64,000 nucleotides of DNA from Desulfobacula sp. (GTDB lineage: Bacteria; Desulfobacterota; Desulfobacteria; Desulfobacterales; Desulfobacteraceae), in assembly GCA_023701135.1 (NCBI GenBank), contig JAMPXP010000020.1, positions 1 to 64,000 on the forward strand, read 5' to 3'. Position numbers and translations under genes: made by a program. The notes under the pieces were generated by a model. That model was not told the DNA's origin. It worked only from the letters and a program-made list of their open reading frames with translations, and searched no databases. Within the stretch, counting starts at the first letter, position 1, and every line of letters starts with the position of its first letter. Shown one piece after another: positions 1-64,000 of the stretch.

Positions 1-54
1 ATCCTGCTGATGTTTAATCCATTCATGCTGAATGGCGTAACGGCCATCCAGCAT
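1..54 (-). other. possible start of a downstream gene, cut by window edge
   Basis: Downstream of the TRAP binding-protein gene an open frame begins with ATG at 54-52 and runs off the window without a stop (starts MLDGRYAIQHEW). A second ATG at 63-61 opens another frame. There is no convincing ribosome binding site, so this is only a possible partial gene. A TRAP permease subunit would be expected here in a standard dct operon, but 18 codons are too few to identify one. Confidence 0.2.
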
Positions 55-69
55 GAAATCATATGAATA

Positions 70-1065
70 TTACAAATTCGCCTTGATGAAATCCACAACT
101 GCTTTTCCGTCAATGCCTTTGGCGCTGACGCTTTTGATGTATTCGTCAAGGACGGGAGCCACGGCGTTTTGCCATTTTGCAGATTCTTCAGGGGTCTGGG
201 GCAGCATTTCCCCGCCTTTTTCTTTTAGGAAGGCAATACCTTCCTTGTCGATCTGATCCCAGCTTTCTCCATGTTTGAGAGCCCATTCGGCATTGATGGC
301 TTGAATGGTTTTCTGAATTTCCGGTGACAGGGCCTCCCATTTGCCCTTGTTCATCATGACGGCAAAGGTGGTGGTGTAGGCGGTGGAATAGTTTTCCGTC
401 ACGTATTTTACAACTTCGCCCAGTTTCCAGCCTTTGTTGGATTCTATTGGATGGAGAGATCCGTCCACAACACCTTTCTGCAGGAGTTCATAACTTTCAT
501 TCATGGCCTTTCCCACCGGTGATCCGCCGAGAGCCGTGATAATGGCTCCGCTTGCGCCGGTCGTACGGATTTTAAGGCCTTTCATATCGTCCAGGGTGAT
601 CACTTTTTTCTTGGTCGTATTGAGAAGTCCGGGGCCATGGGCATGGAGGTACATGATTTTTGTATCATCAAATTCTTTGGGCTGGAATTTTTCAAGAACG
701 GCATTGGCTACCTTGGTGGCCTGGACACCGGTTTTATAGCCCATGGGAAGATCAATGGCGGCAGAAACCGGGAATCTTCCGCCGGTATAGGCAAGAACCG
801 TAAATCCGATGTCCGCAATCCCATTGACAACGCCGTCATAGGTCTGGGGGGCTTTTACCAGAGAGGCGGCCGGGTAAAATTTAATGGCCACTTCGCCGTT
901 GGTTCTTTTTTCAACTTCGGCACACCAGCTTTCGGCAAGCTGGCTTTGGCCGTGGGTGGGGGGGAAGAAACTTGAATAGGTGAGTTCGGTTTTAGCAAAG
1001 GCATTAAAGCTAAAAGCTGCGGCCAGGCAAAGGCACAAAAAAGTTAGTAATGCGATTTTTTTCAT
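70..1065 (-). CDS. TRAP transporter periplasmic solute-binding protein, DctP family
   Basis: Extracytoplasmic binding protein of a tripartite ATP-independent periplasmic transporter, which captures organic acids for sodium- or proton-driven uptake. The 331-residue length is typical of DctP proteins. Residues 1-24 are a signal peptide (charged KK, leucine-rich core, AFA cleavage motif). The segment GLKIRTTG near residue 165 carries the arginine that in this family usually binds the substrate carboxylate. The start is set by AGGAGG at 1074-1079, 8 bases before the ATG. It diverges from the benzoyl-CoA pathway genes, and its promoter shares motifs with theirs, so uptake of benzoate or a related aromatic acid is a reasonable inference; the ligand cannot be read from sequence. 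The membrane subunits are not in the window. Confidence 0.9.
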   Translation of the reverse strand: MKKIALLTFLCLCLAAAFSFNAFAKTELTYSSFFPPTHGQSQLAESWCAEVEKRTNGEVAIKFYPAASLVKAPQTYDGVVNGIADIGFTVLAYTGGRFPVSAAIDLPMGYKTGVQATKVANAVLEKFQPKEFDDTKIMYLHAHGPGLLNTTKKKVITLDDMKGLKIRTTGASGAIITALGGSPVGKAMNESYELLQKGVVDGSLHPIESNKGWKLGEVVKYVTENYSTAYTTTFAVMMNKGKWEALSPEIQKTIQAINAEWALKHGESWDQIDKEGIAFLKEKGGEMLPQTPEESAKWQNAVAPVLDEYIKSVSAKGIDGKAVVDFIKANL

Positions 1066-1185
1066 TTTGTTGACCTCCTAAAAATGTTTGTGGTGGAGCC
1101 AAAACTAATTAGTTACCCCATATATATAATTGTATTCCCGATGTCACCCCCTTTCCGTGGTTTAGGTTCCGAATATTAGTGTCAT

Positions 1186-1197
1186 AATGTAACTATA
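1186..1197 (-). promoter_or_regulatory. TATAGTTACATT motif, possible operator
   Basis: The 12-mer TATAGTTACATT (minus strand) is identical to the one at 4957-4968 overlapping the -10 of the bamB promoter. Here it lies just downstream of the predicted TRAP transcription start, where a repressor could act. Shared occurrence at two promoters of one pathway suggests a common regulator; this is inference. Confidence 0.4.
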
Positions 1198-1214
1198 AAT
1201 CAGCTATGGCCCTA

Positions 1215-1244
1215 ACTATATGTAAAAGGAATAAACCATGTCAA
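1215..1244 (-). promoter_or_regulatory. sigma-70-type promoter of the TRAP gene
   Basis: On the minus strand TTGACA (1244-1239) is followed after 18 bases by TATAGT (1220-1215), placing transcription start near 1207, about 140 bases upstream of the TRAP gene. The -10 lies in TATAGTTA, a motif that recurs at 1197-1190 and in the bamB promoter. Confidence 0.5.
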
Positions 1245-1342
1245 GGAAAAAATTGAATCACCGGAATAAAAACCAGAAGAATCTGGTTGATCCATCAACT
1301 ACATATCAGGGAGTTGGTCAGTTAAATTTTTCCTAAAAAAAC

Positions 1343-1371
1343 TTGACATGTAGCTGCAATGTATCTATTAG
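1343..1371 (+). promoter_or_regulatory. sigma-70-type promoter for the bamQ-SDR-bamA operon
   Basis: TTGACA at 1343-1348, a 17-base spacer and TATTAG at 1366-1371. The -35 and following bases (TTGACATGTAGCT) closely match those of the bamB promoter at 4929 (TTGACACGTAGTT). Confidence 0.5.
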
Positions 1372-1386
1372 GTATCTGAGTAATAG

Positions 1387-1405
1387 CTGGCAATATTTTT
1401 GCCGG
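1387..1405 (+). promoter_or_regulatory. dyad / sigma-54-like element before the DUF2080 gene
   Basis: CTGGCAA and TTGCCGG form an inverted repeat around five bases. The same stretch reads TGGCA-N6-TTGC with GG and GC spaced by exactly 10 bases, the sigma-54 -24/-12 layout. It may be an operator just downstream of the TTGACA promoter or a second, sigma-54 promoter; the sequence does not decide. Confidence 0.3.
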
Positions 1406-1430
1406 CTTGCCTGCATAGGGGAGTTAAGCA

Positions 1431-1604
1431 ATGAGTGATGAGAAAGAAGAAAGGCTTGAGCCGGATTATACCCGCCGGAAGGTTAAATTTGAAGTTTACG
1501 GCGAGGAGATGATTGAAAAGACGGTGAACTCAAGTGGAAACAGTGGACGCGTTTATCTGCCGCCGGAATGGATCGGTACAAAGGTTAAGGTTATAAAATG
1601 TTGA
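1431..1604 (+). CDS. small DUF2080-like (AbrB-type) protein
   Basis: A 57-residue protein starting at ATG 1431, with GGGGAG at 1419-1424 as ribosome binding site. The second half (KTVNSSGNSGRVYLPPEW then IGTKVKVI) matches the pattern of DUF2080, a family named as transposon-encoded and related to SpoVT/AbrB swapped-hairpin DNA-binding domains. The N-terminal 25 residues are highly charged. It lies between the pathway promoter and bamQ in the same direction, so it should be cotranscribed with the benzoyl-CoA genes. Its role is unknown; an AbrB-like fold would allow DNA binding or an antitoxin-like function, but no partner toxin is visible. Family assignment is from motif memory. Confidence 0.65.
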   Translation: MSDEKEERLEPDYTRRKVKFEVYGEEMIEKTVNSSGNSGRVYLPPEWIGTKVKVIKC

Positions 1605-1684
1605 AAAACGGTCCGGCTCTGGCTTATCCGGAAGGCAGGCTTCCTAAAACCGGATTTGATAGAATAGAAATGCTCAATTCATAA
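1598..1684 (+). other. 28-codon open frame between DUF2080 gene and bamQ
   Basis: ATG at 1598 overlaps the end of the DUF2080 gene and the frame closes at TAA 1682-1684. There is no clear ribosome binding site and no recognisable motif. Translational coupling is possible, but it may be chance. Confidence 0.15.
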
Positions 1685-1700
1685 GATAAAGGAGAAAAAA

Positions 1701-2816
1701 ATGGGAAATATTCCTGAAAAAATCTGGACTTGGCAGATGGTCAGCCCCAATAAAAAAGACAGGGAAACGGGGCAGGTGACTCCCGGCAAACTGGAGAAAA
1801 CACAGATTGACGTGCCTGAACTCAAGGCCGGAGAGGTTTTGGTTGAAGTGGCCGGTTGCGGGATCTGTCATACGGACCTGGGCTATTTTTATCAGGGAGT
1901 GCCCACGGTGAACAAGCCGCCGCTGACCCTGGGCCATGAAATATCCGGCAGGGTGGTGGCTGCCGCCGATGATGTTAAGGCATGGGACGGCAAAGAGGTC
2001 ATTATCCCGGCGGTGATGCCCTGCCGGAAATGCCATCTGTGCAAGACCGGCCGCGGCAACAGATGCCTGGATCAGAAAATGCCCGGAAACAGCATGGGCA
2101 TTTACGGCGGTTTTTCCAGCCATATCCCGGTTCCGGCCATTGACCTTTGCGAAGTTAAAAACCGCGGGACGATTCCCCTTGAAAAACTGGCCGTTGTCGC
2201 CGATGCCGCCACTACCCCGTTTCAGGCGGCAAAACGCGCCGATGTCCAGGTGGGGGACAATGTCATTGTCATCGGCGTGGGCGGTGTCGGCCAATACATG
2301 GTCCAGATCTTAAAAGCCCTTGGCTCGGGCACTGTTGTTGCCATTGATATCAACCAGGAGCGCCTGGATACCATGCTGAAGAACGGTGCGGACTTTGCGG
2401 TCAATTCCATGGGCAAGACCCCCAAGGAAATTTCAGAGATCCTCAAGGGCTATCGAAAAGAAAAGGGCCTGGCCTCCACGGGCTGGAAGATTTTTGAGGT
2501 TTCAGGAACAAAGCCGGGCCAGGAATTGGGCCTTTCCCTCCTGAGCTTCACCGGCAAAATGATTGTCGTGGGATTCGGCCCCCACCAGGTGGAATACTCC
2601 ATCTCACGGCTCATGGCCTTTGATGCGGAGCTGATCGGCACCTGGGGATGCCTGCCGGAATATTATCCGTCCGTATTGAGCATGATCACCAGTGGAAAAA
2701 TCAATTTTGAGGGTTTTGTCCAGACCCGACCCATGAGCACCATTGTCGAAAGTTTTGAAGAGGCCCATAAAAAATCGCCGGATCAGAGAATTGTCCTGAT
2801 ACCGGATTTTAACTGA
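1701..2816 (+). CDS. bamQ: 6-hydroxycyclohex-1-ene-1-carbonyl-CoA dehydrogenase
   Basis: Zinc-dependent medium-chain alcohol dehydrogenase of 371 residues that oxidises 6-hydroxycyclohex-1-ene-1-carbonyl-CoA to the 6-oxo compound with NAD+, the step before ring opening in the benzoyl-CoA pathway (Had in Thauera, BamQ in Geobacter). Visible are the catalytic zinc region CGICHTDLGYFYQG with GHE, the structural zinc cysteines CRKCHLCKTGRGNRC, and the Rossmann motif GVGGVGQ. AAAGGAG precedes the ATG. The call among many MDR dehydrogenases rests on two things: the hydrolase BamA two genes downstream, and the sequence looking like Had proteins. The hydratase producing its substrate is not in this window. 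Confidence 0.85.
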   Translation: MGNIPEKIWTWQMVSPNKKDRETGQVTPGKLEKTQIDVPELKAGEVLVEVAGCGICHTDLGYFYQGVPTVNKPPLTLGHEISGRVVAAADDVKAWDGKEVIIPAVMPCRKCHLCKTGRGNRCLDQKMPGNSMGIYGGFSSHIPVPAIDLCEVKNRGTIPLEKLAVVADAATTPFQAAKRADVQVGDNVIVIGVGGVGQYMVQILKALGSGTVVAIDINQERLDTMLKNGADFAVNSMGKTPKEISEILKGYRKEKGLASTGWKIFEVSGTKPGQELGLSLLSFTGKMIVVGFGPHQVEYSISRLMAFDAELIGTWGCLPEYYPSVLSMITSGKINFEGFVQTRPMSTIVESFEEAHKKSPDQRIVLIPDFN

Positions 2817-2845
2817 TTATTTTTGTTATTTAAGGAAACCGGATT

Positions 2846-3595
2846 ATGAAACTTGAAGGAAAAAAAGCAATTGTCACCGGCGGCAGCCGGGGCATTGGAA
2901 AAGCCATCGCCCTTTTATATGCAAAGGAAGGAGCCGATGTGCTGGTGAACTATCATTCCAATGACAAAGCCGCCAAAGAAACCGTGGCGGAAATTGAAAA
3001 GCTGGGACGGAAAGGCGTGGCCGTGGCCGCCGATGTAGCCGACTACAAGAGCGCCCAGAGCATGGTGGATGAATGCGTGAAACAGTTGGGCGGGGTGGAT
3101 ATCGTTGTGAACAATGCCGGTGTGTCCAGGCCCTCCCTGCTGCTTAAAATGACTGAAGAAGACTGGGATTATATCATTGACGTGCACCTGAAGGCGGCGT
3201 TCAACACCACCCAGGCGGCAGCCCGGTATATGAAGGAAAAAAAATACGGAAAGATCATCAACGTGATCTCCACGGCCGGCATTTTCGGAACCGTGGGCCA
3301 GATCAATTATGCATCGGCCAAGGCCGGGATCATCGGGTTCTCGAAATCCGCCTCCAGGGAGCTGGGCCGCTACAACATCAATGTGAACGTCATCTGTCCG
3401 GGCATCACCAAGACGGAAATGACCGGGAAACTCCAGTCCGATGAAAAACTGAGACAGATCTATGAAAGCCGGATCCAGCTCGGGCGGTTCGGAGAGCCTG
3501 AAGAAGTGGCCCCGGCCTTTGTATTCCTGGCCTCCGATGACGCCAGCTATATCACCGGGCAGGTCCTGGGCGTGGACGGCGGTTATGTCGGTTAA
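2846..3595 (+). CDS. short-chain dehydrogenase/reductase, FabG-like
   Basis: Classical SDR of 249 residues: cofactor motif TGGSRGIG near residue 10, NNAG near 90, and the catalytic Ser with YASAK near 155. It closes with the PG/E and YITGQVLGVDGG features of 3-oxoacyl reductases. It sits 29 bases after bamQ and 44 before bamA in an evident operon. In this context it most likely oxidises a 3-hydroxyacyl-CoA after ring opening (for example 3-hydroxypimelyl-CoA) or acts on an alicyclic CoA ester. The sequence alone supports only a generic NAD(P)-dependent 3-hydroxyacyl dehydrogenase. Confidence 0.8.
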   Translation: MKLEGKKAIVTGGSRGIGKAIALLYAKEGADVLVNYHSNDKAAKETVAEIEKLGRKGVAVAADVADYKSAQSMVDECVKQLGGVDIVVNNAGVSRPSLLLKMTEEDWDYIIDVHLKAAFNTTQAAARYMKEKKYGKIINVISTAGIFGTVGQINYASAKAGIIGFSKSASRELGRYNINVNVICPGITKTEMTGKLQSDEKLRQIYESRIQLGRFGEPEEVAPAFVFLASDDASYITGQVLGVDGGYVG

Positions 3596-3639
3596 ACAAA
3601 TCAATGAATAGACCATAAGTGTATTAAAAGGAGGATTAT

Positions 3640-4776
3640 ATGGCTTTAGAATGGATGCCGAGAGAAAATGAACCCAAGGATCACAGCCTGCACCGGAACC
3701 CCCACTGGGGAACGGAAGCGCCCTGTGTGATGTATGAAAAAAAACCGCTGACGGACCCCAAGGGCAATGTGGTGGACAAATTGTTCGTCGCATGGATCAC
3801 CCTCAACAACCCCAAACAGTTCAATTCCTATACCACGGATATGGTCAAAGGCGTTATTGCAGGGTTTGAAAATGCCTCCCTGGACAGGCAAGTGGTTGCC
3901 GTGGTCTTCACCGGCACCGGCCCCTATGCCTTCTGCACCGGCGGCAATACCAAGGAATACTCCGAGTTCTATTCAAAACGGTGTGACGAATACGGCCAGT
4001 ACATGGAGCTGTTCAACCACATGGTCGACGCCATCCTGGCCTGCAAAAAACCGGTCATCTGCCGCGTCAACGGCATGAGGGTGGCAGGCGGCCAGGAAAT
4101 CGGCCTGGCCTGCGATCTTGCCGTATCTTCAGACCTTGCCATCTTCGGCCAGGCAGGCCCCAAACACGGCTCGGCACCTGCCGGTGGATCTTCCGATTTC
4201 CTGCCCTGGTTCCTGACGGCGGAAAACGCCATGTACAACTGTGTATCCTGCGAAATGTGGTCCGCCTATAAAATGAAAGCCCTGGGAATGATCTCCAAGG
4301 TTGTGCCGGTATTGAAAGTGGACGGCAAATGGGTGCGGAATCCGACCATCATCACCGATACCTATGTTCAGGACGGAGAGATTGTCTACGGTGAATACAA
4401 GACCGGCGACGCCCTTAAGGAAGGCCGGGAATTCCTGAAAATCCACCAGGCCAATGCCGATTTCGAACTTCTGGACAAAGAAGTGCACACGATTATCTGG
4501 AAATTCGCCAACCTGTTCCCGGGCTGCCTGATCAAATCCATTGACGGCATCCGCCAGAAAAAGAAATTCTTCTGGGATACCATGAAAAACGACCACAGGC
4601 ATTGGCTGGCCGCCAATATGTCCGGCGAGGCCTTCCTTGGATTCGGCGCCTTCAATACCAAGAAGATCACGGGCCAGGATACGGTTGATTTCATCAAATT
4701 CCGCCAGAATGTGGCCGATTCCATGATGTGGAATGATGAGATGTTTGCATCCGTGATGGGCAAGCCCCAGAAATAA
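3640..4776 (+). CDS. bamA: 6-oxocyclohex-1-ene-1-carbonyl-CoA hydrolase (ring-opening)
   Basis: Crotonase-superfamily enzyme of 378 residues that adds water to 6-oxocyclohex-1-ene-1-carbonyl-CoA and cleaves the ring to give 3-hydroxypimelyl-CoA (Oah in Thauera, BamA in Geobacter and Syntrophus). Characteristic stretches include the N-terminal HSLHRNPHWGTEAPCVMYEK, CTGGNTKEYSEFYSKRCDEY in the oxyanion region, and VNGMRVAGGQEIGLACDLA. The protein is longer than ordinary enoyl-CoA hydratases (about 260), as expected for this family. AAAGGAGG precedes the ATG. bamA is the usual marker gene for anaerobic aromatic degradation, and identification is firm. A terminator follows at 4827. Confidence 0.95.
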   Translation: MALEWMPRENEPKDHSLHRNPHWGTEAPCVMYEKKPLTDPKGNVVDKLFVAWITLNNPKQFNSYTTDMVKGVIAGFENASLDRQVVAVVFTGTGPYAFCTGGNTKEYSEFYSKRCDEYGQYMELFNHMVDAILACKKPVICRVNGMRVAGGQEIGLACDLAVSSDLAIFGQAGPKHGSAPAGGSSDFLPWFLTAENAMYNCVSCEMWSAYKMKALGMISKVVPVLKVDGKWVRNPTIITDTYVQDGEIVYGEYKTGDALKEGREFLKIHQANADFELLDKEVHTIIWKFANLFPGCLIKSIDGIRQKKKFFWDTMKNDHRHWLAANMSGEAFLGFGAFNTKKITGQDTVDFIKFRQNVADSMMWNDEMFASVMGKPQK

Positions 4777-4826
4777 AGGGGCCCGGTGCGGAGCAGGCAA
4801 GAAGATGTTCCGACAAAGGGTAAATG

Positions 4827-4873
4827 ATGGTCCAGGGGCGGTTTATAAGGCCCTGGACCATTATCACGTTTTT
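4827..4873 (+). terminator. Rho-independent terminator after bamA
   Basis: ATGGTCCAGGG (4827-4837) pairs perfectly with CCCTGGACCAT (4851-4861); a T-run follows at about 4869-4873. It separates the bamQ-SDR-bamA operon from bamB. Confidence 0.8.
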
Positions 4874-4928
4874 GGTTCCGGCAACCCCGGTTGCGGCTGT
4901 AGGGCCGTGAAAAATTCCGGATTTTTTC

Positions 4929-4968
4929 TTGACACGTAGTTATTTTATAGCTTATATATAGTTACATT
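4929..4968 (+). promoter_or_regulatory. bamB promoter with TATAGTTACATT motif
   Basis: TTGACA (4929-4934), an 18-base spacer and TATATA (4953-4958). The 12-mer TATAGTTACATT (4957-4968), also found upstream of the TRAP gene, overlaps the -10 and start region. It is the likely promoter of the bamBCDEFGHI operon and is set about 90 bases before bamB. Confidence 0.6.
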
Positions 4969-5057
4969 GTATTGGGAATAAGGATGATTCCTGTTGCCGA
5001 GGAGACTTATCAGCCTTTTATTAAAAGCGTTTAGCATGGATTTAAGGGGTATAAAAA

Positions 5058-7058
5058 ATGAGGTACGCAGAGACAGGGTTTAATCTTGAAGTAGATTTAA
5101 GCCGAGGAAACATTGAAAAGGTCGCAACAGACCCGAGAGATACCGAACTTTATCTGGGGGGTCTGGGTACTAACGCCAAGATATTGTGGGACAGGGTTCC
5201 GCCCGAGGTCGAGCCGTTTTCTCCGGAAAACCTGCTGATTTTCGGCGCCGGCCTTTTGTGCGGCACGCCGGCCACTGGCTGCAACCGTACCATCGTATCC
5301 ACCATTTCACCCCAGACCAGGCTCATGGCCTTTTCCATGATGGGCGGATTCTGGGCCCCGGAATTAAAATACGCAGGCTATGACAAGGTCATCCTTCGCG
5401 GCAAATCCCCGAAACTGGTCTATCTGTGGATCAACAATGACACGGTGGAGATCCGGGATGCAGCCCATTTGAAAGGCAAGGGCGCCATTGAAACCGCTGA
5501 ACTCATCAAAAAAGAATTGAAACAGCCCAAGGCCCAGGTGGCGGCCATCGGCATGGCCGGTGAGAATAAGGTGTATTTTGCCTCCATTGAACAGGGCCGG
5601 TCCAGCGCCAGCCGCGGCGGCATCGGGGCCGTCATGGGAGATAAAAACATCAAAGCCGTTGTGGTTCGCGGCACAAAGGACATCAACCTGGCCCGGCCCG
5701 AAGAATTCCTGGGGCTGTGTAACGAGGTGCTGACCTATATCAAACACAGAGAAACCAACCCCATTCCCGGGGTGATGCCGATTCTGGCAGGACTCGGATC
5801 TCCCCAGGAGATGAAGGTCCATGATGAAAAATGGCATACGGAAAATTTCATGTGGGGAAATTCCCGGACCCGGAGAAAAGATTTCTGGAACGAGGACGTT
5901 GAAAAAGAATGGACCCAAACCCTGGAAGACTCAAGGACCCGGCTCATCAGTTGCTTTAACTGCCCCATGAAATGCGGGGCCACCATTTCGCTTCCGGGAC
6001 TGCCCACCTATATGATGAAATGTTTTACCAAGCTGACCTATACCATGGGGGCCTTTTCAAACCTGGAATTTGGACTCAGAATCGCGCAAAAGGCGACCGA
6101 ATACGGCCTGGACGGATTCTCCGCCCCCCAGGTTATGGCCTTTGCCCTGGAACTCCTGGAAAACGGGATTCTGAAAAAGGATGATTTCCAGGGGATGCCC
6201 GAAGACAATGAAGGCAGATTCTACTGGCTCCTGGACAGAATCGTCCGCCGGGAAGGCATCGGCAATATCCTGGCCAACGGCACCTACTGGGCGGCCCAGG
6301 AGATCGGGAACGGGGCTGAAGCTTACGCCCACAACAATATCAAAAAAATCGAGCAGCTGCCCTTGAAGCTGTCCATGCTGAATCCCATTTATTTTTTGAT
6401 GTATTGCACAGGTGAAAAGATCAATATCACCCAGATCGAGGGGCAATTCCCCCAGGCCGCCTTCCCGACACGGGAGGAAAGGGAGGAATTTGTCAAGGAT
6501 TGGATCCAGGTTCCGGATGAAAAATTCAAACAGTATTTTCTCGACTGGGAATTGCGCGGAGAAAATTCCATCCCCTTCTACCCCACCGTGGATATGTGCT
6601 GTGATATCGTGGACTGGCAGGAACAAATGCATTATATCGATGATGCCCTGGGTCAGTGCGCCGGGCTGTCCTCCTTTCCCCTGAAACCGCCTTACCACAT
6701 CCATAATTACCCGAAATTCATCTCTTCCGGGGCCGGCATCGATATGGATGAGGAAAAACTGACAAAGGCAGCCAAACGATACAGAACCCTTGTCAGGGCC
6801 GTCAATATCCGGCTCGGCATGAGAAGAAAAGATGAGGTTCCGCCCGAGGATCATTGGAAAAAAAGATTCCCCGAGCTGGAAGAAAAGCTCCTGGATGCCT
6901 ATTACCGGATGAAGGGCTGGAATAATGATGGTATTCCCACAAAGGAAAGCCTTCAGGACCTGGGCCTGGACTATGTGGCCAAAGAATTTGTGAAAAGAGG
7001 GATCTTGACCGAAAGTGGCGATGCTTCGGCACAACCAGAGACAGAGGGGAGGGCGTAG
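5058..7058 (+). CDS. bamB: class II benzoyl-CoA reductase, tungsten active-site subunit BamB
   Basis: Aldehyde ferredoxin oxidoreductase-family protein of 666 residues that reduces benzoyl-CoA to cyclohexa-1,5-diene-1-carbonyl-CoA without ATP. In the family the cofactor is tungsten bis-pyranopterin and one [4Fe-4S] cluster. The N-terminal AOR region (GLGTNAKILWDR, then STISPQ near 81, then GFWAPELKYAGYDKVILRG) is intact. The cluster ligands are seen as C299-x2-C302-x3-C306, with CC at 514-515 as candidate fourth ligand. BamC begins 3 bases after the stop, which agrees with the known tight BamBC pair. It leads an eight-gene operon. No in-frame UGA is present. Confidence 0.95.
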   Translation: MRYAETGFNLEVDLSRGNIEKVATDPRDTELYLGGLGTNAKILWDRVPPEVEPFSPENLLIFGAGLLCGTPATGCNRTIVSTISPQTRLMAFSMMGGFWAPELKYAGYDKVILRGKSPKLVYLWINNDTVEIRDAAHLKGKGAIETAELIKKELKQPKAQVAAIGMAGENKVYFASIEQGRSSASRGGIGAVMGDKNIKAVVVRGTKDINLARPEEFLGLCNEVLTYIKHRETNPIPGVMPILAGLGSPQEMKVHDEKWHTENFMWGNSRTRRKDFWNEDVEKEWTQTLEDSRTRLISCFNCPMKCGATISLPGLPTYMMKCFTKLTYTMGAFSNLEFGLRIAQKATEYGLDGFSAPQVMAFALELLENGILKKDDFQGMPEDNEGRFYWLLDRIVRREGIGNILANGTYWAAQEIGNGAEAYAHNNIKKIEQLPLKLSMLNPIYFLMYCTGEKINITQIEGQFPQAAFPTREEREEFVKDWIQVPDEKFKQYFLDWELRGENSIPFYPTVDMCCDIVDWQEQMHYIDDALGQCAGLSSFPLKPPYHIHNYPKFISSGAGIDMDEEKLTKAAKRYRTLVRAVNIRLGMRRKDEVPPEDHWKKRFPELEEKLLDAYYRMKGWNNDGIPTKESLQDLGLDYVAKEFVKRGILTESGDASAQPETEGRA

Positions 7059-7060
7059 CC

Positions 7061-7597
7061 ATGGGCGATAATAAGAAAACAAAAACAATCAAGACCATCA
7101 AAATAGACGTTGATAAATGCAATGGCTGCCGGGCCTGTGAGGTCATCTGTTCCGCCTTTCATGCAGCACCCCGTTACAGCAGCAATAATCCGGCCAGATC
7201 CCGCATCCGGATCCTCCGGGACCCCTTCCGGGATATCTATGTCCCGGTGTATGCCGGAGAATATACCGTGGCTGAATGCGCAGGCCGGGATAAATATACC
7301 ATAGACGGTAAAGAATATGATGAATGTTCTTTCTGCAGGGCTTCCTGTCCATCCCGGGATGAATTCAAGGAACCGGATTCCGGGCTTCCACTGAAATGTG
7401 ATATGTGCGAAGGCGAGGAAGAACCCCTGTGTGTCAAATGGTGTCTTGTGGATGCCTTGACCATTGAAGAAAGGGAAGAGGAAGTCGAAGACCGGAAAGA
7501 GCAGGAAGACCTGGAAATCGGCCTGGAATCCCTGGCAACCAAATTCGGCATGGACAAGATCATGGATGCCGTTGCCCGGCTGTCAAAAAAAGACTAG
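7061..7597 (+). CDS. bamC: ferredoxin-like electron transfer subunit BamC
   Basis: Polyferredoxin of 178 residues that carries electrons to BamB. Cysteine groups: CNGCRACEVIC near residue 20, CSFCRASCP near 90, and CDMCEGEEEPLCVKWC near 110, together consistent with several [4Fe-4S] clusters as in DMSO-reductase-type beta subunits. The C-terminal third is rich in Glu and Lys and lacks cysteine. The ribosome binding site (GGGGAGGG) lies inside the end of bamB, implying coupled translation. Confidence 0.9.
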   Translation: MGDNKKTKTIKTIKIDVDKCNGCRACEVICSAFHAAPRYSSNNPARSRIRILRDPFRDIYVPVYAGEYTVAECAGRDKYTIDGKEYDECSFCRASCPSRDEFKEPDSGLPLKCDMCEGEEEPLCVKWCLVDALTIEEREEEVEDRKEQEDLEIGLESLATKFGMDKIMDAVARLSKKD

Positions 7598-7654
7598 GCC
7601 TGAGGGTTGGAACAGTCAGGTAAAATATAAGGCCAATATATAAGGATAGACAAA

Positions 7655-8806
7655 TTGGAAACATTAGCCCCCTTCATAGAAGTCATAGATGAGATAAAAG
7701 CGTCCGGCGGAGAGATCTTCAAGATGTGTTTTCAGTGCGGACTGTGCGATTCGGTCTGCCCCTGGAACCGGGTGAGAAGCTTCAGCATGAGAAAGCTCAT
7801 CCGGGAAGCCGCCTTTGGGCTGAGTGAGGTTGAAGGAGAAGACATCTGGCGCTGCACCACCTGCGGCATGTGCCCCTCCCAGTGCCCCAGAGGCGTCAAA
7901 CAGATTGATATCAGCGTGGCTTTAAGACGCGTGGCCGCATCCTACGAATTGTTCCCGGCATCGGTCAAATCGGCCAGGACCGCCAGATCCAGCCTCATCT
8001 CCGAAGGCAACCCCTTGCAGGGAGAACGGGCCAAACGGGCCGACTGGGCCAAGGCCGTGTCGGTCAAACCCTATGCGGAAGGCATGGAAGCCCTCTATTT
8101 TGTGGGGTGTTATCTGAGCTATGACCCGAGGATGAAAAAAGTAGCCTTGGCCACGGCCAATATCCTTAAAAAAGCCGGGGTGGACTTCGGCATTCTGGGA
8201 GAAAAAGAAAACTGCTGCGGAGAAAGCATCCGGAAAACCGGCGCCGAAGAAACCTTTAAAAAGCTGGCCAAGGACAATATTAAAACCTTCATCGACCAGG
8301 GCGTCAAAAAGATCATTGTCTCATCCCCCCACTGTTACCATACCTTTAAAAACGAATACCCCGAATTCATGGTCCATTTTGATGTGGTCCACATCAACCA
8401 GTTCTTGATGCAGTTGATCCGGGAAGGCAGACTGACCCTCAAGGGTGAGCTGCCCAAAACCGTCACCTACCACGACCCCTGTTATCTGGGCCGGCACAAC
8501 GGGGTCTATGACGAACCCAGGGATGTCCTGCAAAGCATCTCCGGACTCACCCTCGTCGAAATGGAAAACCATCACAAAAACAGCCTGTGCTGCGGCGGCG
8601 GCGGAGGCCGGATCTGGATGGACACCCCACAGGAAGAACGGTTCTCAGACATCCGGCTCAAACAGGCAAGGGAAGCAGGGGCAGAGATCCTGGCCACCTC
8701 CTGCCCGTATTGCATCACCAATTTTGAAGAAAGCCGCCTGAACCTTGCCTATGAAAACATGATCGAGGTCAAAGACATCACCGAAATCATCAATGACCTG
8801 GTTTAA
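7655..8806 (+). CDS. bamD: HdrD-like Fe-S subunit BamD
   Basis: Protein of 383 residues with two N-terminal [4Fe-4S] motifs (CFQCGLCDSVCP near residue 25, CTTCGMCPSQCP near 68) and two CCG domains. Each CCG domain ends in a paired cysteine (ENCCGES near 187; LCCGGGGGR near 310), the hallmark of heterodisulfide reductase HdrB/HdrD catalytic subunits. In the proposed Bam complex it exchanges electrons with BamE. The start is TTG at 7655, with AAGGATAG upstream; no ATG fits better. It is soluble, with no membrane segment. Confidence 0.9.
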   Translation: METLAPFIEVIDEIKASGGEIFKMCFQCGLCDSVCPWNRVRSFSMRKLIREAAFGLSEVEGEDIWRCTTCGMCPSQCPRGVKQIDISVALRRVAASYELFPASVKSARTARSSLISEGNPLQGERAKRADWAKAVSVKPYAEGMEALYFVGCYLSYDPRMKKVALATANILKKAGVDFGILGEKENCCGESIRKTGAEETFKKLAKDNIKTFIDQGVKKIIVSSPHCYHTFKNEYPEFMVHFDVVHINQFLMQLIREGRLTLKGELPKTVTYHDPCYLGRHNGVYDEPRDVLQSISGLTLVEMENHHKNSLCCGGGGGRIWMDTPQEERFSDIRLKQAREAGAEILATSCPYCITNFEESRLNLAYENMIEVKDITEIINDLV

Positions 8807-8861
8807 AGAATAGCGCATCAGCGGGCCATAAAGGCCCGAAGCATATAAGAGGAGACAGACA

Positions 8862-11800
8862 GTGGAAAACGAAGTATTGCCGACGGAAATCATACAACAG
8901 TTTGCAACGGGCCTTGGCGACAAGAATTTTGGCGACGTGCTCATCGTGGGCGGGGGTGTCAGCGGCATCCAGGCCTCCCTGGACCTTGCCACAGCCGGAT
9001 TCAAGGTCTACCTGGTGGAAAAGGGACCCAGCATCGGCGGGCATATGTCCCAGCTCGACAAGACCTTCCCCACCAACGACTGCTCGATGTGAATTCTCTC
9101 TCCTAAACTGGTCGAGGTCGGCCGGCATCCAAACATCGAAGTTTTGACATTTACGGAAGTAGAGAGAGTCGAAGGGGAAAAAGGAAATTTCAGTGTCACC
9201 CTTAAAACCAGACCCCGGTATATTATCGAGGACCGTTGCACAGGCTGCACCACCTGCGTCAAATACTGCCCCGTCCAATACCCGGACCGGTTCAACCAGG
9301 AAATATCCATGAACAAGGCCGTCCATGTCTATTTCTCCCAGGCCATTCCTCTGGTGGCTTATATCGACGACAGTTGCCTGTTCTTAAAGGAAGGCAAATG
9401 CGATATCTGCCGGGGCGTATGCAAAATGGACGCCATTGACTTCAAACAGACCCCCAAAAAGGTGGATATCAATGTGGGCGCCATTATTCTGTCTGCCGGC
9501 ATCACCCCCTTTGACCCCTCGGTCAAGGAAGAATACCGGTACAGGGAATATGAAAACGTCGTCACCAGCATGGACTATGAACGGCTCCTGTCCTCCACCG
9601 GCCCCTATGAGGGCAAGGTCCTAAGAAAAACTGATAAAAAACATCCCAAAAAGATTGCCTGGATCCAATGTGTCGGCTCAAGACGGGTCACCCCCGGGGA
9701 CAACAGCTATTGCTCCGGCGTCTGCTGCACCTATACCCAGAAACAGGTCATTTTGACCAAAGACCATGACACCGAAGCCGAATGCACCATCTTCCACAAC
9801 GATATCCGGTCCTTCGGTAAAGACTTTGAACGGTATTTTCAAAGAGCCTCGGCTTACCCAGGCGTCGAATTCATCAGATCCTATGCCGCCGTCACCAAAG
9901 AAATCCCGGGCTCCAAAAACGTCGTGGTCCGATACGCCACCCCCGATGAAGGCGTCAAAGAAAAAGAATTTGACATGGTGGTCCTGTCTGTTGGATTAAA
10001 TCCGCCGGCCGCCTATAAAGAAATCTCGGAAAAATTCGGCATTGATCTCAACTCCCACGGCTTTGCCAAAACAGACTCCTCCAACCCCATCAAGACCAAC
10101 AGACCCGGCATCTTTGTCAGCGGCGCCTTCCAGGGCCCCACAGACATCCCGGAATCCGTGTTCACCGCCTGCGGGGCCGGGTCCCAGACCGGGGAACTGT
10201 TGGATTACCGGAGGGGCAAACTCAGCACCCAGAGGGTTTATCCGGATGAACGGGACGTCTCCCAAGAAGAACCCAGGATCGGCGTCTTTGTCTGCCATTG
10301 CGGGGCCAATATCTCCAGCGTCGTCAATGTGCCCTCAACCGTCGAATACGCCCTGACCCTGCCGAACGTCGTCTATGCCAAACAGCAGATCTTTTCCTGC
10401 GCCACCAACTCGGCCAAAGAAATCACGGATCTGGCTAGGGAAAAGGGCCTCAACCGCGTGGTCATTGCCGCCTGCTCGCCCAGAACCCTGGAACCCCTGT
10501 TCCGGGATACCTTAAGAGAAGCCGGCCTCAACCAGTATTACCTCGACATGGCCAATATCCGGGAACACTGCTCCTGGGTCCATTCCAAACAAAAGGAAGA
10601 AGCCACCCAGAAAGCCCAGGACATCGTCCGCATGTCAGTGGCCCGGGCCTCGCGCCTGGAACCCCTCCAGGAATTTGATCTGCCCGTCAACAAAACCGCC
10701 CTGGTTGTCGGTGGCGGCATTGCCGGCATGACCTGCGCCCTGTCCATAGCCAGACAGGGCCATGAAGTCCATATCGTGGAAAAGGCTAAGGATCTCGGCG
10801 GCATGGCCCGACGCCTTCACACCACCCTGGAAGGCCTGGATGTCCAGACCTATCTGGACAAACTCATCCAAAAGATCTATCAGAACCCCCTCATCCACGT
10901 GTCCCATGAAGCGACCATTAAAAATGTGGAAGGGTATCTGGGCAATTTTACCACCACCATCGAAACCGAAGGCCGCATCAAAGAGATCAAACACGGGGCC
11001 TCGGTCCTGGCCATCGGGGCCGAAGAATACAAACCCACGGAATACCTCTACGGCCAGAATGAAAACGTCTTCACCCACATGGAACTGGGGCAGGAGATCG
11101 CCAAGGGCAACGAAACCGTCCTCAACGCCGAAACTCTCGTCATGATCCAGTGCGTGGGCTGCAGAAACGAAGACCGGAATTACTGCTCCAGGGTCTGCTG
11201 CGGCCATGCCGTCAAAAACGCCCTTAAACTCAAAAAACACAACCCGGACATGAGGATCTATATCCTGTTTCGGGACATGAGAACCTATGGGTTCAGGGAA
11301 GACGCCTACCGGGAAGCCTCGGAAAACGACGTCAAATTCATCCGGTATGAGCCCGAAGACAAACCCTTGGTGGAAGCGGTCAAAGAAGGCAAAAAGACCG
11401 TCCTTCGCGTCACCGTTCCCGATTATATCCTGGGCAAACGCCTGGAACTGGACGCCGATGTCCTGTCCCTGGCCGCCGCCGTTATTCCTTCGGAGTCCAC
11501 CAAGGAGATTGCCGGCCTCTTCAAGGTCACCCTGAGCCCCGACGGATATTTCAAGGAAGCCCATGTCAAACTCAAACCCGTGGAATTTGCCACGGACGGG
11601 GTCTTCCTCTGCGGCACGGCCCATTATCCCAAACATGTGCCCGAGACCATCAACCAGGCCTATGGGGCCGCAGGCAGGGTTCTCACCCTTTTGTCCCGAG
11701 ACACGGTGACGGCCTCGGGCTCCGTGGCCAAGGTCACGGAATATGACTGCGTCTCCTGCGGGGCCTGCATCACGGCTTGCACCTACCAGGCCATTGAATT

Positions 11801-11999
11801 TGTGGACACGCCCAAGGGCAAAAAGGCCTGGGTCAACCCGATTCTCTGCAAGGGGGACGGGCTCTGCAATGCCAAATGCCCGACCAATGCCATCGTCCTG
11901 AAACATTTTACCAACGATGCCCTGCTCGGCCAGATTGATGCGGCCTCTTCGGCCGAAGAGATTATGGCGGAAATGGATGCAGTTCTGGAAGAGGTATAA
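8862..11999 (+). CDS. bamE: HdrA-like flavoprotein BamE, selenoprotein (Sec77)
   Basis: One 1045-residue gene interrupted by an in-frame UGA at 9090-9092. Residues 72-76 read NDCSM before the UGA and [15 protein letters not shown] after it; HdrA proteins normally have Cys at this place, so the UGA is read as selenocysteine 77. A hairpin with GGUC in its loop follows at 9108. The frame is the same on both sides and protein similarity runs through, which excludes a frameshift. Domains: FAD motif VGGGVSG near 30; Fe-[13 protein letters not shown] near 126; CDICRGVC near 180; a second HdrA-like half with FAD motif VVGGGIAG near 615; C-terminal ferredoxin ([11 protein letters not shown] near 963, [12 protein letters not shown] near 1005). 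The duplicated layout agrees with BamE of other obligate anaerobes. Inferred role: FAD-based branching of electrons between BamD/F/GHI and BamBC. Confidence 0.93.
9108..9125 (+). promoter_or_regulatory. bacterial SECIS-like hairpin in bamE
   Basis: CTGGUC (9108-9113) pairs with GGCCGG (9120-9125), counting G-U pairs, around the loop GAGGUC. The loop contains GGUC, as in the E. coli fdhF SECIS. The stem begins 16 bases after the UGA, in the range SelB uses. It also encodes residues of BamE, as bacterial SECIS elements must. Confidence 0.7.
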
Positions 12000-12028
12000 T
12001 ATGAATTTGATCAACAAAGGAGGCGCAG

Positions 12029-12802
12029 ATGAGTGCTGCTCTTGAATTTAAACCCCGGATACTGGGCTTTGTATGCCATTGGTGAGCATACGGTGCTGCG
12101 GATCTGGCTGGAGTTTCCAGACTACAATATACCAACGAGATCAGACTCATCCGGGTCATGTGTTCCGGAAGAGTGGATATCGAGTTTATCCTCAGGGCCT
12201 TTGCAGGCGGACAGGACGGAGTCTTTATCGGCGGATGCAAACTGGATGAATGCAATTATGTCACCCATGGGAATTATGATGCCTTGAGCAATACATATCT
12301 GACTAAAAAAATACTGAAGCACCTGGGCATCAACCCGGACCGGCTCAGGATCGAATTTATGTCTGGAGCCGACGGGCAACTGTTGGCCGAAAAGACCGAT
12401 GAATTTACCCATCAGATCAAAAGCCTGGGTCCCCTTGGCTCCAGTGAAGGACTGAAAAAAGAAGAGGTGACATTCAACCTGGAGGCGGCCCGAAAACTGG
12501 TGCCCTTTATGCGGCTGGTGGAAAGAGAACGGCTCCGGGTTCCGGTCAAATCCAAAAAAGCCTATAAGGACTTTTTTGAATCCGAAGAAACCAATGCCCT
12601 GTTTGACAAGATATTTTCAGAAAAATTGGCCGTCAGCCGGATCATCCGTCTTTTAAAGACAGCCCCGCTGTCCACGGGCGCCATTGCCGAAAAGCTGGGA
12701 CTTAAGCCCTCGGATGTATCCAGGCATATGATCAGTTCCAGCCGCCACGGCATGGTGAGATATGATACGGCCGGCAAATGCTATACCCTGGTTCAGGCAT
12801 GA
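12029..12802 (+). CDS. bamF: MvhD-like subunit BamF, selenoprotein (Sec19)
   Basis: 257-residue protein whose start is ATG 12029 (AAAGGAGG upstream), with an in-frame UGA at 12083-12085. Around it the product reads GFVCHW-U-AYGAADLAG, which matches the N-terminal CxxC motif of the methyl-viologen hydrogenase delta subunit (MvhD) with the second Cys replaced by Sec19. The rest of the iron-sulfur domain follows: MCSGRVD near 44, GCKLDEC near 72. Starting only at the later ATG (12158) would remove the first cluster ligands. The C-terminal 60 residues (STGAIAEKLGLKPSDVSRHM) look like a winged-helix fold. In the Bam complex it would link BamE to the NuoEFG-like BamGHI, as MvhD links HdrA to hydrogenase. 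Confidence 0.92.
12103..12121 (+). promoter_or_regulatory. candidate SECIS hairpin in bamF
   Basis: UCUGG (12103-12107) pairs with CCAGA (12117-12121). An alternative inner stem, CUGGA/UCCAG (12108-12112 with 12116-12120), has GUU in the loop. The hairpin lies 17 or more bases after the UGA. It is less canonical than the bamE element, and which fold is used is uncertain. Confidence 0.5.
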
Positions 12803-12818
12803 GAAAGGAAAGCGTTCT

Positions 12819-13271
12819 ATGGAAATTGAAACAATAGACCGGATTATCGACAAGCATCATTGCGAGGCCAGCAACCTCTTGCAGATCATGCTGGAAATCC
12901 AAAGCAGCAACAACTGGCTTCCCAAGGAGGCCCTGAAAAGGGTGAGTGAACGGCTAAAGGTCCCCATGACCCGGATCCAGCATATTGCCACCTTTTACAA
13001 AGCCTTTTCCCTGGTCCCCAAGGGCCGGCACAAGGTCCATATATGCGTGGGAACCGCCTGCCACGTCAGGGGGGCCACCCGCATCCTGGACACGGTGGAA
13101 GAAGCCACGGGCATCAAACCCGGAGAAACGGACCTGGACATGAAATTCAGCCTGGAAACCGTCAACTGTCTGGGCTGCTGCGCCCTGGGCCCGGTCATGG
13201 AAGTGGATGGAAAAGTCCATGGCAAGATGTCGCCGGTCAAGACGGCGGAAGCCTTAAAAACTTATGAGTAG
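12819..13271 (+). CDS. bamG: NuoE-like [2Fe-2S] subunit BamG
   Basis: NADH:quinone oxidoreductase 24-kDa-type subunit of 150 residues. The thioredoxin-like [2Fe-2S] ligands are seen as CVGTAC near residue 72 and CLGCC near 114. The N-terminal helical part (WLPKEALKRVSERL, IATFYKAF) is typical of NuoE. ATG 12819 with GAAAGGAAAG upstream is chosen over an earlier in-frame start at 12762, which would overlap bamF. It is predicted to pair with BamH in electron input from NADH or output to NAD+. Confidence 0.9.
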   Translation: MEIETIDRIIDKHHCEASNLLQIMLEIQSSNNWLPKEALKRVSERLKVPMTRIQHIATFYKAFSLVPKGRHKVHICVGTACHVRGATRILDTVEEATGIKPGETDLDMKFSLETVNCLGCCALGPVMEVDGKVHGKMSPVKTAEALKTYE

Positions 13272-13280
13272 GGGAATATT

Positions 13281-15212
13281 ATGGCGCGGTTAAATACGCC
13301 TGAAGCACTGCAAACCTTCAGACAAGAGCTGTTATCCAAGAAAGATCCGAACAATACCTGCGTATCCATCTGCGCCGGAGCCGGTTGCGTGGCCTCCGGA
13401 GCCGATGAGGTCATTGAGGCCTTTAAAAAAGAAATCGAACAACGGGGCCTGTCCGCCACTGTAGAAACCAAGGGCACCGGATGTCCGGGATTCTGCGAGC
13501 GGGGCCCGGTGGTGGTCATCTACCCGGAAGAAATCTGCTACCTCCAGGTCCAGGCCCAGGATGTGCCCGAGATCATCGAAGAGACCATCAAAAATAAAAA
13601 GGTCATTGAGCGCCTTTTGTTCCAGGACCCGGCCACGGGAGAAAGGGCTGTCACGGAATCGGACATCTCCTTTTACAAAAGCCAGCAGAGAACGGTCCTG
13701 TGCAACAATATCAAGGTGGACTCCAAAAGCATAGACGACTATATCTCCATCGGCGGCTACACGGCCCTGGGCAAGGCCCTGGGCAGCATGACGGACCTGG
13801 ACGTCCTGGGCGAAGTCAAAAAAGCCAATCTAAGGGGCAGAGGCGGGGCCGGGTTCCCGGCCGGAGTTAAATGGGAAGGCTCCCGCAACGCCCCGGAACC
13901 CATCAAATACGTCATTGTCAACGCCGACGAAGGAGACCCCGGCGCCTTCATGGACCGGGCCCTTTTGGAAGGCAACCCCCACGCTATTTTAGAGGGATTG
14001 ATCATCGGCGGGTATGCCGTCAAAGCCAATGAAGGCTATTTTTATGTCCGGCAGGAGTATCCCCTGGCCGTCATCAATATCCAGCATGCCATCAAACAGG
14101 CCGAAGCCTATGGCCTTCTGGGCGAGAACATCCTGGGCTCGGGATTTAATTTCAAGGTCCATGTGCACCAGGGAGCCGGCGCCTTTGTCTGCGGAGAATC
14201 CACGGCCCTCATGGCCTCCCTGGAAGGAAAAGCCGGGGAACCCCGGCCCAAATATGTCCGGTCCAATGTCAAAGGCCTCTGGGAACGACCATCGGTCCTC
14301 AACAACGTCGAGACCTGGGCCAATGTGCCCCTGATCATCAATAACGGGGCCGACTGGTTCACCTCCATCGGCACCGAATCCAGCAAGGGCACCAAGATCT
14401 TCTCCCTGGTGGGCAAGATCACCAATACCGGCCTGGTGGAAGTGCCCATGGGCATGACCTTGAAAGAAATCATCCATACCATCGGCGGCGGCATCCCCGG
14501 GGGCAAGAAATTCAAGGCCGTCCAGACCGGCGGGCCCTCCGGCGGCTGCATCCCGGAACACCTTCTGGACCTGAAAGTCGGGTTTGACGAACTGACCCAG
14601 GCCGGTTCCATGATGGGCTCCGGGGGCATGATCGTCATGGATGAAGACACCTGCATGGTGGACGTGGCCAGGTATTTCATCAATTTTCTCACCGAAGAAT
14701 CCTGCGGCAAATGCGTGCCCTGCCGGGAAGGCCTGCGCCAGATGCACCGTATCCTGACCAATATCACCCAGGGCAAGGGCCGGGAAGGGGACATCGAACT
14801 CCTGGAAGAACTCTCGGAAACCGCCGTGGAAGCCTCCCTGTGTGCTCTGGGCAAAAGCGCGCCCAACCCCTTTTTGTCCACCCTCAAATACTTCCGCGGG
14901 GAATACGAGGCCCACATCAAGGAAAAACGCTGCCCGGCCCTGTCCTGCAAGGAAATGATCTCCTTTTACATTGACCCGGAAAAATGCATGGCCTGCGGCA
15001 TGTGCAAAAAGCAATGCCCGGCCTCGGCCGTCAACGGAGACAAAAAGATCATCCACATCATTGACCAGGACAAATGCACCCGTTGCGGCACCTGCTTTGA
15101 AGTCTGCCCGGCCAAGTTCGGCGCCGTGACCAAGCTCTCGGGCGTGCCGGTCCCACCGCCCCTGCCCGAAGACCAAAGAACGATTAAAAAAAAGAGCAAA
15201 GAAAATGATTGA
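13281..15212 (+). CDS. bamH: NuoF-like flavoprotein BamH (NADH-binding)
   Basis: 643-residue fusion. Residues 1-120 form a thioredoxin-like [2Fe-2S] domain (CAGAGC, CPGFCERG). Next is the NuoF core with the FMN/NADH-binding stretch LRGRGGAGFPAGVKW, NADEGDPGAFMDR, and the [4Fe-4S] motif ESCGKCVPCREG near 475. Last is a C-terminal two-cluster ferredoxin (CMACGMCKKQCP, CTRCGTCFEVCP). The same architecture occurs in NAD-linked bifurcating hydrogenases and formate dehydrogenases. It gives the Bam complex a likely NAD(H) site, which fits proposals that endergonic benzoyl-CoA reduction is driven by flavin-based bifurcation. It overlaps bamI by 8 bases. Confidence 0.92.
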   Translation: MARLNTPEALQTFRQELLSKKDPNNTCVSICAGAGCVASGADEVIEAFKKEIEQRGLSATVETKGTGCPGFCERGPVVVIYPEEICYLQVQAQDVPEIIEETIKNKKVIERLLFQDPATGERAVTESDISFYKSQQRTVLCNNIKVDSKSIDDYISIGGYTALGKALGSMTDLDVLGEVKKANLRGRGGAGFPAGVKWEGSRNAPEPIKYVIVNADEGDPGAFMDRALLEGNPHAILEGLIIGGYAVKANEGYFYVRQEYPLAVINIQHAIKQAEAYGLLGENILGSGFNFKVHVHQGAGAFVCGESTALMASLEGKAGEPRPKYVRSNVKGLWERPSVLNNVETWANVPLIINNGADWFTSIGTESSKGTKIFSLVGKITNTGLVEVPMGMTLKEIIHTIGGGIPGGKKFKAVQTGGPSGGCIPEHLLDLKVGFDELTQAGSMMGSGGMIVMDEDTCMVDVARYFINFLTEESCGKCVPCREGLRQMHRILTNITQGKGREGDIELLEELSETAVEASLCALGKSAPNPFLSTLKYFRGEYEAHIKEKRCPALSCKEMISFYIDPEKCMACGMCKKQCPASAVNGDKKIIHIIDQDKCTRCGTCFEVCPAKFGAVTKLSGVPVPPPLPEDQRTIKKKSKEND

Positions 15213-15801
15213 ATTTGAAATAGACGGCAAAAAGGTAAGTGCATCCAAAGACATGACGGTCCTGGAAGTGGCCCAAAAAGAAGGCATCCATATCCCCACC
15301 CTGTGCCACCACGAGAAACTGGAACCCTTCGGGGGCTGCCGGATCTGCATCGTGGAAGTGGAATCCAGGGGCTGGACCAAGCTGGTGGTGTCCTGCGTCT
15401 ATCCTGCCGAAAAGAACATCATCGTCCGGACCCGTTCCCCCAAGGTGGACCGTATCCGCAAAACCATCATCGAACTGCTCATGGCCCATGCCCCGGACTC
15501 GCCCCAGCTCCTGGACTTGGCCGCCGTATACGGAGCCGTCCCCAACCGCTACGAAAAGGACCCCTCGTTCTGCATCCACTGCGGCCTCTGCGTCCGTTAC
15601 TGCGCCGAAGTGGCACAGAAAAACGCCCTGGGCTTTGTGGACCGGGGCGTCCACAAAGAGATCAGCTTTATCCCGGAGATCGCAGCAAAGGAATGCCATG
15701 CCTGTAAGGAATGCTTCCCCCTGTGCCCGACCTCCTATCTCCAGGCCGTGTTTGTCCTGACCGAGGCCCTTGCGTTCCCTGACCCGGCAGTGAAGCACTA
15801 G
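15205..15801 (+). CDS. bamI: NuoG-N-terminal-like Fe-S subunit BamI
   Basis: 198-residue protein with an N-terminal plant-type [2Fe-2S] domain (CHHEKLEPFGGCRIC near residues 33-48 and a later C at about 63). It is followed by two [4Fe-4S] motifs, CIHCGLCVRYC near 122 and CHACKECFPLCP near 165. It corresponds to the electron-wire part of NuoG without the molybdopterin domain. Its start overlaps the end of bamH, so the two are translationally coupled. Last gene of the bamB-I set. Confidence 0.88.
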   Translation: MIEFEIDGKKVSASKDMTVLEVAQKEGIHIPTLCHHEKLEPFGGCRICIVEVESRGWTKLVVSCVYPAEKNIIVRTRSPKVDRIRKTIIELLMAHAPDSPQLLDLAAVYGAVPNRYEKDPSFCIHCGLCVRYCAEVAQKNALGFVDRGVHKEISFIPEIAAKECHACKECFPLCPTSYLQAVFVLTEALAFPDPAVKH

Positions 15802-15860
15802 ATTTTGGACACAGGTTTCAGGGCCGGTTTTAAAAAAAAATCAAGGGGATCAGGAAACCA

Positions 15861-16697
15861 TTGAATCCAGGACCTAATACCAAAACATATCCGGTGATCC
15901 GGTTTGAAAAAGGGGAATTTACCGGGGACTCACTGGAGCTGATCGGTGAGGAACCCCTCATGATCCGGGTGGATGACAAGTCCTATTCCGTGGTCATGCG
16001 GACCTCGGGGGAAGAGGAGGCCCATGCCCTGGGCCTCTGTCTTGGAGAAGGGATCATTGATTCCCCTGAAGACCTGGCCGGCATCGGGTATGACCGGGAT
16101 ATCGACCCCAATCTCATTGATATCTGGCTGACGCCGGAACGCCGCAAACGGATTCCGAACCTTCTCAAACGCAGAACCTATGTCAGCCAGACCAGTTGCG
16201 GCATCTGCGGAAAAAAAATGATGGAGGATCTGAACCAGGTACTCAGGCCTGCGGACCATGGCTTTGAAATCGAAATTCATAAAATTTTTGAATGCCTGAA
16301 AAAGCTGTCTGAAAAACAAAATTTTTACCCCCGCACCCGGGGGTCCCATGCCGCCCTGCTCTTTGATGATCAACTGGAGGTCGTGTCCTTTTCCGAGGAT
16401 GTGGGGCGGCATAATGCCCTGGATAAAGCCATTGGAAATTTGTTCATGAAAAAAACCCTGAACACGGCAAGGCTCCTTGTCTTATCGTCCAGAATCAGTT
16501 ATGAACTGGTTCAGAAGGCGGCAAGGGCAAGGCTGCCCATGATCATCAGCAAATCAAGACCCACGGCCCTGGCCGTTGACATGGGAAAATCCCTGAACAT
16601 GACCCTTGCATGTGCCTTTGAATCCAAAAACCTGATCATTTTCAGCGGAGAAGCCCGCATCAAAAGGGAAGGGACCGGGGCAAAATTGACTGTTTAG
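15861..16697 (+). CDS. fdhD: FdhD-family molybdenum/tungsten enzyme sulfurtransferase
   Basis: 278-residue FdhD homologue; FdhD transfers sulfur from a cysteine desulfurase to the bis-pyranopterin metal site of formate dehydrogenases. The conserved segments are here: EEPLMIRVDDKSYSVVMRTSG at the N-terminus, TSCGICGKK near residue 115 carrying the two sulfur-relay cysteines, and FSEDVGRHNALDKAIG near 175. The start is TTG 15861; later ATGs would cut into the conserved N-terminus. No formate dehydrogenase lies in this window, and the gene stands directly after bamI. I infer that it may sulfurate the tungsten cofactor of BamB, which is not established for the family. Confidence 0.9.
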   Translation: MNPGPNTKTYPVIRFEKGEFTGDSLELIGEEPLMIRVDDKSYSVVMRTSGEEEAHALGLCLGEGIIDSPEDLAGIGYDRDIDPNLIDIWLTPERRKRIPNLLKRRTYVSQTSCGICGKKMMEDLNQVLRPADHGFEIEIHKIFECLKKLSEKQNFYPRTRGSHAALLFDDQLEVVSFSEDVGRHNALDKAIGNLFMKKTLNTARLLVLSSRISYELVQKAARARLPMIISKSRPTALAVDMGKSLNMTLACAFESKNLIIFSGEARIKREGTGAKLTV

Positions 16698-16737
16698 AAA
16701 AATGACCGAACCTAAATAAAATTATGAGGAGGACAAT

Positions 16738-17520
16738 TTGAAGATTCTCACAACCGTAAAAAAAGTAGTTGATGTGGAATTGAATATCCACGTTAAGGAT
16801 GGGGCCATTGTGGAAGACGGGCTTCAGTATGTGATCAATGCCTGGGATGAAAACGCTGTGGAAGCCGCGGTCCAGCTTAAGGAAAAAAACAATGCCGAAA
16901 CCACTCTGGTGAGTCTCGGCGGTGGCGACAATGCCGACATTATCCGCAAATGCTATGCCATGGGCATTGACGAGGGGATCCATGTGGATGACCCGGCCCT
17001 GGCCAAGGCCGATTCATCTGTTTATGCCAATGTCCTGAAAAAAGTCGTTGAAAAGGGCGGTTATGACCTTGTGATTACAGGGAAGCAGGCCCAGGATACG
17101 GACAGCGGGCAGACCGGCATCATGCTGGCCGAAGCCTTGGGATACCCTTGTGTCAGCAATGTGGTGTCCATTGATGTCCTGGATGATACCCATATCAAAG
17201 TGTCCCGTCTCGGGGACAGCGGAACCGAAATCATCGAACTGGCCCTTCCGGGGGTTATCACCGTCAGTGACAGCATTAATGAACCCCGGCTCCCGGCCAT
17301 GCGCGGGATCATGATGGCCAAGAAAAAGAAAATCGATTCCATGGACCTGGCCGGTCTTGGAATTTCAGGGGCTGAAGCCGGATGTGATGCCTTAAAATCC
17401 GAGGTGGTTGAATTTATGGCATCCAAAACACGAAAGGCCGGACGCAAATTTGAAGGCGATGCCGCAAAAATTACGGCTGAAGTCGTGGGTCTTCTGGCTA
17501 CCGAAGCAAAGGTTTTCTAA
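16738..17520 (+). CDS. etfB: electron transfer flavoprotein, beta subunit
   Basis: 260-residue EtfB with the usual N-terminal adenylate/FAD-binding fold (KILTTVKKVVDVE, NAWDENAVEAAVQLKE) and the signature region AKKKKIDSMDL near residue 200. It starts with TTG at 16738, with GAGGAGG at 16726-16732 as a strong ribosome binding site. With EtfA it accepts electrons from acyl-CoA dehydrogenases, here presumably those acting on pimelyl/glutaryl-CoA products of the benzoyl-CoA route. The partner dehydrogenases are not in the window. Confidence 0.93.
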   Translation: MKILTTVKKVVDVELNIHVKDGAIVEDGLQYVINAWDENAVEAAVQLKEKNNAETTLVSLGGGDNADIIRKCYAMGIDEGIHVDDPALAKADSSVYANVLKKVVEKGGYDLVITGKQAQDTDSGQTGIMLAEALGYPCVSNVVSIDVLDDTHIKVSRLGDSGTEIIELALPGVITVSDSINEPRLPAMRGIMMAKKKKIDSMDLAGLGISGAEAGCDALKSEVVEFMASKTRKAGRKFEGDAAKITAEVVGLLATEAKVF

Positions 17521-17552
17521 CACTAACGGATTCTTGGAAGGAAAAATATATT

Positions 17553-18512
17553 ATGGCTAAAGTACTTGTAATTGCAGATATCAAACAGGGCGTACTCAAA
17601 GGCAGTACCTTGGAACTTTTATCAAAGGCCAGAGCCATGGGTGCAGAAACGGCGGTCGTGGCCATCGGTAACAATATTTCGTCTCTGGCGGCAGATCTGG
17701 CCAAGGCCGGTTCCGACACCCAGTATATTGCGGACGATGCCGGCCTTGACCTCTTTTCCGCAGGTCCCTATGCTTCCTGTGTGGTGGATGCGGCCAAACA
17801 GTCCAATGCCGATATGATCTGGTTTGGTTTTTCCGAAGGCGGCAAGGCCGTCGCCCCCAGGGTAGCGGCCCAGCTCGGAGCCGCCTGCGCCACGGAAATC
17901 ACCGATGTCACCCTGACCGGCAGCGGCATTGAAATCGTCCGTCCGGCCATTGCCAATAAAGTCATGCAGCGCGTGAAAGTGAACACCAAACAACTGGTGG
18001 CCGTTGTCCGGGCCGGGGCCTTCCAGGCCGTGGAAGGCAATACGGGGAAAGAAAATGTGGTCAAACTCGCCATTCCGTCAGCAGATTTAAAAGCCGTGAT
18101 CAAGGAAATCGTTTCCGATGCCACGGGTGAGATTGATCTGGCCGATGCCGATATTGTCGTATCCGTGGGCCGCGGTGCCAAGGACCAGGCCGGGGTCAAT
18201 CTGGTCAAAGAACTGGCCAATGATCTGAAAGCCGGGTTCGGGTCGTCCCGGGCCATGGTGGATGGCGGTTTCATGGCTCATAACAAGCAGGTCGGGCAGA
18301 CCGGAAAAATCGTGGCCCCCACCCTTTATATGGCCATGGGCATCTCCGGCGCCATCCAGCACCTGGCCGGCATGAACGGGTCCAAGGTCATCCTGGCCGT
18401 GAACAAAGATCCTGAAGCCCCGATTTTCAACGTGGCGGACTATGGCATTGTCGGCGACCTGTTTGAAGTGGTGCCGATACTTCGTGAAGAACTTAAAAAA
18501 ATCAGAAAATAG
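17553..18512 (+). CDS. etfA: electron transfer flavoprotein, alpha subunit
   Basis: 319-residue EtfA. The C-terminal FAD domain is complete ([58 protein letters not shown]). It lies 32 bases after etfB and 12 before the membrane oxidoreductase gene, so the three form an electron-transfer operon. Confidence 0.95.
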
Positions 18513-18524
18513 GAAGAGGTCCTG

Positions 18525-20633
18525 ATGAATCCCCTTTTGATGAGTATCCTGCTGATTATCGCCCTGGCCATCTTCGGCCGCACCATGGTTCAGAGAATTC
18601 AATTGCTCATGGCCCTGGAACCTGCACACAGAACCGACCGGATCATGGACCGGATCAAGAATGTGGCGATCATCGCCGTGGGCCAGAAACGCCTGGTGGG
18701 ACGCAAAAAAGAGTTTGCCTCGGGCCTGATGCACGCCCTCATCTTCTGGGGATTCTGTGTCCTTCTCATCCGGAGCATCATGCTTTACGGCGAAGGCTTT
18801 GTGGAAGGATTCCAACTGCCCCTGTTCAACGAGAATTTCCTCCTGGGATACCTGTATATCGGCCTGAAAGACATCATGGAAGGCATTGTGCTGGTCATGG
18901 CCGCCTATGCTATTTTCCGGCGGGCCGTAATAAAACCGGAACGGCTTCACAATACCTGGGAAGCCTATTTCGTCCTCTGTATGATCGTCACCTTAATGGT
19001 CTCCGATCTGCTCCTGGACGGGGCCCGGTATAATCTTATTACCCTTCACAACAATCCTCACAACCTTGATTTTTTCAACAATATCAGTTACGGCAATGAA
19101 TTTATCTGGACCCCGGTATCCGTGGCCGCAGCCTCCCTGATATCTCCCCTGGGGGCCGATGCCACGGGCTATATCCTGACGGCCATGTTCTGGCTGCACA
19201 TCATCACCCAGTTGACCTTTTTAAATTTTCTGCCCCTGGGAAAACATTTCCATGTCATCACCTCCCTTCCCAATGTATTTTTAAAATCCTTGGGATATCC
19301 CCATGACAAGACCAAGGTCCTGGACCTGGAGAATGAAGCGGCCTGGGAAGATGAATCCCTTGGTATGAACCATATCCACCAACTGACCTGGAAACAGGGG
19401 CTGGATCTGTATACCTGCACGGAATGCGGCCGGTGCAAGGAAGTCTGCCCGGCCTTTTCCACGGACAAACCCCTGAACCTCTATGATTTCAACATGGATC
19501 TGAAGCATGAACTCCTGGACAATGCCGGCAAGGTCATCCAACGCAAAAAACTCGCACTGGCTTTGGCCCATGAACCGGATGAAACCAAAAAAGAAGAGAT
19601 CAAGGCACAAATGGCCGGGTTGAAAAGCGAGAAGGCGCTGGTGGGCGATGTGATCAAAGAAGACACCCTCTGGGCCTGCACCACCTGCCGGGCCTGCGAA
19701 GAAGTCTGCCCCGTGACCATTGAACATGTGCCCCGCATCATTGCCATGAGACAGGGCCAGACCCTCATGGCCGAAGCCTATCCCAAGGAGTTGAACACGG
19801 CTCTCAAGGGTCTTGAACGCAACGGCAATCCCTGGGGCATCGGCTATGACAAGCGGGCCGACTGGGCCGAGGGCCTGGGTGTAAAACTCATGGCCGAAGA
19901 TTCGGATGTGGATTATCTCTTATGGGTGGGCTGTGCCGGGTCCTTTGACGACCGCACCAAAAAAGTATCGGTGAGTCTGGTCAAGATTCTTCAGAAGGCG
20001 GGGATTAATTTTGCCATTCTCGGGACCGAGGAAAAATGCACCGGGGATTTTGCCCGGCGGGCCGGTAATGAAATGATGTATCAGATGATGGCCCAGGAAA
20101 ACATTGAAACTCTGAACAATTACAAGGTCAAAAAGATCATTGCGGCCTGCCCCCATTGCCTCAATACCCTGAAGCACGAATACCCGCAACTGGGCGGAAA
20201 ATACGAAGTGATCCACCACACCGAGTTCATCGAAGGCCTGGTCCGGTCCGGCAAAATCAAGCTGAACAAGACCCTGGAAGGCTCTCTGACCTACCATGAT
20301 CCCTGTTATCTCGGGCGGTATAATTCCGTTTACGATCAGCCCCGGTCTCTTCTTTCAGCCGTCTCCAAGGACGGGTTCAAAGAACTGGACCGGCACGCCA
20401 ATGAAAGCTTCTGTTGCGGGGCCGGCGGCGCCAGGATGTGGCTGGAAGAGACTATCGGCAAACGCATCAACCTGGCCCGGGCCGAAGAAATCGCAGGCAA
20501 GGATGTTGCCACCGTTGCCGTGGGCTGCCCCTTCTGCCTCACCATGGTGGAAGACGGCATGAAGGAACTGGGCAAGGAAGAACAGATCAAGACCCGGGAC
20601 ATTGCCGAACTTGTGGCCAAAAACATGGCCTGA
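18525..20633 (+). CDS. membrane Fe-S oxidoreductase, EtfAB:quinone oxidoreductase type
   Basis: 702-residue fusion. The N-terminal 250 residues hold several membrane helices resembling the heme b-carrying NarI/HdrE gamma domain (helices near 1-20, 65-85, 120-140, 150-170, 225-245, with His residues). A cytoplasmic HdrD-like part follows, with CTECGRCKEVCP near 300, CTTCRACEEVCP near 388 and two CCG-type domains, the last ending FCCGAGGARMW near 630. Proteins with this layout beside etfBA are thought to pass electrons from reduced EtfAB to menaquinone (called EMO in Geobacter). The position fits this role. It ends at a strong terminator. Confidence 0.88.
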   Translation: MNPLLMSILLIIALAIFGRTMVQRIQLLMALEPAHRTDRIMDRIKNVAIIAVGQKRLVGRKKEFASGLMHALIFWGFCVLLIRSIMLYGEGFVEGFQLPLFNENFLLGYLYIGLKDIMEGIVLVMAAYAIFRRAVIKPERLHNTWEAYFVLCMIVTLMVSDLLLDGARYNLITLHNNPHNLDFFNNISYGNEFIWTPVSVAAASLISPLGADATGYILTAMFWLHIITQLTFLNFLPLGKHFHVITSLPNVFLKSLGYPHDKTKVLDLENEAAWEDESLGMNHIHQLTWKQGLDLYTCTECGRCKEVCPAFSTDKPLNLYDFNMDLKHELLDNAGKVIQRKKLALALAHEPDETKKEEIKAQMAGLKSEKALVGDVIKEDTLWACTTCRACEEVCPVTIEHVPRIIAMRQGQTLMAEAYPKELNTALKGLERNGNPWGIGYDKRADWAEGLGVKLMAEDSDVDYLLWVGCAGSFDDRTKKVSVSLVKILQKAGINFAILGTEEKCTGDFARRAGNEMMYQMMAQENIETLNNYKVKKIIAACPHCLNTLKHEYPQLGGKYEVIHHTEFIEGLVRSGKIKLNKTLEGSLTYHDPCYLGRYNSVYDQPRSLLSAVSKDGFKELDRHANESFCCGAGGARMWLEETIGKRINLARAEEIAGKDVATVAVGCPFCLTMVEDGMKELGKEEQIKTRDIAELVAKNMA

Positions 20634-20658
20634 TCTGAAGTTATAAAGTGTATGACCT

Positions 20659-20698
20659 GCCGCCCGTTGGATGAGATTCATCCAACGGGCGGCTTTAT
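20659..20698. terminator. strong bidirectional terminator
   Basis: A perfect 16-base stem (20659-20674 with 20678-20693) around a 3-base loop, followed by TTTATT. It lies between the convergent membrane oxidoreductase and GAF genes. Confidence 0.85.
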
Positions 20699-21507
20699 TG
20701 ATCTTTTCCCTTTTGTTTTTGAAGGGAAGCGAAAAGGATGGCATTTTCAATGGCAATGGCTGCCTGTTGGGAGAAAAGGTTCAGCAATAAGGCGTCTTCT
20801 TCGGTAAATGCGGCATCATTATTTTTATTGATGACCTCCAGGACGCCGATCCGTTTTCTCTTGGATCTCATGGGGACGCAAAGCAGTGATCTTGTCCGGG
20901 AACCGGTCAGGTTATCAATTTTATTATAAAAGCGAGGGTCGTTTTGAGCATCTTCAATCAGAACATGCTGCTGATTCTGGGCGACCCAGCCTGCTACACC
21001 CACGCCCGGCGGGATGCGGACATCTTTTAACGTATCTGCGCTGGGGCCGGTGGGAACGCTGAATACCAGCTCCCCTGTTTTTTCGTCCAGAAGCATCAGG
21101 GTGCTGGCCTTGGCATCCGTCACGATATTGGCATATTTCATGATCAAGGACAGAACGTCTACCAGATCAACCGTGGAATTAATGATGAATCCGATCTGAA
21201 TCACAAGGGCAAGCTTTTCAGAGCTTAAAAGCCGCAATTCCCTCATCTGACGGCTCTGCATGGCAAGAATCGGCGAAAGAATATCCGTTGAGATAAATCC
21301 TTTTTCCAGCAGGATTTGGCCCAAAAGGGGAACGCCTTTGTCTTTTTCCCGCATTTTTGTGATCAATTCGGCCCGGTTCATGTCTGATTCAGACCCGGCG
21401 TCAGAGGCAATATGATGCTGCCGTTGCAGCGCCTCGGCCAACTGTTCTTCTGAAATGATTCCCATGCTCTTGAGAAGGTCACCCAGAAGGTGTGAGTTGA
21501 TATTCAT
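20695..21507 (-). CDS. GAF-domain protein with MshEN-like N-terminus
   Basis: 270 residues. Residues 1-95 resemble the type II secretion ATPase N-terminal (MshEN) region: LLGDLLKSMGIISEEQLAEALQ, then LLGQILLEKGFIS. Residues 100-260 form a GAF sensory domain (IPPGVGVAGWVAQNQQHVLI, SLLCVPMRSKRKRIGVLEVIN). No output domain is present, so it probably acts through protein contact; MshEN domains in other proteins bind c-di-GMP. Ligand and partner are unknown. GGGAGG precedes the start. It stands alone, convergent to the electron-transfer operon. Confidence 0.75.
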   Translation of the reverse strand: MNINSHLLGDLLKSMGIISEEQLAEALQRQHHIASDAGSESDMNRAELITKMREKDKGVPLLGQILLEKGFISTDILSPILAMQSRQMRELRLLSSEKLALVIQIGFIINSTVDLVDVLSLIMKYANIVTDAKASTLMLLDEKTGELVFSVPTGPSADTLKDVRIPPGVGVAGWVAQNQQHVLIEDAQNDPRFYNKIDNLTGSRTRSLLCVPMRSKRKRIGVLEVINKNNDAAFTEEDALLLNLFSQQAAIAIENAILFASLQKQKGKDQ

Positions 21508-21621
21508 AATAAGCTTAAAGCCTCCCTGTAAATATTACAGTGGTTATGAGATCATACTCTCATTACAATAAATAAAGGCCATAGACAAATACTATTTTCC
21601 CTTTTCTTTCATTTGGCCGGG

Positions 21622-23352
21622 TCAATTGACGATAAATTTTTCAATCATTTTCTGCAATTGGACCGACAAACCGGACAGATCTTCTGCTTTTTCTTTCACC
21701 AGCCGGCTGTTGGACGCCACCTGCGTTGAAGAGCCGCTGACTTCTTCTATTTCTCCTGTAATTTCCGTCACTGTGACGGAGCTTTGAGCCACTGTTGTGT
21801 TTACCTCGCTGACTCCCTGAGCAATCTGTGCGATATTCCCGGATATTTCCCGGGTCACTGCGGATTGTTCTTCCACGGCGGTTGCAATGGCGGCAACAAT
21901 TTCATTGATGGTTTCAATGATCTTGGAGATCCCCAGGATTTCGGAAATGGTTGTCTTGGCATTGGTCTGAACATCGGCAATCTGCTGTTTGATGTCATCT
22001 GTGGCATTGGCCGTCTGGTGGGCAAGATCCTTGATTTCATTTGCAACCACACCAAAGCCCTTGCCTGCTTCCCCGGCCCGGGCAGCCTCTATGGTGGCAT
22101 TCAATGCCAGGAGATTGGTTTGCTCACTGATGCCGGTTATGATTTCCGTTATCTGGCCGATTTTCCGGGCGGCATTGTCCAGCTCCATCATATTTTTCGA
22201 GGCGGTTTTTACCTGAGTGACGGCTTCGGAGGATACCCCCCTGGCATTTTCTGCATTTTTGGCAATTTCATCAATGGTGGCATTCATTTCATTGCTGGAG
22301 GTGCTGACAAGATTGATATTGGTGGCGGATTCTTCCATGGCCGCAGCCATGGAGGCCATGTTCCGGTTCATGGTCTCTGCCGAACCGCTCACGCGATCTG
22401 ATTTATCGGCGGTCTGTCCGGCAAGGGTCGATAGCTGGTCAGAGATACCGAACAGTCCGTTTGATGAATCGCCCAGGCGGATGATACCGGATTTCATATC
22501 CATGATCATGGCCGACAGGGAGTGGGTCATGGTGTTCATGGCAAGGGCCATCATGCCCAGTTCGTCCTGGTTTTTAATGTTAAGGGAAAGGGTCAGGTTT
22601 CCTTTTGCCATTTCTTCGGCAAAATCGACGGTCTTTTTTAAGGGAAGGGTGATGCTTCTGATGATAAAAAAAGAGGCGAGGCCCAGGAGAAGAATGATGG
22701 CCGCAGCCAGAATATAAAAAAGCGTTTTTACATAACCGATCAAATACTGGGAAATTTCCTTGAAAATCGTTATGATTTGTTCTGCCAGATGTTCCAGTTC
22801 AGGGGCAATGATTTGGATTTCCTTTTGAATCTGCTCCTTTTCAGTATTTGAACCCGACCGGCTGTATTGATCCACCAGGCTGCTGAAACGAAGGGAATGG
22901 TCACGGCCCTTGGCAGATACTTCCACCAACCGGGACAACCGTTCATTCCCTTTAAGGTTGTTGATGAGCTGGGCCGCCGCAGTGGTTGTCACAGGATCAA
23001 TATTCGGCACATCTTTGCTGTATTTTTCAACAGCCTGCTCAACAGAGTTTCCCTGGGCCAATAAATCGTGCAGCTTTACAATGGCCCCGTCTTTCTTACG
23101 CATGAGCGCATTGGCCTCTTTAAACCGGCTAAGGGCGGATTCATTCCCTGTTGTGATATAGTCCTGATAAGCGGACATGGATTGGTAATAGAAGATACGG
23201 TAAGAATTTCCCACATCGGCCAGGGAAGCAATTTGTGAAATTTTTCCAAAAAAGGTCACACTCACCGCCATGATGAGCAGTATACTGAAAAGTGCCAATG
23301 CAACAAGGGAACCGATTTTTCTGGATATGGTTTTTGTCAGCCAGGGTTTCAT
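21622..23352 (-). CDS. methyl-accepting chemotaxis protein
   Basis: 576-residue chemoreceptor. It has a first membrane helix (about 15-37), a helical extracytoplasmic sensor domain (40-205, four-helix-bundle-like, ligand unknown), a second helix (about 210-235), HAMP, and a signalling domain with the hairpin tip [21 protein letters not shown] near 420. It starts at ATG 23352 with AGAGGAAG upstream, and a good promoter is visible at 23391-23419. No che genes are near. Confidence 0.93.
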
Positions 23353-23390
23353 TATGCTTCCTCTATATAAATTTCAATTCATAAACAGTA

Positions 23391-23419
23391 ATTATACTGT
23401 ATAAAGGCAATATTATCAA
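23391..23419 (-). promoter_or_regulatory. sigma-70 promoter of the chemoreceptor gene
   Basis: On the minus strand TTGATA (23419-23414), a 17-base spacer and TATAAT (23396-23391), about 40 bases before the start codon. Confidence 0.6.
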
Positions 23420-23613
23420 GATGCCGAGGTCCGGCTCAAAAGCCGTTGAAGCCGGGGGAAACCGGGACTGTTGTGTAAGAGCCGGTCAGGTTAGCCGAAT
23501 GGTTTTGTTGACTTTTTTTATCCTTTTATAGTAGCATTCTTTTCAATCATCTCCTGCCGACAAGGCAGCCCGGAATAACCATCCCGGAAACAATAAACAG
23601 GAAAGGAGACCCT

Positions 23614-23916
23614 ATGAAAAAATCGGTTCTTATGCTCATTGCAGTGTTTATCACCGCATCGGTCATGATGTTTACGGCCGGAGCCGAAGAAAAAAATGCT
23701 TTAACCGGAAAAGCGGCCTTTGTGGCTTCCAAATGCACCGTCTGTCATAAAATTGAAAGAGTCTGCGGCCAGGTCGATGAGAAAAATGCAGACCAATGGG
23801 CGGTAACGGTGAAACGCATGGCTTCCAAGGGAACAGGCATCAGTGAACCCGATCAGAAACAGATTGTGGACTTTTTGTCCAGCCCTGTGGAACGCACGGC
23901 CCTTTGCCCTGATTAA
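23614..23916 (+). CDS. small periplasmic c-type cytochrome
   Basis: 100-residue exported protein: a signal peptide (about 1-24, ending AGA) and one heme c site C41-TV-CH45, with a methionine near residue 72 (RMASKGTG) as possible sixth ligand. It resembles the class I small cytochromes and the cytochrome-like domains that carry an extra cysteine pair (C51 and the C-terminal CPD). AGGAGA precedes the ATG. It is monocistronic between divergent or broken genes, so its partner is unknown. Confidence 0.8.
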   Translation: MKKSVLMLIAVFITASVMMFTAGAEEKNALTGKAAFVASKCTVCHKIERVCGQVDEKNADQWAVTVKRMASKGTGISEPDQKQIVDFLSSPVERTALCPD

Positions 23917-23959
23917 TCATGATTTTTACAGGATGAAACCCCATGGGGGTTCACGATGA

Positions 23960-24323
23960 TCTCCAATACCCCTGACCGTCAGTGATGAAGCCAGGGATAG
24001 GGCTTTCAGGGATGTTTTTCCTCCCAGTCTGGAGGTCTTTCAATGGCACGGCGACACCTTTGATATCCCGGCATCGGCCATAGGGATCGCCTCAAGCCCG
24101 GCCTGCCCCAACCAGGGATTTGTCATCAACGACCGAATTGCCGGGTTCCAGTTCCATCTGGAAACCACACCTGAATCGGCTAGTCCCTCATTGACAACTG
24201 CGGCCAAGAACTGCACTGTTTCGCCTTTGTCCAGACGGAAACAGAGCTGACGGCCGATGAAAAAAATTCGCCCGGATCAACAAGGTCATGACGGCTCTCC
24301 TTGAAAGACTGGGGAATCGGTGA
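23960..24323 (+). pseudogene. decayed class I glutamine amidotransferase (C-terminal part)
   Basis: Frames in this stretch read like the C-terminal half of GMP-synthase-like amidotransferases: LEVFQWHGDTFDIP, then CPNQGFVINDRIAGFQFHLE with the His-x-Glu of the triad. Frame shifts then lead into SLIDNCGQELHCFAF (a third frame) and FARINKVMTALLERLGNR before a stop. The nucleophile Cys region and the start are missing, and at least two frame changes and a stop interrupt it. It is a remnant, not a working gene. Confidence 0.75.
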
Positions 24324-24340
24324 ATTTTAATTCAGTCTGG

Positions 24341-24385
24341 AAAAAACCAAAGGCCGTCCTGAACAATATGTTCAGGACGGCCTTT
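24341..24385 (-). terminator. terminator downstream of acs
   Basis: A perfect 17-base inverted repeat (24349-24365 with 24369-24385) with a 3-base loop. On the minus strand it is followed by GGTTTTTT. It lies 71 bases past the acs stop. Confidence 0.8.
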
Positions 24386-24422
24386 GGGGTCAAGAGGTTC
24401 CGATCAAAGAGACTCTTTATTC

Positions 24423-24454
24423 TTTGTCAGTGCCTGTTTCCGGGCACTGACAAA
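24423..24454 (-). repeat. inverted repeat directly after acs stop
   Basis: TTTGTCAGTGCC (24423-24434) is the exact reverse complement of 24443-24454, with an 8-base loop. It has no T-run, so it may be a transcript-stabilising 3' hairpin upstream of the true terminator. Confidence 0.5.
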
Positions 24455-24455
24455 A

Positions 24456-26423
24456 TTATTGACGGGTCAGATCCTTGTGGCATTGGATGAGGTTGCCCAC
24501 CACATCCGGATCTGCCAGGGTGGAGATATCACCCAGGCTGTCAAACTCGTCATTGGCGATCTTTCTCAGGATACGGCGCATGATTTTTCCGGACCTGGTT
24601 TTGGGCAGAGCTGGGGCAAAATGGATGATATCCGGGGTGGCAATGGGCCCGATCTCTTTTCTGACATGCTGTTTCAGCTCTTTTAACAGGGCGTCGCCTG
24701 GGGCGGCGCTGACCCTCAGGGTGACAAAGGCGTAAATGCCCTGGCCCTTGATGGCATGGGGGAACCCGATGACCGCGGCTTCGGCCACGTCCCTGTGGCT
24801 GACCAGGGCGCTTTCCACTTCCGCGGTGCCCATTCTGTGGCCGGACACATTGATGACGTCATCCACCCGGCCGGTAATCCAGTAATATCCGTCTTCATCC
24901 CGGCGGCAGCCGTCGCCGGTGAAATAATATCCGTCAAACATCTGGAAATAGACCTTTTCAAACCGGTCATGGTCGTTGAAAACCGTTCTCATCTGGCCGG
25001 GCCAGGGTTCTTTGATGGCCAGGATGCCGTCGCAGGCCCCTTCCAGGGCCTCGCCCTTTTCGTTCAGGATCGCCGGGTTGACGGAGAAAAAGGGCAGGGT
25101 CGCGGACCCCGGCTTCTGGTCAATGGCGTAGGGAAGCGGGGTAATCATGATGCCGCCGGTTTCTGTCTGCCACCAGGTGTCCACCACCGGGCATCTTTCC
25201 TTGCCCACATATTTGAAATACCATTTCCAGGCTTCTGGGTTTATGGGCTCCCCAACTGACCCCAACAGCCTTAAGGAGGAAAGGTCGTATTTTTCAACCC
25301 ATTCTTCTCCCTGGGCCATGAGAGCCCGGATGGCAGTAGGAGCGGTGTAAAACTGGGTCACCTTCCATTTGTCCACCGTGGCCCAGAACCGCCCCGGATC
25401 AGGATAGTTGGGGACCCCTTCAAACATGATACTGGTCGCCCCCTGGGAGAGCGGGCCGTAAACAATATAGCTGTGCCCGGTCACCCAGCCGATATCGGCC
25501 GTACACCAGTATATGTCATTGTCATGATAATCAAAAATATATTTAAAGGTCATGCCGGTATAGACCATATAGCCGCCCACATTGTGCTGGACCCCCTTGG
25601 GTTTGCCCGTGGACCCGGAGGTATAGAGGATAAAGAGCGGGTCCTCGGCATCCATCCATTCCACGGGGCAGTCCGGGCTCTGCTTTTGGGCTTCGTCATG
25701 CCACCACAGGTCCCGGCCCGGCTTCATCTGGATATCGGACCCGGTGCGGTTCACCACAAAGCAGGTTTCCACCGCATGTCCGTTTTTTTCACACAGGTCC
25801 ATGGCCCGGTCTGCATTGCCTTTCAGGGGAACAGCCTTGGCCCCCCGCATGACCCCGTCCGTGGTCACGAGGACCTTGCAATGGCTGTCCAGGATACGGT
25901 CCGCCAGGGCGTCGGCAGAGAACCCCCCGAAGACGATGCTGTGGATGGCGCCGATGCGGGCGCAGGCCAGCATGGTGACGGCCAGTTCCGGGATCATGGG
26001 CATATAGATGGCCACCCGGTCTCCTTTAGCCACGCCTTTTTCCTTTAAGGCATTGGCAAACCGGCAGACCTTTTCATGGAGCTGTTTGTAAGTGATTTGA
26101 AGGTCTTCCCCCACATTGTTGCCTTCCCATATCAGGGCGGTTTGGCCGGCCCTGTCTTTTAAATGCCGGTCCAGACAGTTATAGGTGATATTGGTTTTAC
26201 CGCCCCTGAACCATTCGATATGGATGGGGCCCTTGGACAGGGTGAAATTATAATCCCGGACCCGGTCCCATTTTTTTTCCCAGTAAAACCGCTCCGCCAT
26301 TTCAGCCCAGAATTCGTCCGGTTTTTGAATGGAACGGTCATACATTGCCCTGTACTCATCCATGGTTTTGACCCAGGCGTTTTTACGGAATTCATCCGGC
26401 GCATGAAATTTAAATTCGCTCAT
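24456..26423 (-). CDS. acsA: acetyl-CoA synthetase (AMP-forming)
   Basis: 655-residue acyl-adenylate enzyme converting acetate, ATP and CoA to acetyl-CoA. Seen are the P-loop-like [14 protein letters not shown] near 270, the acetate-pocket region [10 protein letters not shown] near 420 with Trp, [17 protein letters not shown] near 515, and the C-terminal SGKIMRR with the lysine that is acetylated in this family. The length is typical. AAAGGAG precedes the ATG. It is 66 bases downstream of the MFS gene in the same direction, and both appear to be read from the sigma-54 promoter at 27811. Propionate as substrate cannot be excluded. Confidence 0.95.
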
Positions 26424-26489
26424 CTTTTCTCCTTTGCAGTTTCAACCTGTTATAGATGGATATGTTCGGCAGTTCCTTAGAATGTCAGC

Positions 26490-27764
26490 TCAGATTTTTT
26501 CAGCCACGGCAGTGGCCGTGAATCCGGTTTGAGTCTCTGTATCGGCCACCGGGGCCTTGGTGGTCAGGGCCAGGGCCGCACAGGCCAGGAGCAAACCGGC
26601 AGCAAGGATATAGGCCATTCTCGGGCTGTTCGCATAGGCAACGATCATCTGGGACACCCGCGGGAAAATAAAACCGCCCACGCCCCAGGCACTGAAGACC
26701 AGCCCGTAATTGACACCGAAATTCTTTAACCCGAAAAAATCCTTGGTGGCGGACGGGAATAAGGAAAGGTTTGTGCCGTAGTTAAACCCGATGAGCATGG
26801 CGGCAAGAACGAGAAACACGACCTGGGCCGGTGTGATAAAGAGAAGGGAAAAGATGATGACAGCCTGGAATACCAGCATGATAAAAAGGGTGTTGGCCCG
26901 GCCGATACGGTCGGAAAGGATGCCTGCAACCACCCGGCCCGAGGCATTGCCGACGGCCATGAGGGCCACCACCACCCAGGCCATGCCGCCCATGCCCTGT
27001 TTGGCCATGCCTGCCACGCTGCCGATGATCATGAGACCGGCACCGGAGGCAATACAAAAAATGATCCATAATTTATAGAAAGCTGCCGTTCGAAGCATTC
27101 TTCCGGGTTCGAAATTGACGGCGGCGGCAGCTACGGAGGCCTTGGTGTGAACCGTATCCGGATGGACATAGCCCTCCGGCGGGTTGACCAGCAATTGGGC
27201 AAGACCGGAAACGATGACCAGAAAGGCAATACCAAAAATCAGCATGGCCTGGGAAAGGCCGAATCGTTCAATCAAAAAAGTGGCCAAAGGCGCAATATAG
27301 ACGGAAGCCAGACCAAACCCGGCCACGACAATCCCGGCGATCATGCCGGTCTTAGCAGGGGGGAACCATTTGATGGCCGGTGGTGTGGCCGAGGCATAGC
27401 CGAATCCAAGTCCCATTCCCGTGAGGATGCCGAAACCGATGATCCAACTGATCCATGCCGTGGAAAAGGAAATCAGGATCAGGCCAAGCCCTGTGAGAAC
27501 ACCGCCGATGACGGCCGTGATCCTGGGGCTGAGCTTGTCCTGAATCCGGCCCGCAAAAATCATGGCAAAGGCAAAAACCAGGCAGCATACGGCATAGGGG
27601 TCGTTTAAAGAGGCAAGGCTCCAGTTAAAAAGGCCGTCGCCCGATTCGATGGATTCTTTGATGGTCATTTTGAAAATGCTCCAGGTATAGAGGATCCCCA
27701 GCGCAAGGTTTATCCCCAATCCCGCCATTGTTACCCGCCAGCCAAGGTTTTTGATCCGGTTCAT
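26490..27764 (-). CDS. MFS transporter, oxalate/formate antiporter (OFA) family
   Basis: 424 residues with 12 predicted membrane helices. The N-terminal NLALGILYTWSIFKMTI and DKLSPRITAVIGGVLTGLGL are typical of OFA-family carriers for small carboxylates. Located between a sigma-54 promoter and acsA, it most likely imports acetate or another monocarboxylate; the substrate is inferred from context only. The start is ATG 27764, with AAAGGAG upstream. Confidence 0.85.
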   Translation of the reverse strand: MNRIKNLGWRVTMAGLGINLALGILYTWSIFKMTIKESIESGDGLFNWSLASLNDPYAVCCLVFAFAMIFAGRIQDKLSPRITAVIGGVLTGLGLILISFSTAWISWIIGFGILTGMGLGFGYASATPPAIKWFPPAKTGMIAGIVVAGFGLASVYIAPLATFLIERFGLSQAMLIFGIAFLVIVSGLAQLLVNPPEGYVHPDTVHTKASVAAAAVNFEPGRMLRTAAFYKLWIIFCIASGAGLMIIGSVAGMAKQGMGGMAWVVVALMAVGNASGRVVAGILSDRIGRANTLFIMLVFQAVIIFSLLFITPAQVVFLVLAAMLIGFNYGTNLSLFPSATKDFFGLKNFGVNYGLVFSAWGVGGFIFPRVSQMIVAYANSPRMAYILAAGLLLACAALALTTKAPVADTETQTGFTATAVAEKI

Positions 27765-27810
27765 CGCGTATTCTCCTTTAATAAATGATTTTCATTCATT
27801 TTATATAAGA

Positions 27811-27824
27811 GCAATCATTGTGCC
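27811..27824 (-). promoter_or_regulatory. sigma-54 promoter for the MFS-acsA operon
   Basis: The minus strand reads GGCACAATGATTGC (27824-27811): GG and GC exactly 10 bases apart, with the -24 GGCAC and -12 TTGC bases kept. The predicted transcription start near 27799 leaves about 35 bases before the MFS start codon. Confidence 0.8.
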
Positions 27825-27904
27825 GGACGGTCATAAATATTTTATCATACTGATTTTATTATATTTATCGTAAAAAATGGAATTTTGAACAGTATAGGAG
27901 AAAT

Positions 27905-28008
27905 ACAACAAAAGTTGTAAACAACAGGGGTTCCCCGGGTACTGATGCATCAGAACAGGGAGGTCCGGGGAAGTTTACAACTTTTGTTGTGAATACAATA
28001 TTTGTTGT
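27905..28008. promoter_or_regulatory. three dyads, likely NtrC-type activator sites
   Basis: The dyad ACAAC-N4-GTTGT occurs at 27905-27918 and 27977-27990, with an imperfect copy (ACAAT-N4-GTTGT) at 27995-28008. The first two, with flanks, make an exact 18-base inverted repeat (27905-27922 with 27973-27990). They lie about 80-185 bases upstream of the sigma-54 promoter, the usual place for activator binding. Confidence 0.7.
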
Positions 28009-28016
28009 GGACGGAA

Positions 28017-29405
28017 TCAGGGCTTTTCGGATTTCAGTTTCAGCAGCCGTTTGCTGAGGGCCTGCTGGGAAATGCCGAGAATCGCGGCCGCTTCGGACTG
28101 GTTGCCGCCGGTCTGTTTCATGGCCTTTTCCACCAGTTCCCGGGAGGCTTCCTTAAGGGTGGGAAGAAAAGAGGCCGGGTCGTCTTCAGGCCCCGGACCC
28201 GCGTCTGATGCTCCCAGGCCCTTGAACAGGTCTGCCGTGATGGGGCCCTTTTTATACCGGGACATGGCGTCATAGACCATGGATTTGAGTTCCCGGATAT
28301 TGCCCTTGAACGGATAGGTTTCCATCTGCTCAATCAGGGGCTTGGGCAGTTCGGGCACGGGTTTGTCCAGCTCATGGGCCGCCTGGCAGACGAACCGGTC
28401 CAGCAGCAGGGGCAGGTCCAGGAGACGCTCCCTCAGGGGCGGCAGGGTCAGGGTATGGGTGGACAGCCGGTAGATCAGGTCTTTCCTGAACCGGCCTTCT
28501 TTTTCAAGGGCCCAGAGATCCAGGTTGGTGGAGGCGATGATCCTGGCGTCGGAATAGCGGATCTGGTCGGACCCCAGGGGAAGGTATTCCCTTTCCTGGA
28601 GGAGGCGCAGCAGTTTGACCTGGGAGGTCAGGGCCAGATCCCCGATCTCGTCCAGGAAAAGCGTGCCTCCGGCCGCCTGCTCGATGAGTCCCTGCCTTGT
28701 TTTCTGGGCACCGGTAAAGGCTCCCGGTACATGGCCGAAAAGGGTGTCGGAAAAGACATTGTCATCCAGCCCCGCCACATTGACCTTGACCAGTTTGCCC
28801 TTTCTCCGGCTCAGGGTATGGATGGGCAGGCTGATGAGTTCCTTTCCCACGCCGGTTTCCCCCAGGATGAGAACCGGCTGGGAGGAAGGGGCAATGGCCT
28901 CGATATAGTGGAAGATGGAATGCATCTTTTTGTCCTGGGTGAAGATATGGGCAAAGGCCTTGGGATTTTTAATCTGGGAGAACAGCTCGCTCGGCAGGGG
29001 TTCCGGATTGTAGCGGTTCCCATAATCCAGGGCCTGTTTGACGGCGGCCAGAAGCCGGTCTTCCTCCACCGGTTTGAGCACATAGTCCACGGCCCCGATT
29101 TTCATGCATTTGACCGCTGTTTCCACCTCAATGGTGCCGGTGAGGACAATGACAGGGATCCTGGGATAGGTCTTTCGGATCATTTTCAAGAGGCGTTCGC
29201 CGTTGATATGGGGCATGTTGAGATCCAGGAGGATGAGGCCGGGGACCTGTCGTTCCATCTGCCGGATCACATCCCTGGCGTCGCTGATGGTGATGGTATG
29301 GTTCATGCCGGCCATTCTCAGACAGGTATCCACGGCCAGAAGAATTTCCGGTTCATCGTCCACGATGAAGATGGGCCGGTCCAGGGTCTGTTGTCTGTTT
29401 ATCAT
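28017..29405 (-). CDS. sigma-54-dependent response regulator, NtrC family
   Basis: 462 residues: receiver domain (acidic pocket DDE at 16-18, phosphoacceptor D61, Lys in LKPVEED), AAA+ domain with Walker A GETGVGKE near 170, GAFTGA loop near 220 that contacts sigma-54, Walker B FLDEIG, and a C-terminal Fis-type helix-turn-helix (NQSEAAAILGISQQALSKRL). It is 13 bases downstream of its sensor kinase. The dyads at its 3' side and the sigma-54 promoter of MFS-acsA are the evident target. Confidence 0.93.
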   Translation of the reverse strand: MINRQQTLDRPIFIVDDEPEILLAVDTCLRMAGMNHTITISDARDVIRQMERQVPGLILLDLNMPHINGERLLKMIRKTYPRIPVIVLTGTIEVETAVKCMKIGAVDYVLKPVEEDRLLAAVKQALDYGNRYNPEPLPSELFSQIKNPKAFAHIFTQDKKMHSIFHYIEAIAPSSQPVLILGETGVGKELISLPIHTLSRRKGKLVKVNVAGLDDNVFSDTLFGHVPGAFTGAQKTRQGLIEQAAGGTLFLDEIGDLALTSQVKLLRLLQEREYLPLGSDQIRYSDARIIASTNLDLWALEKEGRFRKDLIYRLSTHTLTLPPLRERLLDLPLLLDRFVCQAAHELDKPVPELPKPLIEQMETYPFKGNIRELKSMVYDAMSRYKKGPITADLFKGLGASDAGPGPEDDPASFLPTLKEASRELVEKAMKQTGGNQSEAAAILGISQQALSKRLLKLKSEKP

Positions 29406-29418
29406 GGCAGGTCCTTGT

Positions 29419-30930
29419 TCAAATTTTATTTTCCCGGCGGGTCAAGGGCAGGAGTATCCTTGCCGTCAGGCCCTTGCCCGGTTTCGAGGTAAATTCCAGC
29501 ATCCCCTTGTGATCATATACAATCTTTTCAGAAATGGAAAGCCCGAGACCTGTTCCCCCGTCATCCCGTTTGGTGGTGAAAAAAGGCTCCTTCAGCTTTT
29601 TCAAATCCTCGGGGGGAACCCCCGGCCCGGTGTCCGCCACCTCAATGGCAATGAACAGGCCGTCCCGGCTCTTCGAGGTTTTCACACGGATGGCCTGGTC
29701 CGGGTGTTCCAGGGCCTGGGAGGCATTGACCAGGAGGTTGATCATGACCTGCTGCAGTTTCTGGGGGTTGCCGGAAATTTTCGGCAGGCCTTCTTCAAGA
29801 TCCAAGCCCAGGTGGCGGGTGGCCTTTTTCAGGATGGAAGCGGTGAGCCCCAGGGATTTCCGGACCATCTGGTTGACATCAAGCTCCGCATCCGTGTCGG
29901 CCCCGGCGGGACGTGAAAAATCCTTGAGTTCGGTGATGATCCGTTTGATCCTGGCCGCACTGTCTTCAATGGAGGTTAGCATCCCGTCAATCCGCCGGCT
30001 CAGGTCGGCATAGGGCAGGTTGCAGATCTCATCATCCTTGCGGGTTGCGAAATGCTCATCCAGGATGGGGGTGAAAGCTTTCCAGGCCTTTTTCAGATTG
30101 GGGGCGTTCAGCATCAGGGAAGCTGCTGGATTATTGATTTCATGGGCCACCCCGGCCACCAGGATGCCCAGGGAGGTCATCTTGTCCGCCTGGAGAAGCT
30201 GCCTTTCCCGCAGGCCGGACTGTTCCATGGCGGCCTGGCGTTCCTTTTCCGCCTTAGTCCCCTGTAAGACAATATATCCGGACAGGATCAGGAAAAGGAC
30301 CAGGATTCCCGAGCAGGTGAGAATCAAGCGGTGGGTGATGGCCAGGATCTCATGTTTCACATCTTCAACATAGATGCCGGTTCCGATGATCCATCCCCAG
30401 GGGGCGAACCCCTTCACATAGGAGATTTTGGGAACGATTTTTCCGGGGTCTGCCTTCCATTGCCAGAGATAATCCACAAATCCGGCTTCGTTTTTTTTCA
30501 CGGTGTCCACCATTTCGGCAAACAGCCGTTTCCCGGCAGGGTCTTCAAACCCGGAGACATTTTTCCCCTCAAGATCCGGGCGGTAGGGATGCATGATCAT
30601 ATTCGGGGTCATATCGTTGATCCAGAAATAATCTTCCAGTTCAGGCCCGTACCTGACCTGCTGCAAGAGCTGAACGGCTTGGAGTTTGGCCTTTTCCTCT
30701 GAAATCAGGCCGTTTTGGGCCTGGGTATAGAAAAAATTTAATTTGCTCCATTCACTCTCGGTCAAATGCATGATGGCCTCTCTTTTGCCGTCCATCATGT
30801 TTTTTTCCAGCAGGGGGATCATTAAAAAAAAGAGGGTGAGGATAAAAAGAAGAATGGTGAGCAGGACCGGCATGATAATCCGGACGGGAAGGGATTTCAG
30901 GAACAGGGATGGTTTTTTCGAATCAGGCAT
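29419..30930 (-). CDS. sensor histidine kinase with Cache domain
   Basis: 503 residues: membrane helix about 16-40; extracytoplasmic single Cache (sCache_2) domain about 45-195 with YFWINDMTPNMIMHPYRPDL; second helix about 201-223; dimerisation domain with H263 in VAHEINNPAAS; ATPase domain with DTGPGVP and GGTGLGLSISEKIV. sCache_2 domains often sense small organic acids, in keeping with control of an acetate module. Its own ribosome binding site is weak; the start overlaps a leader ORF with a strong one. Confidence 0.93.
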   Translation of the reverse strand: MPDSKKPSLFLKSLPVRIIMPVLLTILLFILTLFFLMIPLLEKNMMDGKREAIMHLTESEWSKLNFFYTQAQNGLISEEKAKLQAVQLLQQVRYGPELEDYFWINDMTPNMIMHPYRPDLEGKNVSGFEDPAGKRLFAEMVDTVKKNEAGFVDYLWQWKADPGKIVPKISYVKGFAPWGWIIGTGIYVEDVKHEILAITHRLILTCSGILVLFLILSGYIVLQGTKAEKERQAAMEQSGLRERQLLQADKMTSLGILVAGVAHEINNPAASLMLNAPNLKKAWKAFTPILDEHFATRKDDEICNLPYADLSRRIDGMLTSIEDSAARIKRIITELKDFSRPAGADTDAELDVNQMVRKSLGLTASILKKATRHLGLDLEEGLPKISGNPQKLQQVMINLLVNASQALEHPDQAIRVKTSKSRDGLFIAIEVADTGPGVPPEDLKKLKEPFFTTKRDDGGTGLGLSISEKIVYDHKGMLEFTSKPGKGLTARILLPLTRRENKI

Positions 30931-30973
30931 TCCGGGTTTTATTTAACCTTGCATATAAGGGATATTGATTCAT
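30923..30973 (-). CDS. 16-residue leader ORF overlapping the kinase start
   Basis: ATG 30973 follows AAAGGAGG by 8 bases, encodes MNQYPLYARLNKTRNA, and ends at TGA 30925-30923, just inside the kinase gene. The kinase ATG has no good site of its own, so translational coupling through this leader is likely. No regulatory hairpin was recognised. Confidence 0.5.
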   Translation of the reverse strand: MNQYPLYARLNKTRNA

Positions 30974-31110
30974 GGGCCAGCCTCCTTTTTTTTCGGCCTC
31001 AAGCATAGAAAATTTTTCAGAGATTTCCAAACATTTTTTTTGTTTTAGAGAAGGCCCTGACATCGGTATTGGCGGCAAAGAATAGGGCATTCAGTCAAAA
31101 AATCAATCCG

Positions 31111-31449
31111 TTAATGCGGTAGCCCTTTTTTCAAAAGGATTTGTCGCTCATAGGCCGGCCTGCGTTGGGCTTGTTCCTGGTGAAGGCATTTAAAAGGACA
31201 GGCCTCCACGCAGATGCCGCAATAGACACAGGCAAAAGGGTCGCAGGTCCAGGTGGCGGCTTTTTTGTCCACGCTGATGCACTGGGAGGGGCATTTGAGG
31301 GCACAGATACTGCAAAAATTGCAGTTTTCTATTTCATTCACCAATTTTCCCCTCGCGATTTCAAAGGGTGTTCGGACCTCAATCGGATAAAGACGGGTGG
31401 GCTTTTTTGAAAACAGGGTTCTCAGAATATTGGCGGTCATTTTAAGCAT
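31111..31449 (-). CDS. echF: Ech-type hydrogenase ferredoxin subunit EchF
   Basis: 112-residue NuoI-like protein with two [4Fe-4S] motifs, CNFCSICALKCP near 43 and CDPFACVYCGICVEACP near 73. In Ech it passes electrons between ferredoxin and the small subunit. It is the last gene of the ech operon, 14 bases after echE. Confidence 0.88.
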   Translation of the reverse strand: MLKMTANILRTLFSKKPTRLYPIEVRTPFEIARGKLVNEIENCNFCSICALKCPSQCISVDKKAATWTCDPFACVYCGICVEACPFKCLHQEQAQRRPAYERQILLKKGLPH

Positions 31450-31463
31450 GGCGCATTACTCCG

Positions 31464-32540
31464 TTACCTTTCCGTGCAACTGATGCATGGATCAATCGAC
31501 AGTACAATGACGGGGACATCCGAAAGCCAGTGGCCCGGCAGCATGGTTACAAGGGCCGGGATATTGGCAAACGTCGGGGTTCTGATCCTCAGCCGGTCGA
31601 GATTTTTACTGCCGTCGGCCTTGATATAATACAGCAGCTCTCCCCTGGGTTGCTCTACCCGGGTCACTGTTTCGCCTTCAGGCCTTCCCTTGACGGTCAC
31701 CTGAACTTCTCCTCCGGGTATTTTACGGATGGCCTGCCCGATGAGATCGATGCTTTGGAAAACTTCCTGAAAACGCACCTTGCTGCGGGCATAACAATCG
31801 CCATCTGTTCCCAGGACCGGCTCAAAGTCCAACTCGTTAAATGCGGCATAGCCCAGCATACGCACATCCTGGGCTATGCCGCTGGCGCGCAGGGTCGGGC
31901 CCACAAGGCCCAGCTCATAGGCTTTGTCCCTGGATACAATTCCTTTTCCAACAGTTCTCTTTTTTATGGTGTAATCCTCGAGCAGGGTCGGGCCCAATCG
32001 AGCGACCTCCTGTTTTACGTTTGCCAGTTGGGACTGAATCCATTGCAGTTGCTCTGAAGACATATCCCTGCGGACACCGCCAACAGCATTGACCGATACG
32101 ATCACACGGTTGCCGGTGGTGGCTTCATGGATGTCCATGACCTTTTCACGGATTTTCCAGAACTGCATGAACAGGTTCTCAAAACCAAAGCTGTCGGCAA
32201 AAAGCCCCAGCCACAGAAGATGGCTGTGAATGCGGCTCAGTTCGGACCAGATGACGCGCAGGTATCTGGCCCTTTGAGGCACTTGAATGGCCATTATTTC
32301 CTCAATAGCCTGGCAATAACACATTGCATGGATCATGGAGCAGATACCGCAGACCCGCTCAACCACCTGGACCATTTGATGGAAATCGCTCTTATCCACC
32401 AGGGTTTCCAGGCCCCTGTGAACGAATCCCAGTGCGGGCAAGGCTTGTTTGATGATTTCATCTTCAACGGTCAGCGTTAAATGAATGGGTTCCGGGAACA
32501 CCGGATGCTGGGGGCCGAAAGGAATGACTGTTTTCAACAT
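31464..32540 (-). CDS. echE: Ech-type [NiFe] hydrogenase large subunit EchE
   Basis: 358-residue group 4 hydrogenase large subunit (NuoD-like). Both nickel-binding cysteine pairs are kept: RVCGICSMIH near residue 60 and the C-terminal DPCISCTER. This marks it as a hydrogenase rather than a complex I subunit that has lost nickel. The protein ends four residues after the last motif Cys, so it may lack the cleaved C-terminal extension, as in other group 4 enzymes. ATG 32540 with AGGAGGAG upstream is preferred over an earlier in-frame start; it overlaps the echD stop by one base. Confidence 0.9.
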   Translation of the reverse strand: MLKTVIPFGPQHPVFPEPIHLTLTVEDEIIKQALPALGFVHRGLETLVDKSDFHQMVQVVERVCGICSMIHAMCYCQAIEEIMAIQVPQRARYLRVIWSELSRIHSHLLWLGLFADSFGFENLFMQFWKIREKVMDIHEATTGNRVIVSVNAVGGVRRDMSSEQLQWIQSQLANVKQEVARLGPTLLEDYTIKKRTVGKGIVSRDKAYELGLVGPTLRASGIAQDVRMLGYAAFNELDFEPVLGTDGDCYARSKVRFQEVFQSIDLIGQAIRKIPGGEVQVTVKGRPEGETVTRVEQPRGELLYYIKADGSKNLDRLRIRTPTFANIPALVTMLPGHWLSDVPVIVLSIDPCISCTER

Positions 32541-32959
32541 CAGCTCTCCTCCTTTAAATCCGGACTGCCGGATAGGGGCTGAGATCCATTTGTTTTGCTT
32601 TGGGAGGCTTGGACAGTGTATTTGCAAAACGGAGTGTGGATCATTTTTTCCAGAAACAGGGTACCCCTGTAGTCAATGACCAACCCTTCAAAGAAGATAC
32701 CGAACAGATCCTGGATTTCATTTTCAACCAGAAATGCGGCAAAATACACCGGTGAGATGCTGGGAATTTTGGTGTCTCCTGACACTGTCAGGCGCAGATG
32801 TTTCAGATCAAGCCCCAGGTCGAAATGGTAAAGGATATCAAAATGATCTTTATCAATGGCTGCACAGGACAGGGTGACAAACCGGTATCCCGCGATTTTC
32901 AAGCCTGCGGTTTCCTTTACCAGGTTATCGACACTGACGGGCACCATTTCCTTGAGCAT
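32540..32959 (-). CDS. echD: Ech-type hydrogenase subunit EchD (NuoC-like)
   Basis: 139-residue homologue of the 30-kDa complex I subunit; IQDLFGIFFEGLVIDYRG is the conserved core. No cofactor is expected. Two ATGs are possible: 32977, which overlaps echC, and 32959, which has AAGGGGA before it and is chosen. Confidence 0.78.
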   Translation of the reverse strand: MLKEMVPVSVDNLVKETAGLKIAGYRFVTLSCAAIDKDHFDILYHFDLGLDLKHLRLTVSGDTKIPSISPVYFAAFLVENEIQDLFGIFFEGLVIDYRGTLFLEKMIHTPFCKYTVQASQSKTNGSQPLSGSPDLKEES

Positions 32960-32970
32960 GATTTTTCCCC

Positions 32971-33405
32971 TTACCATTTTTTTTGTGAAAACCTTTCAAG
33001 GGCCATGACAACTCCATCGATAATGGTCTCCGGTTTGGCAGGACAACCCGGCACATACACATCCACCGGCAGAATTTTGTCTATACCGCCCAATACATTA
33101 TAGGCTTGCCTGAAGATGCCGCCCGACAAGGCACAGGACCCGATGGCCACAATGACCTTGGGCTGAGGCATCTGATCATAGAGATTCAGCAGTACTGTTT
33201 TATTGCGGGGATTCACCGTGCCGGTCACCAGGAGGATATCGGCATGCATGGGGTTCCCCACATTGATGATGCCGATGCGCTCGATGTCATAGACAGGTGT
33301 CAGGCATGCCAATACTTCAATGTCGCAGCCGTTGCAACTGCCGCAATCGTAGTGCAGCAGCCAGGGTGATTTGATTTGCGCTTTTTGAAGACTATGTTTG
33401 AACAT
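32971..33405 (-). CDS. echC: Ech-type hydrogenase small subunit EchC
   Basis: 144-residue NuoB-like subunit carrying the proximal [4Fe-4S] cluster. Ligands are visible as CGSCNGC near residue 21, IGSC near 85, and VPGCP near 117. ATG 33405 with AAAGGTGA upstream is chosen; the upstream in-frame extension lies within echB and is not conserved. Confidence 0.88.
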   Translation of the reverse strand: MFKHSLQKAQIKSPWLLHYDCGSCNGCDIEVLACLTPVYDIERIGIINVGNPMHADILLVTGTVNPRNKTVLLNLYDQMPQPKVIVAIGSCALSGGIFRQAYNVLGGIDKILPVDVYVPGCPAKPETIIDGVVMALERFSQKKW

Positions 33406-33416
33406 ATGGTTCACCT

Positions 33417-34143
33417 TTAACCGGCATATAGCCAGATCAGATTTGCCATGGACAATGCGAGCCCCATGGACCATACATACCCCAGCATCCATCGCCAGTT
33501 CATTCTTGCACACAGATTGTCAATAAGGATGATCGCAATGTAGATGACAAGAGCCACAAGAATCATTCCCAGCCGGCTGGTTGCCCAGAACAAAGAACAA
33601 AAACCCAGCAGGAGAACTGTTTCATACCAGTGACCGATCTCGATGAGGGCTAAAAACGGTCCGGAATAATCGGTCAGAAGTCCTTTGACAAGTTCCTGGT
33701 GGGCATGGTGGGAAGTGGACAGATCAAAAGGTGATTTGCGAAGCTTGATGATCAGGACACAGACGAGAACCACAAATAAAAAAGGCAATTTCAACAACAG
33801 GGGTTTATCCCAGCCATACACCATTTGAATTTTAAAACTGCCGGTTTCAAGGTAAATCCCCATGGTGACCATCACCAGCAGCGGCTCATAGGCGAGAATC
33901 TGCAGCAGTTCGCGGTGGGCCCCGATCTGGCTGAAGGGAGAGGTGGATGAAAATGCCCCGATCACCAGGAAAAGCGCGCCAACCGCCTGGACAAACAGAA
34001 TTAACAAGAGATCGGACTGCAGAAAAAACAGGACCAGGGCAATGGAGCCGGGCGGTCAATATGCGGTCCAGGCCGTTGATAAAGCCCCCCAGCAGCGGCC
34101 CGGCAGCCAGCCCGCAAATGATCAGCATAAGACCGTTGATCAC
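33417..34143 (-). pseudogene. echB: echB (NuoH-like membrane subunit), internal deletion and frameshift
   Basis: The gene starts at GTG 34143, overlapping the echA stop, and reads a normal first helix ending GLDRILTARL (to about 34052). The frame then runs into unrelated residues. The rest of EchB (from ALVLFFLQSDLLLILF, with PFSQIGAHRELLQILAYEPL) continues in another frame to 33417, and has no start of its own because a stop lies just upstream. The conserved cytoplasmic loop between helices 1 and 2 (RxGPP...QP..D..KL in the family), about 40 residues, is absent. So some 110-120 bases, not a multiple of three, appear deleted. EchB anchors the hydrogenase and forms part of the proton path, so the complex would be impaired unless this is an assembly error. 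Confidence 0.75.
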
Positions 34144-36053
34144 AGTGTCCCTCCTATAATAAGGGCCAGCAAAACACCGGCTGCCAGGTTGATCCAGGCT
34201 GTCAGCCTGTCTTCACCAAAAATTGAAGACAGATAATAATTTTTCGCTTCCGCCCGGGTCAATGTATTCATCGGTCCCATGAACATACCGGGTTCAGTGG
34301 TCTGGGCTCCGCCAAGATAGGGTGAGACAACCCTGGCGCCGGCAGCCTTTCTGACCGCCCAGATGGCGATGATAAATCCCAAAATTGCGACCAGGGCCAG
34401 CGGGAGAACAGGAAACGTCCCCAGGGCATTCTCCAGGATACCGTTGCGGCTGGTATAGTCCGGCAGGTAAAAATCCTTTTCAATAGGCATGATCACCCAT
34501 TTGTAGAACCAGGGGGTACTAATACTCAGGAAGGCTGCGCCCAGACTCAATAGTCCCAGCGCTGTCCAGGTCAACAGGGGTTGCTGTTCGGCTTTGAATC
34601 TGCCGGCAAATGGGTCGCTCATCAGGATCCCCCCCCACCGGGCCCAGTACATGACGGTCAGCGCACTGCCGAGGGCAATTAAGATGATGATGAAAAAATC
34701 TTTAGCTGCCGCTTCCATGGCCATCCATTTGCCTATGATTACCCCGAAAGGCGGCATAATCATCATGATGACCCCGAGGACCGTGATCAGCGCCGTCACC
34801 GGCATAACCGCGTACAGGCCGCGCATGTCTTCAATATTGCGGCTGGCAATCTGCTGCTCAATGGTCCCCACGCATAGAAAAAGAAGGGCCTTGGTAACGG
34901 CATGGAAAACCAGCAGCAGGATCCCGGCTGCAATGGCTTGGGGGGAATTCACCCCGGCACAGGCAAACATCAGTCCCAGGTTGCTGATGGTGGAATAGGC
35001 CAGCACTTTTTTGCCATTGCTCTGCCCCACAGCCAGTGCTGCGGCCGCCAGAAAGGCAAATGCCCCGAAAAAAGCCAGGCTGTGACTTAAAAAAGTTTCC
35101 CTGAAGGCCGGGGCTAGGCGCAGGACCAGATAAACCCCGATATTGACCATTGTGCTGGAGTGCAGCAGGGCTGACACGGGTGTCGGCGCCACCATGGCAC
35201 CCAGAAGCCAGCTTTGGAAAGGAAATTGGGCCGATTTGGTAAAGGCTGCCAAACAGAGCAAGGACAAGGACAATAGAAAGATTCGGTCGCCAGGCTCGGC
35301 GTTCAGCAGGATCTGGTGCAGATCAAGATCAGCGGTTTGTCGGATCATCACGGTCAGGGCAATGATAAACACCGTCCCGCCCAGGCTGTTCATCCACAAG
35401 GCCCGTACTGCATTTTTATCCGCTGTTTCAGTCCGGTCGTGTCTGATGAGCAGAAAAGAACACAGGGTGGTGATTTCAAAAAAGAAATAAAAAAAGATCA
35501 GATTGTTGGACAGTAAAAGCCCGTTCATGGCACCTAAAAAAAGAAACATGGCGGCAAAAAATTGATTCTGCCGGGATATGGTAAGTTTAAGGTGGACTTC
35601 ATGGTTGTGCATGTAAGGGATGGCCTGAAGGCAAATGATCATCCCCACGATGCATACGATCAATACCAGGGTCATGCTGAGCTGATCGCAATAAAAGGTC
35701 TTGGCTTCTGCAAAGCCTTTGACACAGAAAAATTCAAGATAGACCAGTACCAGGATCTGGAACAATGAAAAAATCTTGATGAGGAAACTGCAATGTTTGA
35801 ACCCGAAATACAGAATCACAAACAGCAGTAACATATCAGCCCCGAAAACAAGGTAACGGATGGGAAAACCGGTAAATTTGCTGATGGAAAAGCAAAAGGG
35901 AACCTGTGAGACCAGGATCAAGGCGCTGAGGAGCAGCAGGCCGCCGGTAACCAGTATGGCCAGGATCCGTATCCGGGCAGGCCGAAGAAAATAACAGAAC
36001 ATGGCCGAGACAAACGGCAGCAGGATCAGTATGACTGTAAGTTTTTCAGCCAT
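34140..36053 (-). CDS. echA: Ech-type hydrogenase antiporter-like subunit EchA
   Basis: 637-residue NuoL/MrpA-like proton-translocating membrane protein with about 14-16 helices. Hallmarks are FFFEITTLCSFLLI with the key Glu near 190, the lysine helix region FPFQSWLLGAMVAPTPVSALLHSSTMV near 270, and a long C-terminal part. ATG 36053 is preferred because GGGGGAGA lies before it; an earlier ATG (36089) adds 12 charged residues. First gene of the ech operon. Confidence 0.88.
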   Translation of the reverse strand: MAEKLTVILILLPFVSAMFCYFLRPARIRILAILVTGGLLLLSALILVSQVPFCFSISKFTGFPIRYLVFGADMLLLFVILYFGFKHCSFLIKIFSLFQILVLVYLEFFCVKGFAEAKTFYCDQLSMTLVLIVCIVGMIICLQAIPYMHNHEVHLKLTISRQNQFFAAMFLFLGAMNGLLLSNNLIFFYFFFEITTLCSFLLIRHDRTETADKNAVRALWMNSLGGTVFIIALTVMIRQTADLDLHQILLNAEPGDRIFLLSLSLLCLAAFTKSAQFPFQSWLLGAMVAPTPVSALLHSSTMVNIGVYLVLRLAPAFRETFLSHSLAFFGAFAFLAAAALAVGQSNGKKVLAYSTISNLGLMFACAGVNSPQAIAAGILLLVFHAVTKALLFLCVGTIEQQIASRNIEDMRGLYAVMPVTALITVLGVIMMIMPPFGVIIGKWMAMEAAAKDFFIIILIALGSALTVMYWARWGGILMSDPFAGRFKAEQQPLLTWTALGLLSLGAAFLSISTPWFYKWVIMPIEKDFYLPDYTSRNGILENALGTFPVLPLALVAILGFIIAIWAVRKAAGARVVSPYLGGAQTTEPGMFMGPMNTLTRAEAKNYYLSSIFGEDRLTAWINLAAGVLLALIIGGTL

Positions 36054-36489
36054 GATGCCATTCTCCCCCCGACGACATCTAATGATCATTCTTTCATGAC
36101 GGTTTAAATTGCTAAAGGCGTTGCCGCCCCGCCGCCGGCGCTTTAATTCAAAATAACAGCAATAGATGTACCACCACGAATCTGAAACAGGAAACGGTTA
36201 TAATTACATGCCCTTATAGAAAAATGAGACTTTTTTTAAAAAGAAATGTGCAACCATTTGTTTTCACCTTGTAAAGAAAACCGACACCACCATAACGTTT
36301 AAGCAAATCGCCAATCTTTTATAAAGCGCCATAAAAAAACCATTCTCGCAGACATCACCGGTCCTTTCAAGCTTTTGTCATTTTATCCCCCTGATTTTAA
36401 TGCTGTTTTGCCATATTGGTATGGTAATTGCTCAATTTCTGATAACAGCACTGTTATTTTTTACGAAATAATAAAGTGAGGGCAAACCC
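36054..36489. promoter_or_regulatory. 436-base region between divergent echA and ppsA
   Basis: No gene was found. A dyad ATAACAG-CA-CTGTTAT lies at 36442-36457, just 33 bases before the ppsA start codon, in a place suited to an operator or a -10 region. The rest is AT-rich and must hold the divergent promoters of ech and ppsA, but none is clear enough to place. Confidence 0.35.
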
Positions 36490-38922
36490 ATGATAAAAAC
36501 AGATTCTAAAAAAAAATTCATTCTCTGGTTTGACGAAGTCGATATGGAAGATGTTCCTTTGGTAGGCGGGAAAAATGCTTCGCTGGGGGAAATGTATCAG
36601 AATTTAACCCCAAAAGGCATAAGAATCCCGAACGGTTTTGCCGTGACGGCCTATGCATACCATTACCTGTTGGAGCATGCCGGAATCAAGGAATATATCC
36701 GGGAGACCTTAAAAGACTTGAATACAAAGGATATGGATAATTTAACCGAACGCGGACACAAGGTGCGTTCAGCCATTCTGGGAGCTGAATTTCCATTTGA
36801 GTTGAAAGACGCTATTCTGGAAGCCTACCACAAGCTGGAAAAAATGTATGGGAAAGGCGTTGATACGGCTGTAAGAAGTTCTGCCACAGCCGAAGATTTA
36901 CCGGATGCTTCTTTTGCCGGGCAACACGAAACATTTTTAAATATCAAAGGCGATTTTCATATTTTAGATGCCTGTCGAAGATGCTTTGCGTCGCTTTTTA
37001 CAAATCGGGCAATTTCATATCGTGAAGATAAAAAATTTGATCATCTGTCCATCGGGCTTTCCATCGCCGTTCAAAAAATGGTGCGCAGTGATTTGGCAAG
37101 TTCGGGCGTGATGTTTTCAATTGATACGGAGAGCGGTTTTCGGGATGCCGTGTTGATCAACGGCGCCTATGGACTTGGAGAAAATGTGGTTCAAGGTGCT
37201 GTTAATCCTGATGAATTTTACGTGTTTAAACCGACGCTGAAACAAAATAAAAGGCCGATTTTAAGCAAAAAACTGGGAACAAAGAAGATCAAGATGATTT
37301 ATGCCCATGAAGGGAAAATTCAGGTGAGAAACGTAAAGGTCCCTTTTAAGGACAGGGAACAGTATGTGATTACGGATGATGAAATTTTGCAATTGGCCAA
37401 GTGGGCGGTTGTGATTGAAGATCATTATTCAAAAAAAGCAGGGGATTTCAAACCCATGGATATGGAGTGGGCAAAAGACGGTATAACAGGGGAGCTGTTT
37501 ATTGTCCAGGCCCGCCCGGAAACGGTTCAATCTCAAAAAGATGTGAGCCGGATTGAAGAATATGTCCTTTTGGAAAAAGGAAAGGTTTTGGCAAAAGGGT
37601 CCCCTGTGGGGTCAAAAATCGGGGCAGGGAAAGCGAATGTGATTGAAGATGCTTCTAAAATAAAAGAGTTTGAAAAAGGGGAAGTTCTGGTCACGGACAT
37701 GACGGATCCCGATTGGGAACCCATTATGAAAATCGCTTCTGCCATTGTAACAAACCGTGGCGGGCGAACCTGCCATGCGGCCATTATTTCCCGCGAGCTT
37801 GGGATTCCCTGTGTGGTCGGCTGCAATACGGCAACCGACCACATTCAAACAAAAAGGGAAATAACCGTTTCGTGTGCGGACGGAGAATTTGGAACGGTTT
37901 ATGATGGGATTTTAAAATATGAAATTCGAAAAACAGATCTTAAAAACCTTAAGAAAACAAAAACAAAAATAATGATGAATCTGGCTTCTCCGGATCAGGC
38001 CTTCTCACAAAGTTTCATTTTAAACGACGGTGTGGGCCTTGCCCGGGAAGAATTTATCATCAGTTCCTATATAAAAACCCATCCGCTTGCTTTACTGAAT
38101 TATATGGATCTTAAGGATAAAAAAGCAAAGGAAGAGATTCAGAAATTGACAAAAGGGTATGAAAACAAGGCAGACTACTTTATTGACAAGCTTTCCCAGG
38201 GGGTTGCAATGCTGGGAGCCGCCTTCTATCCCAAAGATGTGATTGTGCGGTTGTCTGATTTCAAATCAAATGAATATGCAAATTTGATCGGCGGGAAAGA
38301 ATTCGAGCCGCAAGAAGCAAACCCCATGATCGGGTGGAGAGGCGCAAGCCGGTATTACGACGAAAAATATAAGCACGCTTTTGCACTGGAATGCCTCGCC
38401 TTAAAGCGGGCACGGGAGGAAATGGGACTGGATAATATCAAGGTGATGATTCCTTTCTGCCGCACCGTTGAAGAAGGTAAAAAAGTGTTGATGGAAATGT
38501 CAAAAAACGGTTTAAAACAAGGCGAAAATAATTTGGAAGTTTATGTGATGTGCGAGATTCCATCCAATGTGATTTTGGCCCATGAATTCAGCAAAATTTT
38601 TGATGGCTTTTCAATCGGAAGCAATGATTTAACCCAGTTGGTCCTCGGTGTTGATCGTGATTCAGAGCTTGTCAGCCACGTTTATGACGAAAGGAACGAA
38701 GCGGTGAAAACAATGATTCGAAACGTCATCAAAACAGCCAAAAGGAATAAATGTAAAATCGGTATTTGCGGCCAGGGACCGAGTGATTTTCCCGATTTCG
38801 CAGAATTTTTAGTGGAAGAAGGGATTGACAGCCTTTCTCTGAGCCCGGACACCATTATTAAAACGAGGCTGGCAATTGGAAAACTTGAAGAAAAGATGGG
38901 AAAGAAGAGAACGTACAGCTAA
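36490..38922 (+). CDS. ppsA: phosphoenolpyruvate synthase
   Basis: 810 residues; converts pyruvate and ATP to PEP, AMP and phosphate for gluconeogenesis. N-terminal nucleotide-binding domain (LVGGKNASLGEMY, SSATAEDLPDASFAGQHETF), swivelling phosphohistidine domain with His429 in GGRTCHAAIISREL, and C-terminal PEP/pyruvate barrel (ANPMIGWRGASRYY, GSNDLTQLVLGVDRDSE, GICGQGPSD). The gene is visibly more AT-rich than its neighbours, with AAA/GAA/ATT codons, which hints at separate origin or different expression. Confidence 0.95.
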   Translation: MIKTDSKKKFILWFDEVDMEDVPLVGGKNASLGEMYQNLTPKGIRIPNGFAVTAYAYHYLLEHAGIKEYIRETLKDLNTKDMDNLTERGHKVRSAILGAEFPFELKDAILEAYHKLEKMYGKGVDTAVRSSATAEDLPDASFAGQHETFLNIKGDFHILDACRRCFASLFTNRAISYREDKKFDHLSIGLSIAVQKMVRSDLASSGVMFSIDTESGFRDAVLINGAYGLGENVVQGAVNPDEFYVFKPTLKQNKRPILSKKLGTKKIKMIYAHEGKIQVRNVKVPFKDREQYVITDDEILQLAKWAVVIEDHYSKKAGDFKPMDMEWAKDGITGELFIVQARPETVQSQKDVSRIEEYVLLEKGKVLAKGSPVGSKIGAGKANVIEDASKIKEFEKGEVLVTDMTDPDWEPIMKIASAIVTNRGGRTCHAAIISRELGIPCVVGCNTATDHIQTKREITVSCADGEFGTVYDGILKYEIRKTDLKNLKKTKTKIMMNLASPDQAFSQSFILNDGVGLAREEFIISSYIKTHPLALLNYMDLKDKKAKEEIQKLTKGYENKADYFIDKLSQGVAMLGAAFYPKDVIVRLSDFKSNEYANLIGGKEFEPQEANPMIGWRGASRYYDEKYKHAFALECLALKRAREEMGLDNIKVMIPFCRTVEEGKKVLMEMSKNGLKQGENNLEVYVMCEIPSNVILAHEFSKIFDGFSIGSNDLTQLVLGVDRDSELVSHVYDERNEAVKTMIRNVIKTAKRNKCKIGICGQGPSDFPDFAEFLVEEGIDSLSLSPDTIIKTRLAIGKLEEKMGKKRTYS

Positions 38923-38956
38923 TTGTCAGCATATTGTTTTTGAAATTTTTAACAGC

Positions 38957-39421
38957 TCAGCTCATTTCTTCATTTTTGTTGGAGCAGGATCTGATCAGTA
39001 AAATCGGAATATCGGCCGCTTGCAATACCCCTGCAGCAACGCTTCCATAAGAGACTCGGGTCAGACCGCTGAAACCATGAGTGGCTAATGCAATCAGGTC
39101 CGCGTCTATTTCGCCGGCCACATTCAATATCGCTTTAACAACCGGTCCGAATGCTAACCGTGTGTCCGTATGGATTCCTTTTTCACGAAACTTGCTTTTA
39201 AGGGTGTTCAGATAAGTGTTTGAAAGTTCAATTCGCTTCTCATATGCCTTCTGATATTTTTCAATATCAATAGTCTCGTCACGTTCCAATAAGACAGGCT
39301 CTTCTTCAACCTTGAGAAAAACCGCTTTGGCATCATTACATAGAAGCAGATTTTCCACATGACGCAATATGGCTTCAGCCCGTTTCGAGCCGTCCACCGG
39401 AACAAGTATTGTCTGATACAT
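38957..39421 (-). CDS. universal stress protein, UspA family
   Basis: 154 residues with the UspA fold: ILVPVDGSKRAEAILRHV at the start and GEIDADLIALATHGFSGLTRVSYGSVAAGVLQ near 105-140, keeping the ATP-binding G-2x-G-9x-G(S)-type pattern in modified form. It stands alone, convergent to ppsA. Confidence 0.88.
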   Translation of the reverse strand: MYQTILVPVDGSKRAEAILRHVENLLLCNDAKAVFLKVEEEPVLLERDETIDIEKYQKAYEKRIELSNTYLNTLKSKFREKGIHTDTRLAFGPVVKAILNVAGEIDADLIALATHGFSGLTRVSYGSVAAGVLQAADIPILLIRSCSNKNEEMS

Positions 39422-39888
39422 TGCCGCCTCCCTTGAAGAAAAATCATTGAACCCGTTGCCTTTGGTTTTAGCAAATTAAAAGCAATAACTGTGCCAGGAA
39501 AAGATCTGGAAAACTGGATTCCAGTCACAAGACCTTGATGCCAACAACCTGTTCTCTCTATATAGTCGCATGTACCCATTGTCCTTACCCAGATTTTCCA
39601 TAAGGTGTCAGTTCCTTTTGCATCTTGTAAAAAACATTGCCTTATGCGTGTACCCATGGCTAAAAGATTCCCAAAAAAGTCATTGGTGACTTTGGTGTAT
39701 TTCTGGGCAATGAGTTCCAGTACCCGTATTCCTCTGTTGTTCATAAAGAATGTGATGCCAGGATCGGGAAGATCTTCCAGACTTATTCGCAGGAAAGGAG
39801 ACTTTAAGGCGCTTTTTCTTTCAAAAAAGGCTCGGCACCGGACATCCTGTTTTGAATAGGATGCCCGGCGTCCGGATCAGGGAAAGAT
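39422..39888 (-). other. unassigned region with protein-like remnant
   Basis: Between usp and ilvC the minus strand holds an open frame from ATG 39744. Its first 50 residues (MNNRGIRVLELIAQKYTKV, then FFGNLLAMGTRI) have plausible protein composition, and the frame is also open upstream to about 39800. Beyond about 39560 it runs into the usp gene in another frame. I do not recognise it. It has no ribosome binding site and is best seen as a decayed gene or chance. The ilvC terminator lies at its 5' end. Confidence 0.3.
39822..39868 (-). terminator. ilvC terminator
   Basis: CCGGACATCCT (39838-39848) pairs with AGGATGCCCGG (39858-39868) with one wobble. On the minus strand a run of six T follows (39828-39823). 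Confidence 0.65.
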
Positions 39889-41361
39889 TTAATAAATGGG
39901 TTTCATGGCGCTCATATAGGCCCGGAGTTCCTGGCCGATCCATTCCACACCCGTGGAGCGGATGGCCTCATTGACCCGGATGAGTTCAATATTGTCCACG
40001 CCCGTGGAGCGGGGGTCCAGGCCTTTGCCGATGACGGTGGCATCCAGTTTCTTCATGAACCCGGAAAGCAGGGGCAGGGCCTTGTGGTTGAACAGATAAC
40101 AGCCGTATTCGGCTGTGTCCGAGATGACCACATTCATTTCATAGAGTTTTTTCCTGGCGATGAGGTTGGCGATGAGGGGCAGTTCATGCAGGGATTCGTA
40201 ATAGGCGGATTCCTCGCCGATGCCGGTGGCCACCATGGTGTCAAAGGCCAGTTCCACGCCTGCCTTGACCAGGGCGATCATGAGGATGCCCTTGTCAAAA
40301 TACGCCTGTTCCGGGATGGGCGCATCCGTGGCCTTGGAATTTTCAAAGGCCGTCTGTGAGGTTTCCTTTCTCCATTTCAAGAGATCGGCATCATCGTTTT
40401 TCCAGTCTTCCATCATGGTTTTGGAAAACCGGCCGGACATGATATTGTCCATATGCTCGTGGTAAAGCGGCTCAAGAAGGGTTTTCAATTCCTCTGCCAG
40501 GTTAAAGGCCAGGATTTTGGCCGGGTTGGACAGCCGGTCCATCATATGGGTGACCCCGCCGTGCTTGAGGGCTTCGGTAACGGTTTCCCAGCCGTACTGG
40601 ACCAGTTTGGAAGCAAAGCCGGGGTCGATGCCCTCTTCGATCATTTTGTCGTAGCAGAGGAGGGACCCGGTCTGGAGGACGCCGCAGAGAATGGTCTGTT
40701 CCCCCATGAGATCGGATTTGACCTCGGCCGTAAAGGAAGACTGGAGGACCCCGGCCCGGTCACCGCCGGTGGCGCAGGCATAGGCTTTGGCAAGGTCCAT
40801 GCCCTGGCCCGTCGGGTCGTTTTCCCGGTGGACGGCGATGAGGGTGGGCACGCCGAATCCCCTTTTGTATTCCTGCCGGACTTCGGTTCCCGGGGCCTTG
40901 GGCGCCACCATGATGACAGTGATGTCCTTTCGGATCTGCATGCCCTCTTCCACGATATTGAACCCGTGGGAATAGGACAGGCAGGCGTTTTTCTTCATGA
41001 GGGGCATGACCGCTTCAATGACGGCGGTGTGCTGTTTGTCCGGGGTCAGGTTGATGACAAGGTCTGCCTGGGGAATCAGTTCTTCATAGGCGCCCACATG
41101 GAACCCGTTTTCCGTGGCGTTTTTCCAGGACTGGCGTTTTTCTTGGATGGCGGCGGCCCTCAGGGCATAGGACACATCCAGACCGCTGTCTCTCAGGTTC
41201 AGTCCCTGGTGAAGGCCCTGTGCCCCGCACCCGACAATGACGATTTTTTTGCCTTTCAGGGCCTCGACCCCGTTGAATTCCGAAGCCTCCATGAGCCTGC
41301 ACTGCCTCAGTTCCTCGAGTTGCAGCCGCAGGGGCAGCGAATTGAAATAATTTTGACCCAT
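39889..41361 (-). CDS. ilvC: ketol-acid reductoisomerase, class II
   Basis: 490 residues, the long enterobacterial/plant form with duplicated C-terminal domain, making the dihydroxy acid precursors of valine and isoleucine with NADPH. N-terminus [19 protein letters not shown] and cofactor motif [20 protein letters not shown] match E. coli IlvC closely. ATG 41361 with AAGGAGAA upstream is chosen. An IlvY-like activator is encoded 7 kb away at 48639. Confidence 0.95.
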
Positions 41362-41368
41362 GATGTTC

Positions 41369-41510
41369 TCCTTGATCATGTATAAGGGTTTCTAATCTCT
41401 GCTGAATGTATAACCCGGCTTAATGATTGCGTCAAATGAATCATTTGCAAGATCAAGTTTCAAAGTTTGCAATACTATTTTAATATTAAGGCTTTTTGGT
41501 CCGATGGGGG
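41369..41510. repeat. imperfect direct repeat, copy 1 (upstream of ilvC)
   Basis: Bases 41369-41405 match 42991-43028 with one substitution and one extra base, and 41488-41510 match 43030-43052 with two differences. In copy 2 the two blocks are adjacent; here they are split by 82 bases. Copy 2 is the 3' end of the chemoreceptor gene, so copy 1 looks like a decayed duplicate of that gene end. The remainder of the 41380-41763 gap holds no gene I can support. Confidence 0.75.
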
Positions 41511-41763
41511 AACCCTCGAACTGATTGCTTTTAAGCATAAATGGGTAAAATAGGTAATAAAAATTGGATAAAAAATACATTAATGGGGATTTATTTTCAT
41601 AGCTTCTGAAGATACTTTTCATTACACAGCCGCTCCAATCAAGGCGTTTTAGCTCGATGGATGCTGGCATGCTTTATGTAATTATTTCCCCCTTCATATT
41701 GCTTGTGTTAGGGAACCTCTTGGGTTGTATTGCAGTTCAAACTAGAAAAGAAAACGGAGGAGA

Positions 41764-42843
41764 ATGATGAAGAAGCAGTTTTTGATGAGGGTGATGGTGT
41801 GTCTGGTCTTTTTCTTAAGTCAGAGCGCACTGGTTTTAGCATCCGGCAGCCAATCGCCCGGCGCAGACTATCGCAGCTACGGTAACTACAACGACCAGGC
41901 TATAGGGTTTGTCGGTTACAATGGCAACAGCTCCGATCCGGATTCGGTCCGGAAAGATCCCGCTTTTGCCGGTGGGGCCTGGACAGCCTTAACCCTCGGA
42001 AATGGGTACTCCTATTCCCAAGCCTACGGATATGCCGATGCGGGCGATCTGGCCATGGGCGTCACGGCTTGGGCCAAATCCACACCAAACAACAATAGAT
42101 TTACCGAAGCCTATATCAACACAGGTGCCCACAACCGGTTTACGGTTTCTGCCGACCCTTCATCGGAGTTGGAAAATGGGGATACCGCCGTTTTGAATCT
42201 CAAGGTCAGGGTGGATGGCACCCTGTTTGCTGCCGCTTCGCAATACCCTTATCCTGGTTGGGCCCACAGTGAGATCAATGCAGATCTGTCCATTCGGGAT
42301 TACGGCCTTCCGGTTCCGGCGGACGAGAGAAGTTATACGCAGCTGGCCTCTTTTGGCGCTTCAGCCGAAATAGAAGCCTATGATGTGTATGCTCCCTATT
42401 GGGGTTACGGTTTTTCCAGTGGAGGGGAAGAGTACTGGGCAACAGAAAGCAACATGCAAGACATGGATGACGACAGCAATGAGTGGAATACCCATGATTG
42501 GGACAGCAACGGCTATAGCCATTACATGGATACAGGCTGGCTCACCATCGCCTTTGAGGTCATTGTGGGGAATCTGATTGATGTGGATGCCTCTTTGTAC
42601 ACATATGCGAATGCCGAAAATGACGGTGAGGCCTGGGCCAGATTCGGCAATACTTTTGCCTTTGATGTGAGGCCTGAAACGGAAGGGGTTAATATCGTGT
42701 GGGAAACTCTAGGCTCACCGAGAGTACCTTGGGATACCGAGCCTGATCCCAATGCCGTCGTACCCGAACCCGGAACCTTGTCTTTGCTGGTATCCGGCCT
42801 GATCTGCCTGGCCGGATTCAGCCGGAGATCCAGACAAGAATAG
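41764..42843 (+). CDS. PEP-CTERM sorted exported protein
   Basis: 359 residues. Signal peptide about 1-27 (FLMRVMVCLVFFLSQSALVL), then a Tyr/Gly/Asp/Asn-rich secreted region without known domain (SYSQAYGYADAGDLAMGVTA). It ends in a PEP-CTERM signal: VPEPGTLSLLV, a hydrophobic stretch LICLAGF, and basic SRRSRQE, recognised by exosortase for cell-envelope or exopolysaccharide targeting. GGAGGAG precedes ATGATG; either ATG may start. No exosortase lies nearby. The gene sits alone, between imperfect direct repeats and opposite to its neighbours. Confidence 0.85.
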   Translation: MMKKQFLMRVMVCLVFFLSQSALVLASGSQSPGADYRSYGNYNDQAIGFVGYNGNSSDPDSVRKDPAFAGGAWTALTLGNGYSYSQAYGYADAGDLAMGVTAWAKSTPNNNRFTEAYINTGAHNRFTVSADPSSELENGDTAVLNLKVRVDGTLFAAASQYPYPGWAHSEINADLSIRDYGLPVPADERSYTQLASFGASAEIEAYDVYAPYWGYGFSSGGEEYWATESNMQDMDDDSNEWNTHDWDSNGYSHYMDTGWLTIAFEVIVGNLIDVDASLYTYANAENDGEAWARFGNTFAFDVRPETEGVNIVWETLGSPRVPWDTEPDPNAVVPEPGTLSLLVSGLICLAGFSRRSRQE

Positions 42844-42910
42844 GATAGCGTTGGTTTTGGTTATGAGCCGGAAGGCTGACCGGGCAGTTATTTGGACAGG
42901 AAAAATCCAA

Positions 42911-42950
42911 CAAAGCCACGGAAAGGGATACTTTCCGTGGCTTTGTTTTT
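42911..42950 (+). terminator. terminator of the PEP-CTERM gene
   Basis: CAAAGCCACGGAAAG (42911-42925) pairs exactly with 42931-42945 around GGATA, followed by TTTTT. Confidence 0.85.
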
Positions 42951-42990
42951 GTATGTCCGGACGTTTTGCCTGTTCATGCCGGGACGAAAT

Positions 42991-43052
42991 TCCTTGAATC
43001 ATGTATAAGGGTTTCCAATCTCTGCTGATAAGGCCTTTTGATCCGATGGGGG
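42991..43052. repeat. imperfect direct repeat, copy 2 (3' end of chemoreceptor gene)
   Basis: Matches copy 1 at 41369-41405 and 41488-41510. It encodes the last 17 or so residues of the chemoreceptor and its stop codon on the minus strand. Confidence 0.75.
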
Positions 43053-44882
43053 CCCCATTTTCATCTGAACATGATTTTTCCCATACACCATCCGGGTCAG
43101 CTCCGCCACCATGGACCCCATTTCTTCCGCCTGGGCGCTGAGTTCTTCTGAAGCGGCTGCCGATTCTTCCGAATTGCTGGCGATGACCTGGGTGATCTTA
43201 TCCATTTCCGTGGCGGCAGTGGCGATCTGTTCAAGGCCCTTGGCAATCTCGACGCTTGCCGTGGTAATCCCTTCGGTTTTTTCCCCGATAATGGTGGCGC
43301 TTTCCACGATGCCTTCGAAATTCTGGTTCATGGTGTTGATGGATGTCGACACCTGCCCGATCCTGGAGATGGTTTCGTCCAGGAGTTCCTGGGTTGTGCG
43401 TGCCGCCTTGGTGGACTTTATGGCAAGGTTTCTGACCTCATCGGCCACCACTGCGAATCCAGCCCCGGCGTCTCCGGCCCTGGCAGCCTCCACTGCGGCG
43501 TTCAGAGCCAGGAGATTGGTCTGGAAGGCGATCTGGTCGATGGCTTTGATGATTTCCCCCATTTTGTCACTGTCGGCAACAATCTGGTTGATTTTGGTGG
43601 TAATTTCCACAATGGCTTTCAGGGACTGGCCTGATTTTTCAATATTCTGATTCATCAATTCCTGGGTCCCCCGGGTCATCTCAGAGGCTTGCCGGCTGCT
43701 GGCCGTAATCTCATGTATGGAGGCAGAGGTTTCTTCAACGGTGGCGGCCTGTTCCGATGCATTTTCGGCAAGGGACTGGCTGGATGAGGAAATCTCGTGG
43801 GCTGCCTGGGCAACCTGTGCGGCACAGTCATCAATGCCGCCGGCAAGGGTTTTTAATTGGCGGTTGAGTCCCCGGACCGTCAGAAAAGAGGCCAGGATTC
43901 CTGCTAAAACAGCAAAAACGCTTAAATAGGCGACCGTATTTTTTGACTGTTGGGCAGAGGAAAGCATGATCTGATCCGACATGATGTTCTCCCTGGCGAT
44001 TTTCCGGATTTCCTGCAAAAGGGATTGGATTTCAAGCAATGCCGGTATGGTATTTTCAGCATAAATGGTGTGGGCGGCTTCAATTCCTTTCATTTTTTCA
44101 GAATGCCATAAAACAGCCCGGTCTATTTTTTCAAGGGTGATCCGGGCATGGTTCATGGTATTTTCAAGATAATAGGCATGGGCCTGCTCAAATTTTTTTT
44201 CCTTTATCAGGGAGATGATGGTGCGGGCGCTTTCATGAAGGGCCTTGTGAGGCGGAACCATTTCATCCAGGATCAGGGAAAAATCCTTATCCTTTTTTTT
44301 CAGGCTTATGATTTTTTCCGAAGCCATCCATTTGCCCAGGCCGCACTGGCCCGGGTCCAGTTCAATGTCCAGGTTCTCGGATTTGTTTAAGAGGGAATCT
44401 TTAATCTTATGGGTCCATAAAAGATGATCGATTTTTTTCTGGATTAAAAATTCCCCCAGCCGGATATCAACGGGTTGATACCGGTCCCCTATGGCTTTGG
44501 CGGATTCATGGAGCAGATAATGGGGCTTTTCAATAGCCAGAAGAAGCGTTTTAAGCTCCGGGACCATGACCTCGGCTTCCTTTCGCCCTTCTCCGAACAG
44601 CCATTGGCCAAACCCGCATTTATGGTCATCGGTCTGTACATTCAAGGTTGTCACCTTCTCGTCCGTGAGCAGCGCATTGACCTTGTTCACCCAGACCAGA
44701 TGATCCACTTCCTTCTGGGCAAGAATCCCGTCCAGTTTGTTTCCTTCAATCACCTCCGAGGCATTGCCCACAATTTTCTTAAACCCTAGAACCCCGGTCA
44801 TGCTCACGGCCAGCAGCAGACACAGAATAATCATAAAACTTCCGGAGATACGGGTGCCGATGGCCAGATCATTTATTTTCAT
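42999..44882 (-). CDS. chemoreceptor with two tandem extracytoplasmic CZB domains
   Basis: 627-residue methyl-accepting protein. First helix about 12-33. Then two copies of the chemoreceptor zinc-binding pattern: H61, C89 in KCGFGQW, H121 and H125; and H153, C180 in QCGLGKW, H212 and H216, the three-His one-Cys set of CZB. A second helix at about 333-353 ([18 protein letters not shown]) leads to a methyl-accepting domain with [21 protein letters not shown] near 460. CZB domains are best known from cytoplasmic C-termini, where they sense hypochlorous acid; here they are duplicated in the predicted periplasmic part. AAGGAGAG precedes the ATG. Last gene of a three-gene operon with STAS and SpoIIE proteins. 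Confidence 0.9.
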
Positions 44883-44912
44883 TATTCTCTCCTTTCATCA
44901 AACCATGAGATC

Positions 44913-45221
44913 TCAGGCTTTTTGTATTTTGAACACCGAGTCCAGCTTCAGCGTCAATAAAAGATCGTAAATGGGGGCCGGGACATTGATGATTTCCATT
45001 AATCCCCCGCCAATGGCGATGTCCTTGTAAAATAACAACAATTTGCCGATCCCGGCGCTGCCGATGTGGGTGACGCCGCTAAAATCAAGGACAATGCTTT
45101 TCAGCAAGGTCTTATTCAGGGCATGAAAACCGGCCTTCAGTTTTTCCGCGCCCGGTCCGTCAATCTCTCCTTTAATGGTAATCCTTGCACTGGTTTGACC
45201 TTGGTCAACAATCAGTTCCAT
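44913..45221 (-). CDS. STAS-domain anti-sigma factor antagonist-like protein
   Basis: 102-residue single STAS domain with VLDFSGVTHIGSAGIGKLL. Ser55 is the likely phosphorylation site by analogy with SpoIIAA/RsbV. GAGGAGG precedes the start. It lies 39 bases downstream of a protein with both HATPase kinase and SpoIIE phosphatase domains, which are the classic partners that phosphorylate and dephosphorylate such antagonists. Confidence 0.9.
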   Translation of the reverse strand: MELIVDQGQTSARITIKGEIDGPGAEKLKAGFHALNKTLLKSIVLDFSGVTHIGSAGIGKLLLFYKDIAIGGGLMEIINVPAPIYDLLLTLKLDSVFKIQKA

Positions 45222-45260
45222 GGCTCCTCCTCTGTGATGTGAATGATGGTTGAATCCATT

Positions 45261-48200
45261 TTAATTTTTCCCCCAGATACCGATGCAGGTTGCGGGGTTT
45301 TCCATATCAGCCCTGTTATCAAGGCTTTTCATTTTTTTAAGGGAAATGAGGATATGGTTGCCGGTTCCTTTCCATTCGACATGATCGGAAAAATGGCGAA
45401 GGATAAACAGGCCCCGTCCGCTGTCCTTCTGGATATTTTCCGCTGAAGTCGGGTCCGGCAGGTTACAATAATCAAATCCCGGACCCTGGTCCGTGATCTC
45501 AAAAACAAAATCGTTTCGTGAATCAAAGCAAAGGGTGACGGGTTTGTCAGGGTCCATATGATTGCCGTGTTTCCAGGCATTGATCAGGGCTTCTTCAAGT
45601 ATCATGAAAGCCCTGCTTTTCATATGCCGGTAGGCTGTATTTTCCTTTTGATCAAAAACCAGGGTCAGGATCTCCTGAACAAAGCCGGAAACCTCGGTAG
45701 CCGTTTTTGGATAAACTATTTTGGTGAGGGATTGATGCAGGGTTTCAATTTCAATCCCGGCCAGTGTGACATCGTCTGAAGAGGTGTTGACGGATTTTGA
45801 ATTTCCCTGCTCCGGAAGAACCGTTTCTCCGCTGATGGCCGAGATGCGCTCCAGCAGAGCGGCCGTCAGGGCAGAGACGGGCATGGTTCTTCCCGTAGCT
45901 CCATGAAAATCATCAATGAGGGCCTGGACATGAAGCCTGAGTTCATCAGCGGTCATGGCGGTTTTTAAATTCCGGAGGGTCATTTCCGTTAATCCGTCCG
46001 TATAGAAAAGGAGCTGATCCTTTTCCTGGAGCTGGAACCAGGTCGACGCATAGGAGGCATTTTTTAAAAAGGGGATGGGCAGATGATTTTTTTCTTCCCC
46101 GGGCCGGGGCATTAATAGAGCCTTGTGGTTTCTGATCAGGATGAAGGGGGGATGCCCGGCGGTGATATAGCGGAGCATCAGCGAATGATGGTCGATTTCA
46201 GCCGTAATGGAGGAAAAGAAATCATCGGCCTTGAAAAATCCGGATTGGCATAATTCCTGGTTCAGTTTTGTCATCACCTGGTCAAGGGTGGATTCGAGAC
46301 AGTTGAAAAGAATGGCATTATGAAGAAGATCGGTATAAATGCTGCGAAGAATGCAATTGACCTCGTGGCCGGACTGGTCTTTCAGGCTGATGACGGTTTT
46401 GGGAACCCTATGGTTTGGAAAATGCCGTATCAGTATGTGGTCTCCTCCTTCTGCATGGCAGGGAACACAGATGATGTCTGCAAAAAGGCGGCGTCCGCCG
46501 GGCAGGGTCATGTGCCTTGGCGGGGAAGGATTCACCAGGTTTAAAATGGATTTTGCCTTGTGGATGTCGACCGCCTGCTGTTCAACGAACCGCTTTATAT
46601 CGGTCATGTCTGAAAAGCTCTGAACCAGGTAGGTGCGGCCCTTATGGGTGGCGCGGGCAACGGACAGGCGGATATTGCGCTTTTTCCCTGAAGCAGTGGT
46701 CAGGATATAATCCTCTTTTTCAAAGGGGCTTTCGGACTTCAATACATGGTCAATCCATGGTTTCTCAAGGCTGAAATGGTCCCGGATACTGGATTTCATC
46801 AATTCTTCCCTGCTGCACCCGATGAGCTTCAGGGCATAGGGGTTTGCATCAATGATGAGCGGGCTTTTCTCATCGGTGATGATTACACCGGCCTGGACCG
46901 TGGACATGATGGCCCTTAAATACTGCTCATTTTCTTCTATGGCCCTGGCGGCGTTTTTCCGGTGGGTGATGTCCTTGAAATTTTCAACCACGCCCAGGAT
47001 TTCTCCGTTGGCGGATTTAAAGGGAGTGGCCGTCAGCAGAAAAGATCGTTTTTCACCCGAGGCGGTTTCTTTTTCCACATCGATTTCAATATATTCCTCG
47101 CCGTTGAGGATGCGTTTGAGGGTACATTCCGGAGAAAAACAGAACCGGCCTTTAAAATGCTCATGGCAAAGGGTGTTGACGGCCAGTTGTTTGTCCGTGC
47201 CGATCAGTTTTGAAAAGGTCTCATTCACCCTTAGAATTTTAAAATCAATACCAATGAGCCTCATCCCGTCCGCCGCCGTATTAAAGATCTGATCCAGTTC
47301 CGCATGGGTCAGCATGAGTTTGTCAGTGACGGCTTCAAGCTCCTGGGTGCGCTCTTTTACCCTGCTTTCCAGGGTTTTATTGAGTTCCGTGATTCTGTTG
47401 ATATAGGACCCGAAGCTGAAATACAGGACGGCGTAGGCAAGGATCACCAGAACCAGGGTCAGGTAGATGGACCGGCTCAGAAAGGAACGGTATCCCGTGA
47501 TTTCACCGGAAATGTCCTGGGCGATCAGAAACCAGGCAATGGCGCCGCCCTCGTAGTTCTCCAGGTTGCCAAAGGTAAACACGGCCATGGAACGGCCGTC
47601 GACCTGGATTTGCTGAACGGATTCCCGGGTAAAATCATAGGCGCCGGCCACCTGGTTGAAAAAAGATTCATGTGTGTAGGGATGGATGGAAAAGCCCTGG
47701 ATATGGATTTCATTTTTGCTGCGTTGCTGAAAGGGTTTGTTTAAATTTTCATCTTTAACAACCCGGGCGATTTTAATTTTCAGGGCGGTCTCAATCCGGT
47801 CCACCACCTCTTCGGCCATGATGCCCAGCTCAACGGCGCCGACATACTCCCCCTTAAAAAACATGGGTCTCACCACCCGGTAAAACAGCCCGTGCTTTCC
47901 GATCTCATATCCGGACAAAGGGTTTTGGATCTTATGGACCTGCATGATCATGGGTCTGATGGCGGTAAGATCGTCACCGAATTCTTCGGGTTCGTGCATT
48001 CTTAAAAAGGAATGGCCGGAAGGCAGATGGAAATGCAGATTGGTGTAAAAAGGGTTTTCAGCCTTATAGGCATCGTGAAAAGGGAGGGTAAGAAGATAGA
48101 GTTCATCCCGGTTCCGGCCGGCAAAGGCGGCCTGAATTTTTTCATCCCGGATAAGGACATTCAGGCGCATATCATACATAAGGCGGCTGTTTTTGACGGT

Positions 48201-48353
48201 CTCATCCATGAGGAAAAGCGTATTTTCCATGGTTTTTGCGATATTTTTGTCCATGGTGTCCCGGTAAAGACGGATTCCCCTGAACAGATAAAGCCCTGAA
48301 AGGGTCAGGATGATGGCCATGATGGCGAAAATGGATTTTGTTTTATCGTTCAT
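45261..48353 (-). CDS. membrane sensor with SpoIIE phosphatase and HATPase kinase domains
   Basis: 1030 residues: helix about 8-26, extracytoplasmic double-Cache-like sensor about 30-285, helix about 293-315, two PAS domains (about 345-460 and 475-590), a PP2C/SpoIIE phosphatase about 610-830 (DIICVPCHAEGGDHILI, TAGHPPFILI, FYTDGLTE), and a C-terminal RsbW-like ATPase about 880-1015 (EEALINAWKHGN, ITDQGPGFDY, GRGLFILRHFSDHV). Both arms of a partner switch are thus on one membrane chain. It precedes STAS and chemoreceptor genes. In the phosphatase part one metal Asp (usual GGD) is kept at GGDH; the other sites cannot be fully judged by eye. Confidence 0.88.
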   Translation of the reverse strand: MNDKTKSIFAIMAIILTLSGLYLFRGIRLYRDTMDKNIAKTMENTLFLMDETVKNSRLMYDMRLNVLIRDEKIQAAFAGRNRDELYLLTLPFHDAYKAENPFYTNLHFHLPSGHSFLRMHEPEEFGDDLTAIRPMIMQVHKIQNPLSGYEIGKHGLFYRVVRPMFFKGEYVGAVELGIMAEEVVDRIETALKIKIARVVKDENLNKPFQQRSKNEIHIQGFSIHPYTHESFFNQVAGAYDFTRESVQQIQVDGRSMAVFTFGNLENYEGGAIAWFLIAQDISGEITGYRSFLSRSIYLTLVLVILAYAVLYFSFGSYINRITELNKTLESRVKERTQELEAVTDKLMLTHAELDQIFNTAADGMRLIGIDFKILRVNETFSKLIGTDKQLAVNTLCHEHFKGRFCFSPECTLKRILNGEEYIEIDVEKETASGEKRSFLLTATPFKSANGEILGVVENFKDITHRKNAARAIEENEQYLRAIMSTVQAGVIITDEKSPLIIDANPYALKLIGCSREELMKSSIRDHFSLEKPWIDHVLKSESPFEKEDYILTTASGKKRNIRLSVARATHKGRTYLVQSFSDMTDIKRFVEQQAVDIHKAKSILNLVNPSPPRHMTLPGGRRLFADIICVPCHAEGGDHILIRHFPNHRVPKTVISLKDQSGHEVNCILRSIYTDLLHNAILFNCLESTLDQVMTKLNQELCQSGFFKADDFFSSITAEIDHHSLMLRYITAGHPPFILIRNHKALLMPRPGEEKNHLPIPFLKNASYASTWFQLQEKDQLLFYTDGLTEMTLRNLKTAMTADELRLHVQALIDDFHGATGRTMPVSALTAALLERISAISGETVLPEQGNSKSVNTSSDDVTLAGIEIETLHQSLTKIVYPKTATEVSGFVQEILTLVFDQKENTAYRHMKSRAFMILEEALINAWKHGNHMDPDKPVTLCFDSRNDFVFEITDQGPGFDYCNLPDPTSAENIQKDSGRGLFILRHFSDHVEWKGTGNHILISLKKMKSLDNRADMENPATCIGIWGKN

Positions 48354-48638
48354 CCGGGCGTTTCGTGTCTATACAGGCTAATCCCTGCGGGTTATGGGCC
48401 AATGATACGAAAACAATACAAAAACAGCACTGAGAAAAAGCGAAAAAAGTCTTTTCTTCAGGAAGATTGAAAGAATTTACCAGACCGGGTTTTAAAGGGC
48501 AAGGGAAAACCAGAGCCCGCCGGGACATATTGAGACATATTCATATTGCACTTGGCAAGAAAGGCGGCAGATGGTATTGCAAAATATGAAACCGGGTAAT
48601 CATGAGGCAAAGCTGATTCGACCCGGATAAGGAGGACC

Positions 48639-49514
48639 ATGGATATCCGGAATTTAAAATTTTTCAGGCATCTTGCCGGGTCTCTGCATTTTGCACGGAC
48701 CAGCCAGGCCTGTTATATTACGCCCTCGGCCCTGACCCGGGTCATCCAGCGCCTGGAGTCGGAGCTGGGGCAGGCCCTCTTTACCCGGAGCAACCGGTCC
48801 GTGGAACTGACCCCGGCCGGCGAGGCTTTCAAACAATATGCCGATGATGTGCTCCTGCGGTGGGACCGGCTCCAGGATGAACTGGCCTCGGACACGGTTC
48901 TCAAAGGGGAATTGTCCATCTATTGCTCGGTCACGGCCGCCTACGGCATCCTTCCCGCCATCATGGCCAAATACCGGCGGGCCTTTCCCCAGGTCCGGAT
49001 CCGCCTTGAAACCGGTGATCCGGCAAAGGCCCTGACGACGCTTTTTAACCAGGATGCGGACCTGGTGATTGCGGCCCTTCCCGACGCCCTGCCGGAGGAT
49101 CTGGTGTTTCAGGTCCTGTCCGAAACCCCCCTGGTGTTTATCGCCCCCCTGAATTATCCTGAAATCATTGTGGAAAGGGAAGGCCGGACAGACTGGGAAA
49201 GGACGCCCCTCATCATCCCGGACCGGGGCCTGAGCCGGGACCGCATCGACCAGTGGTTTGCCAGGGAAAATTTCATCCCCCATATATATTCCGAGGTGGC
49301 CGGCAACGAGGCCATCATTGTTATGGTAAGCCTCGGGTGCGGCCTGGGCCTGGTTCCCCGGATGGTGCTGGAAAAAAGTCCCTTCCTGGACCAGGTGCGG
49401 ATTCTGGATGAAAGCCCGGAACTGCCGCCCTTTATCATCGCCCTCTGCACCCGGGAAAAAAATCTGACCAATCCAAGGGTCCAGGCCCTGTGGGAGATTG
49501 CCGGCAACCGATGA
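48639..49514 (+). CDS. ilvY: LysR-family regulator, IlvY-like
   Basis: 291 residues: N-terminal winged helix (MDIRNLKFFRHLAGSLHFAR, TRVIQRLESELGQALFTRSN) and inducer-binding domain with GELSIYCSVTAAYGILPAIM and the C-terminal GNEAIIVMVSLGCGLGLVPR, all close to E. coli IlvY, which activates ilvC when acetolactate or acetohydroxybutyrate accumulates. AAGGAGG precedes ATG 48639. Unlike in enterobacteria it is not divergent from ilvC, which lies 7 kb away on the other strand. Its stop overlaps the hrpB start. Confidence 0.85.
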   Translation: MDIRNLKFFRHLAGSLHFARTSQACYITPSALTRVIQRLESELGQALFTRSNRSVELTPAGEAFKQYADDVLLRWDRLQDELASDTVLKGELSIYCSVTAAYGILPAIMAKYRRAFPQVRIRLETGDPAKALTTLFNQDADLVIAALPDALPEDLVFQVLSETPLVFIAPLNYPEIIVEREGRTDWERTPLIIPDRGLSRDRIDQWFARENFIPHIYSEVAGNEAIIVMVSLGCGLGLVPRMVLEKSPFLDQVRILDESPELPPFIIALCTREKNLTNPRVQALWEIAGNR

Positions 49515-52042
49515 TGACGCCCCTGCCCATCGAAGCCCATCTTCCGGAGATCCAAAAGGCCCTGGAAACAGAGCGATGCACCGTGGTTCAGGCCCCGCCC
49601 GGGGCCGGCAAGACCACCCGGGTACCCCTGGCCCTCTTATCCGAACCCTGGCTGAAAGGCAAAAAGATCATCCTGCTGGAGCCCCGGCGCCTGGCCGCCA
49701 TCACCTGCGCCCGTCATATGGCCTCCCTCCTGGGAGAAAAGGTGGGGGAGACCGTGGGGTACCGGATCCGCCAGGACCGGAAGATCGGACCCAAAACCCG
49801 CATCGAGGTGGTCACCGAAGGGATTTTCACCCGGAAGATCCAGTCCGACCCCGGTCTTGAGGATACGGGCCTGGTGATTTTCGACGAATTCCATGAACGA
49901 AATATCCACAGCGATCTGGGTCTTGCCCTGTGCCTGGACACCTTTGAGGCCCTGAGAAACGATCTGCGAATCCTGGTCATGTCCGCCACCCTGGATATCA
50001 AAGAAGTCTCCGGCCTGATGAACCAGGCACCCACCATCGTTTCCAAGGGGAAAAGTTTTCCGGTGGAGACCGTTTATTGCCCTCCGGTCAACAAGCTGAA
50101 AAAGGCCGTCCCCATTGAAGCGGCCTGCGAGACCGCCATCGGCCGGGCCATTTCGGAAACCCGGGGGGATATCCTGGTGTTTCTGCCCGGCGCGGGTGAA
50201 ATTTTAAGGCTGGCGTCCCGCCTTGAGGCGAGCCTGGGTCCAGGCTTCCGGGTCCTTCCCTTATACGGGGATTTGCCGGCCAGAGACCAGGCCCGGGTCT
50301 TTTCCGGTCCGGACCCGGCGGAACGGAAAATCGTCCTGGCCACTTCCATTGCCGAAACCTCCGTCACCATTGACGGCATCACCGTGGTGGTTGATTCGGG
50401 CCTCATGCGGGTGCCGAGGTTTTCCCCGGGAACCGGGATGACCCGTCTTGAAACCCTCCCCGTATCCAAAGCCTCGGCGGACCAGAGAAGGGGAAGGGCC
50501 GGCCGCACGGCTCCCGGAACCTGTTACCGCCTCTGGTCCGAATATGACCACGGCCTTTTAAAGCCCTTTACCCGGCCTGAAATTCTGAGTGTGGATCTGA
50601 CGGCCCTGGCGTTGGAGCTTGCCGCCTGGGGGGTGAGTGATCCAGGGTCATTGAAATGGCCGGACCCGCCGGACCCGGCCGCCCATGAACAGGCCAAATC
50701 CCTTTTGAAGGACCTGGGCGCCCTGGATGAAGAAGGCCGGCTCACGGGCCACGGGAAGAAAATGGCGGGTTCGGGCCTTCACCCCAGGCTCGCCCACATG
50801 GTCCTCAAGGGGATGGAAAAGGGTGAAGCCCCCCTTGCCTGCCGCCTGGCCGCCTTTCTCAATGAGCGGGATTTTCTGAGCTTTGACCGCGGGGAAGCTG
50901 ATCCGGATATGGGCCTGCGCCTCCTGCTCATGGAGGAGAGCCGGAAGGGAAAATCCCTTGAAAAAGGATGGACCATCCATGGCGGAGTTCTCAAGAGGAT
51001 ACTTGAATCCGAAAAAAAACTCCTGAAGGATTTTCATATTTCACCGGGCCGGACCCGGCTTGAAAGGGCGGGGGCCCTTCTGGCCCAGGCCTATCCCGAC
51101 CGCATCGCAAAAAAAAGAAATGACCGGGTTCATACCTTTTTAACGGCTTCGGGAAAAGGGGCCTTTTTCACCGGCCCCAACAGTGTTTCCCTGCATGACT
51201 ATATTGTGGCGGTCCATTTGGACGGCAACCCCCGCAATGCAAGGGTTTACCTTGCCGTCCCCTTTTCACGGGAGGGCCTGGAGGAGGTGTTTCATGACCG
51301 GTTGAAAACAGACCAGGCCCTTTTTTTTGATCAGAAAACCGGCTCGGTCAAGGCAATGGAACGGATTCTTTTCGGCGCCATTGTGGTGGACGAGCGCTGG
51401 GTCAAGGATATGGACCCGGATCAGGCCTGCCGGGTTCTGATGGAAGAAATCCAAAAGCGAGGCCTCTTCTGCCTGCCCTGGACCCAGAAGCTCAACAGTC
51501 TCAGGGACCGGGCCTGCTTTTTAAAAGCCTCGGGAATTTTCCCGGATCTCCCCGATGTTTCGGACCTGGTTCTTGAGCAAACCCTGGGAACCTGGCTGGC
51601 TCCCTTCCTCAGCGGAATTTTGTCCTTGAAGGAGCTGGAGCGCATGGACCTTGAGGCCGCTTTTTTGTCGCTCCTCTCCTGGGAAACCCAAAAAAAGATC
51701 GACACCCGGGCCCCCACCCATATCACCGTGCCCAGCGGGTCCAGGCTGCCCGTGATTTACCGGGGGGACCACGGCCTCCTGGAGAGCCCGGTGCTGGCTG
51801 TCCGGCTCCAGGAAATGTTCGGGTGCAGGACAACACCAAAAATTGCAGGCCGGGCCCTGACCCTCCATCTTTTGTCCCCTGCCGGGCGGCCCGTCCAGAT
51901 CACAAAGGATCTGGAAAGCTTCTGGAAAAACGCCTATGCCGAGGTGAAAAAAGACCTCATGGGCCGGTATCCCAGGCATTTCTGGCCCGACGACCCCTTT
52001 CAGGCCCTTCCCACAAACCGGACGAAAAAAAAGAGGTCCTGA
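49511..52042 (+). CDS. hrpB: ATP-dependent helicase HrpB
   Basis: 843-residue DEAH/RHA-type helicase. Walker A APPGAGKTTRVPL near 30, DEFHERNIHSDLGL (Walker B, DEFH) near 125, motif III SATLD, motif VI QRRGRAGRTAPGTCYRLW near 320, and the HrpB-specific C-terminal domain (NDRVHTFLTASGKGAFF, YPRHFWPDDP). Physiological role in bacteria is unclear. The start at ATG 49511 overlaps the ilvY stop; ATG 49514 is equally possible. Confidence 0.93.
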   Translation: MMTPLPIEAHLPEIQKALETERCTVVQAPPGAGKTTRVPLALLSEPWLKGKKIILLEPRRLAAITCARHMASLLGEKVGETVGYRIRQDRKIGPKTRIEVVTEGIFTRKIQSDPGLEDTGLVIFDEFHERNIHSDLGLALCLDTFEALRNDLRILVMSATLDIKEVSGLMNQAPTIVSKGKSFPVETVYCPPVNKLKKAVPIEAACETAIGRAISETRGDILVFLPGAGEILRLASRLEASLGPGFRVLPLYGDLPARDQARVFSGPDPAERKIVLATSIAETSVTIDGITVVVDSGLMRVPRFSPGTGMTRLETLPVSKASADQRRGRAGRTAPGTCYRLWSEYDHGLLKPFTRPEILSVDLTALALELAAWGVSDPGSLKWPDPPDPAAHEQAKSLLKDLGALDEEGRLTGHGKKMAGSGLHPRLAHMVLKGMEKGEAPLACRLAAFLNERDFLSFDRGEADPDMGLRLLLMEESRKGKSLEKGWTIHGGVLKRILESEKKLLKDFHISPGRTRLERAGALLAQAYPDRIAKKRNDRVHTFLTASGKGAFFTGPNSVSLHDYIVAVHLDGNPRNARVYLAVPFSREGLEEVFHDRLKTDQALFFDQKTGSVKAMERILFGAIVVDERWVKDMDPDQACRVLMEEIQKRGLFCLPWTQKLNSLRDRACFLKASGIFPDLPDVSDLVLEQTLGTWLAPFLSGILSLKELERMDLEAAFLSLLSWETQKKIDTRAPTHITVPSGSRLPVIYRGDHGLLESPVLAVRLQEMFGCRTTPKIAGRALTLHLLSPAGRPVQITKDLESFWKNAYAEVKKDLMGRYPRHFWPDDPFQALPTNRTKKKRS

Positions 52043-52113
52043 TACAGGAGAAAGTTTTCTTGCCCTGTACCGTTAAACAGGTTAAAAAGATAAAAAAACA
52101 GAGAAAGGAACAA

Positions 52114-52674
52114 ATGGAGGTTTTCAAAAAAAGCGGATCAATGGACATTAAATTCTGCACGGCCTGCGGATCTTTAACCGTCCAGAAAATTCCTTTTGAG
52201 GATGATCATGTCCGGGCCGTGTGTTCCGTCTGTGGCCTTGTCCATTATAATAATCCCAAAATGGTGGTGGGCTGTATCCCGGAATGGCAGGACAAGATTT
52301 TGCTTTGTAAAAGAAATATCGAACCCAGGAGCGGCAAATGGACCCTTCCGGCCGGATACCTTGAAAACGGTGAATCCGTCCAGGCGGGAGCCGTTCGGGA
52401 AACCCGGGAGGAGGCCCGGGCCGAGGTGAAAGTCATCAACCCCTATCGATTGTTCAACATCCTCTTTGTGGACCAGATTTATTTCATGTTCAGGGCGGCC
52501 ATGACGTCGGATCAATTCGGACCCACGACGGAAAGCAGTGAGGTCCGGCTTTTTGATGAAAAAGACATCCCCTGGGACGAGATTGCCTTTGAGGTGATCC
52601 GGCAAACCCTTGAACATTATTTCGCAGACCGGAAAAAAGGACGCTATCCCTTCAGGATTTTTGATCTGGGTTAG
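52114..52674 (+). CDS. Nudix hydrolase with N-terminal zinc ribbon
   Basis: 186 residues: CxxC pair CTAC near 14 and CSVC near 35, forming a zinc ribbon, then a Nudix domain with the box GYLENGESVQAGAVRETREEARAEV (GX5EX7REUXEE pattern) near 85-107. The architecture resembles NudC-like and YjhB-like ADP-ribose/NADH pyrophosphatases; the exact substrate is unknown. ATG 52114 with GAAAGGA upstream is chosen over frame extensions inside hrpB. Confidence 0.85.
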   Translation: MEVFKKSGSMDIKFCTACGSLTVQKIPFEDDHVRAVCSVCGLVHYNNPKMVVGCIPEWQDKILLCKRNIEPRSGKWTLPAGYLENGESVQAGAVRETREEARAEVKVINPYRLFNILFVDQIYFMFRAAMTSDQFGPTTESSEVRLFDEKDIPWDEIAFEVIRQTLEHYFADRKKGRYPFRIFDLG

Positions 52675-52691
52675 GATTCAGGCCTATTTTG

Positions 52692-53516
52692 TCAGAGAAT
52701 ACCCCTTAAAATTTCAAATCGGTCAAAGGGGGGCATGATACAGGCCCCGGAAAACAATGATTTTGCAAGGTCCAGCATCTGCCGGGCCTGGTCTATCCCG
52801 GCCGCTATCGGGTCCTGGGCCGTCTCCATCTCTTTTCTCAGGTGTTCAGGAACCGCAATGCCGGCCACCTTGTCATGAAGAAAAACCGCATGCTTATAGG
52901 AGAGAAGGGGCAGGATGCCCATGACCACTGGGACGTTCAGGTGCTGTGTCGCGCGGCGGATGTTTCGGGCCGTGGTTTCATCATACACCGGCTGGGTCAC
53001 GATGAACCGGCAGCCGGCCGCCACTTTTATCTCCAGGCGCTTGGCCTCATATTCCAGGCCGTTGACCTCGGGCCTGAAATCCAGGACCGCTCCGGTGACC
53101 AGACCCGAATCCCGGCCCAGGGAAATAAGGTCATAGACATTTAAATCCCCTACGGTGGAGGTTTTTTCTTCTGAATGGGCAGCCGAAGGATCTCCTGTTA
53201 CGGCAATGACCGTATCGATTCCCAGGGCCTTGGCCCCCCAGAGTTCGCTCTGGAGCCCCAGACGGTTATGGTCCCGGACGGTGAAATGAAGGATGGCCCG
53301 CCGCCCGGTCGCCTTTTGAATCAGGTGGGCAAAGACCATGGCGCTCATCCTGGGTTTGGCCACAGGATTGGACGCCGTGCTGAAAGCATGAAAGTTCAGG
53401 CCGGCAAGGCCTTGAAGTTTTTCAAGAAGGGGTCCGGCATCATTGCCCTTGGGCGGCACCACCTCAATGGTGATGATAAATTCGCCGGAATTTGAAAAAA
53501 GGGGGGTCATAGTCAT
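52692..53516 (-). CDS. metF: methylenetetrahydrofolate reductase-family protein
   Basis: 274-residue FAD-dependent TIM barrel. Evident pieces are TIEVVPPKGND (substrate Glu), HFTVRDHNRLGLQSELWGAKALGIDTVIAVTGDP near 80-110, and RFIVTQPVYD near 185. It makes 5-methyl-THF for methionine synthesis or serves the methyl branch of the Wood-Ljungdahl pathway, which complete-oxidising sulfate reducers use. No MetV-like partner is adjacent. Last of three minus-strand genes with an M20 peptidase and a transporter. Confidence 0.88.
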   Translation of the reverse strand: MTMTPLFSNSGEFIITIEVVPPKGNDAGPLLEKLQGLAGLNFHAFSTASNPVAKPRMSAMVFAHLIQKATGRRAILHFTVRDHNRLGLQSELWGAKALGIDTVIAVTGDPSAAHSEEKTSTVGDLNVYDLISLGRDSGLVTGAVLDFRPEVNGLEYEAKRLEIKVAAGCRFIVTQPVYDETTARNIRRATQHLNVPVVMGILPLLSYKHAVFLHDKVAGIAVPEHLRKEMETAQDPIAAGIDQARQMLDLAKSLFSGACIMPPFDRFEILRGIL

Positions 53517-53547
53517 TCTCCATTTTAAAATAAGGGTTCGTCCCGGA

Positions 53548-54690
53548 TTACGGCTCCAGGATGGCCCGGCAGATCTGGGCCGTCAGGAGTACCATATTGC
53601 GGATACTGCCCAGCTCGGCATATTCATCGAGCCGGTGGGTATTGGCACCCACAATGCCCATGCCGTCAATGGTGGGCGTACCGGAAAAGGAAGTATAATT
53701 GCCGTCGGAGCACCCGCCCGTGGAGATGGCCTCCATGGGCAGGCCCAGGGTTTTTCCGGTGGAGCGGACCAGGTCCCAGAGCCTTTGGGCGGCTTCTCCC
53801 GCCTCCATGGGCGGCCGGTCAATATGGCCCCGGACCCGGATGGTTGAGTCCTTAAAAAAAGGTTGAGCGCCCAGGGTATTGAAAAAGTCTTCCACCCGGC
53901 CTTTTTCTTCGGGCGTGGAAATCCGGATATCCACCGAAGCCTCGGCCAGGGCCGGGATGATATTGACCCTGTCCCCGCCGGACACCACCGTGACCTGGGC
54001 CGTGGTGCCCCTGTCGTTTTCATTGAGCCTGTTGATCCGGACAATCTGGTGGGCCAGTTCCACCACGGCATTGACGCCTTTTTCAGGGTCAGCCCCGGCA
54101 TGGGCTTCCCGGCCTTTCACCGTGATATGGAAGGAGCCCCCGCCCTTTCGTTGCAGCACAAACCGGTATCCGGGCCGGCAGGGTTCATACACAAAGGTCC
54201 GGAGGCTTTTCTTTGCCGTTTCCATGATCCATTCTTTGGATGCCTGGGACCCGGTCTCCTCATCCCCGTTAAAGGCCACACAGAAGGAAAGGGAATCCAG
54301 AATGCCCTCCTGCTTCAGGGCTTCAAGGCTGTGAAGCACCACCAGAAGCCCTCCCTTCATGTCACAGACGCCGGGGCCGAAGGCTTTGTTGTCCCGGATG
54401 GAAAAGGGGCGTTTTTCAGCCTCCCCGGCTGGAAATACCGTGTCCATATGGCCCAGAAACATGACATCAAAGGGACCGCCTTTTTTGGGGTGCTCCGCAT
54501 AGAGGCAGGGAACCCGATCCTCCCCAAGGAACAGAACCCGGGTGTTCAGGCCGAGGCTTTGGAACCGGATTTCAAAAAACCGGGCCATGGTTTCAATTCC
54601 GTGTTTATTGTCGCTGCTGGAATCGATATTGATGAGGGTCTGAAAATCGTTGAGAAATTGTTCGTGCCGGGAATCAATATAGGCTTTCAT
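53548..54690 (-). CDS. M20-family metallopeptidase, carboxypeptidase G2-like
   Basis: 380 residues with di-zinc ligands recognisable as GHMDTVFP (His), GPGVCDMKGG (bridging Asp), NGDEETGS (catalytic and ligand Glu), and the late TGGCSDGNYTSF and GANTHRLDEYAE. A dimerisation insert (EAHAGADPEKGVNAVVELA) lies in the middle. The family hydrolyses acyl or peptidyl amino acids such as N-acyl-glutamates. Its neighbour is an SLC13-like carrier, so it may process an imported amino acid conjugate; this is inference. Confidence 0.85.
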   Translation of the reverse strand: MKAYIDSRHEQFLNDFQTLINIDSSSDNKHGIETMARFFEIRFQSLGLNTRVLFLGEDRVPCLYAEHPKKGGPFDVMFLGHMDTVFPAGEAEKRPFSIRDNKAFGPGVCDMKGGLLVVLHSLEALKQEGILDSLSFCVAFNGDEETGSQASKEWIMETAKKSLRTFVYEPCRPGYRFVLQRKGGGSFHITVKGREAHAGADPEKGVNAVVELAHQIVRINRLNENDRGTTAQVTVVSGGDRVNIIPALAEASVDIRISTPEEKGRVEDFFNTLGAQPFFKDSTIRVRGHIDRPPMEAGEAAQRLWDLVRSTGKTLGLPMEAISTGGCSDGNYTSFSGTPTIDGMGIVGANTHRLDEYAELGSIRNMVLLTAQICRAILEP

Positions 54691-54714
54691 TTATACTCCG
54701 TTGTTGCGCTCGCA

Positions 54715-56583
54715 TCAGGCTGAAATACCGTAAAAAAAATACATGATGGTCATGACCACGATGATGAATAATAAGGTGATGCCGGACCCGGCCCGGACAT
54801 AGTCCGCGATCTTATATCCGCCGGGCCGCATGATCAGGGAGTTCACCTGGTTGGTGGGCAAAATAAAGGCATTGGAAGCGGCCAGGCCCACCAGAAGGGC
54901 CGCCATCCTTGGGTCGGCCCCGCATTGAAGGGCCATGTTCATGGCCAGGGGAATCATGAGAACCGTGGCCCCCACATTGGAAGTGACCAGGGTGAAAAAA
55001 GAGGTCAACAGGCCGATGAGCAGAAACAGGGTCAGGGGAGTCAGCAACCCTGTCATGAGATGGGCAAGGCTTGTTGAAAGGTAAAGCGCTGCCCCGGTTT
55101 TTTCAAAGGCAAGGCCAAAGGGGATGAGTCCCGCCAGGAGGAATACCGTCATCCAGTCCACCCCCCGGTAGGCTTCGTCCAGGGTCAGGACCCGGGTCAG
55201 GATCATGGTGATGGCACCGGTCAGAAGGGCAATGGGCAGATCCACCTTGAAGCCCAGAGCCAGGACCAGGGCCAGGGCAAAGCTTGCCGCGGCAAAGCCC
55301 GCTTTTTCAGGGTGAAGGATCTCATCTTTAATATGCTCGGTAAAGGCCAGGTCTTTTTTTTGCCGGATCAGGTGAAATTTTTCCCATTCCCCGAACAGGA
55401 GCAGGGCGTCTCCGGGTTGAATCTTTGTCTCGGAGATATCTTCAAAAAGAACCGTTCCCCTTTGGAAAAGCGCAAGGGGATTCACCTGGTACCGTTTCCG
55501 GAAATAGAGGGCGTGAAGGGTCTTGCCCACCAGTTCCGATCTGGGTGTGACAATGGCCTCCATGATCCCGGCATTGTCCGGGGACAGGATTTCACCCATA
55601 TGGTTGAGCTCTTCCTGCAAATCCCATCCCAGGTCCCTTGTCAGTCGGTGGATATGGTCTTCGTTGCTGATGATGCCGAGGATATCTCCGGCTTCGATGA
55701 TATCCGACCGTGAGGGCACATTGACCCTGTACCGGCTGTCATTGGCTCCCTTTTTGCAAATGCAGATGACGGTGGAATGATATTTGGGGCGGATGAACAG
55801 TTCATCCAGCCTCTTGACGGCAAACCCGGCAGGTACCCTCAGTTCATAGGCCTGGTGGATTTCCCGGCCATAGGTGCATTCCAGTTCCTTGTCCAGGAGG
55901 CAAAGCGTCTCATTTTTCAGGGAAACGGGCGGCAGGACGATTTTTTTCAACACCATGAAATACAGGATCGCCGTTGCCACAAGGCTCAGGCCGATGGGGG
56001 TGACACTGAACAGGCCGAAGGGTTCAAAGGGTTTGCCGCCCACAAGGTCATGGTTGTTGGACCAGAAGGCGGCCATGAGGTCATTCAGGAGAATGAGGGG
56101 GCTGGAGCCCACCAGGGTGACGCAGCCGCCGAGAACAACGCAATAGCCCATGGGGATAAGAACCCGCGACACCGGCACATTGACTTGGCGGCAGATCCGG
56201 TTGGTCACGGGAAGAAACAGGGCCGCCGCCCCGATATTCTGCATAAAGCTGGAGGTAAAGGCTGCCGAGGCGGAAATCAGGGCCATGATCCGGGTCTCGC
56301 TTTTACCGGCAACCCGGATGATGATCCGGGCCAGGTGGTTCATAACCCCGGTTTTATCCAGGCCCTCTCCGATAATCATCGTCGCAATGATGGCTACCAC
56401 GGCGCTGGAACTCAGGCCCGAGATGGCCTCGGCCGGAGAAATCACCCCGGACAGCGGCAGAAGCACCATCATAAGAAGCCCCACCATATCCACCCGGACC
56501 AGGTCAAAAATGAAAACCAGGGTCACGCAGATGAGAAATCCGAAGACAATCATCATGTCCGGGGTCATGGGAATGGGGGTCAT
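54715..56583 (-). CDS. SLC13/DASS-family transporter with TrkA-C domains
   Basis: 622-residue membrane protein with about 11-12 helices split by two RCK_C/TrkA-C domains (about 200-390: PAGFAVKRLDELFIRP, VTPRSELVGKTLHALYF). Transport repeats show FMQNIGAAALFLPV and TSNVGATVLMIPLAMNMA, the SNT-like motifs of the family. Substrates in the family are di- and tricarboxylates or sulfate; given a sulfate-reducer-like genome, sulfate or a dicarboxylate are both possible. ATG 56583 with GAGGAG 6 bases upstream is chosen over an earlier in-frame ATG. Confidence 0.85.
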   Translation of the reverse strand: MTPIPMTPDMMIVFGFLICVTLVFIFDLVRVDMVGLLMMVLLPLSGVISPAEAISGLSSSAVVAIIATMIIGEGLDKTGVMNHLARIIIRVAGKSETRIMALISASAAFTSSFMQNIGAAALFLPVTNRICRQVNVPVSRVLIPMGYCVVLGGCVTLVGSSPLILLNDLMAAFWSNNHDLVGGKPFEPFGLFSVTPIGLSLVATAILYFMVLKKIVLPPVSLKNETLCLLDKELECTYGREIHQAYELRVPAGFAVKRLDELFIRPKYHSTVICICKKGANDSRYRVNVPSRSDIIEAGDILGIISNEDHIHRLTRDLGWDLQEELNHMGEILSPDNAGIMEAIVTPRSELVGKTLHALYFRKRYQVNPLALFQRGTVLFEDISETKIQPGDALLLFGEWEKFHLIRQKKDLAFTEHIKDEILHPEKAGFAAASFALALVLALGFKVDLPIALLTGAITMILTRVLTLDEAYRGVDWMTVFLLAGLIPFGLAFEKTGAALYLSTSLAHLMTGLLTPLTLFLLIGLLTSFFTLVTSNVGATVLMIPLAMNMALQCGADPRMAALLVGLAASNAFILPTNQVNSLIMRPGGYKIADYVRAGSGITLLFIIVVMTIMYFFYGISA

Positions 56584-56715
56584 ATTCTCCTCTGTTTTTT
56601 CTGTTTTTTTTTCTGACTTTATGTAAGAATACGGCAATAGTCAAGACACCTGTTAAGGATGACCCGTCCATGGACGGCAAAAACCAGGATTGTAACCCTC
56701 GATAAGGAAAACAGG

Positions 56716-58569
56716 ATGAAAAAAATCAATGATATCCTTATGACGAAAGATCCCTTTGAAGAAATCCTCATGGGCAACGAGGCCGTTGTCCGGGCCATGG
56801 TGGAGACCGGGACCCGGGTGATCGCCTCCTATCCCGGCTCTCCGACCCCGGAGATCGCCGCGGCCATCCTGAGTATTCCCGAGGACCGGCGGCCCTTTTA
56901 TTTTGAATTTTCCGTCAATGAAAAGGTCGCAACGGAAGTGGCCTTCGGCGCGGCCCTGAACGGGAACCTGTCCTGCGCCTTTTTCAAAAGCGTGGGCCTC
57001 AACGTGGCCCTGGACAGCTTTGTCCAGCTCAGCCTCATGACAATCACCGGCGGCATGGTGGTGGTGGTGGGCGATGATCCCGGCGCCAATTCCTCCCAGA
57101 ACGAACAGGACAACCGGAATGTGTATCAGATGGCCAGGGTCGCGGTGCTGGAACCCGCCTCCCCCCAAGAGGCCTATGAATACTATAAACATGCCGCAGC
57201 CCTGGCGAAAAAGGAGCAGACCGTTGTCGTCCTGAGGCTCACCACCCATGTCTGCCATGCCCGGCAGAAAATCAGGTTCGGCGCCCGGTCGAAGCCGGTT
57301 CCCTATCAAACCGGCTTCAGCCGGGCCAATGGTCCCTATATCGCCCTGACCACCATGGCCCTGGACATGAAACGAAACGCCATTCAAAAGCTGAGGCGGG
57401 CCGGGCAATATATCCAACAGACGGGCCTGAACCGGGAAATTTCATCTCAAAACAGCAGGGGCAAGGGCATCATCACCTCGGGCCTGACCTTTCTGTCCAT
57501 CCTGGATGTTCTGGAAGTGAGCCTATACCGTCCGGATATCCTGAAGCTCGGGGCCGTAAACCCCCTGGATGAGGAGAGGGTGCTTGCCTTTTTAAAGGCC
57601 CATGACGAAGTGCTGGTCCTGGAAGAACTGGATGATATCCTGGAACTGCGAGTCAAGGCCCTGGCATATGATCATGGATTAAAGACAAAATTAACGGGCA
57701 AAACCCGGGACGAAGATTTCGTGGGGGAATACACCCCGGACAAGACCCGGGAGAAGCTGGCCGCGGTCTGGCCGGATCTGGTGATCCCTTCTCCGGCATT
57801 GCCTGCCCTGTCCCTGGCCGTGCCGCCGAGACCGGCCCAGATGTGCCCCGGTTGCGGCCATAGAAGCGCCTTTTTCGCCATTAAAAAAGCCCTGGAAAAA
57901 GAAGATGTCACCGTGGCCGACATCGGCTGTCACACCCTGGGCTATATGCCGCCCTATGAGATGGGTGAGATTCTCCTGTGCATGGGGTCTTCCGCCGGCA
58001 TGGCCTCTGGTCTGTCCCTGTTCAACCACCAGAAGCGGGTGGTGGCTTTTTTGGGAGATTCCACCTTTTTCCATGCCGGCCTCCCCGGCCTCATCAATAC
58101 GATTTTCAACCGGCACAATATCACCCTCATCCTCATGGAAAACGGCACCACGGCCATGACCGGCCACCAGGACCATGCGGGCAGCGTCATCCCCGTTGAA
58201 AATCTTCTGAAAGGCCTCGGCGTTGAGAGCATTCTCTCCTGCGATACCTATAATCAGTCGAAATTGACGGAACTGGTCCGGACTTCCCTGGCCGTCAAGG
58301 GCATCAGCGTGGTCATCGCCAGGCACCCCTGTATGCTGAAATTCACCCGGCAGAAGAGAAAACAGCCGGGCTTTGTACAGACCCATGTGGATATTGATCA
58401 GGACATCTGCACCCAGACCCGTGACTGTGTGGAACGGTTCGGCTGCCCCACCTTTACCCGGAAACCCGACGGCACCGTCTTCACCCATCCGGATCTGTGC
58501 ATCGGGGACGGATCATGCCGGCAGACCTGTCCCGAAAAGGCCATCGTCTTCGGCAAGGAGGCAAAATGA
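56716..58569 (+). CDS. iorA: indolepyruvate ferredoxin oxidoreductase, alpha subunit
   Basis: 617 residues; oxidatively decarboxylates aryl pyruvates to aryl-acetyl-CoA with ferredoxin as acceptor. N-terminal pyrimidine domain (YPGSPTPEIAAAI, FEFSVNEKVATEVAFGA), TPP domain with CPGCGHRSAFFAIKKAL near 395, GDSTFFHAGLPGLINTIFN and ENGTTAMTGHQ, and C-terminal ferredoxin (CTQTRDCVERFGCP and CIGDGSCRQTCP). ATG 56716 is chosen, with GGAAAACAGG upstream. It may link aromatic amino acid breakdown to the ferredoxin pool. Confidence 0.93.
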   Translation: MKKINDILMTKDPFEEILMGNEAVVRAMVETGTRVIASYPGSPTPEIAAAILSIPEDRRPFYFEFSVNEKVATEVAFGAALNGNLSCAFFKSVGLNVALDSFVQLSLMTITGGMVVVVGDDPGANSSQNEQDNRNVYQMARVAVLEPASPQEAYEYYKHAAALAKKEQTVVVLRLTTHVCHARQKIRFGARSKPVPYQTGFSRANGPYIALTTMALDMKRNAIQKLRRAGQYIQQTGLNREISSQNSRGKGIITSGLTFLSILDVLEVSLYRPDILKLGAVNPLDEERVLAFLKAHDEVLVLEELDDILELRVKALAYDHGLKTKLTGKTRDEDFVGEYTPDKTREKLAAVWPDLVIPSPALPALSLAVPPRPAQMCPGCGHRSAFFAIKKALEKEDVTVADIGCHTLGYMPPYEMGEILLCMGSSAGMASGLSLFNHQKRVVAFLGDSTFFHAGLPGLINTIFNRHNITLILMENGTTAMTGHQDHAGSVIPVENLLKGLGVESILSCDTYNQSKLTELVRTSLAVKGISVVIARHPCMLKFTRQKRKQPGFVQTHVDIDQDICTQTRDCVERFGCPTFTRKPDGTVFTHPDLCIGDGSCRQTCPEKAIVFGKEAK

Positions 58570-59141
58570 AATCCTTTAATATTTATATCATTGGTGTGGG
58601 CGGCCAGGGCATCGGCCTTTTGAGCCAGGCTCTCCTGAGAGGCATCGATCATGCGGGCATCCCGGCCCTTGCCGTGGATACCCACGGCCTTGCCCAGAGG
58701 GGGGGTATTGTGGTGTCACAGATCCGTTGCGGGGACCGGGTCCATTCTCCCCTCATCATGAGCCACAGCGCAGATCTGGTCCTGGGCATGGAAGTCCATG
58801 AAGTGGCCCGGGGGGCTTCCCTGGCCCTGAAAAAGGGCGGTACCCTGGTCTTCCCGGATGTATCCTGGCAACCGCTCCCTGTCAGGCTGGGCCGGAGCCC
58901 TGAAATTACAGCCGAAGAGGTCATCCAGGCGTGCACCGTCCTCGGAGCTGTTTCCATAAAACTGGAACTGGGCACGCTTCCCGATGCCCGTATGCAGAAC
59001 ATGGCCCTCCTGGGATCGGTCTCAAAAAACGCCCTCATCCCCGGCGTATCAAAACAGCATTATGAGGCGGCCCTGGACGATCTTCTGTCCGGCGACCTAC
59101 TGAAAAAGAACCGGGCCGTGTTTGACGGTTTTGCGGCGTAA
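58566..59141 (+). CDS. iorB: indolepyruvate ferredoxin oxidoreductase, beta subunit
   Basis: 191-residue gamma-type 2-oxoacid oxidoreductase domain (IYIIGVGGQGIGLLSQALLRG, THGLAQRGGIVVSQIRCG). Its ATG overlaps the iorA stop (ATGA), so the two are translationally coupled. Confidence 0.93.
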   Translation: MKSFNIYIIGVGGQGIGLLSQALLRGIDHAGIPALAVDTHGLAQRGGIVVSQIRCGDRVHSPLIMSHSADLVLGMEVHEVARGASLALKKGGTLVFPDVSWQPLPVRLGRSPEITAEEVIQACTVLGAVSIKLELGTLPDARMQNMALLGSVSKNALIPGVSKQHYEAALDDLLSGDLLKKNRAVFDGFAA

Positions 59142-59153
59142 AAGGGGGATTCC

Positions 59154-59819
59154 ATGAACAAAGAGATGGAGATGATCCGCCGGGTGTCGGGTCCTTATAA
59201 TCTGAACACCTATGTGCTGGCCTGCAAAAAGACCCGGGAGGCCTTGATCATTGATCCGGGAGGCCCGGCAGAGGCCCTGGCGGCCCTGGTCAGAGAAAAG
59301 GGTCTGGTGCCCCTTTGGATACTCAATACCCACGGCCACGCCGACCAGGTTTTCTCCACCCCGTCCTTTAAACAGGACTTTGACATCCCTTCCTGCCTTC
59401 ACGGGGCCGATGACGATTTTTTCAGGGACCCGGAAGTCCGGGAGAAAACAAGGCGGGCCGTGGGCCTTCCGCCCCCGTATCCGGCCGATGTCCGGCTGGC
59501 CCACAAGGATGAGATCCGGTTCGGAAAAATTTGTCTGACAGTGATCCATACACCGGGCCATACCCCCGGGTCCGTCTGCTTTTTATGCCAAGGCCGGCTC
59601 TTTACCGGCGATGCGGTTTTTGTGGGCGAGGCCGGCCGGACCGATCTTCCCGGAGGCGACCTGCCCCGGTTGATCGAGTCCATCCGGGTCCGGATTCTTC
59701 CCCTGGATAAAAAAACCATTATCCATCCCGGCCACCATCACGGCCAAGAATTTGAATCCACCCTTGAACGGGAAATGAAGGAAAACATCTATATCACGGA
59801 TTTTATCCTGGAGCATTAG
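59154..59819 (+). CDS. metallo-beta-lactamase-fold hydrolase with altered metal motif
   Basis: 221 residues, glyoxalase II/YcbL-like. Metal-binding positions: H60 and H62 in THGHADQ with D64; residue 65, normally His, is Gln. Later ligands are kept (HTPGHTPGS, FTGDAVFVGEAGRTDLPGGD, IIHPGHHHG). The fold should bind at least one metal, but the second site lacks its usual His. It is 12 bases after iorB in the same direction. A thioesterase-like role on aryl-acetyl-CoA products is imaginable but has no direct support. Confidence 0.82.
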   Translation: MNKEMEMIRRVSGPYNLNTYVLACKKTREALIIDPGGPAEALAALVREKGLVPLWILNTHGHADQVFSTPSFKQDFDIPSCLHGADDDFFRDPEVREKTRRAVGLPPPYPADVRLAHKDEIRFGKICLTVIHTPGHTPGSVCFLCQGRLFTGDAVFVGEAGRTDLPGGDLPRLIESIRVRILPLDKKTIIHPGHHHGQEFESTLEREMKENIYITDFILEH

Positions 59820-60035
59820 CCTATATTCATGGCTCATTTCTATTCAACGGCTAAAATATTTATTATTAATTAAAATTTCCGTTTTTATTCCGTATAAAAA
59901 ATGATAGCGTTTTTTATTATTAAACGGTAAGTATGTGCATAAAAATTCCCCGGATGTTTTGTTGATCAAATCAGTCCCTTATTGAAATTGGATGATTTAA
60001 CTTTGTGTAAGGTATAAAGCTGATAGAGAAATCAC

Positions 60036-61256
60036 ATGGACGTATTCTTAGCCAGGCAACCGGTTTTTACATCTGAAAAACAACTATTCGGCTATGAGCT
60101 TTTATTCAGGCTTGGCGTGGAAAATTATTTTCCGGAGAGTGTTGATGGAAACACGGCCACTTCAAATTTACTTTCTAATATTTTTTTTCCCTTTGATTTT
60201 AAAGCGATTTTATGTGGAAAACCCGGGTTAATCAATTTTACGGCAAATATGATTCTTCAGAGAATGCCGTTGTTGCTTCCCAAAGAACATTTCATTATTG
60301 AGGTTTTAGAAGATGTTGAACCGGATGAGGCACTGATCTCGTCTCTTTCTGTTTTAAACAAAAAGGGATTTACCATCGCACTGGATGATTTTGTCTATCA
60401 TCAAAAATTACGGCCCATGATCGAACTCAGCCATATTATCAAATTTGATATTCAGGCAACCCCATTGAAATCCCTTGATGTGATATTGCAGATGATGAGG
60501 TCGGATTATAAAATTCGCTTTTTAGCGGAAAAAGTTGAAACCTATGCCGAATTTGAGCAGGCAAAGGAAATGGGGTTTGATTTATTTCAGGGATATTTTT
60601 TTTCAAAACCTGAGGTCTTGTCAACAAAAGGCATTTCGGCAGGCCAGGCAACAAAACTGGCCCTTGTTAATGAGGTGGCAAAAAAAGAATTAAATCTAAA
60701 AAGAATTGAAGACCTTATCAAAAAAGATGTCTCAATATCGTTTAAGCTTTTAAGATTTATCAATTCCGCATATTTTAAAAGGCGCAATTCAATCAATACC
60801 ATTAAAGATGCAATAATATATATTGGAACGGAAGAACTGAAACGATTTATTAATATTGTGGCGATATCTGATATAGGCGCGCAAAAACCCAACGAACTGA
60901 TTCGCGCTTCAATCGTTCGCGCCGGAATGTGTGAAAGATTCGGAGGGGTTTTAAAGACAAGCTTTTCAACGGATGAATTATTTACACTTGGCCTGTTTTC
61001 ATTTATTGATGCCATGTTAGACTGTAGAATGGAAGATATTCTCAGTCAAATAGCTTTTTCGGAAAAAATGAAATCAGCGTTACTTGGCAAAGAAAAAGAG
61101 TTCAAAATGATCCTAAGCTTTGTTGAAGGCTTTGAAAAGGGAGACTGGCAGAATAGAATTTTTGGTTTTTTATCCGGTAAATCAATTGAGGCAAAACTTC
61201 CTTTTTTCTATATGGAGTCCATAAGAATGGCGGATTCGTTTTTTCAAATCGGCTAA
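60036..61256 (+). CDS. EAL/HDOD-domain protein, YuxH-like
   Basis: 406 residues: N-terminal EAL-like domain (VFLARQPVFTSEKQLFGYELLFR) in which the EAL catalytic signature is ELL, followed by EVLEDVEPDE and LDDFVYHQKLRPMIEL. The HDOD domain (about 200-395; DVSISFKLLRFINSAYFKRRN) follows. Proteins of this layout usually lack c-di-GMP phosphodiesterase activity and act as signalling adaptors. The gene is clearly AT-richer than those around it. It is monocistronic with 216 gene-free AT-rich bases upstream. Confidence 0.88.
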   Translation: MDVFLARQPVFTSEKQLFGYELLFRLGVENYFPESVDGNTATSNLLSNIFFPFDFKAILCGKPGLINFTANMILQRMPLLLPKEHFIIEVLEDVEPDEALISSLSVLNKKGFTIALDDFVYHQKLRPMIELSHIIKFDIQATPLKSLDVILQMMRSDYKIRFLAEKVETYAEFEQAKEMGFDLFQGYFFSKPEVLSTKGISAGQATKLALVNEVAKKELNLKRIEDLIKKDVSISFKLLRFINSAYFKRRNSINTIKDAIIYIGTEELKRFINIVAISDIGAQKPNELIRASIVRAGMCERFGGVLKTSFSTDELFTLGLFSFIDAMLDCRMEDILSQIAFSEKMKSALLGKEKEFKMILSFVEGFEKGDWQNRIFGFLSGKSIEAKLPFFYMESIRMADSFFQIG

Positions 61257-61316
61257 AAAAAGCCATTTATTCTCTATTGTTGCAGATCAAAAAATATAAG
61301 GCTATATGTAACCATC

Positions 61317-64000
61317 ATGCCACTGCCATATACACCCATTGATGAAGATTCAAACAACGCATTATATTCCGGGGATCTGGCCTTTTTATCCCGGACGGCG
61401 GCAGAGCTTTTTGATCTGTCTTTGGAACAGGATATTTATGAGGTTATCGGCACCCGCTTGAAAGAGATGGTGGGCGAGGCCTTTGTCATCATCAATGAAT
61501 ATGACGACAATACCCGGCTTTTTCGCACCAGAGCCCTGAAAGGGTTGGGGGGCTTTGCCGGAACCGTCGTCAAACTGCTGAACCGGAACCCGGAAGACAT
61601 GGCCGTGGTTCTCGATGATCCTGAAGCCTTGGAGGTGCTGTTGACCGGAAAAATGGCCAGGGGCCCTGCCGGGCTTTACGAACTCAGCTTTAAAACCATT
61701 CCCCGGCTCGTCTGTCAAACCATTGAAGCCCTGCTCCATATCGGAACGATCTATGTCATGGGCTTTGCCCGGCAGGGAGAGCTCCTGGGAGATGCCGTCA
61801 TCATCTGCCGCCGGGGGGAGAACGAAACCCGGGTCGCACAGCAAACCCTTTTCATTGAAACCTTTATCAACCAGGCCGCCCTTGCCCTGCACCGGAAACA
61901 GGCGGAAGAGGACCTGAGAAAAAGCGAGGAAACCCACCGGAAATTCATCGAGCACGCTCCCTTTGGAATGTATACGACCAATTTAAAGGGTGAATTTACC
62001 TATCTGAACAAAAAGCTGGAGAACCTTACAGGGTATAAAAGAGAGGACTGGCTCCATAAACCCTACCATTCCCTTGTCCATCCGGATGATCTGGATTTTG
62101 TCCAAGAGAAAATCAGGCGCCGTCTCAACGGGAAAATCGGCACGGATTCCTATGAGATCAGAATTTTCAATGCCAAAAATGAAATCCGATGGATCAGGAT
62201 CAGTTCCGAGTCCATTTTTGAAGACACAAAAGAGGGAAAAAAACTGGCCGGTATGCAGGCCTTTGTTGAAGATGTTACAAAGATAAGGCGCTCGGAAGAT
62301 ATTACCAGGACCCTGTTTGCCATTTCAAATGCCGTGACGGCAACCAACAATCTGGCCGATCTGTATCAGCAGATCCACCAATTGCTGGGCAAGGTCTTTG
62401 ATGTCACGAATTTTTTTATCGTCATTGTTGATACCAAGAAACACACCCTTCATTTTCCTTATTGTGTGGATACCATGGATAAGGATTTTTCTTCCATTGA
62501 CAATTTTGATGAAAATGGATCCTTGAGCGGCCTGGTGGTATCCCGGCAAAAACCCATTCTCCTAAAAAAGAAAGAGCTTGAACAGAGGGCGGCGCAAAAC
62601 GGCGTCTGGGGTCCGGTGCCCCTGATCTGGATGGGGGTTCCCCTGATGATCAGGGATGAGGTCATCGGGGTCATCGCAGTGCAGAGCTATACCGATGCCG
62701 GTTTATACGATGAGCAGGATTTGCAGGTCCTGGCCTCTGTTTCCGGTCAGGTGGCCATTGCCATCGAGCGGAAACAGGTGGAAGAGGCCCTGAGAAAAAG
62801 CGAGGCCCTTTTCAAGTTGATAACCGAGAATACCAGCGCCCTGGTTTCCATCCATGACTCCAACGGCGATTACCTTTTTGCCAGCCCGTCCCATGAGCAG
62901 TTGGGGTTCCGGCCCGAAGAACTCATCGGCAAGTCCGGTTTTGCCATGATGGAAGAAGAGGATATCGGGCCGTTGCTCGCGCACCTGGAGAAAGCCCGGA
63001 AAAATGAAATATCAGCGGCTTTTCTGGATTACAGGCTCAGGGATAAAAACGGCAGCATCCATTATTTCCGAGGCTCATTTGATGCGGTAACCAGGCCGGA
63101 CGGGTCCCTGGAAAGAATTGTCTGTGTGGGAGAAGACATCACGGAACTGCGTAAGGCCCAGGCAGAAAAAGTGGACGCCCTGGCCCTGGCCGCGGAAACT
63201 GAAAAGCTGGCCCTGGTGGGCCAGATCGCCGGAAAAATGGCCCATGATTTTAATAATATCCTGGGCGTGGTCATGGGAAATGCCGAGCTGGCCCTCATGG
63301 ACTGCCCCCATGAAAATACAAGAAAAACACTGGAGCTGATTTTTGAGCAGACCCTTCGGGGAAAAAACCTGACCAAAAACCTGGTGGCCTTTGCCAGGGA
63401 TCAGGAACCCAGGCAGGAATTCTTCCGGATGGATGAGAAGATGGAGCTGGTCATGGCGCTCTTGAAAAAGGATCTGGAAGGGATCCGGTTGATCCGGGAG
63501 TATGGTAGCGGCATCCCAGAAATACTGGCTGATCCGGGCATGGTGGAGCATGCCGTTGTCAACCTGATTCAGAATTCGATCCATGCCGTCAGCCTTGCGG
63601 AACATCCTGAAATCATCGTCCGCACCTATTATCAGGAGGAATGCGTTGTTTTGGAGATTGAAGATAACGGTTGCGGCATTCCTTCCGGCTCGCTCAAGGA
63701 GATTTTTGAGCCTTCCTTTACCCTTAAGGGCAGCAAAGATACCGCCGGGATGTATAAAACCGGCATCAAGGGCACCGGCTACGGCATGTCCAATGTGAAA
63801 AAATACGTGGACCAGCACAAGGGCCGGATTTCGGTCCATTCCGAATTGAAAAAAGGGACAAGGGTGGCGGTTTCCCTGCCGGTCATCAAAAAAGACTTGA
63901 CCGATGAAGAAATCCAGGAAATTAAAAAAGAAAATATCTGTTGCAGAAAATATATTCTGCTGGTTGAAGACGAACAGGCCATCTCCGATATCCAGCGCCG
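61317..64000 (+). CDS. hybrid sensor histidine kinase (3' end outside window)
   Basis: Open frame from ATG 61317 to the window edge (894 codons). Domains in order: GAF-like region about 20-195, PAS about 205-330 (FIEHAPFGMYTTNLKGEFTY), GAF about 335-480 (SLSGLVVSRQKPILL, GVPLMIRDEVIGVIAVQSY), PAS about 490-610, histidine kinase with MAHDFNNILGVVMGNAELAL near 641, ATPase domain (NLIQNSIHAV, DNGCGIP, GTGYGMSNVKKYVDQHKG), and the start of a receiver domain (YILLVEDEQAIS) cut by the edge. No membrane helix was seen, so it is cytoplasmic. The true start may be another codon, since no strong ribosome binding site precedes this ATG. Confidence 0.88.
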   Translation, partial: MPLPYTPIDEDSNNALYSGDLAFLSRTAAELFDLSLEQDIYEVIGTRLKEMVGEAFVIINEYDDNTRLFRTRALKGLGGFAGTVVKLLNRNPEDMAVVLDDPEALEVLLTGKMARGPAGLYELSFKTIPRLVCQTIEALLHIGTIYVMGFARQGELLGDAVIICRRGENETRVAQQTLFIETFINQAALALHRKQAEEDLRKSEETHRKFIEHAPFGMYTTNLKGEFTYLNKKLENLTGYKREDWLHKPYHSLVHPDDLDFVQEKIRRRLNGKIGTDSYEIRIFNAKNEIRWIRISSESIFEDTKEGKKLAGMQAFVEDVTKIRRSEDITRTLFAISNAVTATNNLADLYQQIHQLLGKVFDVTNFFIVIVDTKKHTLHFPYCVDTMDKDFSSIDNFDENGSLSGLVVSRQKPILLKKKELEQRAAQNGVWGPVPLIWMGVPLMIRDEVIGVIAVQSYTDAGLYDEQDLQVLASVSGQVAIAIERKQVEEALRKSEALFKLITENTSALVSIHDSNGDYLFASPSHEQLGFRPEELIGKSGFAMMEEEDIGPLLAHLEKARKNEISAAFLDYRLRDKNGSIHYFRGSFDAVTRPDGSLERIVCVGEDITELRKAQAEKVDALALAAETEKLALVGQIAGKMAHDFNNILGVVMGNAELALMDCPHENTRKTLELIFEQTLRGKNLTKNLVAFARDQEPRQEFFRMDEKMELVMALLKKDLEGIRLIREYGSGIPEILADPGMVEHAVVNLIQNSIHAVSLAEHPEIIVRTYYQEECVVLEIEDNGCGIPSGSLKEIFEPSFTLKGSKDTAGMYKTGIKGTGYGMSNVKKYVDQHKGRISVHSELKKGTRVAVSLPVIKKDLTDEEIQEIKKENICCRKYILLVEDEQAISDIQR

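Follow-up and report, generated by a model that had tools for sequence, protein, structure and literature searches.

The window, by which we mean the whole stretch of 64,000 nucleotides that was analysed, belongs to a draft genome of 4.8 Mb in 42 contigs (98.87% complete), where it is contig 42. It carries genes in the order bamBCDEFGHI, in which bamE lies between bamD and bamF, and this order is shared by related loci (Table 1). As subunits, BamE and BamF transfer electrons in a reaction that lies close to the redox limit of biology, and on the basis of gene order and profile similarity bamE is assigned here as the predicted BamE subunit of a class II benzoyl-CoA reductase. The profiles matched by bamB, bamC and bamD, all below their cut-offs, are aldehyde ferredoxin oxidoreductase-like, Fe–S-like and CCG/HdrD-like, and the bamG–bamI region has NuoE and NuoF matches below cut-off together with a 2Fe–2S domain. 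Further on, after bamI, come genes for an FdhD-like protein, two ETF subunits and a CCG-domain protein (15861–20633).

Table 1. Positions of genes and predicted features in the window
Feature	Position	Strand	Description	Evidence or basis
Had	1701–2816	+	benzoyl-CoA pathway	TIGR03201/TIGR03200 above cut-off for the Had/Oah region, 1701–4776
Oah	3640–4776	+	benzoyl-CoA pathway	TIGR03201/TIGR03200 above cut-off for Had/Oah
bamB	5058–7058	+	in region 5058–8806; putative start	named by gene order
bamC	7061–7597	+	in region 5058–8806; putative start	named by gene order
bamD	7655–8806	+	in region 5058–8806; putative start	named by gene order
bamE	8862–11999	+	1045-residue HdrA-like FAD/Fe–S subunit	read as a single gene through UGA77
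UGA codon 77 of bamE	9090–9092	+	predicted Sec, CxxU motif (Cys74, Sec77)	TGA/Cys alternation among homologues
Predicted SECIS stem-loop	9108–9125	+	7 bp, AGGU loop	codon conservation, pairing, compensatory variants
Codon 86 of bamE	9117–9119	+	GTC, Val; first two bases in SECIS loop	Val/Cys contrast
bamF	12029–12802	+	FlpD/MvhD-like subunit, second UGA gene of the operon	FlpD 153.7 bits
UGA codon 19 of bamF	12083–12085	+	CHWU	TGA in partners of Sec-BamE
bamG	12762–13271	+	in region 12762–15801	named by gene order
bamH	13281–15212	+	in region 12762–15801	named by gene order
bamI	15205–15801	+	in region 12762–15801	named by gene order

The bamE frame opens with GTG and closes with TAA, and codon 77 is its sole in-frame TGA. 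The original prediction was that this is one selenoprotein gene, in which the UGA replaces a conserved HdrA Cys, and that gene callers would split it into a 76-residue piece and a 951-residue protein. This account agrees with what was found: under table 11 a 951-aa ORF starting at TTG 9144 is called, so a standard gene caller would split bamE, and the whole frame stays open if TGA counts as a residue. The similarity that had been described as continuous across the UGA is indeed so, as PDB chains of HdrA can be aligned gap-free from about residue 27 through residue 77, where they have Cys; counted along the alignment, residue 77 corresponds to Cys197 of the methanogen HdrA 5odc. Overall, the reading of bamE as one selenoprotein gene is favoured by the frame, the UGA/Cys alternation among relatives, a constrained hairpin and the presence of Sec-decoding genes.

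The domains of BamE are Pfam FAD/Rossmann and 4Fe–4S (Fer4) domains. HdrA profiles match it strongly yet below their cut-offs (HdrA2, NF040770, 922.4 vs 1100 bits), and we describe it as HdrA-like and do not file it as HdrA2. Its closest named relative among the matches listed is 97% identical and comes from a Desulfobacula metagenome assembly. The in-frame TGA of bamF was left out of the original prediction; the codons that follow it are conserved, and the fold of the single sequence is not significant (z 0.25).

UGA and Cys at residue 77 of BamE relatives

Homologous loci came from a scan of genome contigs (71 loci) and from searches of the order (146 genomes), the phylum (297 genomes) and the phylum to which a Desulfosporosinus genome belongs (299 genomes), each search giving its best matches, up to 30 loci, and all counts are among the matches listed. 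The BamE family was defined by at least 57% identity to the window's BamE, with the window's own gene counted in. Its genes were deduplicated by identical DNA around the site only, so near relatives remain among the 198 unique genes. At codon 77, 171 of these 198 have TGA and 27 have Cys (20 TGC, 7 TGT) among the matches listed, with no third state in this set, and the expected alternation of Cys and Sec in the alignment is therefore complete. Outside the 198, a same-genus search gave five later loci (two more Sec-BamE and three more Cys-BamE), and locus L323 is one further Cys-BamE.

Two early readings were dropped. All of the unique genes seen at first had Sec (89/89), and the idea that BamE is strictly a Sec protein was given up once the phylum search showed Cys forms. 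An explanation of the Cys forms by lost Sec decoding was discarded as well, as 25 of the 26 genomes checked have a SelB over cut-off; three genomes (G347, G389 and G165) have Cys-BamE with Cys-BamF and SelB over cut-off all the same. At least 15 genomes among the matches listed carry both a Sec-BamE and a Cys-BamE, and such genomes are a natural experiment on the contribution of selenium to HdrA-type chemistry.

If UGA77 were a real stop, the products would be a peptide of 76 residues and a 951-residue protein of its own, the split that table 11 annotation yields. This reading is nevertheless extremely unlikely: the same frame, UGA and hairpin recur in many genes among the matches listed (171/198, with 170 rows for the hairpin), and the first fragment would hold the Rossmann GGGxxG while the remaining HdrA-like domain would be in the second. 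A sequencing or assembly error in this 42-contig draft can be practically dismissed, as the same codon stands in 170 other unique genes among the matches listed and no support for an error was found.

The UGA77 hairpin and its decoding

The genome of the window has selA, selB, selC and selD, the four genes to be expected if UGA is decoded as Sec, each over its cut-off: tRNA-Sec reaches 76.8 bits (gathering score 47), SelB 352.9 (cut-off 242), SelA 612.9 (268) and SelD 369.8 (125). The tRNA-Sec ends in G73-CCA. Two further loci of this genome may be recorded here, namely the selD gene itself (L038, G000:C39:8198–9124), which has one in-frame TGA and is likely a selenoprotein SelD, and an HdrA-like gene (G000:C18:110074–113302) that was matched in three pieces (L015, L017 and L021) and is perhaps frameshifted or broken.

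The putative SECIS hairpin, CUGGUCG-AGGU-CGGCCGG, spans codons 83–88 (LVEVGR). Its first base is the 16th nucleotide past UGA77, as originally predicted, but the loop is AGGU and not the GGUC that had been proposed. Folding, one of the checks suggested for it, lends no weight to the hairpin, which is unremarkable by energy (z −0.20; 74 of 200 shuffles fold equally well or better), and an Rfam search gave no SECIS match for it. As neither energy folding nor Rfam supported the hairpins, comparative tests were used instead.

By these tests the predicted hairpin is under strong constraint in Sec-BamE. Across 170 Sec rows, codons 83, 84, 85, 87 and 86 take ranks 1–5 among 501 conserved degenerate columns and codon 88 takes rank 7, and the median share of the most common codon elsewhere in Sec-BamE rows is 0.57. 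Only eight distinct 18-mers occur at the hairpin in these rows (0.047 per row), compared with 0.27 per row in the least diverse of 984 other windows, and one identical 18-mer is found in 151 of the 170 although 4608 synonymous encodings are possible. The loop is invariant in all 170 rows among the matches listed, and all seven stem pairs are kept in 168 and six of seven in the other two. Where the stem does vary, two compensatory double changes are seen, G–C to C–G with Glu85 to Gln and C–G to A–U with Leu83 to Met (two rows each), along with one-sided changes that keep the pair, U–G to U–A with Gly87 to Asp (13 rows) and U–G to C–G with Val84 to Ala (one row). The Cys-BamE rows, by comparison, have 26 different 18-mers in 27 rows, and the loop is absent from these relatives; L281 is the sole row of the 27 in which all seven pairs are possible, with a different loop. 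Beyond BamE, the Sec-HdrA rows L009, L010, L172 and L257 are identical to bamE over the 18 nt of the hairpin, and the distant Sec-HdrA L235 has another 18-mer with another loop sequence. A stem-loop just 3′ of the UGA with G in the loop, as is looked for in bacterial selenoprotein genes, is thus indicated by comparison. The SECIS element of Escherichia coli fdhF is likewise an in-frame hairpin soon after the UGA, with GGU in its loop, and it differs from the bamE hairpin in sequence and length.

A very unlikely reading, although one with precedent in the same order, is that UGA77 is decoded as Cys by a selC*-type tRNA-Cys, through SelB or a second SelB, a system known from some delta-proteobacteria. 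Such a tRNA-Cys(UCA) and a second selB are described in Desulfobacterales in passages of PMC7609411, the title of a cited paper reports that a tRNA of this type recodes a Sec UGA with Cys, and both elements, a selC*-type tRNA(UCA) and an additional SelB-type gene, occur in a genome that is probably that of Desulfococcus multivorans (G010). Against this, only one SelB and one tRNA-Sec (G73) lie over cut-off in the window's genome, the six lower-scoring tRNA-Sec hits there belong to tRNAs for Ser, Arg and Leu, and the selC* pattern has no match in this draft, whose completeness of 98.87% leaves room for a missing selC* piece; neither a selC*-type tRNA-Cys(UCA) nor a second SelB was found in it.

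We conclude from these comparisons that UGA77 is almost certainly read as Sec by SelB and Sec-tRNASec under the direction of the in-frame AGGU stem-loop. In the mechanism that we propose, the stem-loop, beginning at the 16th nucleotide downstream, would bring SelB with Sec-tRNASec to UGA77 and translation would pass this codon in vivo. Sec77 and Cys74 of the CxxU motif would then form a redox pair near the FAD, which may relay electrons between BamF and the flavin. The loop takes up two bases of codon 86, so the Sec form would be obliged to carry Val86.

Residue 86 and the exchange of Sec and Cys forms

Among the matches listed, residue 86 is Val in all 168 readable Sec-BamE (three of the 171 are too near an end for this residue) and Cys in all 27 Cys-BamE, which also have Glu79 (27/27) and Phe83 (26/27). 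Since codon 86 gives two of the loop bases, the loop could not persist with a Cys codon at this position, and this may be what keeps Sec77 and Cys86 from occurring together. It thus seems that the SECIS loop fixes Val86 in the Sec form and that the site switches between Sec and Cys as a block.

A different cause for this trade-off, though not for Sec decoding as such, is that the state of residue 86 depends on that of residue 77 through the protein itself, Cys77 needing Cys86 as a partner and Sec77 not, with no part for the SECIS. We consider this quite possible, though the less probable explanation. It draws on a distant comparison set of 31 rows below 57% identity (one of them, L231, bam-linked), in which Cys86 accompanies Cys77 in 17 of 25 non-BamE rows, and on the position of Glu79, which belongs to the Cys block and falls outside the hairpin. 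The six distant Sec rows have Val86 in five cases and Ala86 in one, and the latter, L235, lacks Cys86 although its loop is different, so loop and absence of Cys86 are not strictly tied. It also counts against the trade-off that Cys86 is absent from 8 of the 25 distant Cys77 rows and that the aligned methanogen HdrA chains have Cys77 together with Val at 86, so that Cys86 is not always tied to Cys77. The protein-based cause, for its part, has to contend with the RNA: with Cys encoded at 86, two loop bases would be replaced that never vary in the 170 rows, and in these rows residues 83, 84, 85 and 87 vary only where the pair is kept. If the SECIS loop does fix residue 86, this would be a clear case of an RNA signal within a gene constraining the protein, and the exchange of Sec and Cys would be a multi-residue step. 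We found no description of this coupling in open-licence papers, with queries that were not aimed at residue 86 as such.

How often the exchange took place depends on the tree. In a FastTree tree of 188 rows, from which column 77 alone was left out, the Cys-BamE are scattered over several places, whereas a mixture-model tree that omits residues 65–100 and has 58 rows (26 with Cys, 28 Sec rows taken out of 132, and four others) places the 26 Cys-BamE in one clade within Sec-BamE. Two Sec-BamE, L229 and L230, fall inside this clade in the latter tree, and a Cys clade without them is rejected by the AU test (p 0.0013) for a group that was chosen after the tree had been seen. When each of these two proteins was compared in 26 windows of 40 residues, it was nearer to the Cys-BamE L174 than to the Sec-BamE encoded in the same genome in 20 windows, with a tie in two and the reverse in four. 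At the DNA level, in window 81–120, both match the Sec copy of their own genome better (83 vs 72% and 80 vs 65%). In both genes the block around the site looks Sec-type and most of the remainder is closer to the Cys-type gene, a pattern compatible with a short replacement, perhaps by gene conversion; repeated gains of Cys around a retained Sec form could produce it instead. Changes within BamE are estimated at two to three. Given the disagreement between the two trees the number of Sec/Cys switches is uncertain, and the reading of a block swap draws on few events.

BamF, selC*-type loci and known selenoproteins

The state of BamE is mirrored in part by that of BamF. Where both codons are readable at Sec-BamE loci among the matches listed, BamF is the Sec form in 148 of 148 (23 more are cut off), and at the Cys-BamE loci listed it is the Cys form in 13 and the Sec form in 12, with two cut off. 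On the tree this link comes down to three or four independent pairs, too few to reach significance, and two Sec-HdrA genes of the window's genome (L009 on contig 18 and L010 on contig 3) each lie beside a Cys-type FlpD, so that the rule fails outside BamE. We found no description of the BamE/BamF pattern in open-licence papers. For Geobacter metallireducens, passages of PMC1794560 list an FrhD-type selenoprotein and no HdrA, and this species would fit the class with Cys-BamE and Sec-BamF if the listed FrhD is BamF. Two genomes of the same genus as the window (G739 and G740, loci L289 and L291) have additional bam clusters with Cys-BamE and Sec-BamF; the BamB of these clusters is 51–55% identical to that of the window, and they perhaps serve another aryl-CoA.

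Some relatives of the Cys form lie beside unusual tRNA genes. In G382 a tRNA with GCA anticodon exceeds the tRNA-Sec threshold (49.1 vs 47 bits), and this selC*-type tRNA-Cys(GCA) is followed in a row by a second selB-type gene, a Cys-BamE-like gene and a Cys-BamF-like gene (L173:534–6598). The same arrangement, extended by selD and two HGD-D genes, is seen in G771 (L323:8402–18011), a genome found through the 60% similarity of its SelB to that of L173. L167 has the selC*-type tRNA alone, L324 has it next to a Cys-type HdrA, and the tRNAs of L173, L167 and L323 resemble the selC* tRNA-Cys that, with a second selB, is described in passages of PMC7609411; all three have U73. In the probable D. 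multivorans genome the corresponding locus is L362 (G010:C1:1703000–1720000), which has the selC*-type tRNA(UCA) and the second SelB-type gene, so that the UGA codons of that genome could in principle receive Cys.

A search with the selC* pattern gave a match in 30 of 395 genomes (loci L326–L355; the wider set is L356–L382, L167, L173 and L324), none in the reversed control and none in the window's genome, and ARAGORN finds a long tRNA (89–97 nt) at 29 of the 30 loci, the exception being L366. Several of the 30 loci are on short contigs; 18 have a SelB-type gene, 12 an FlpD-like gene, nine a weak HGD-D match, five an HdrA/BamE-like gene or piece and three selD. The SelB-type genes are 60–70% identical to that of L323 in four cases and 32–47% in the others, which for most is no more than an ordinary SelB would show. 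An FlpD-like gene lies within 1.5 kb of the SelB at 8 of 18 selC* loci (7 of 17 without L173, the locus that prompted the count) and near none of 29 other SelB genes, these being drawn mostly from one order. It is possible that FlpD-like genes are targets of the selC* system; the relevant passages of PMC7609411 name no targets for it. A wider proposal, which we consider unlikely, is that the chalcogen residue of the HdrA/FlpD CxxU/C motif comes from two SelB-type systems that work in parallel, one using UGA and the AGGU hairpin for Sec and the other a selC* tRNA-Cys with its own SelB. The loci behind it have tRNA and SelB (L173 and L323) or the tRNA alone (L167 and L324), sometimes with selD. 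Were it true, the Cys-type forms there would depend on a dedicated elongation factor, and possibly even selenium would be carried at a Cys codon.

Sec in BamE is of a known kind, and the gene in the window is a correct and useful re-annotation, with the practical consequence that standard calling splits bamE. No description was found in open-licence papers of the comparative result, a Sec site and its RNA signal that seem to constrain and switch the protein. Selenium dependence of benzoyl-CoA metabolism in D. multivorans is cited in PMC13119186, and BamE (dmul_C24500/10) was among five Sec genes predicted for this organism in 2016 (PMC5109826). The BamE of D. multivorans DSM 2059 is the same gene, with a UGA and a predicted downstream SECIS, in another species, and the passages of PMC5109826 that treat it give neither an alignment of the site nor a comparison with Cys-BamE; the probable D. 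multivorans copy (G010, L126/L203) is 75% identical to the window's BamE and has TGA at codon 77. More widely, HdrA is listed as a CxxU selenoprotein family in PMC13188914, Sec operons of HdrA and FrhD are described in PMC1794560 and a Sec-HdrA of Desulfobacterium autotrophicum in PMC2702500. BamF and the MvhD/FrhD selenoproteins are like bamE in that a UGA gene is found in the same operon, and unlike it in belonging to the FlpD family, as a separate gene with its own downstream sequence. With the bacterial and archaeal HdrA selenoproteins (NF040770 in PMC13188914; PMC1794560) BamE shares the CxxU motif at the same site, and it differs from them as a subunit of the bam operon that scores below the HdrA2 cut-off.
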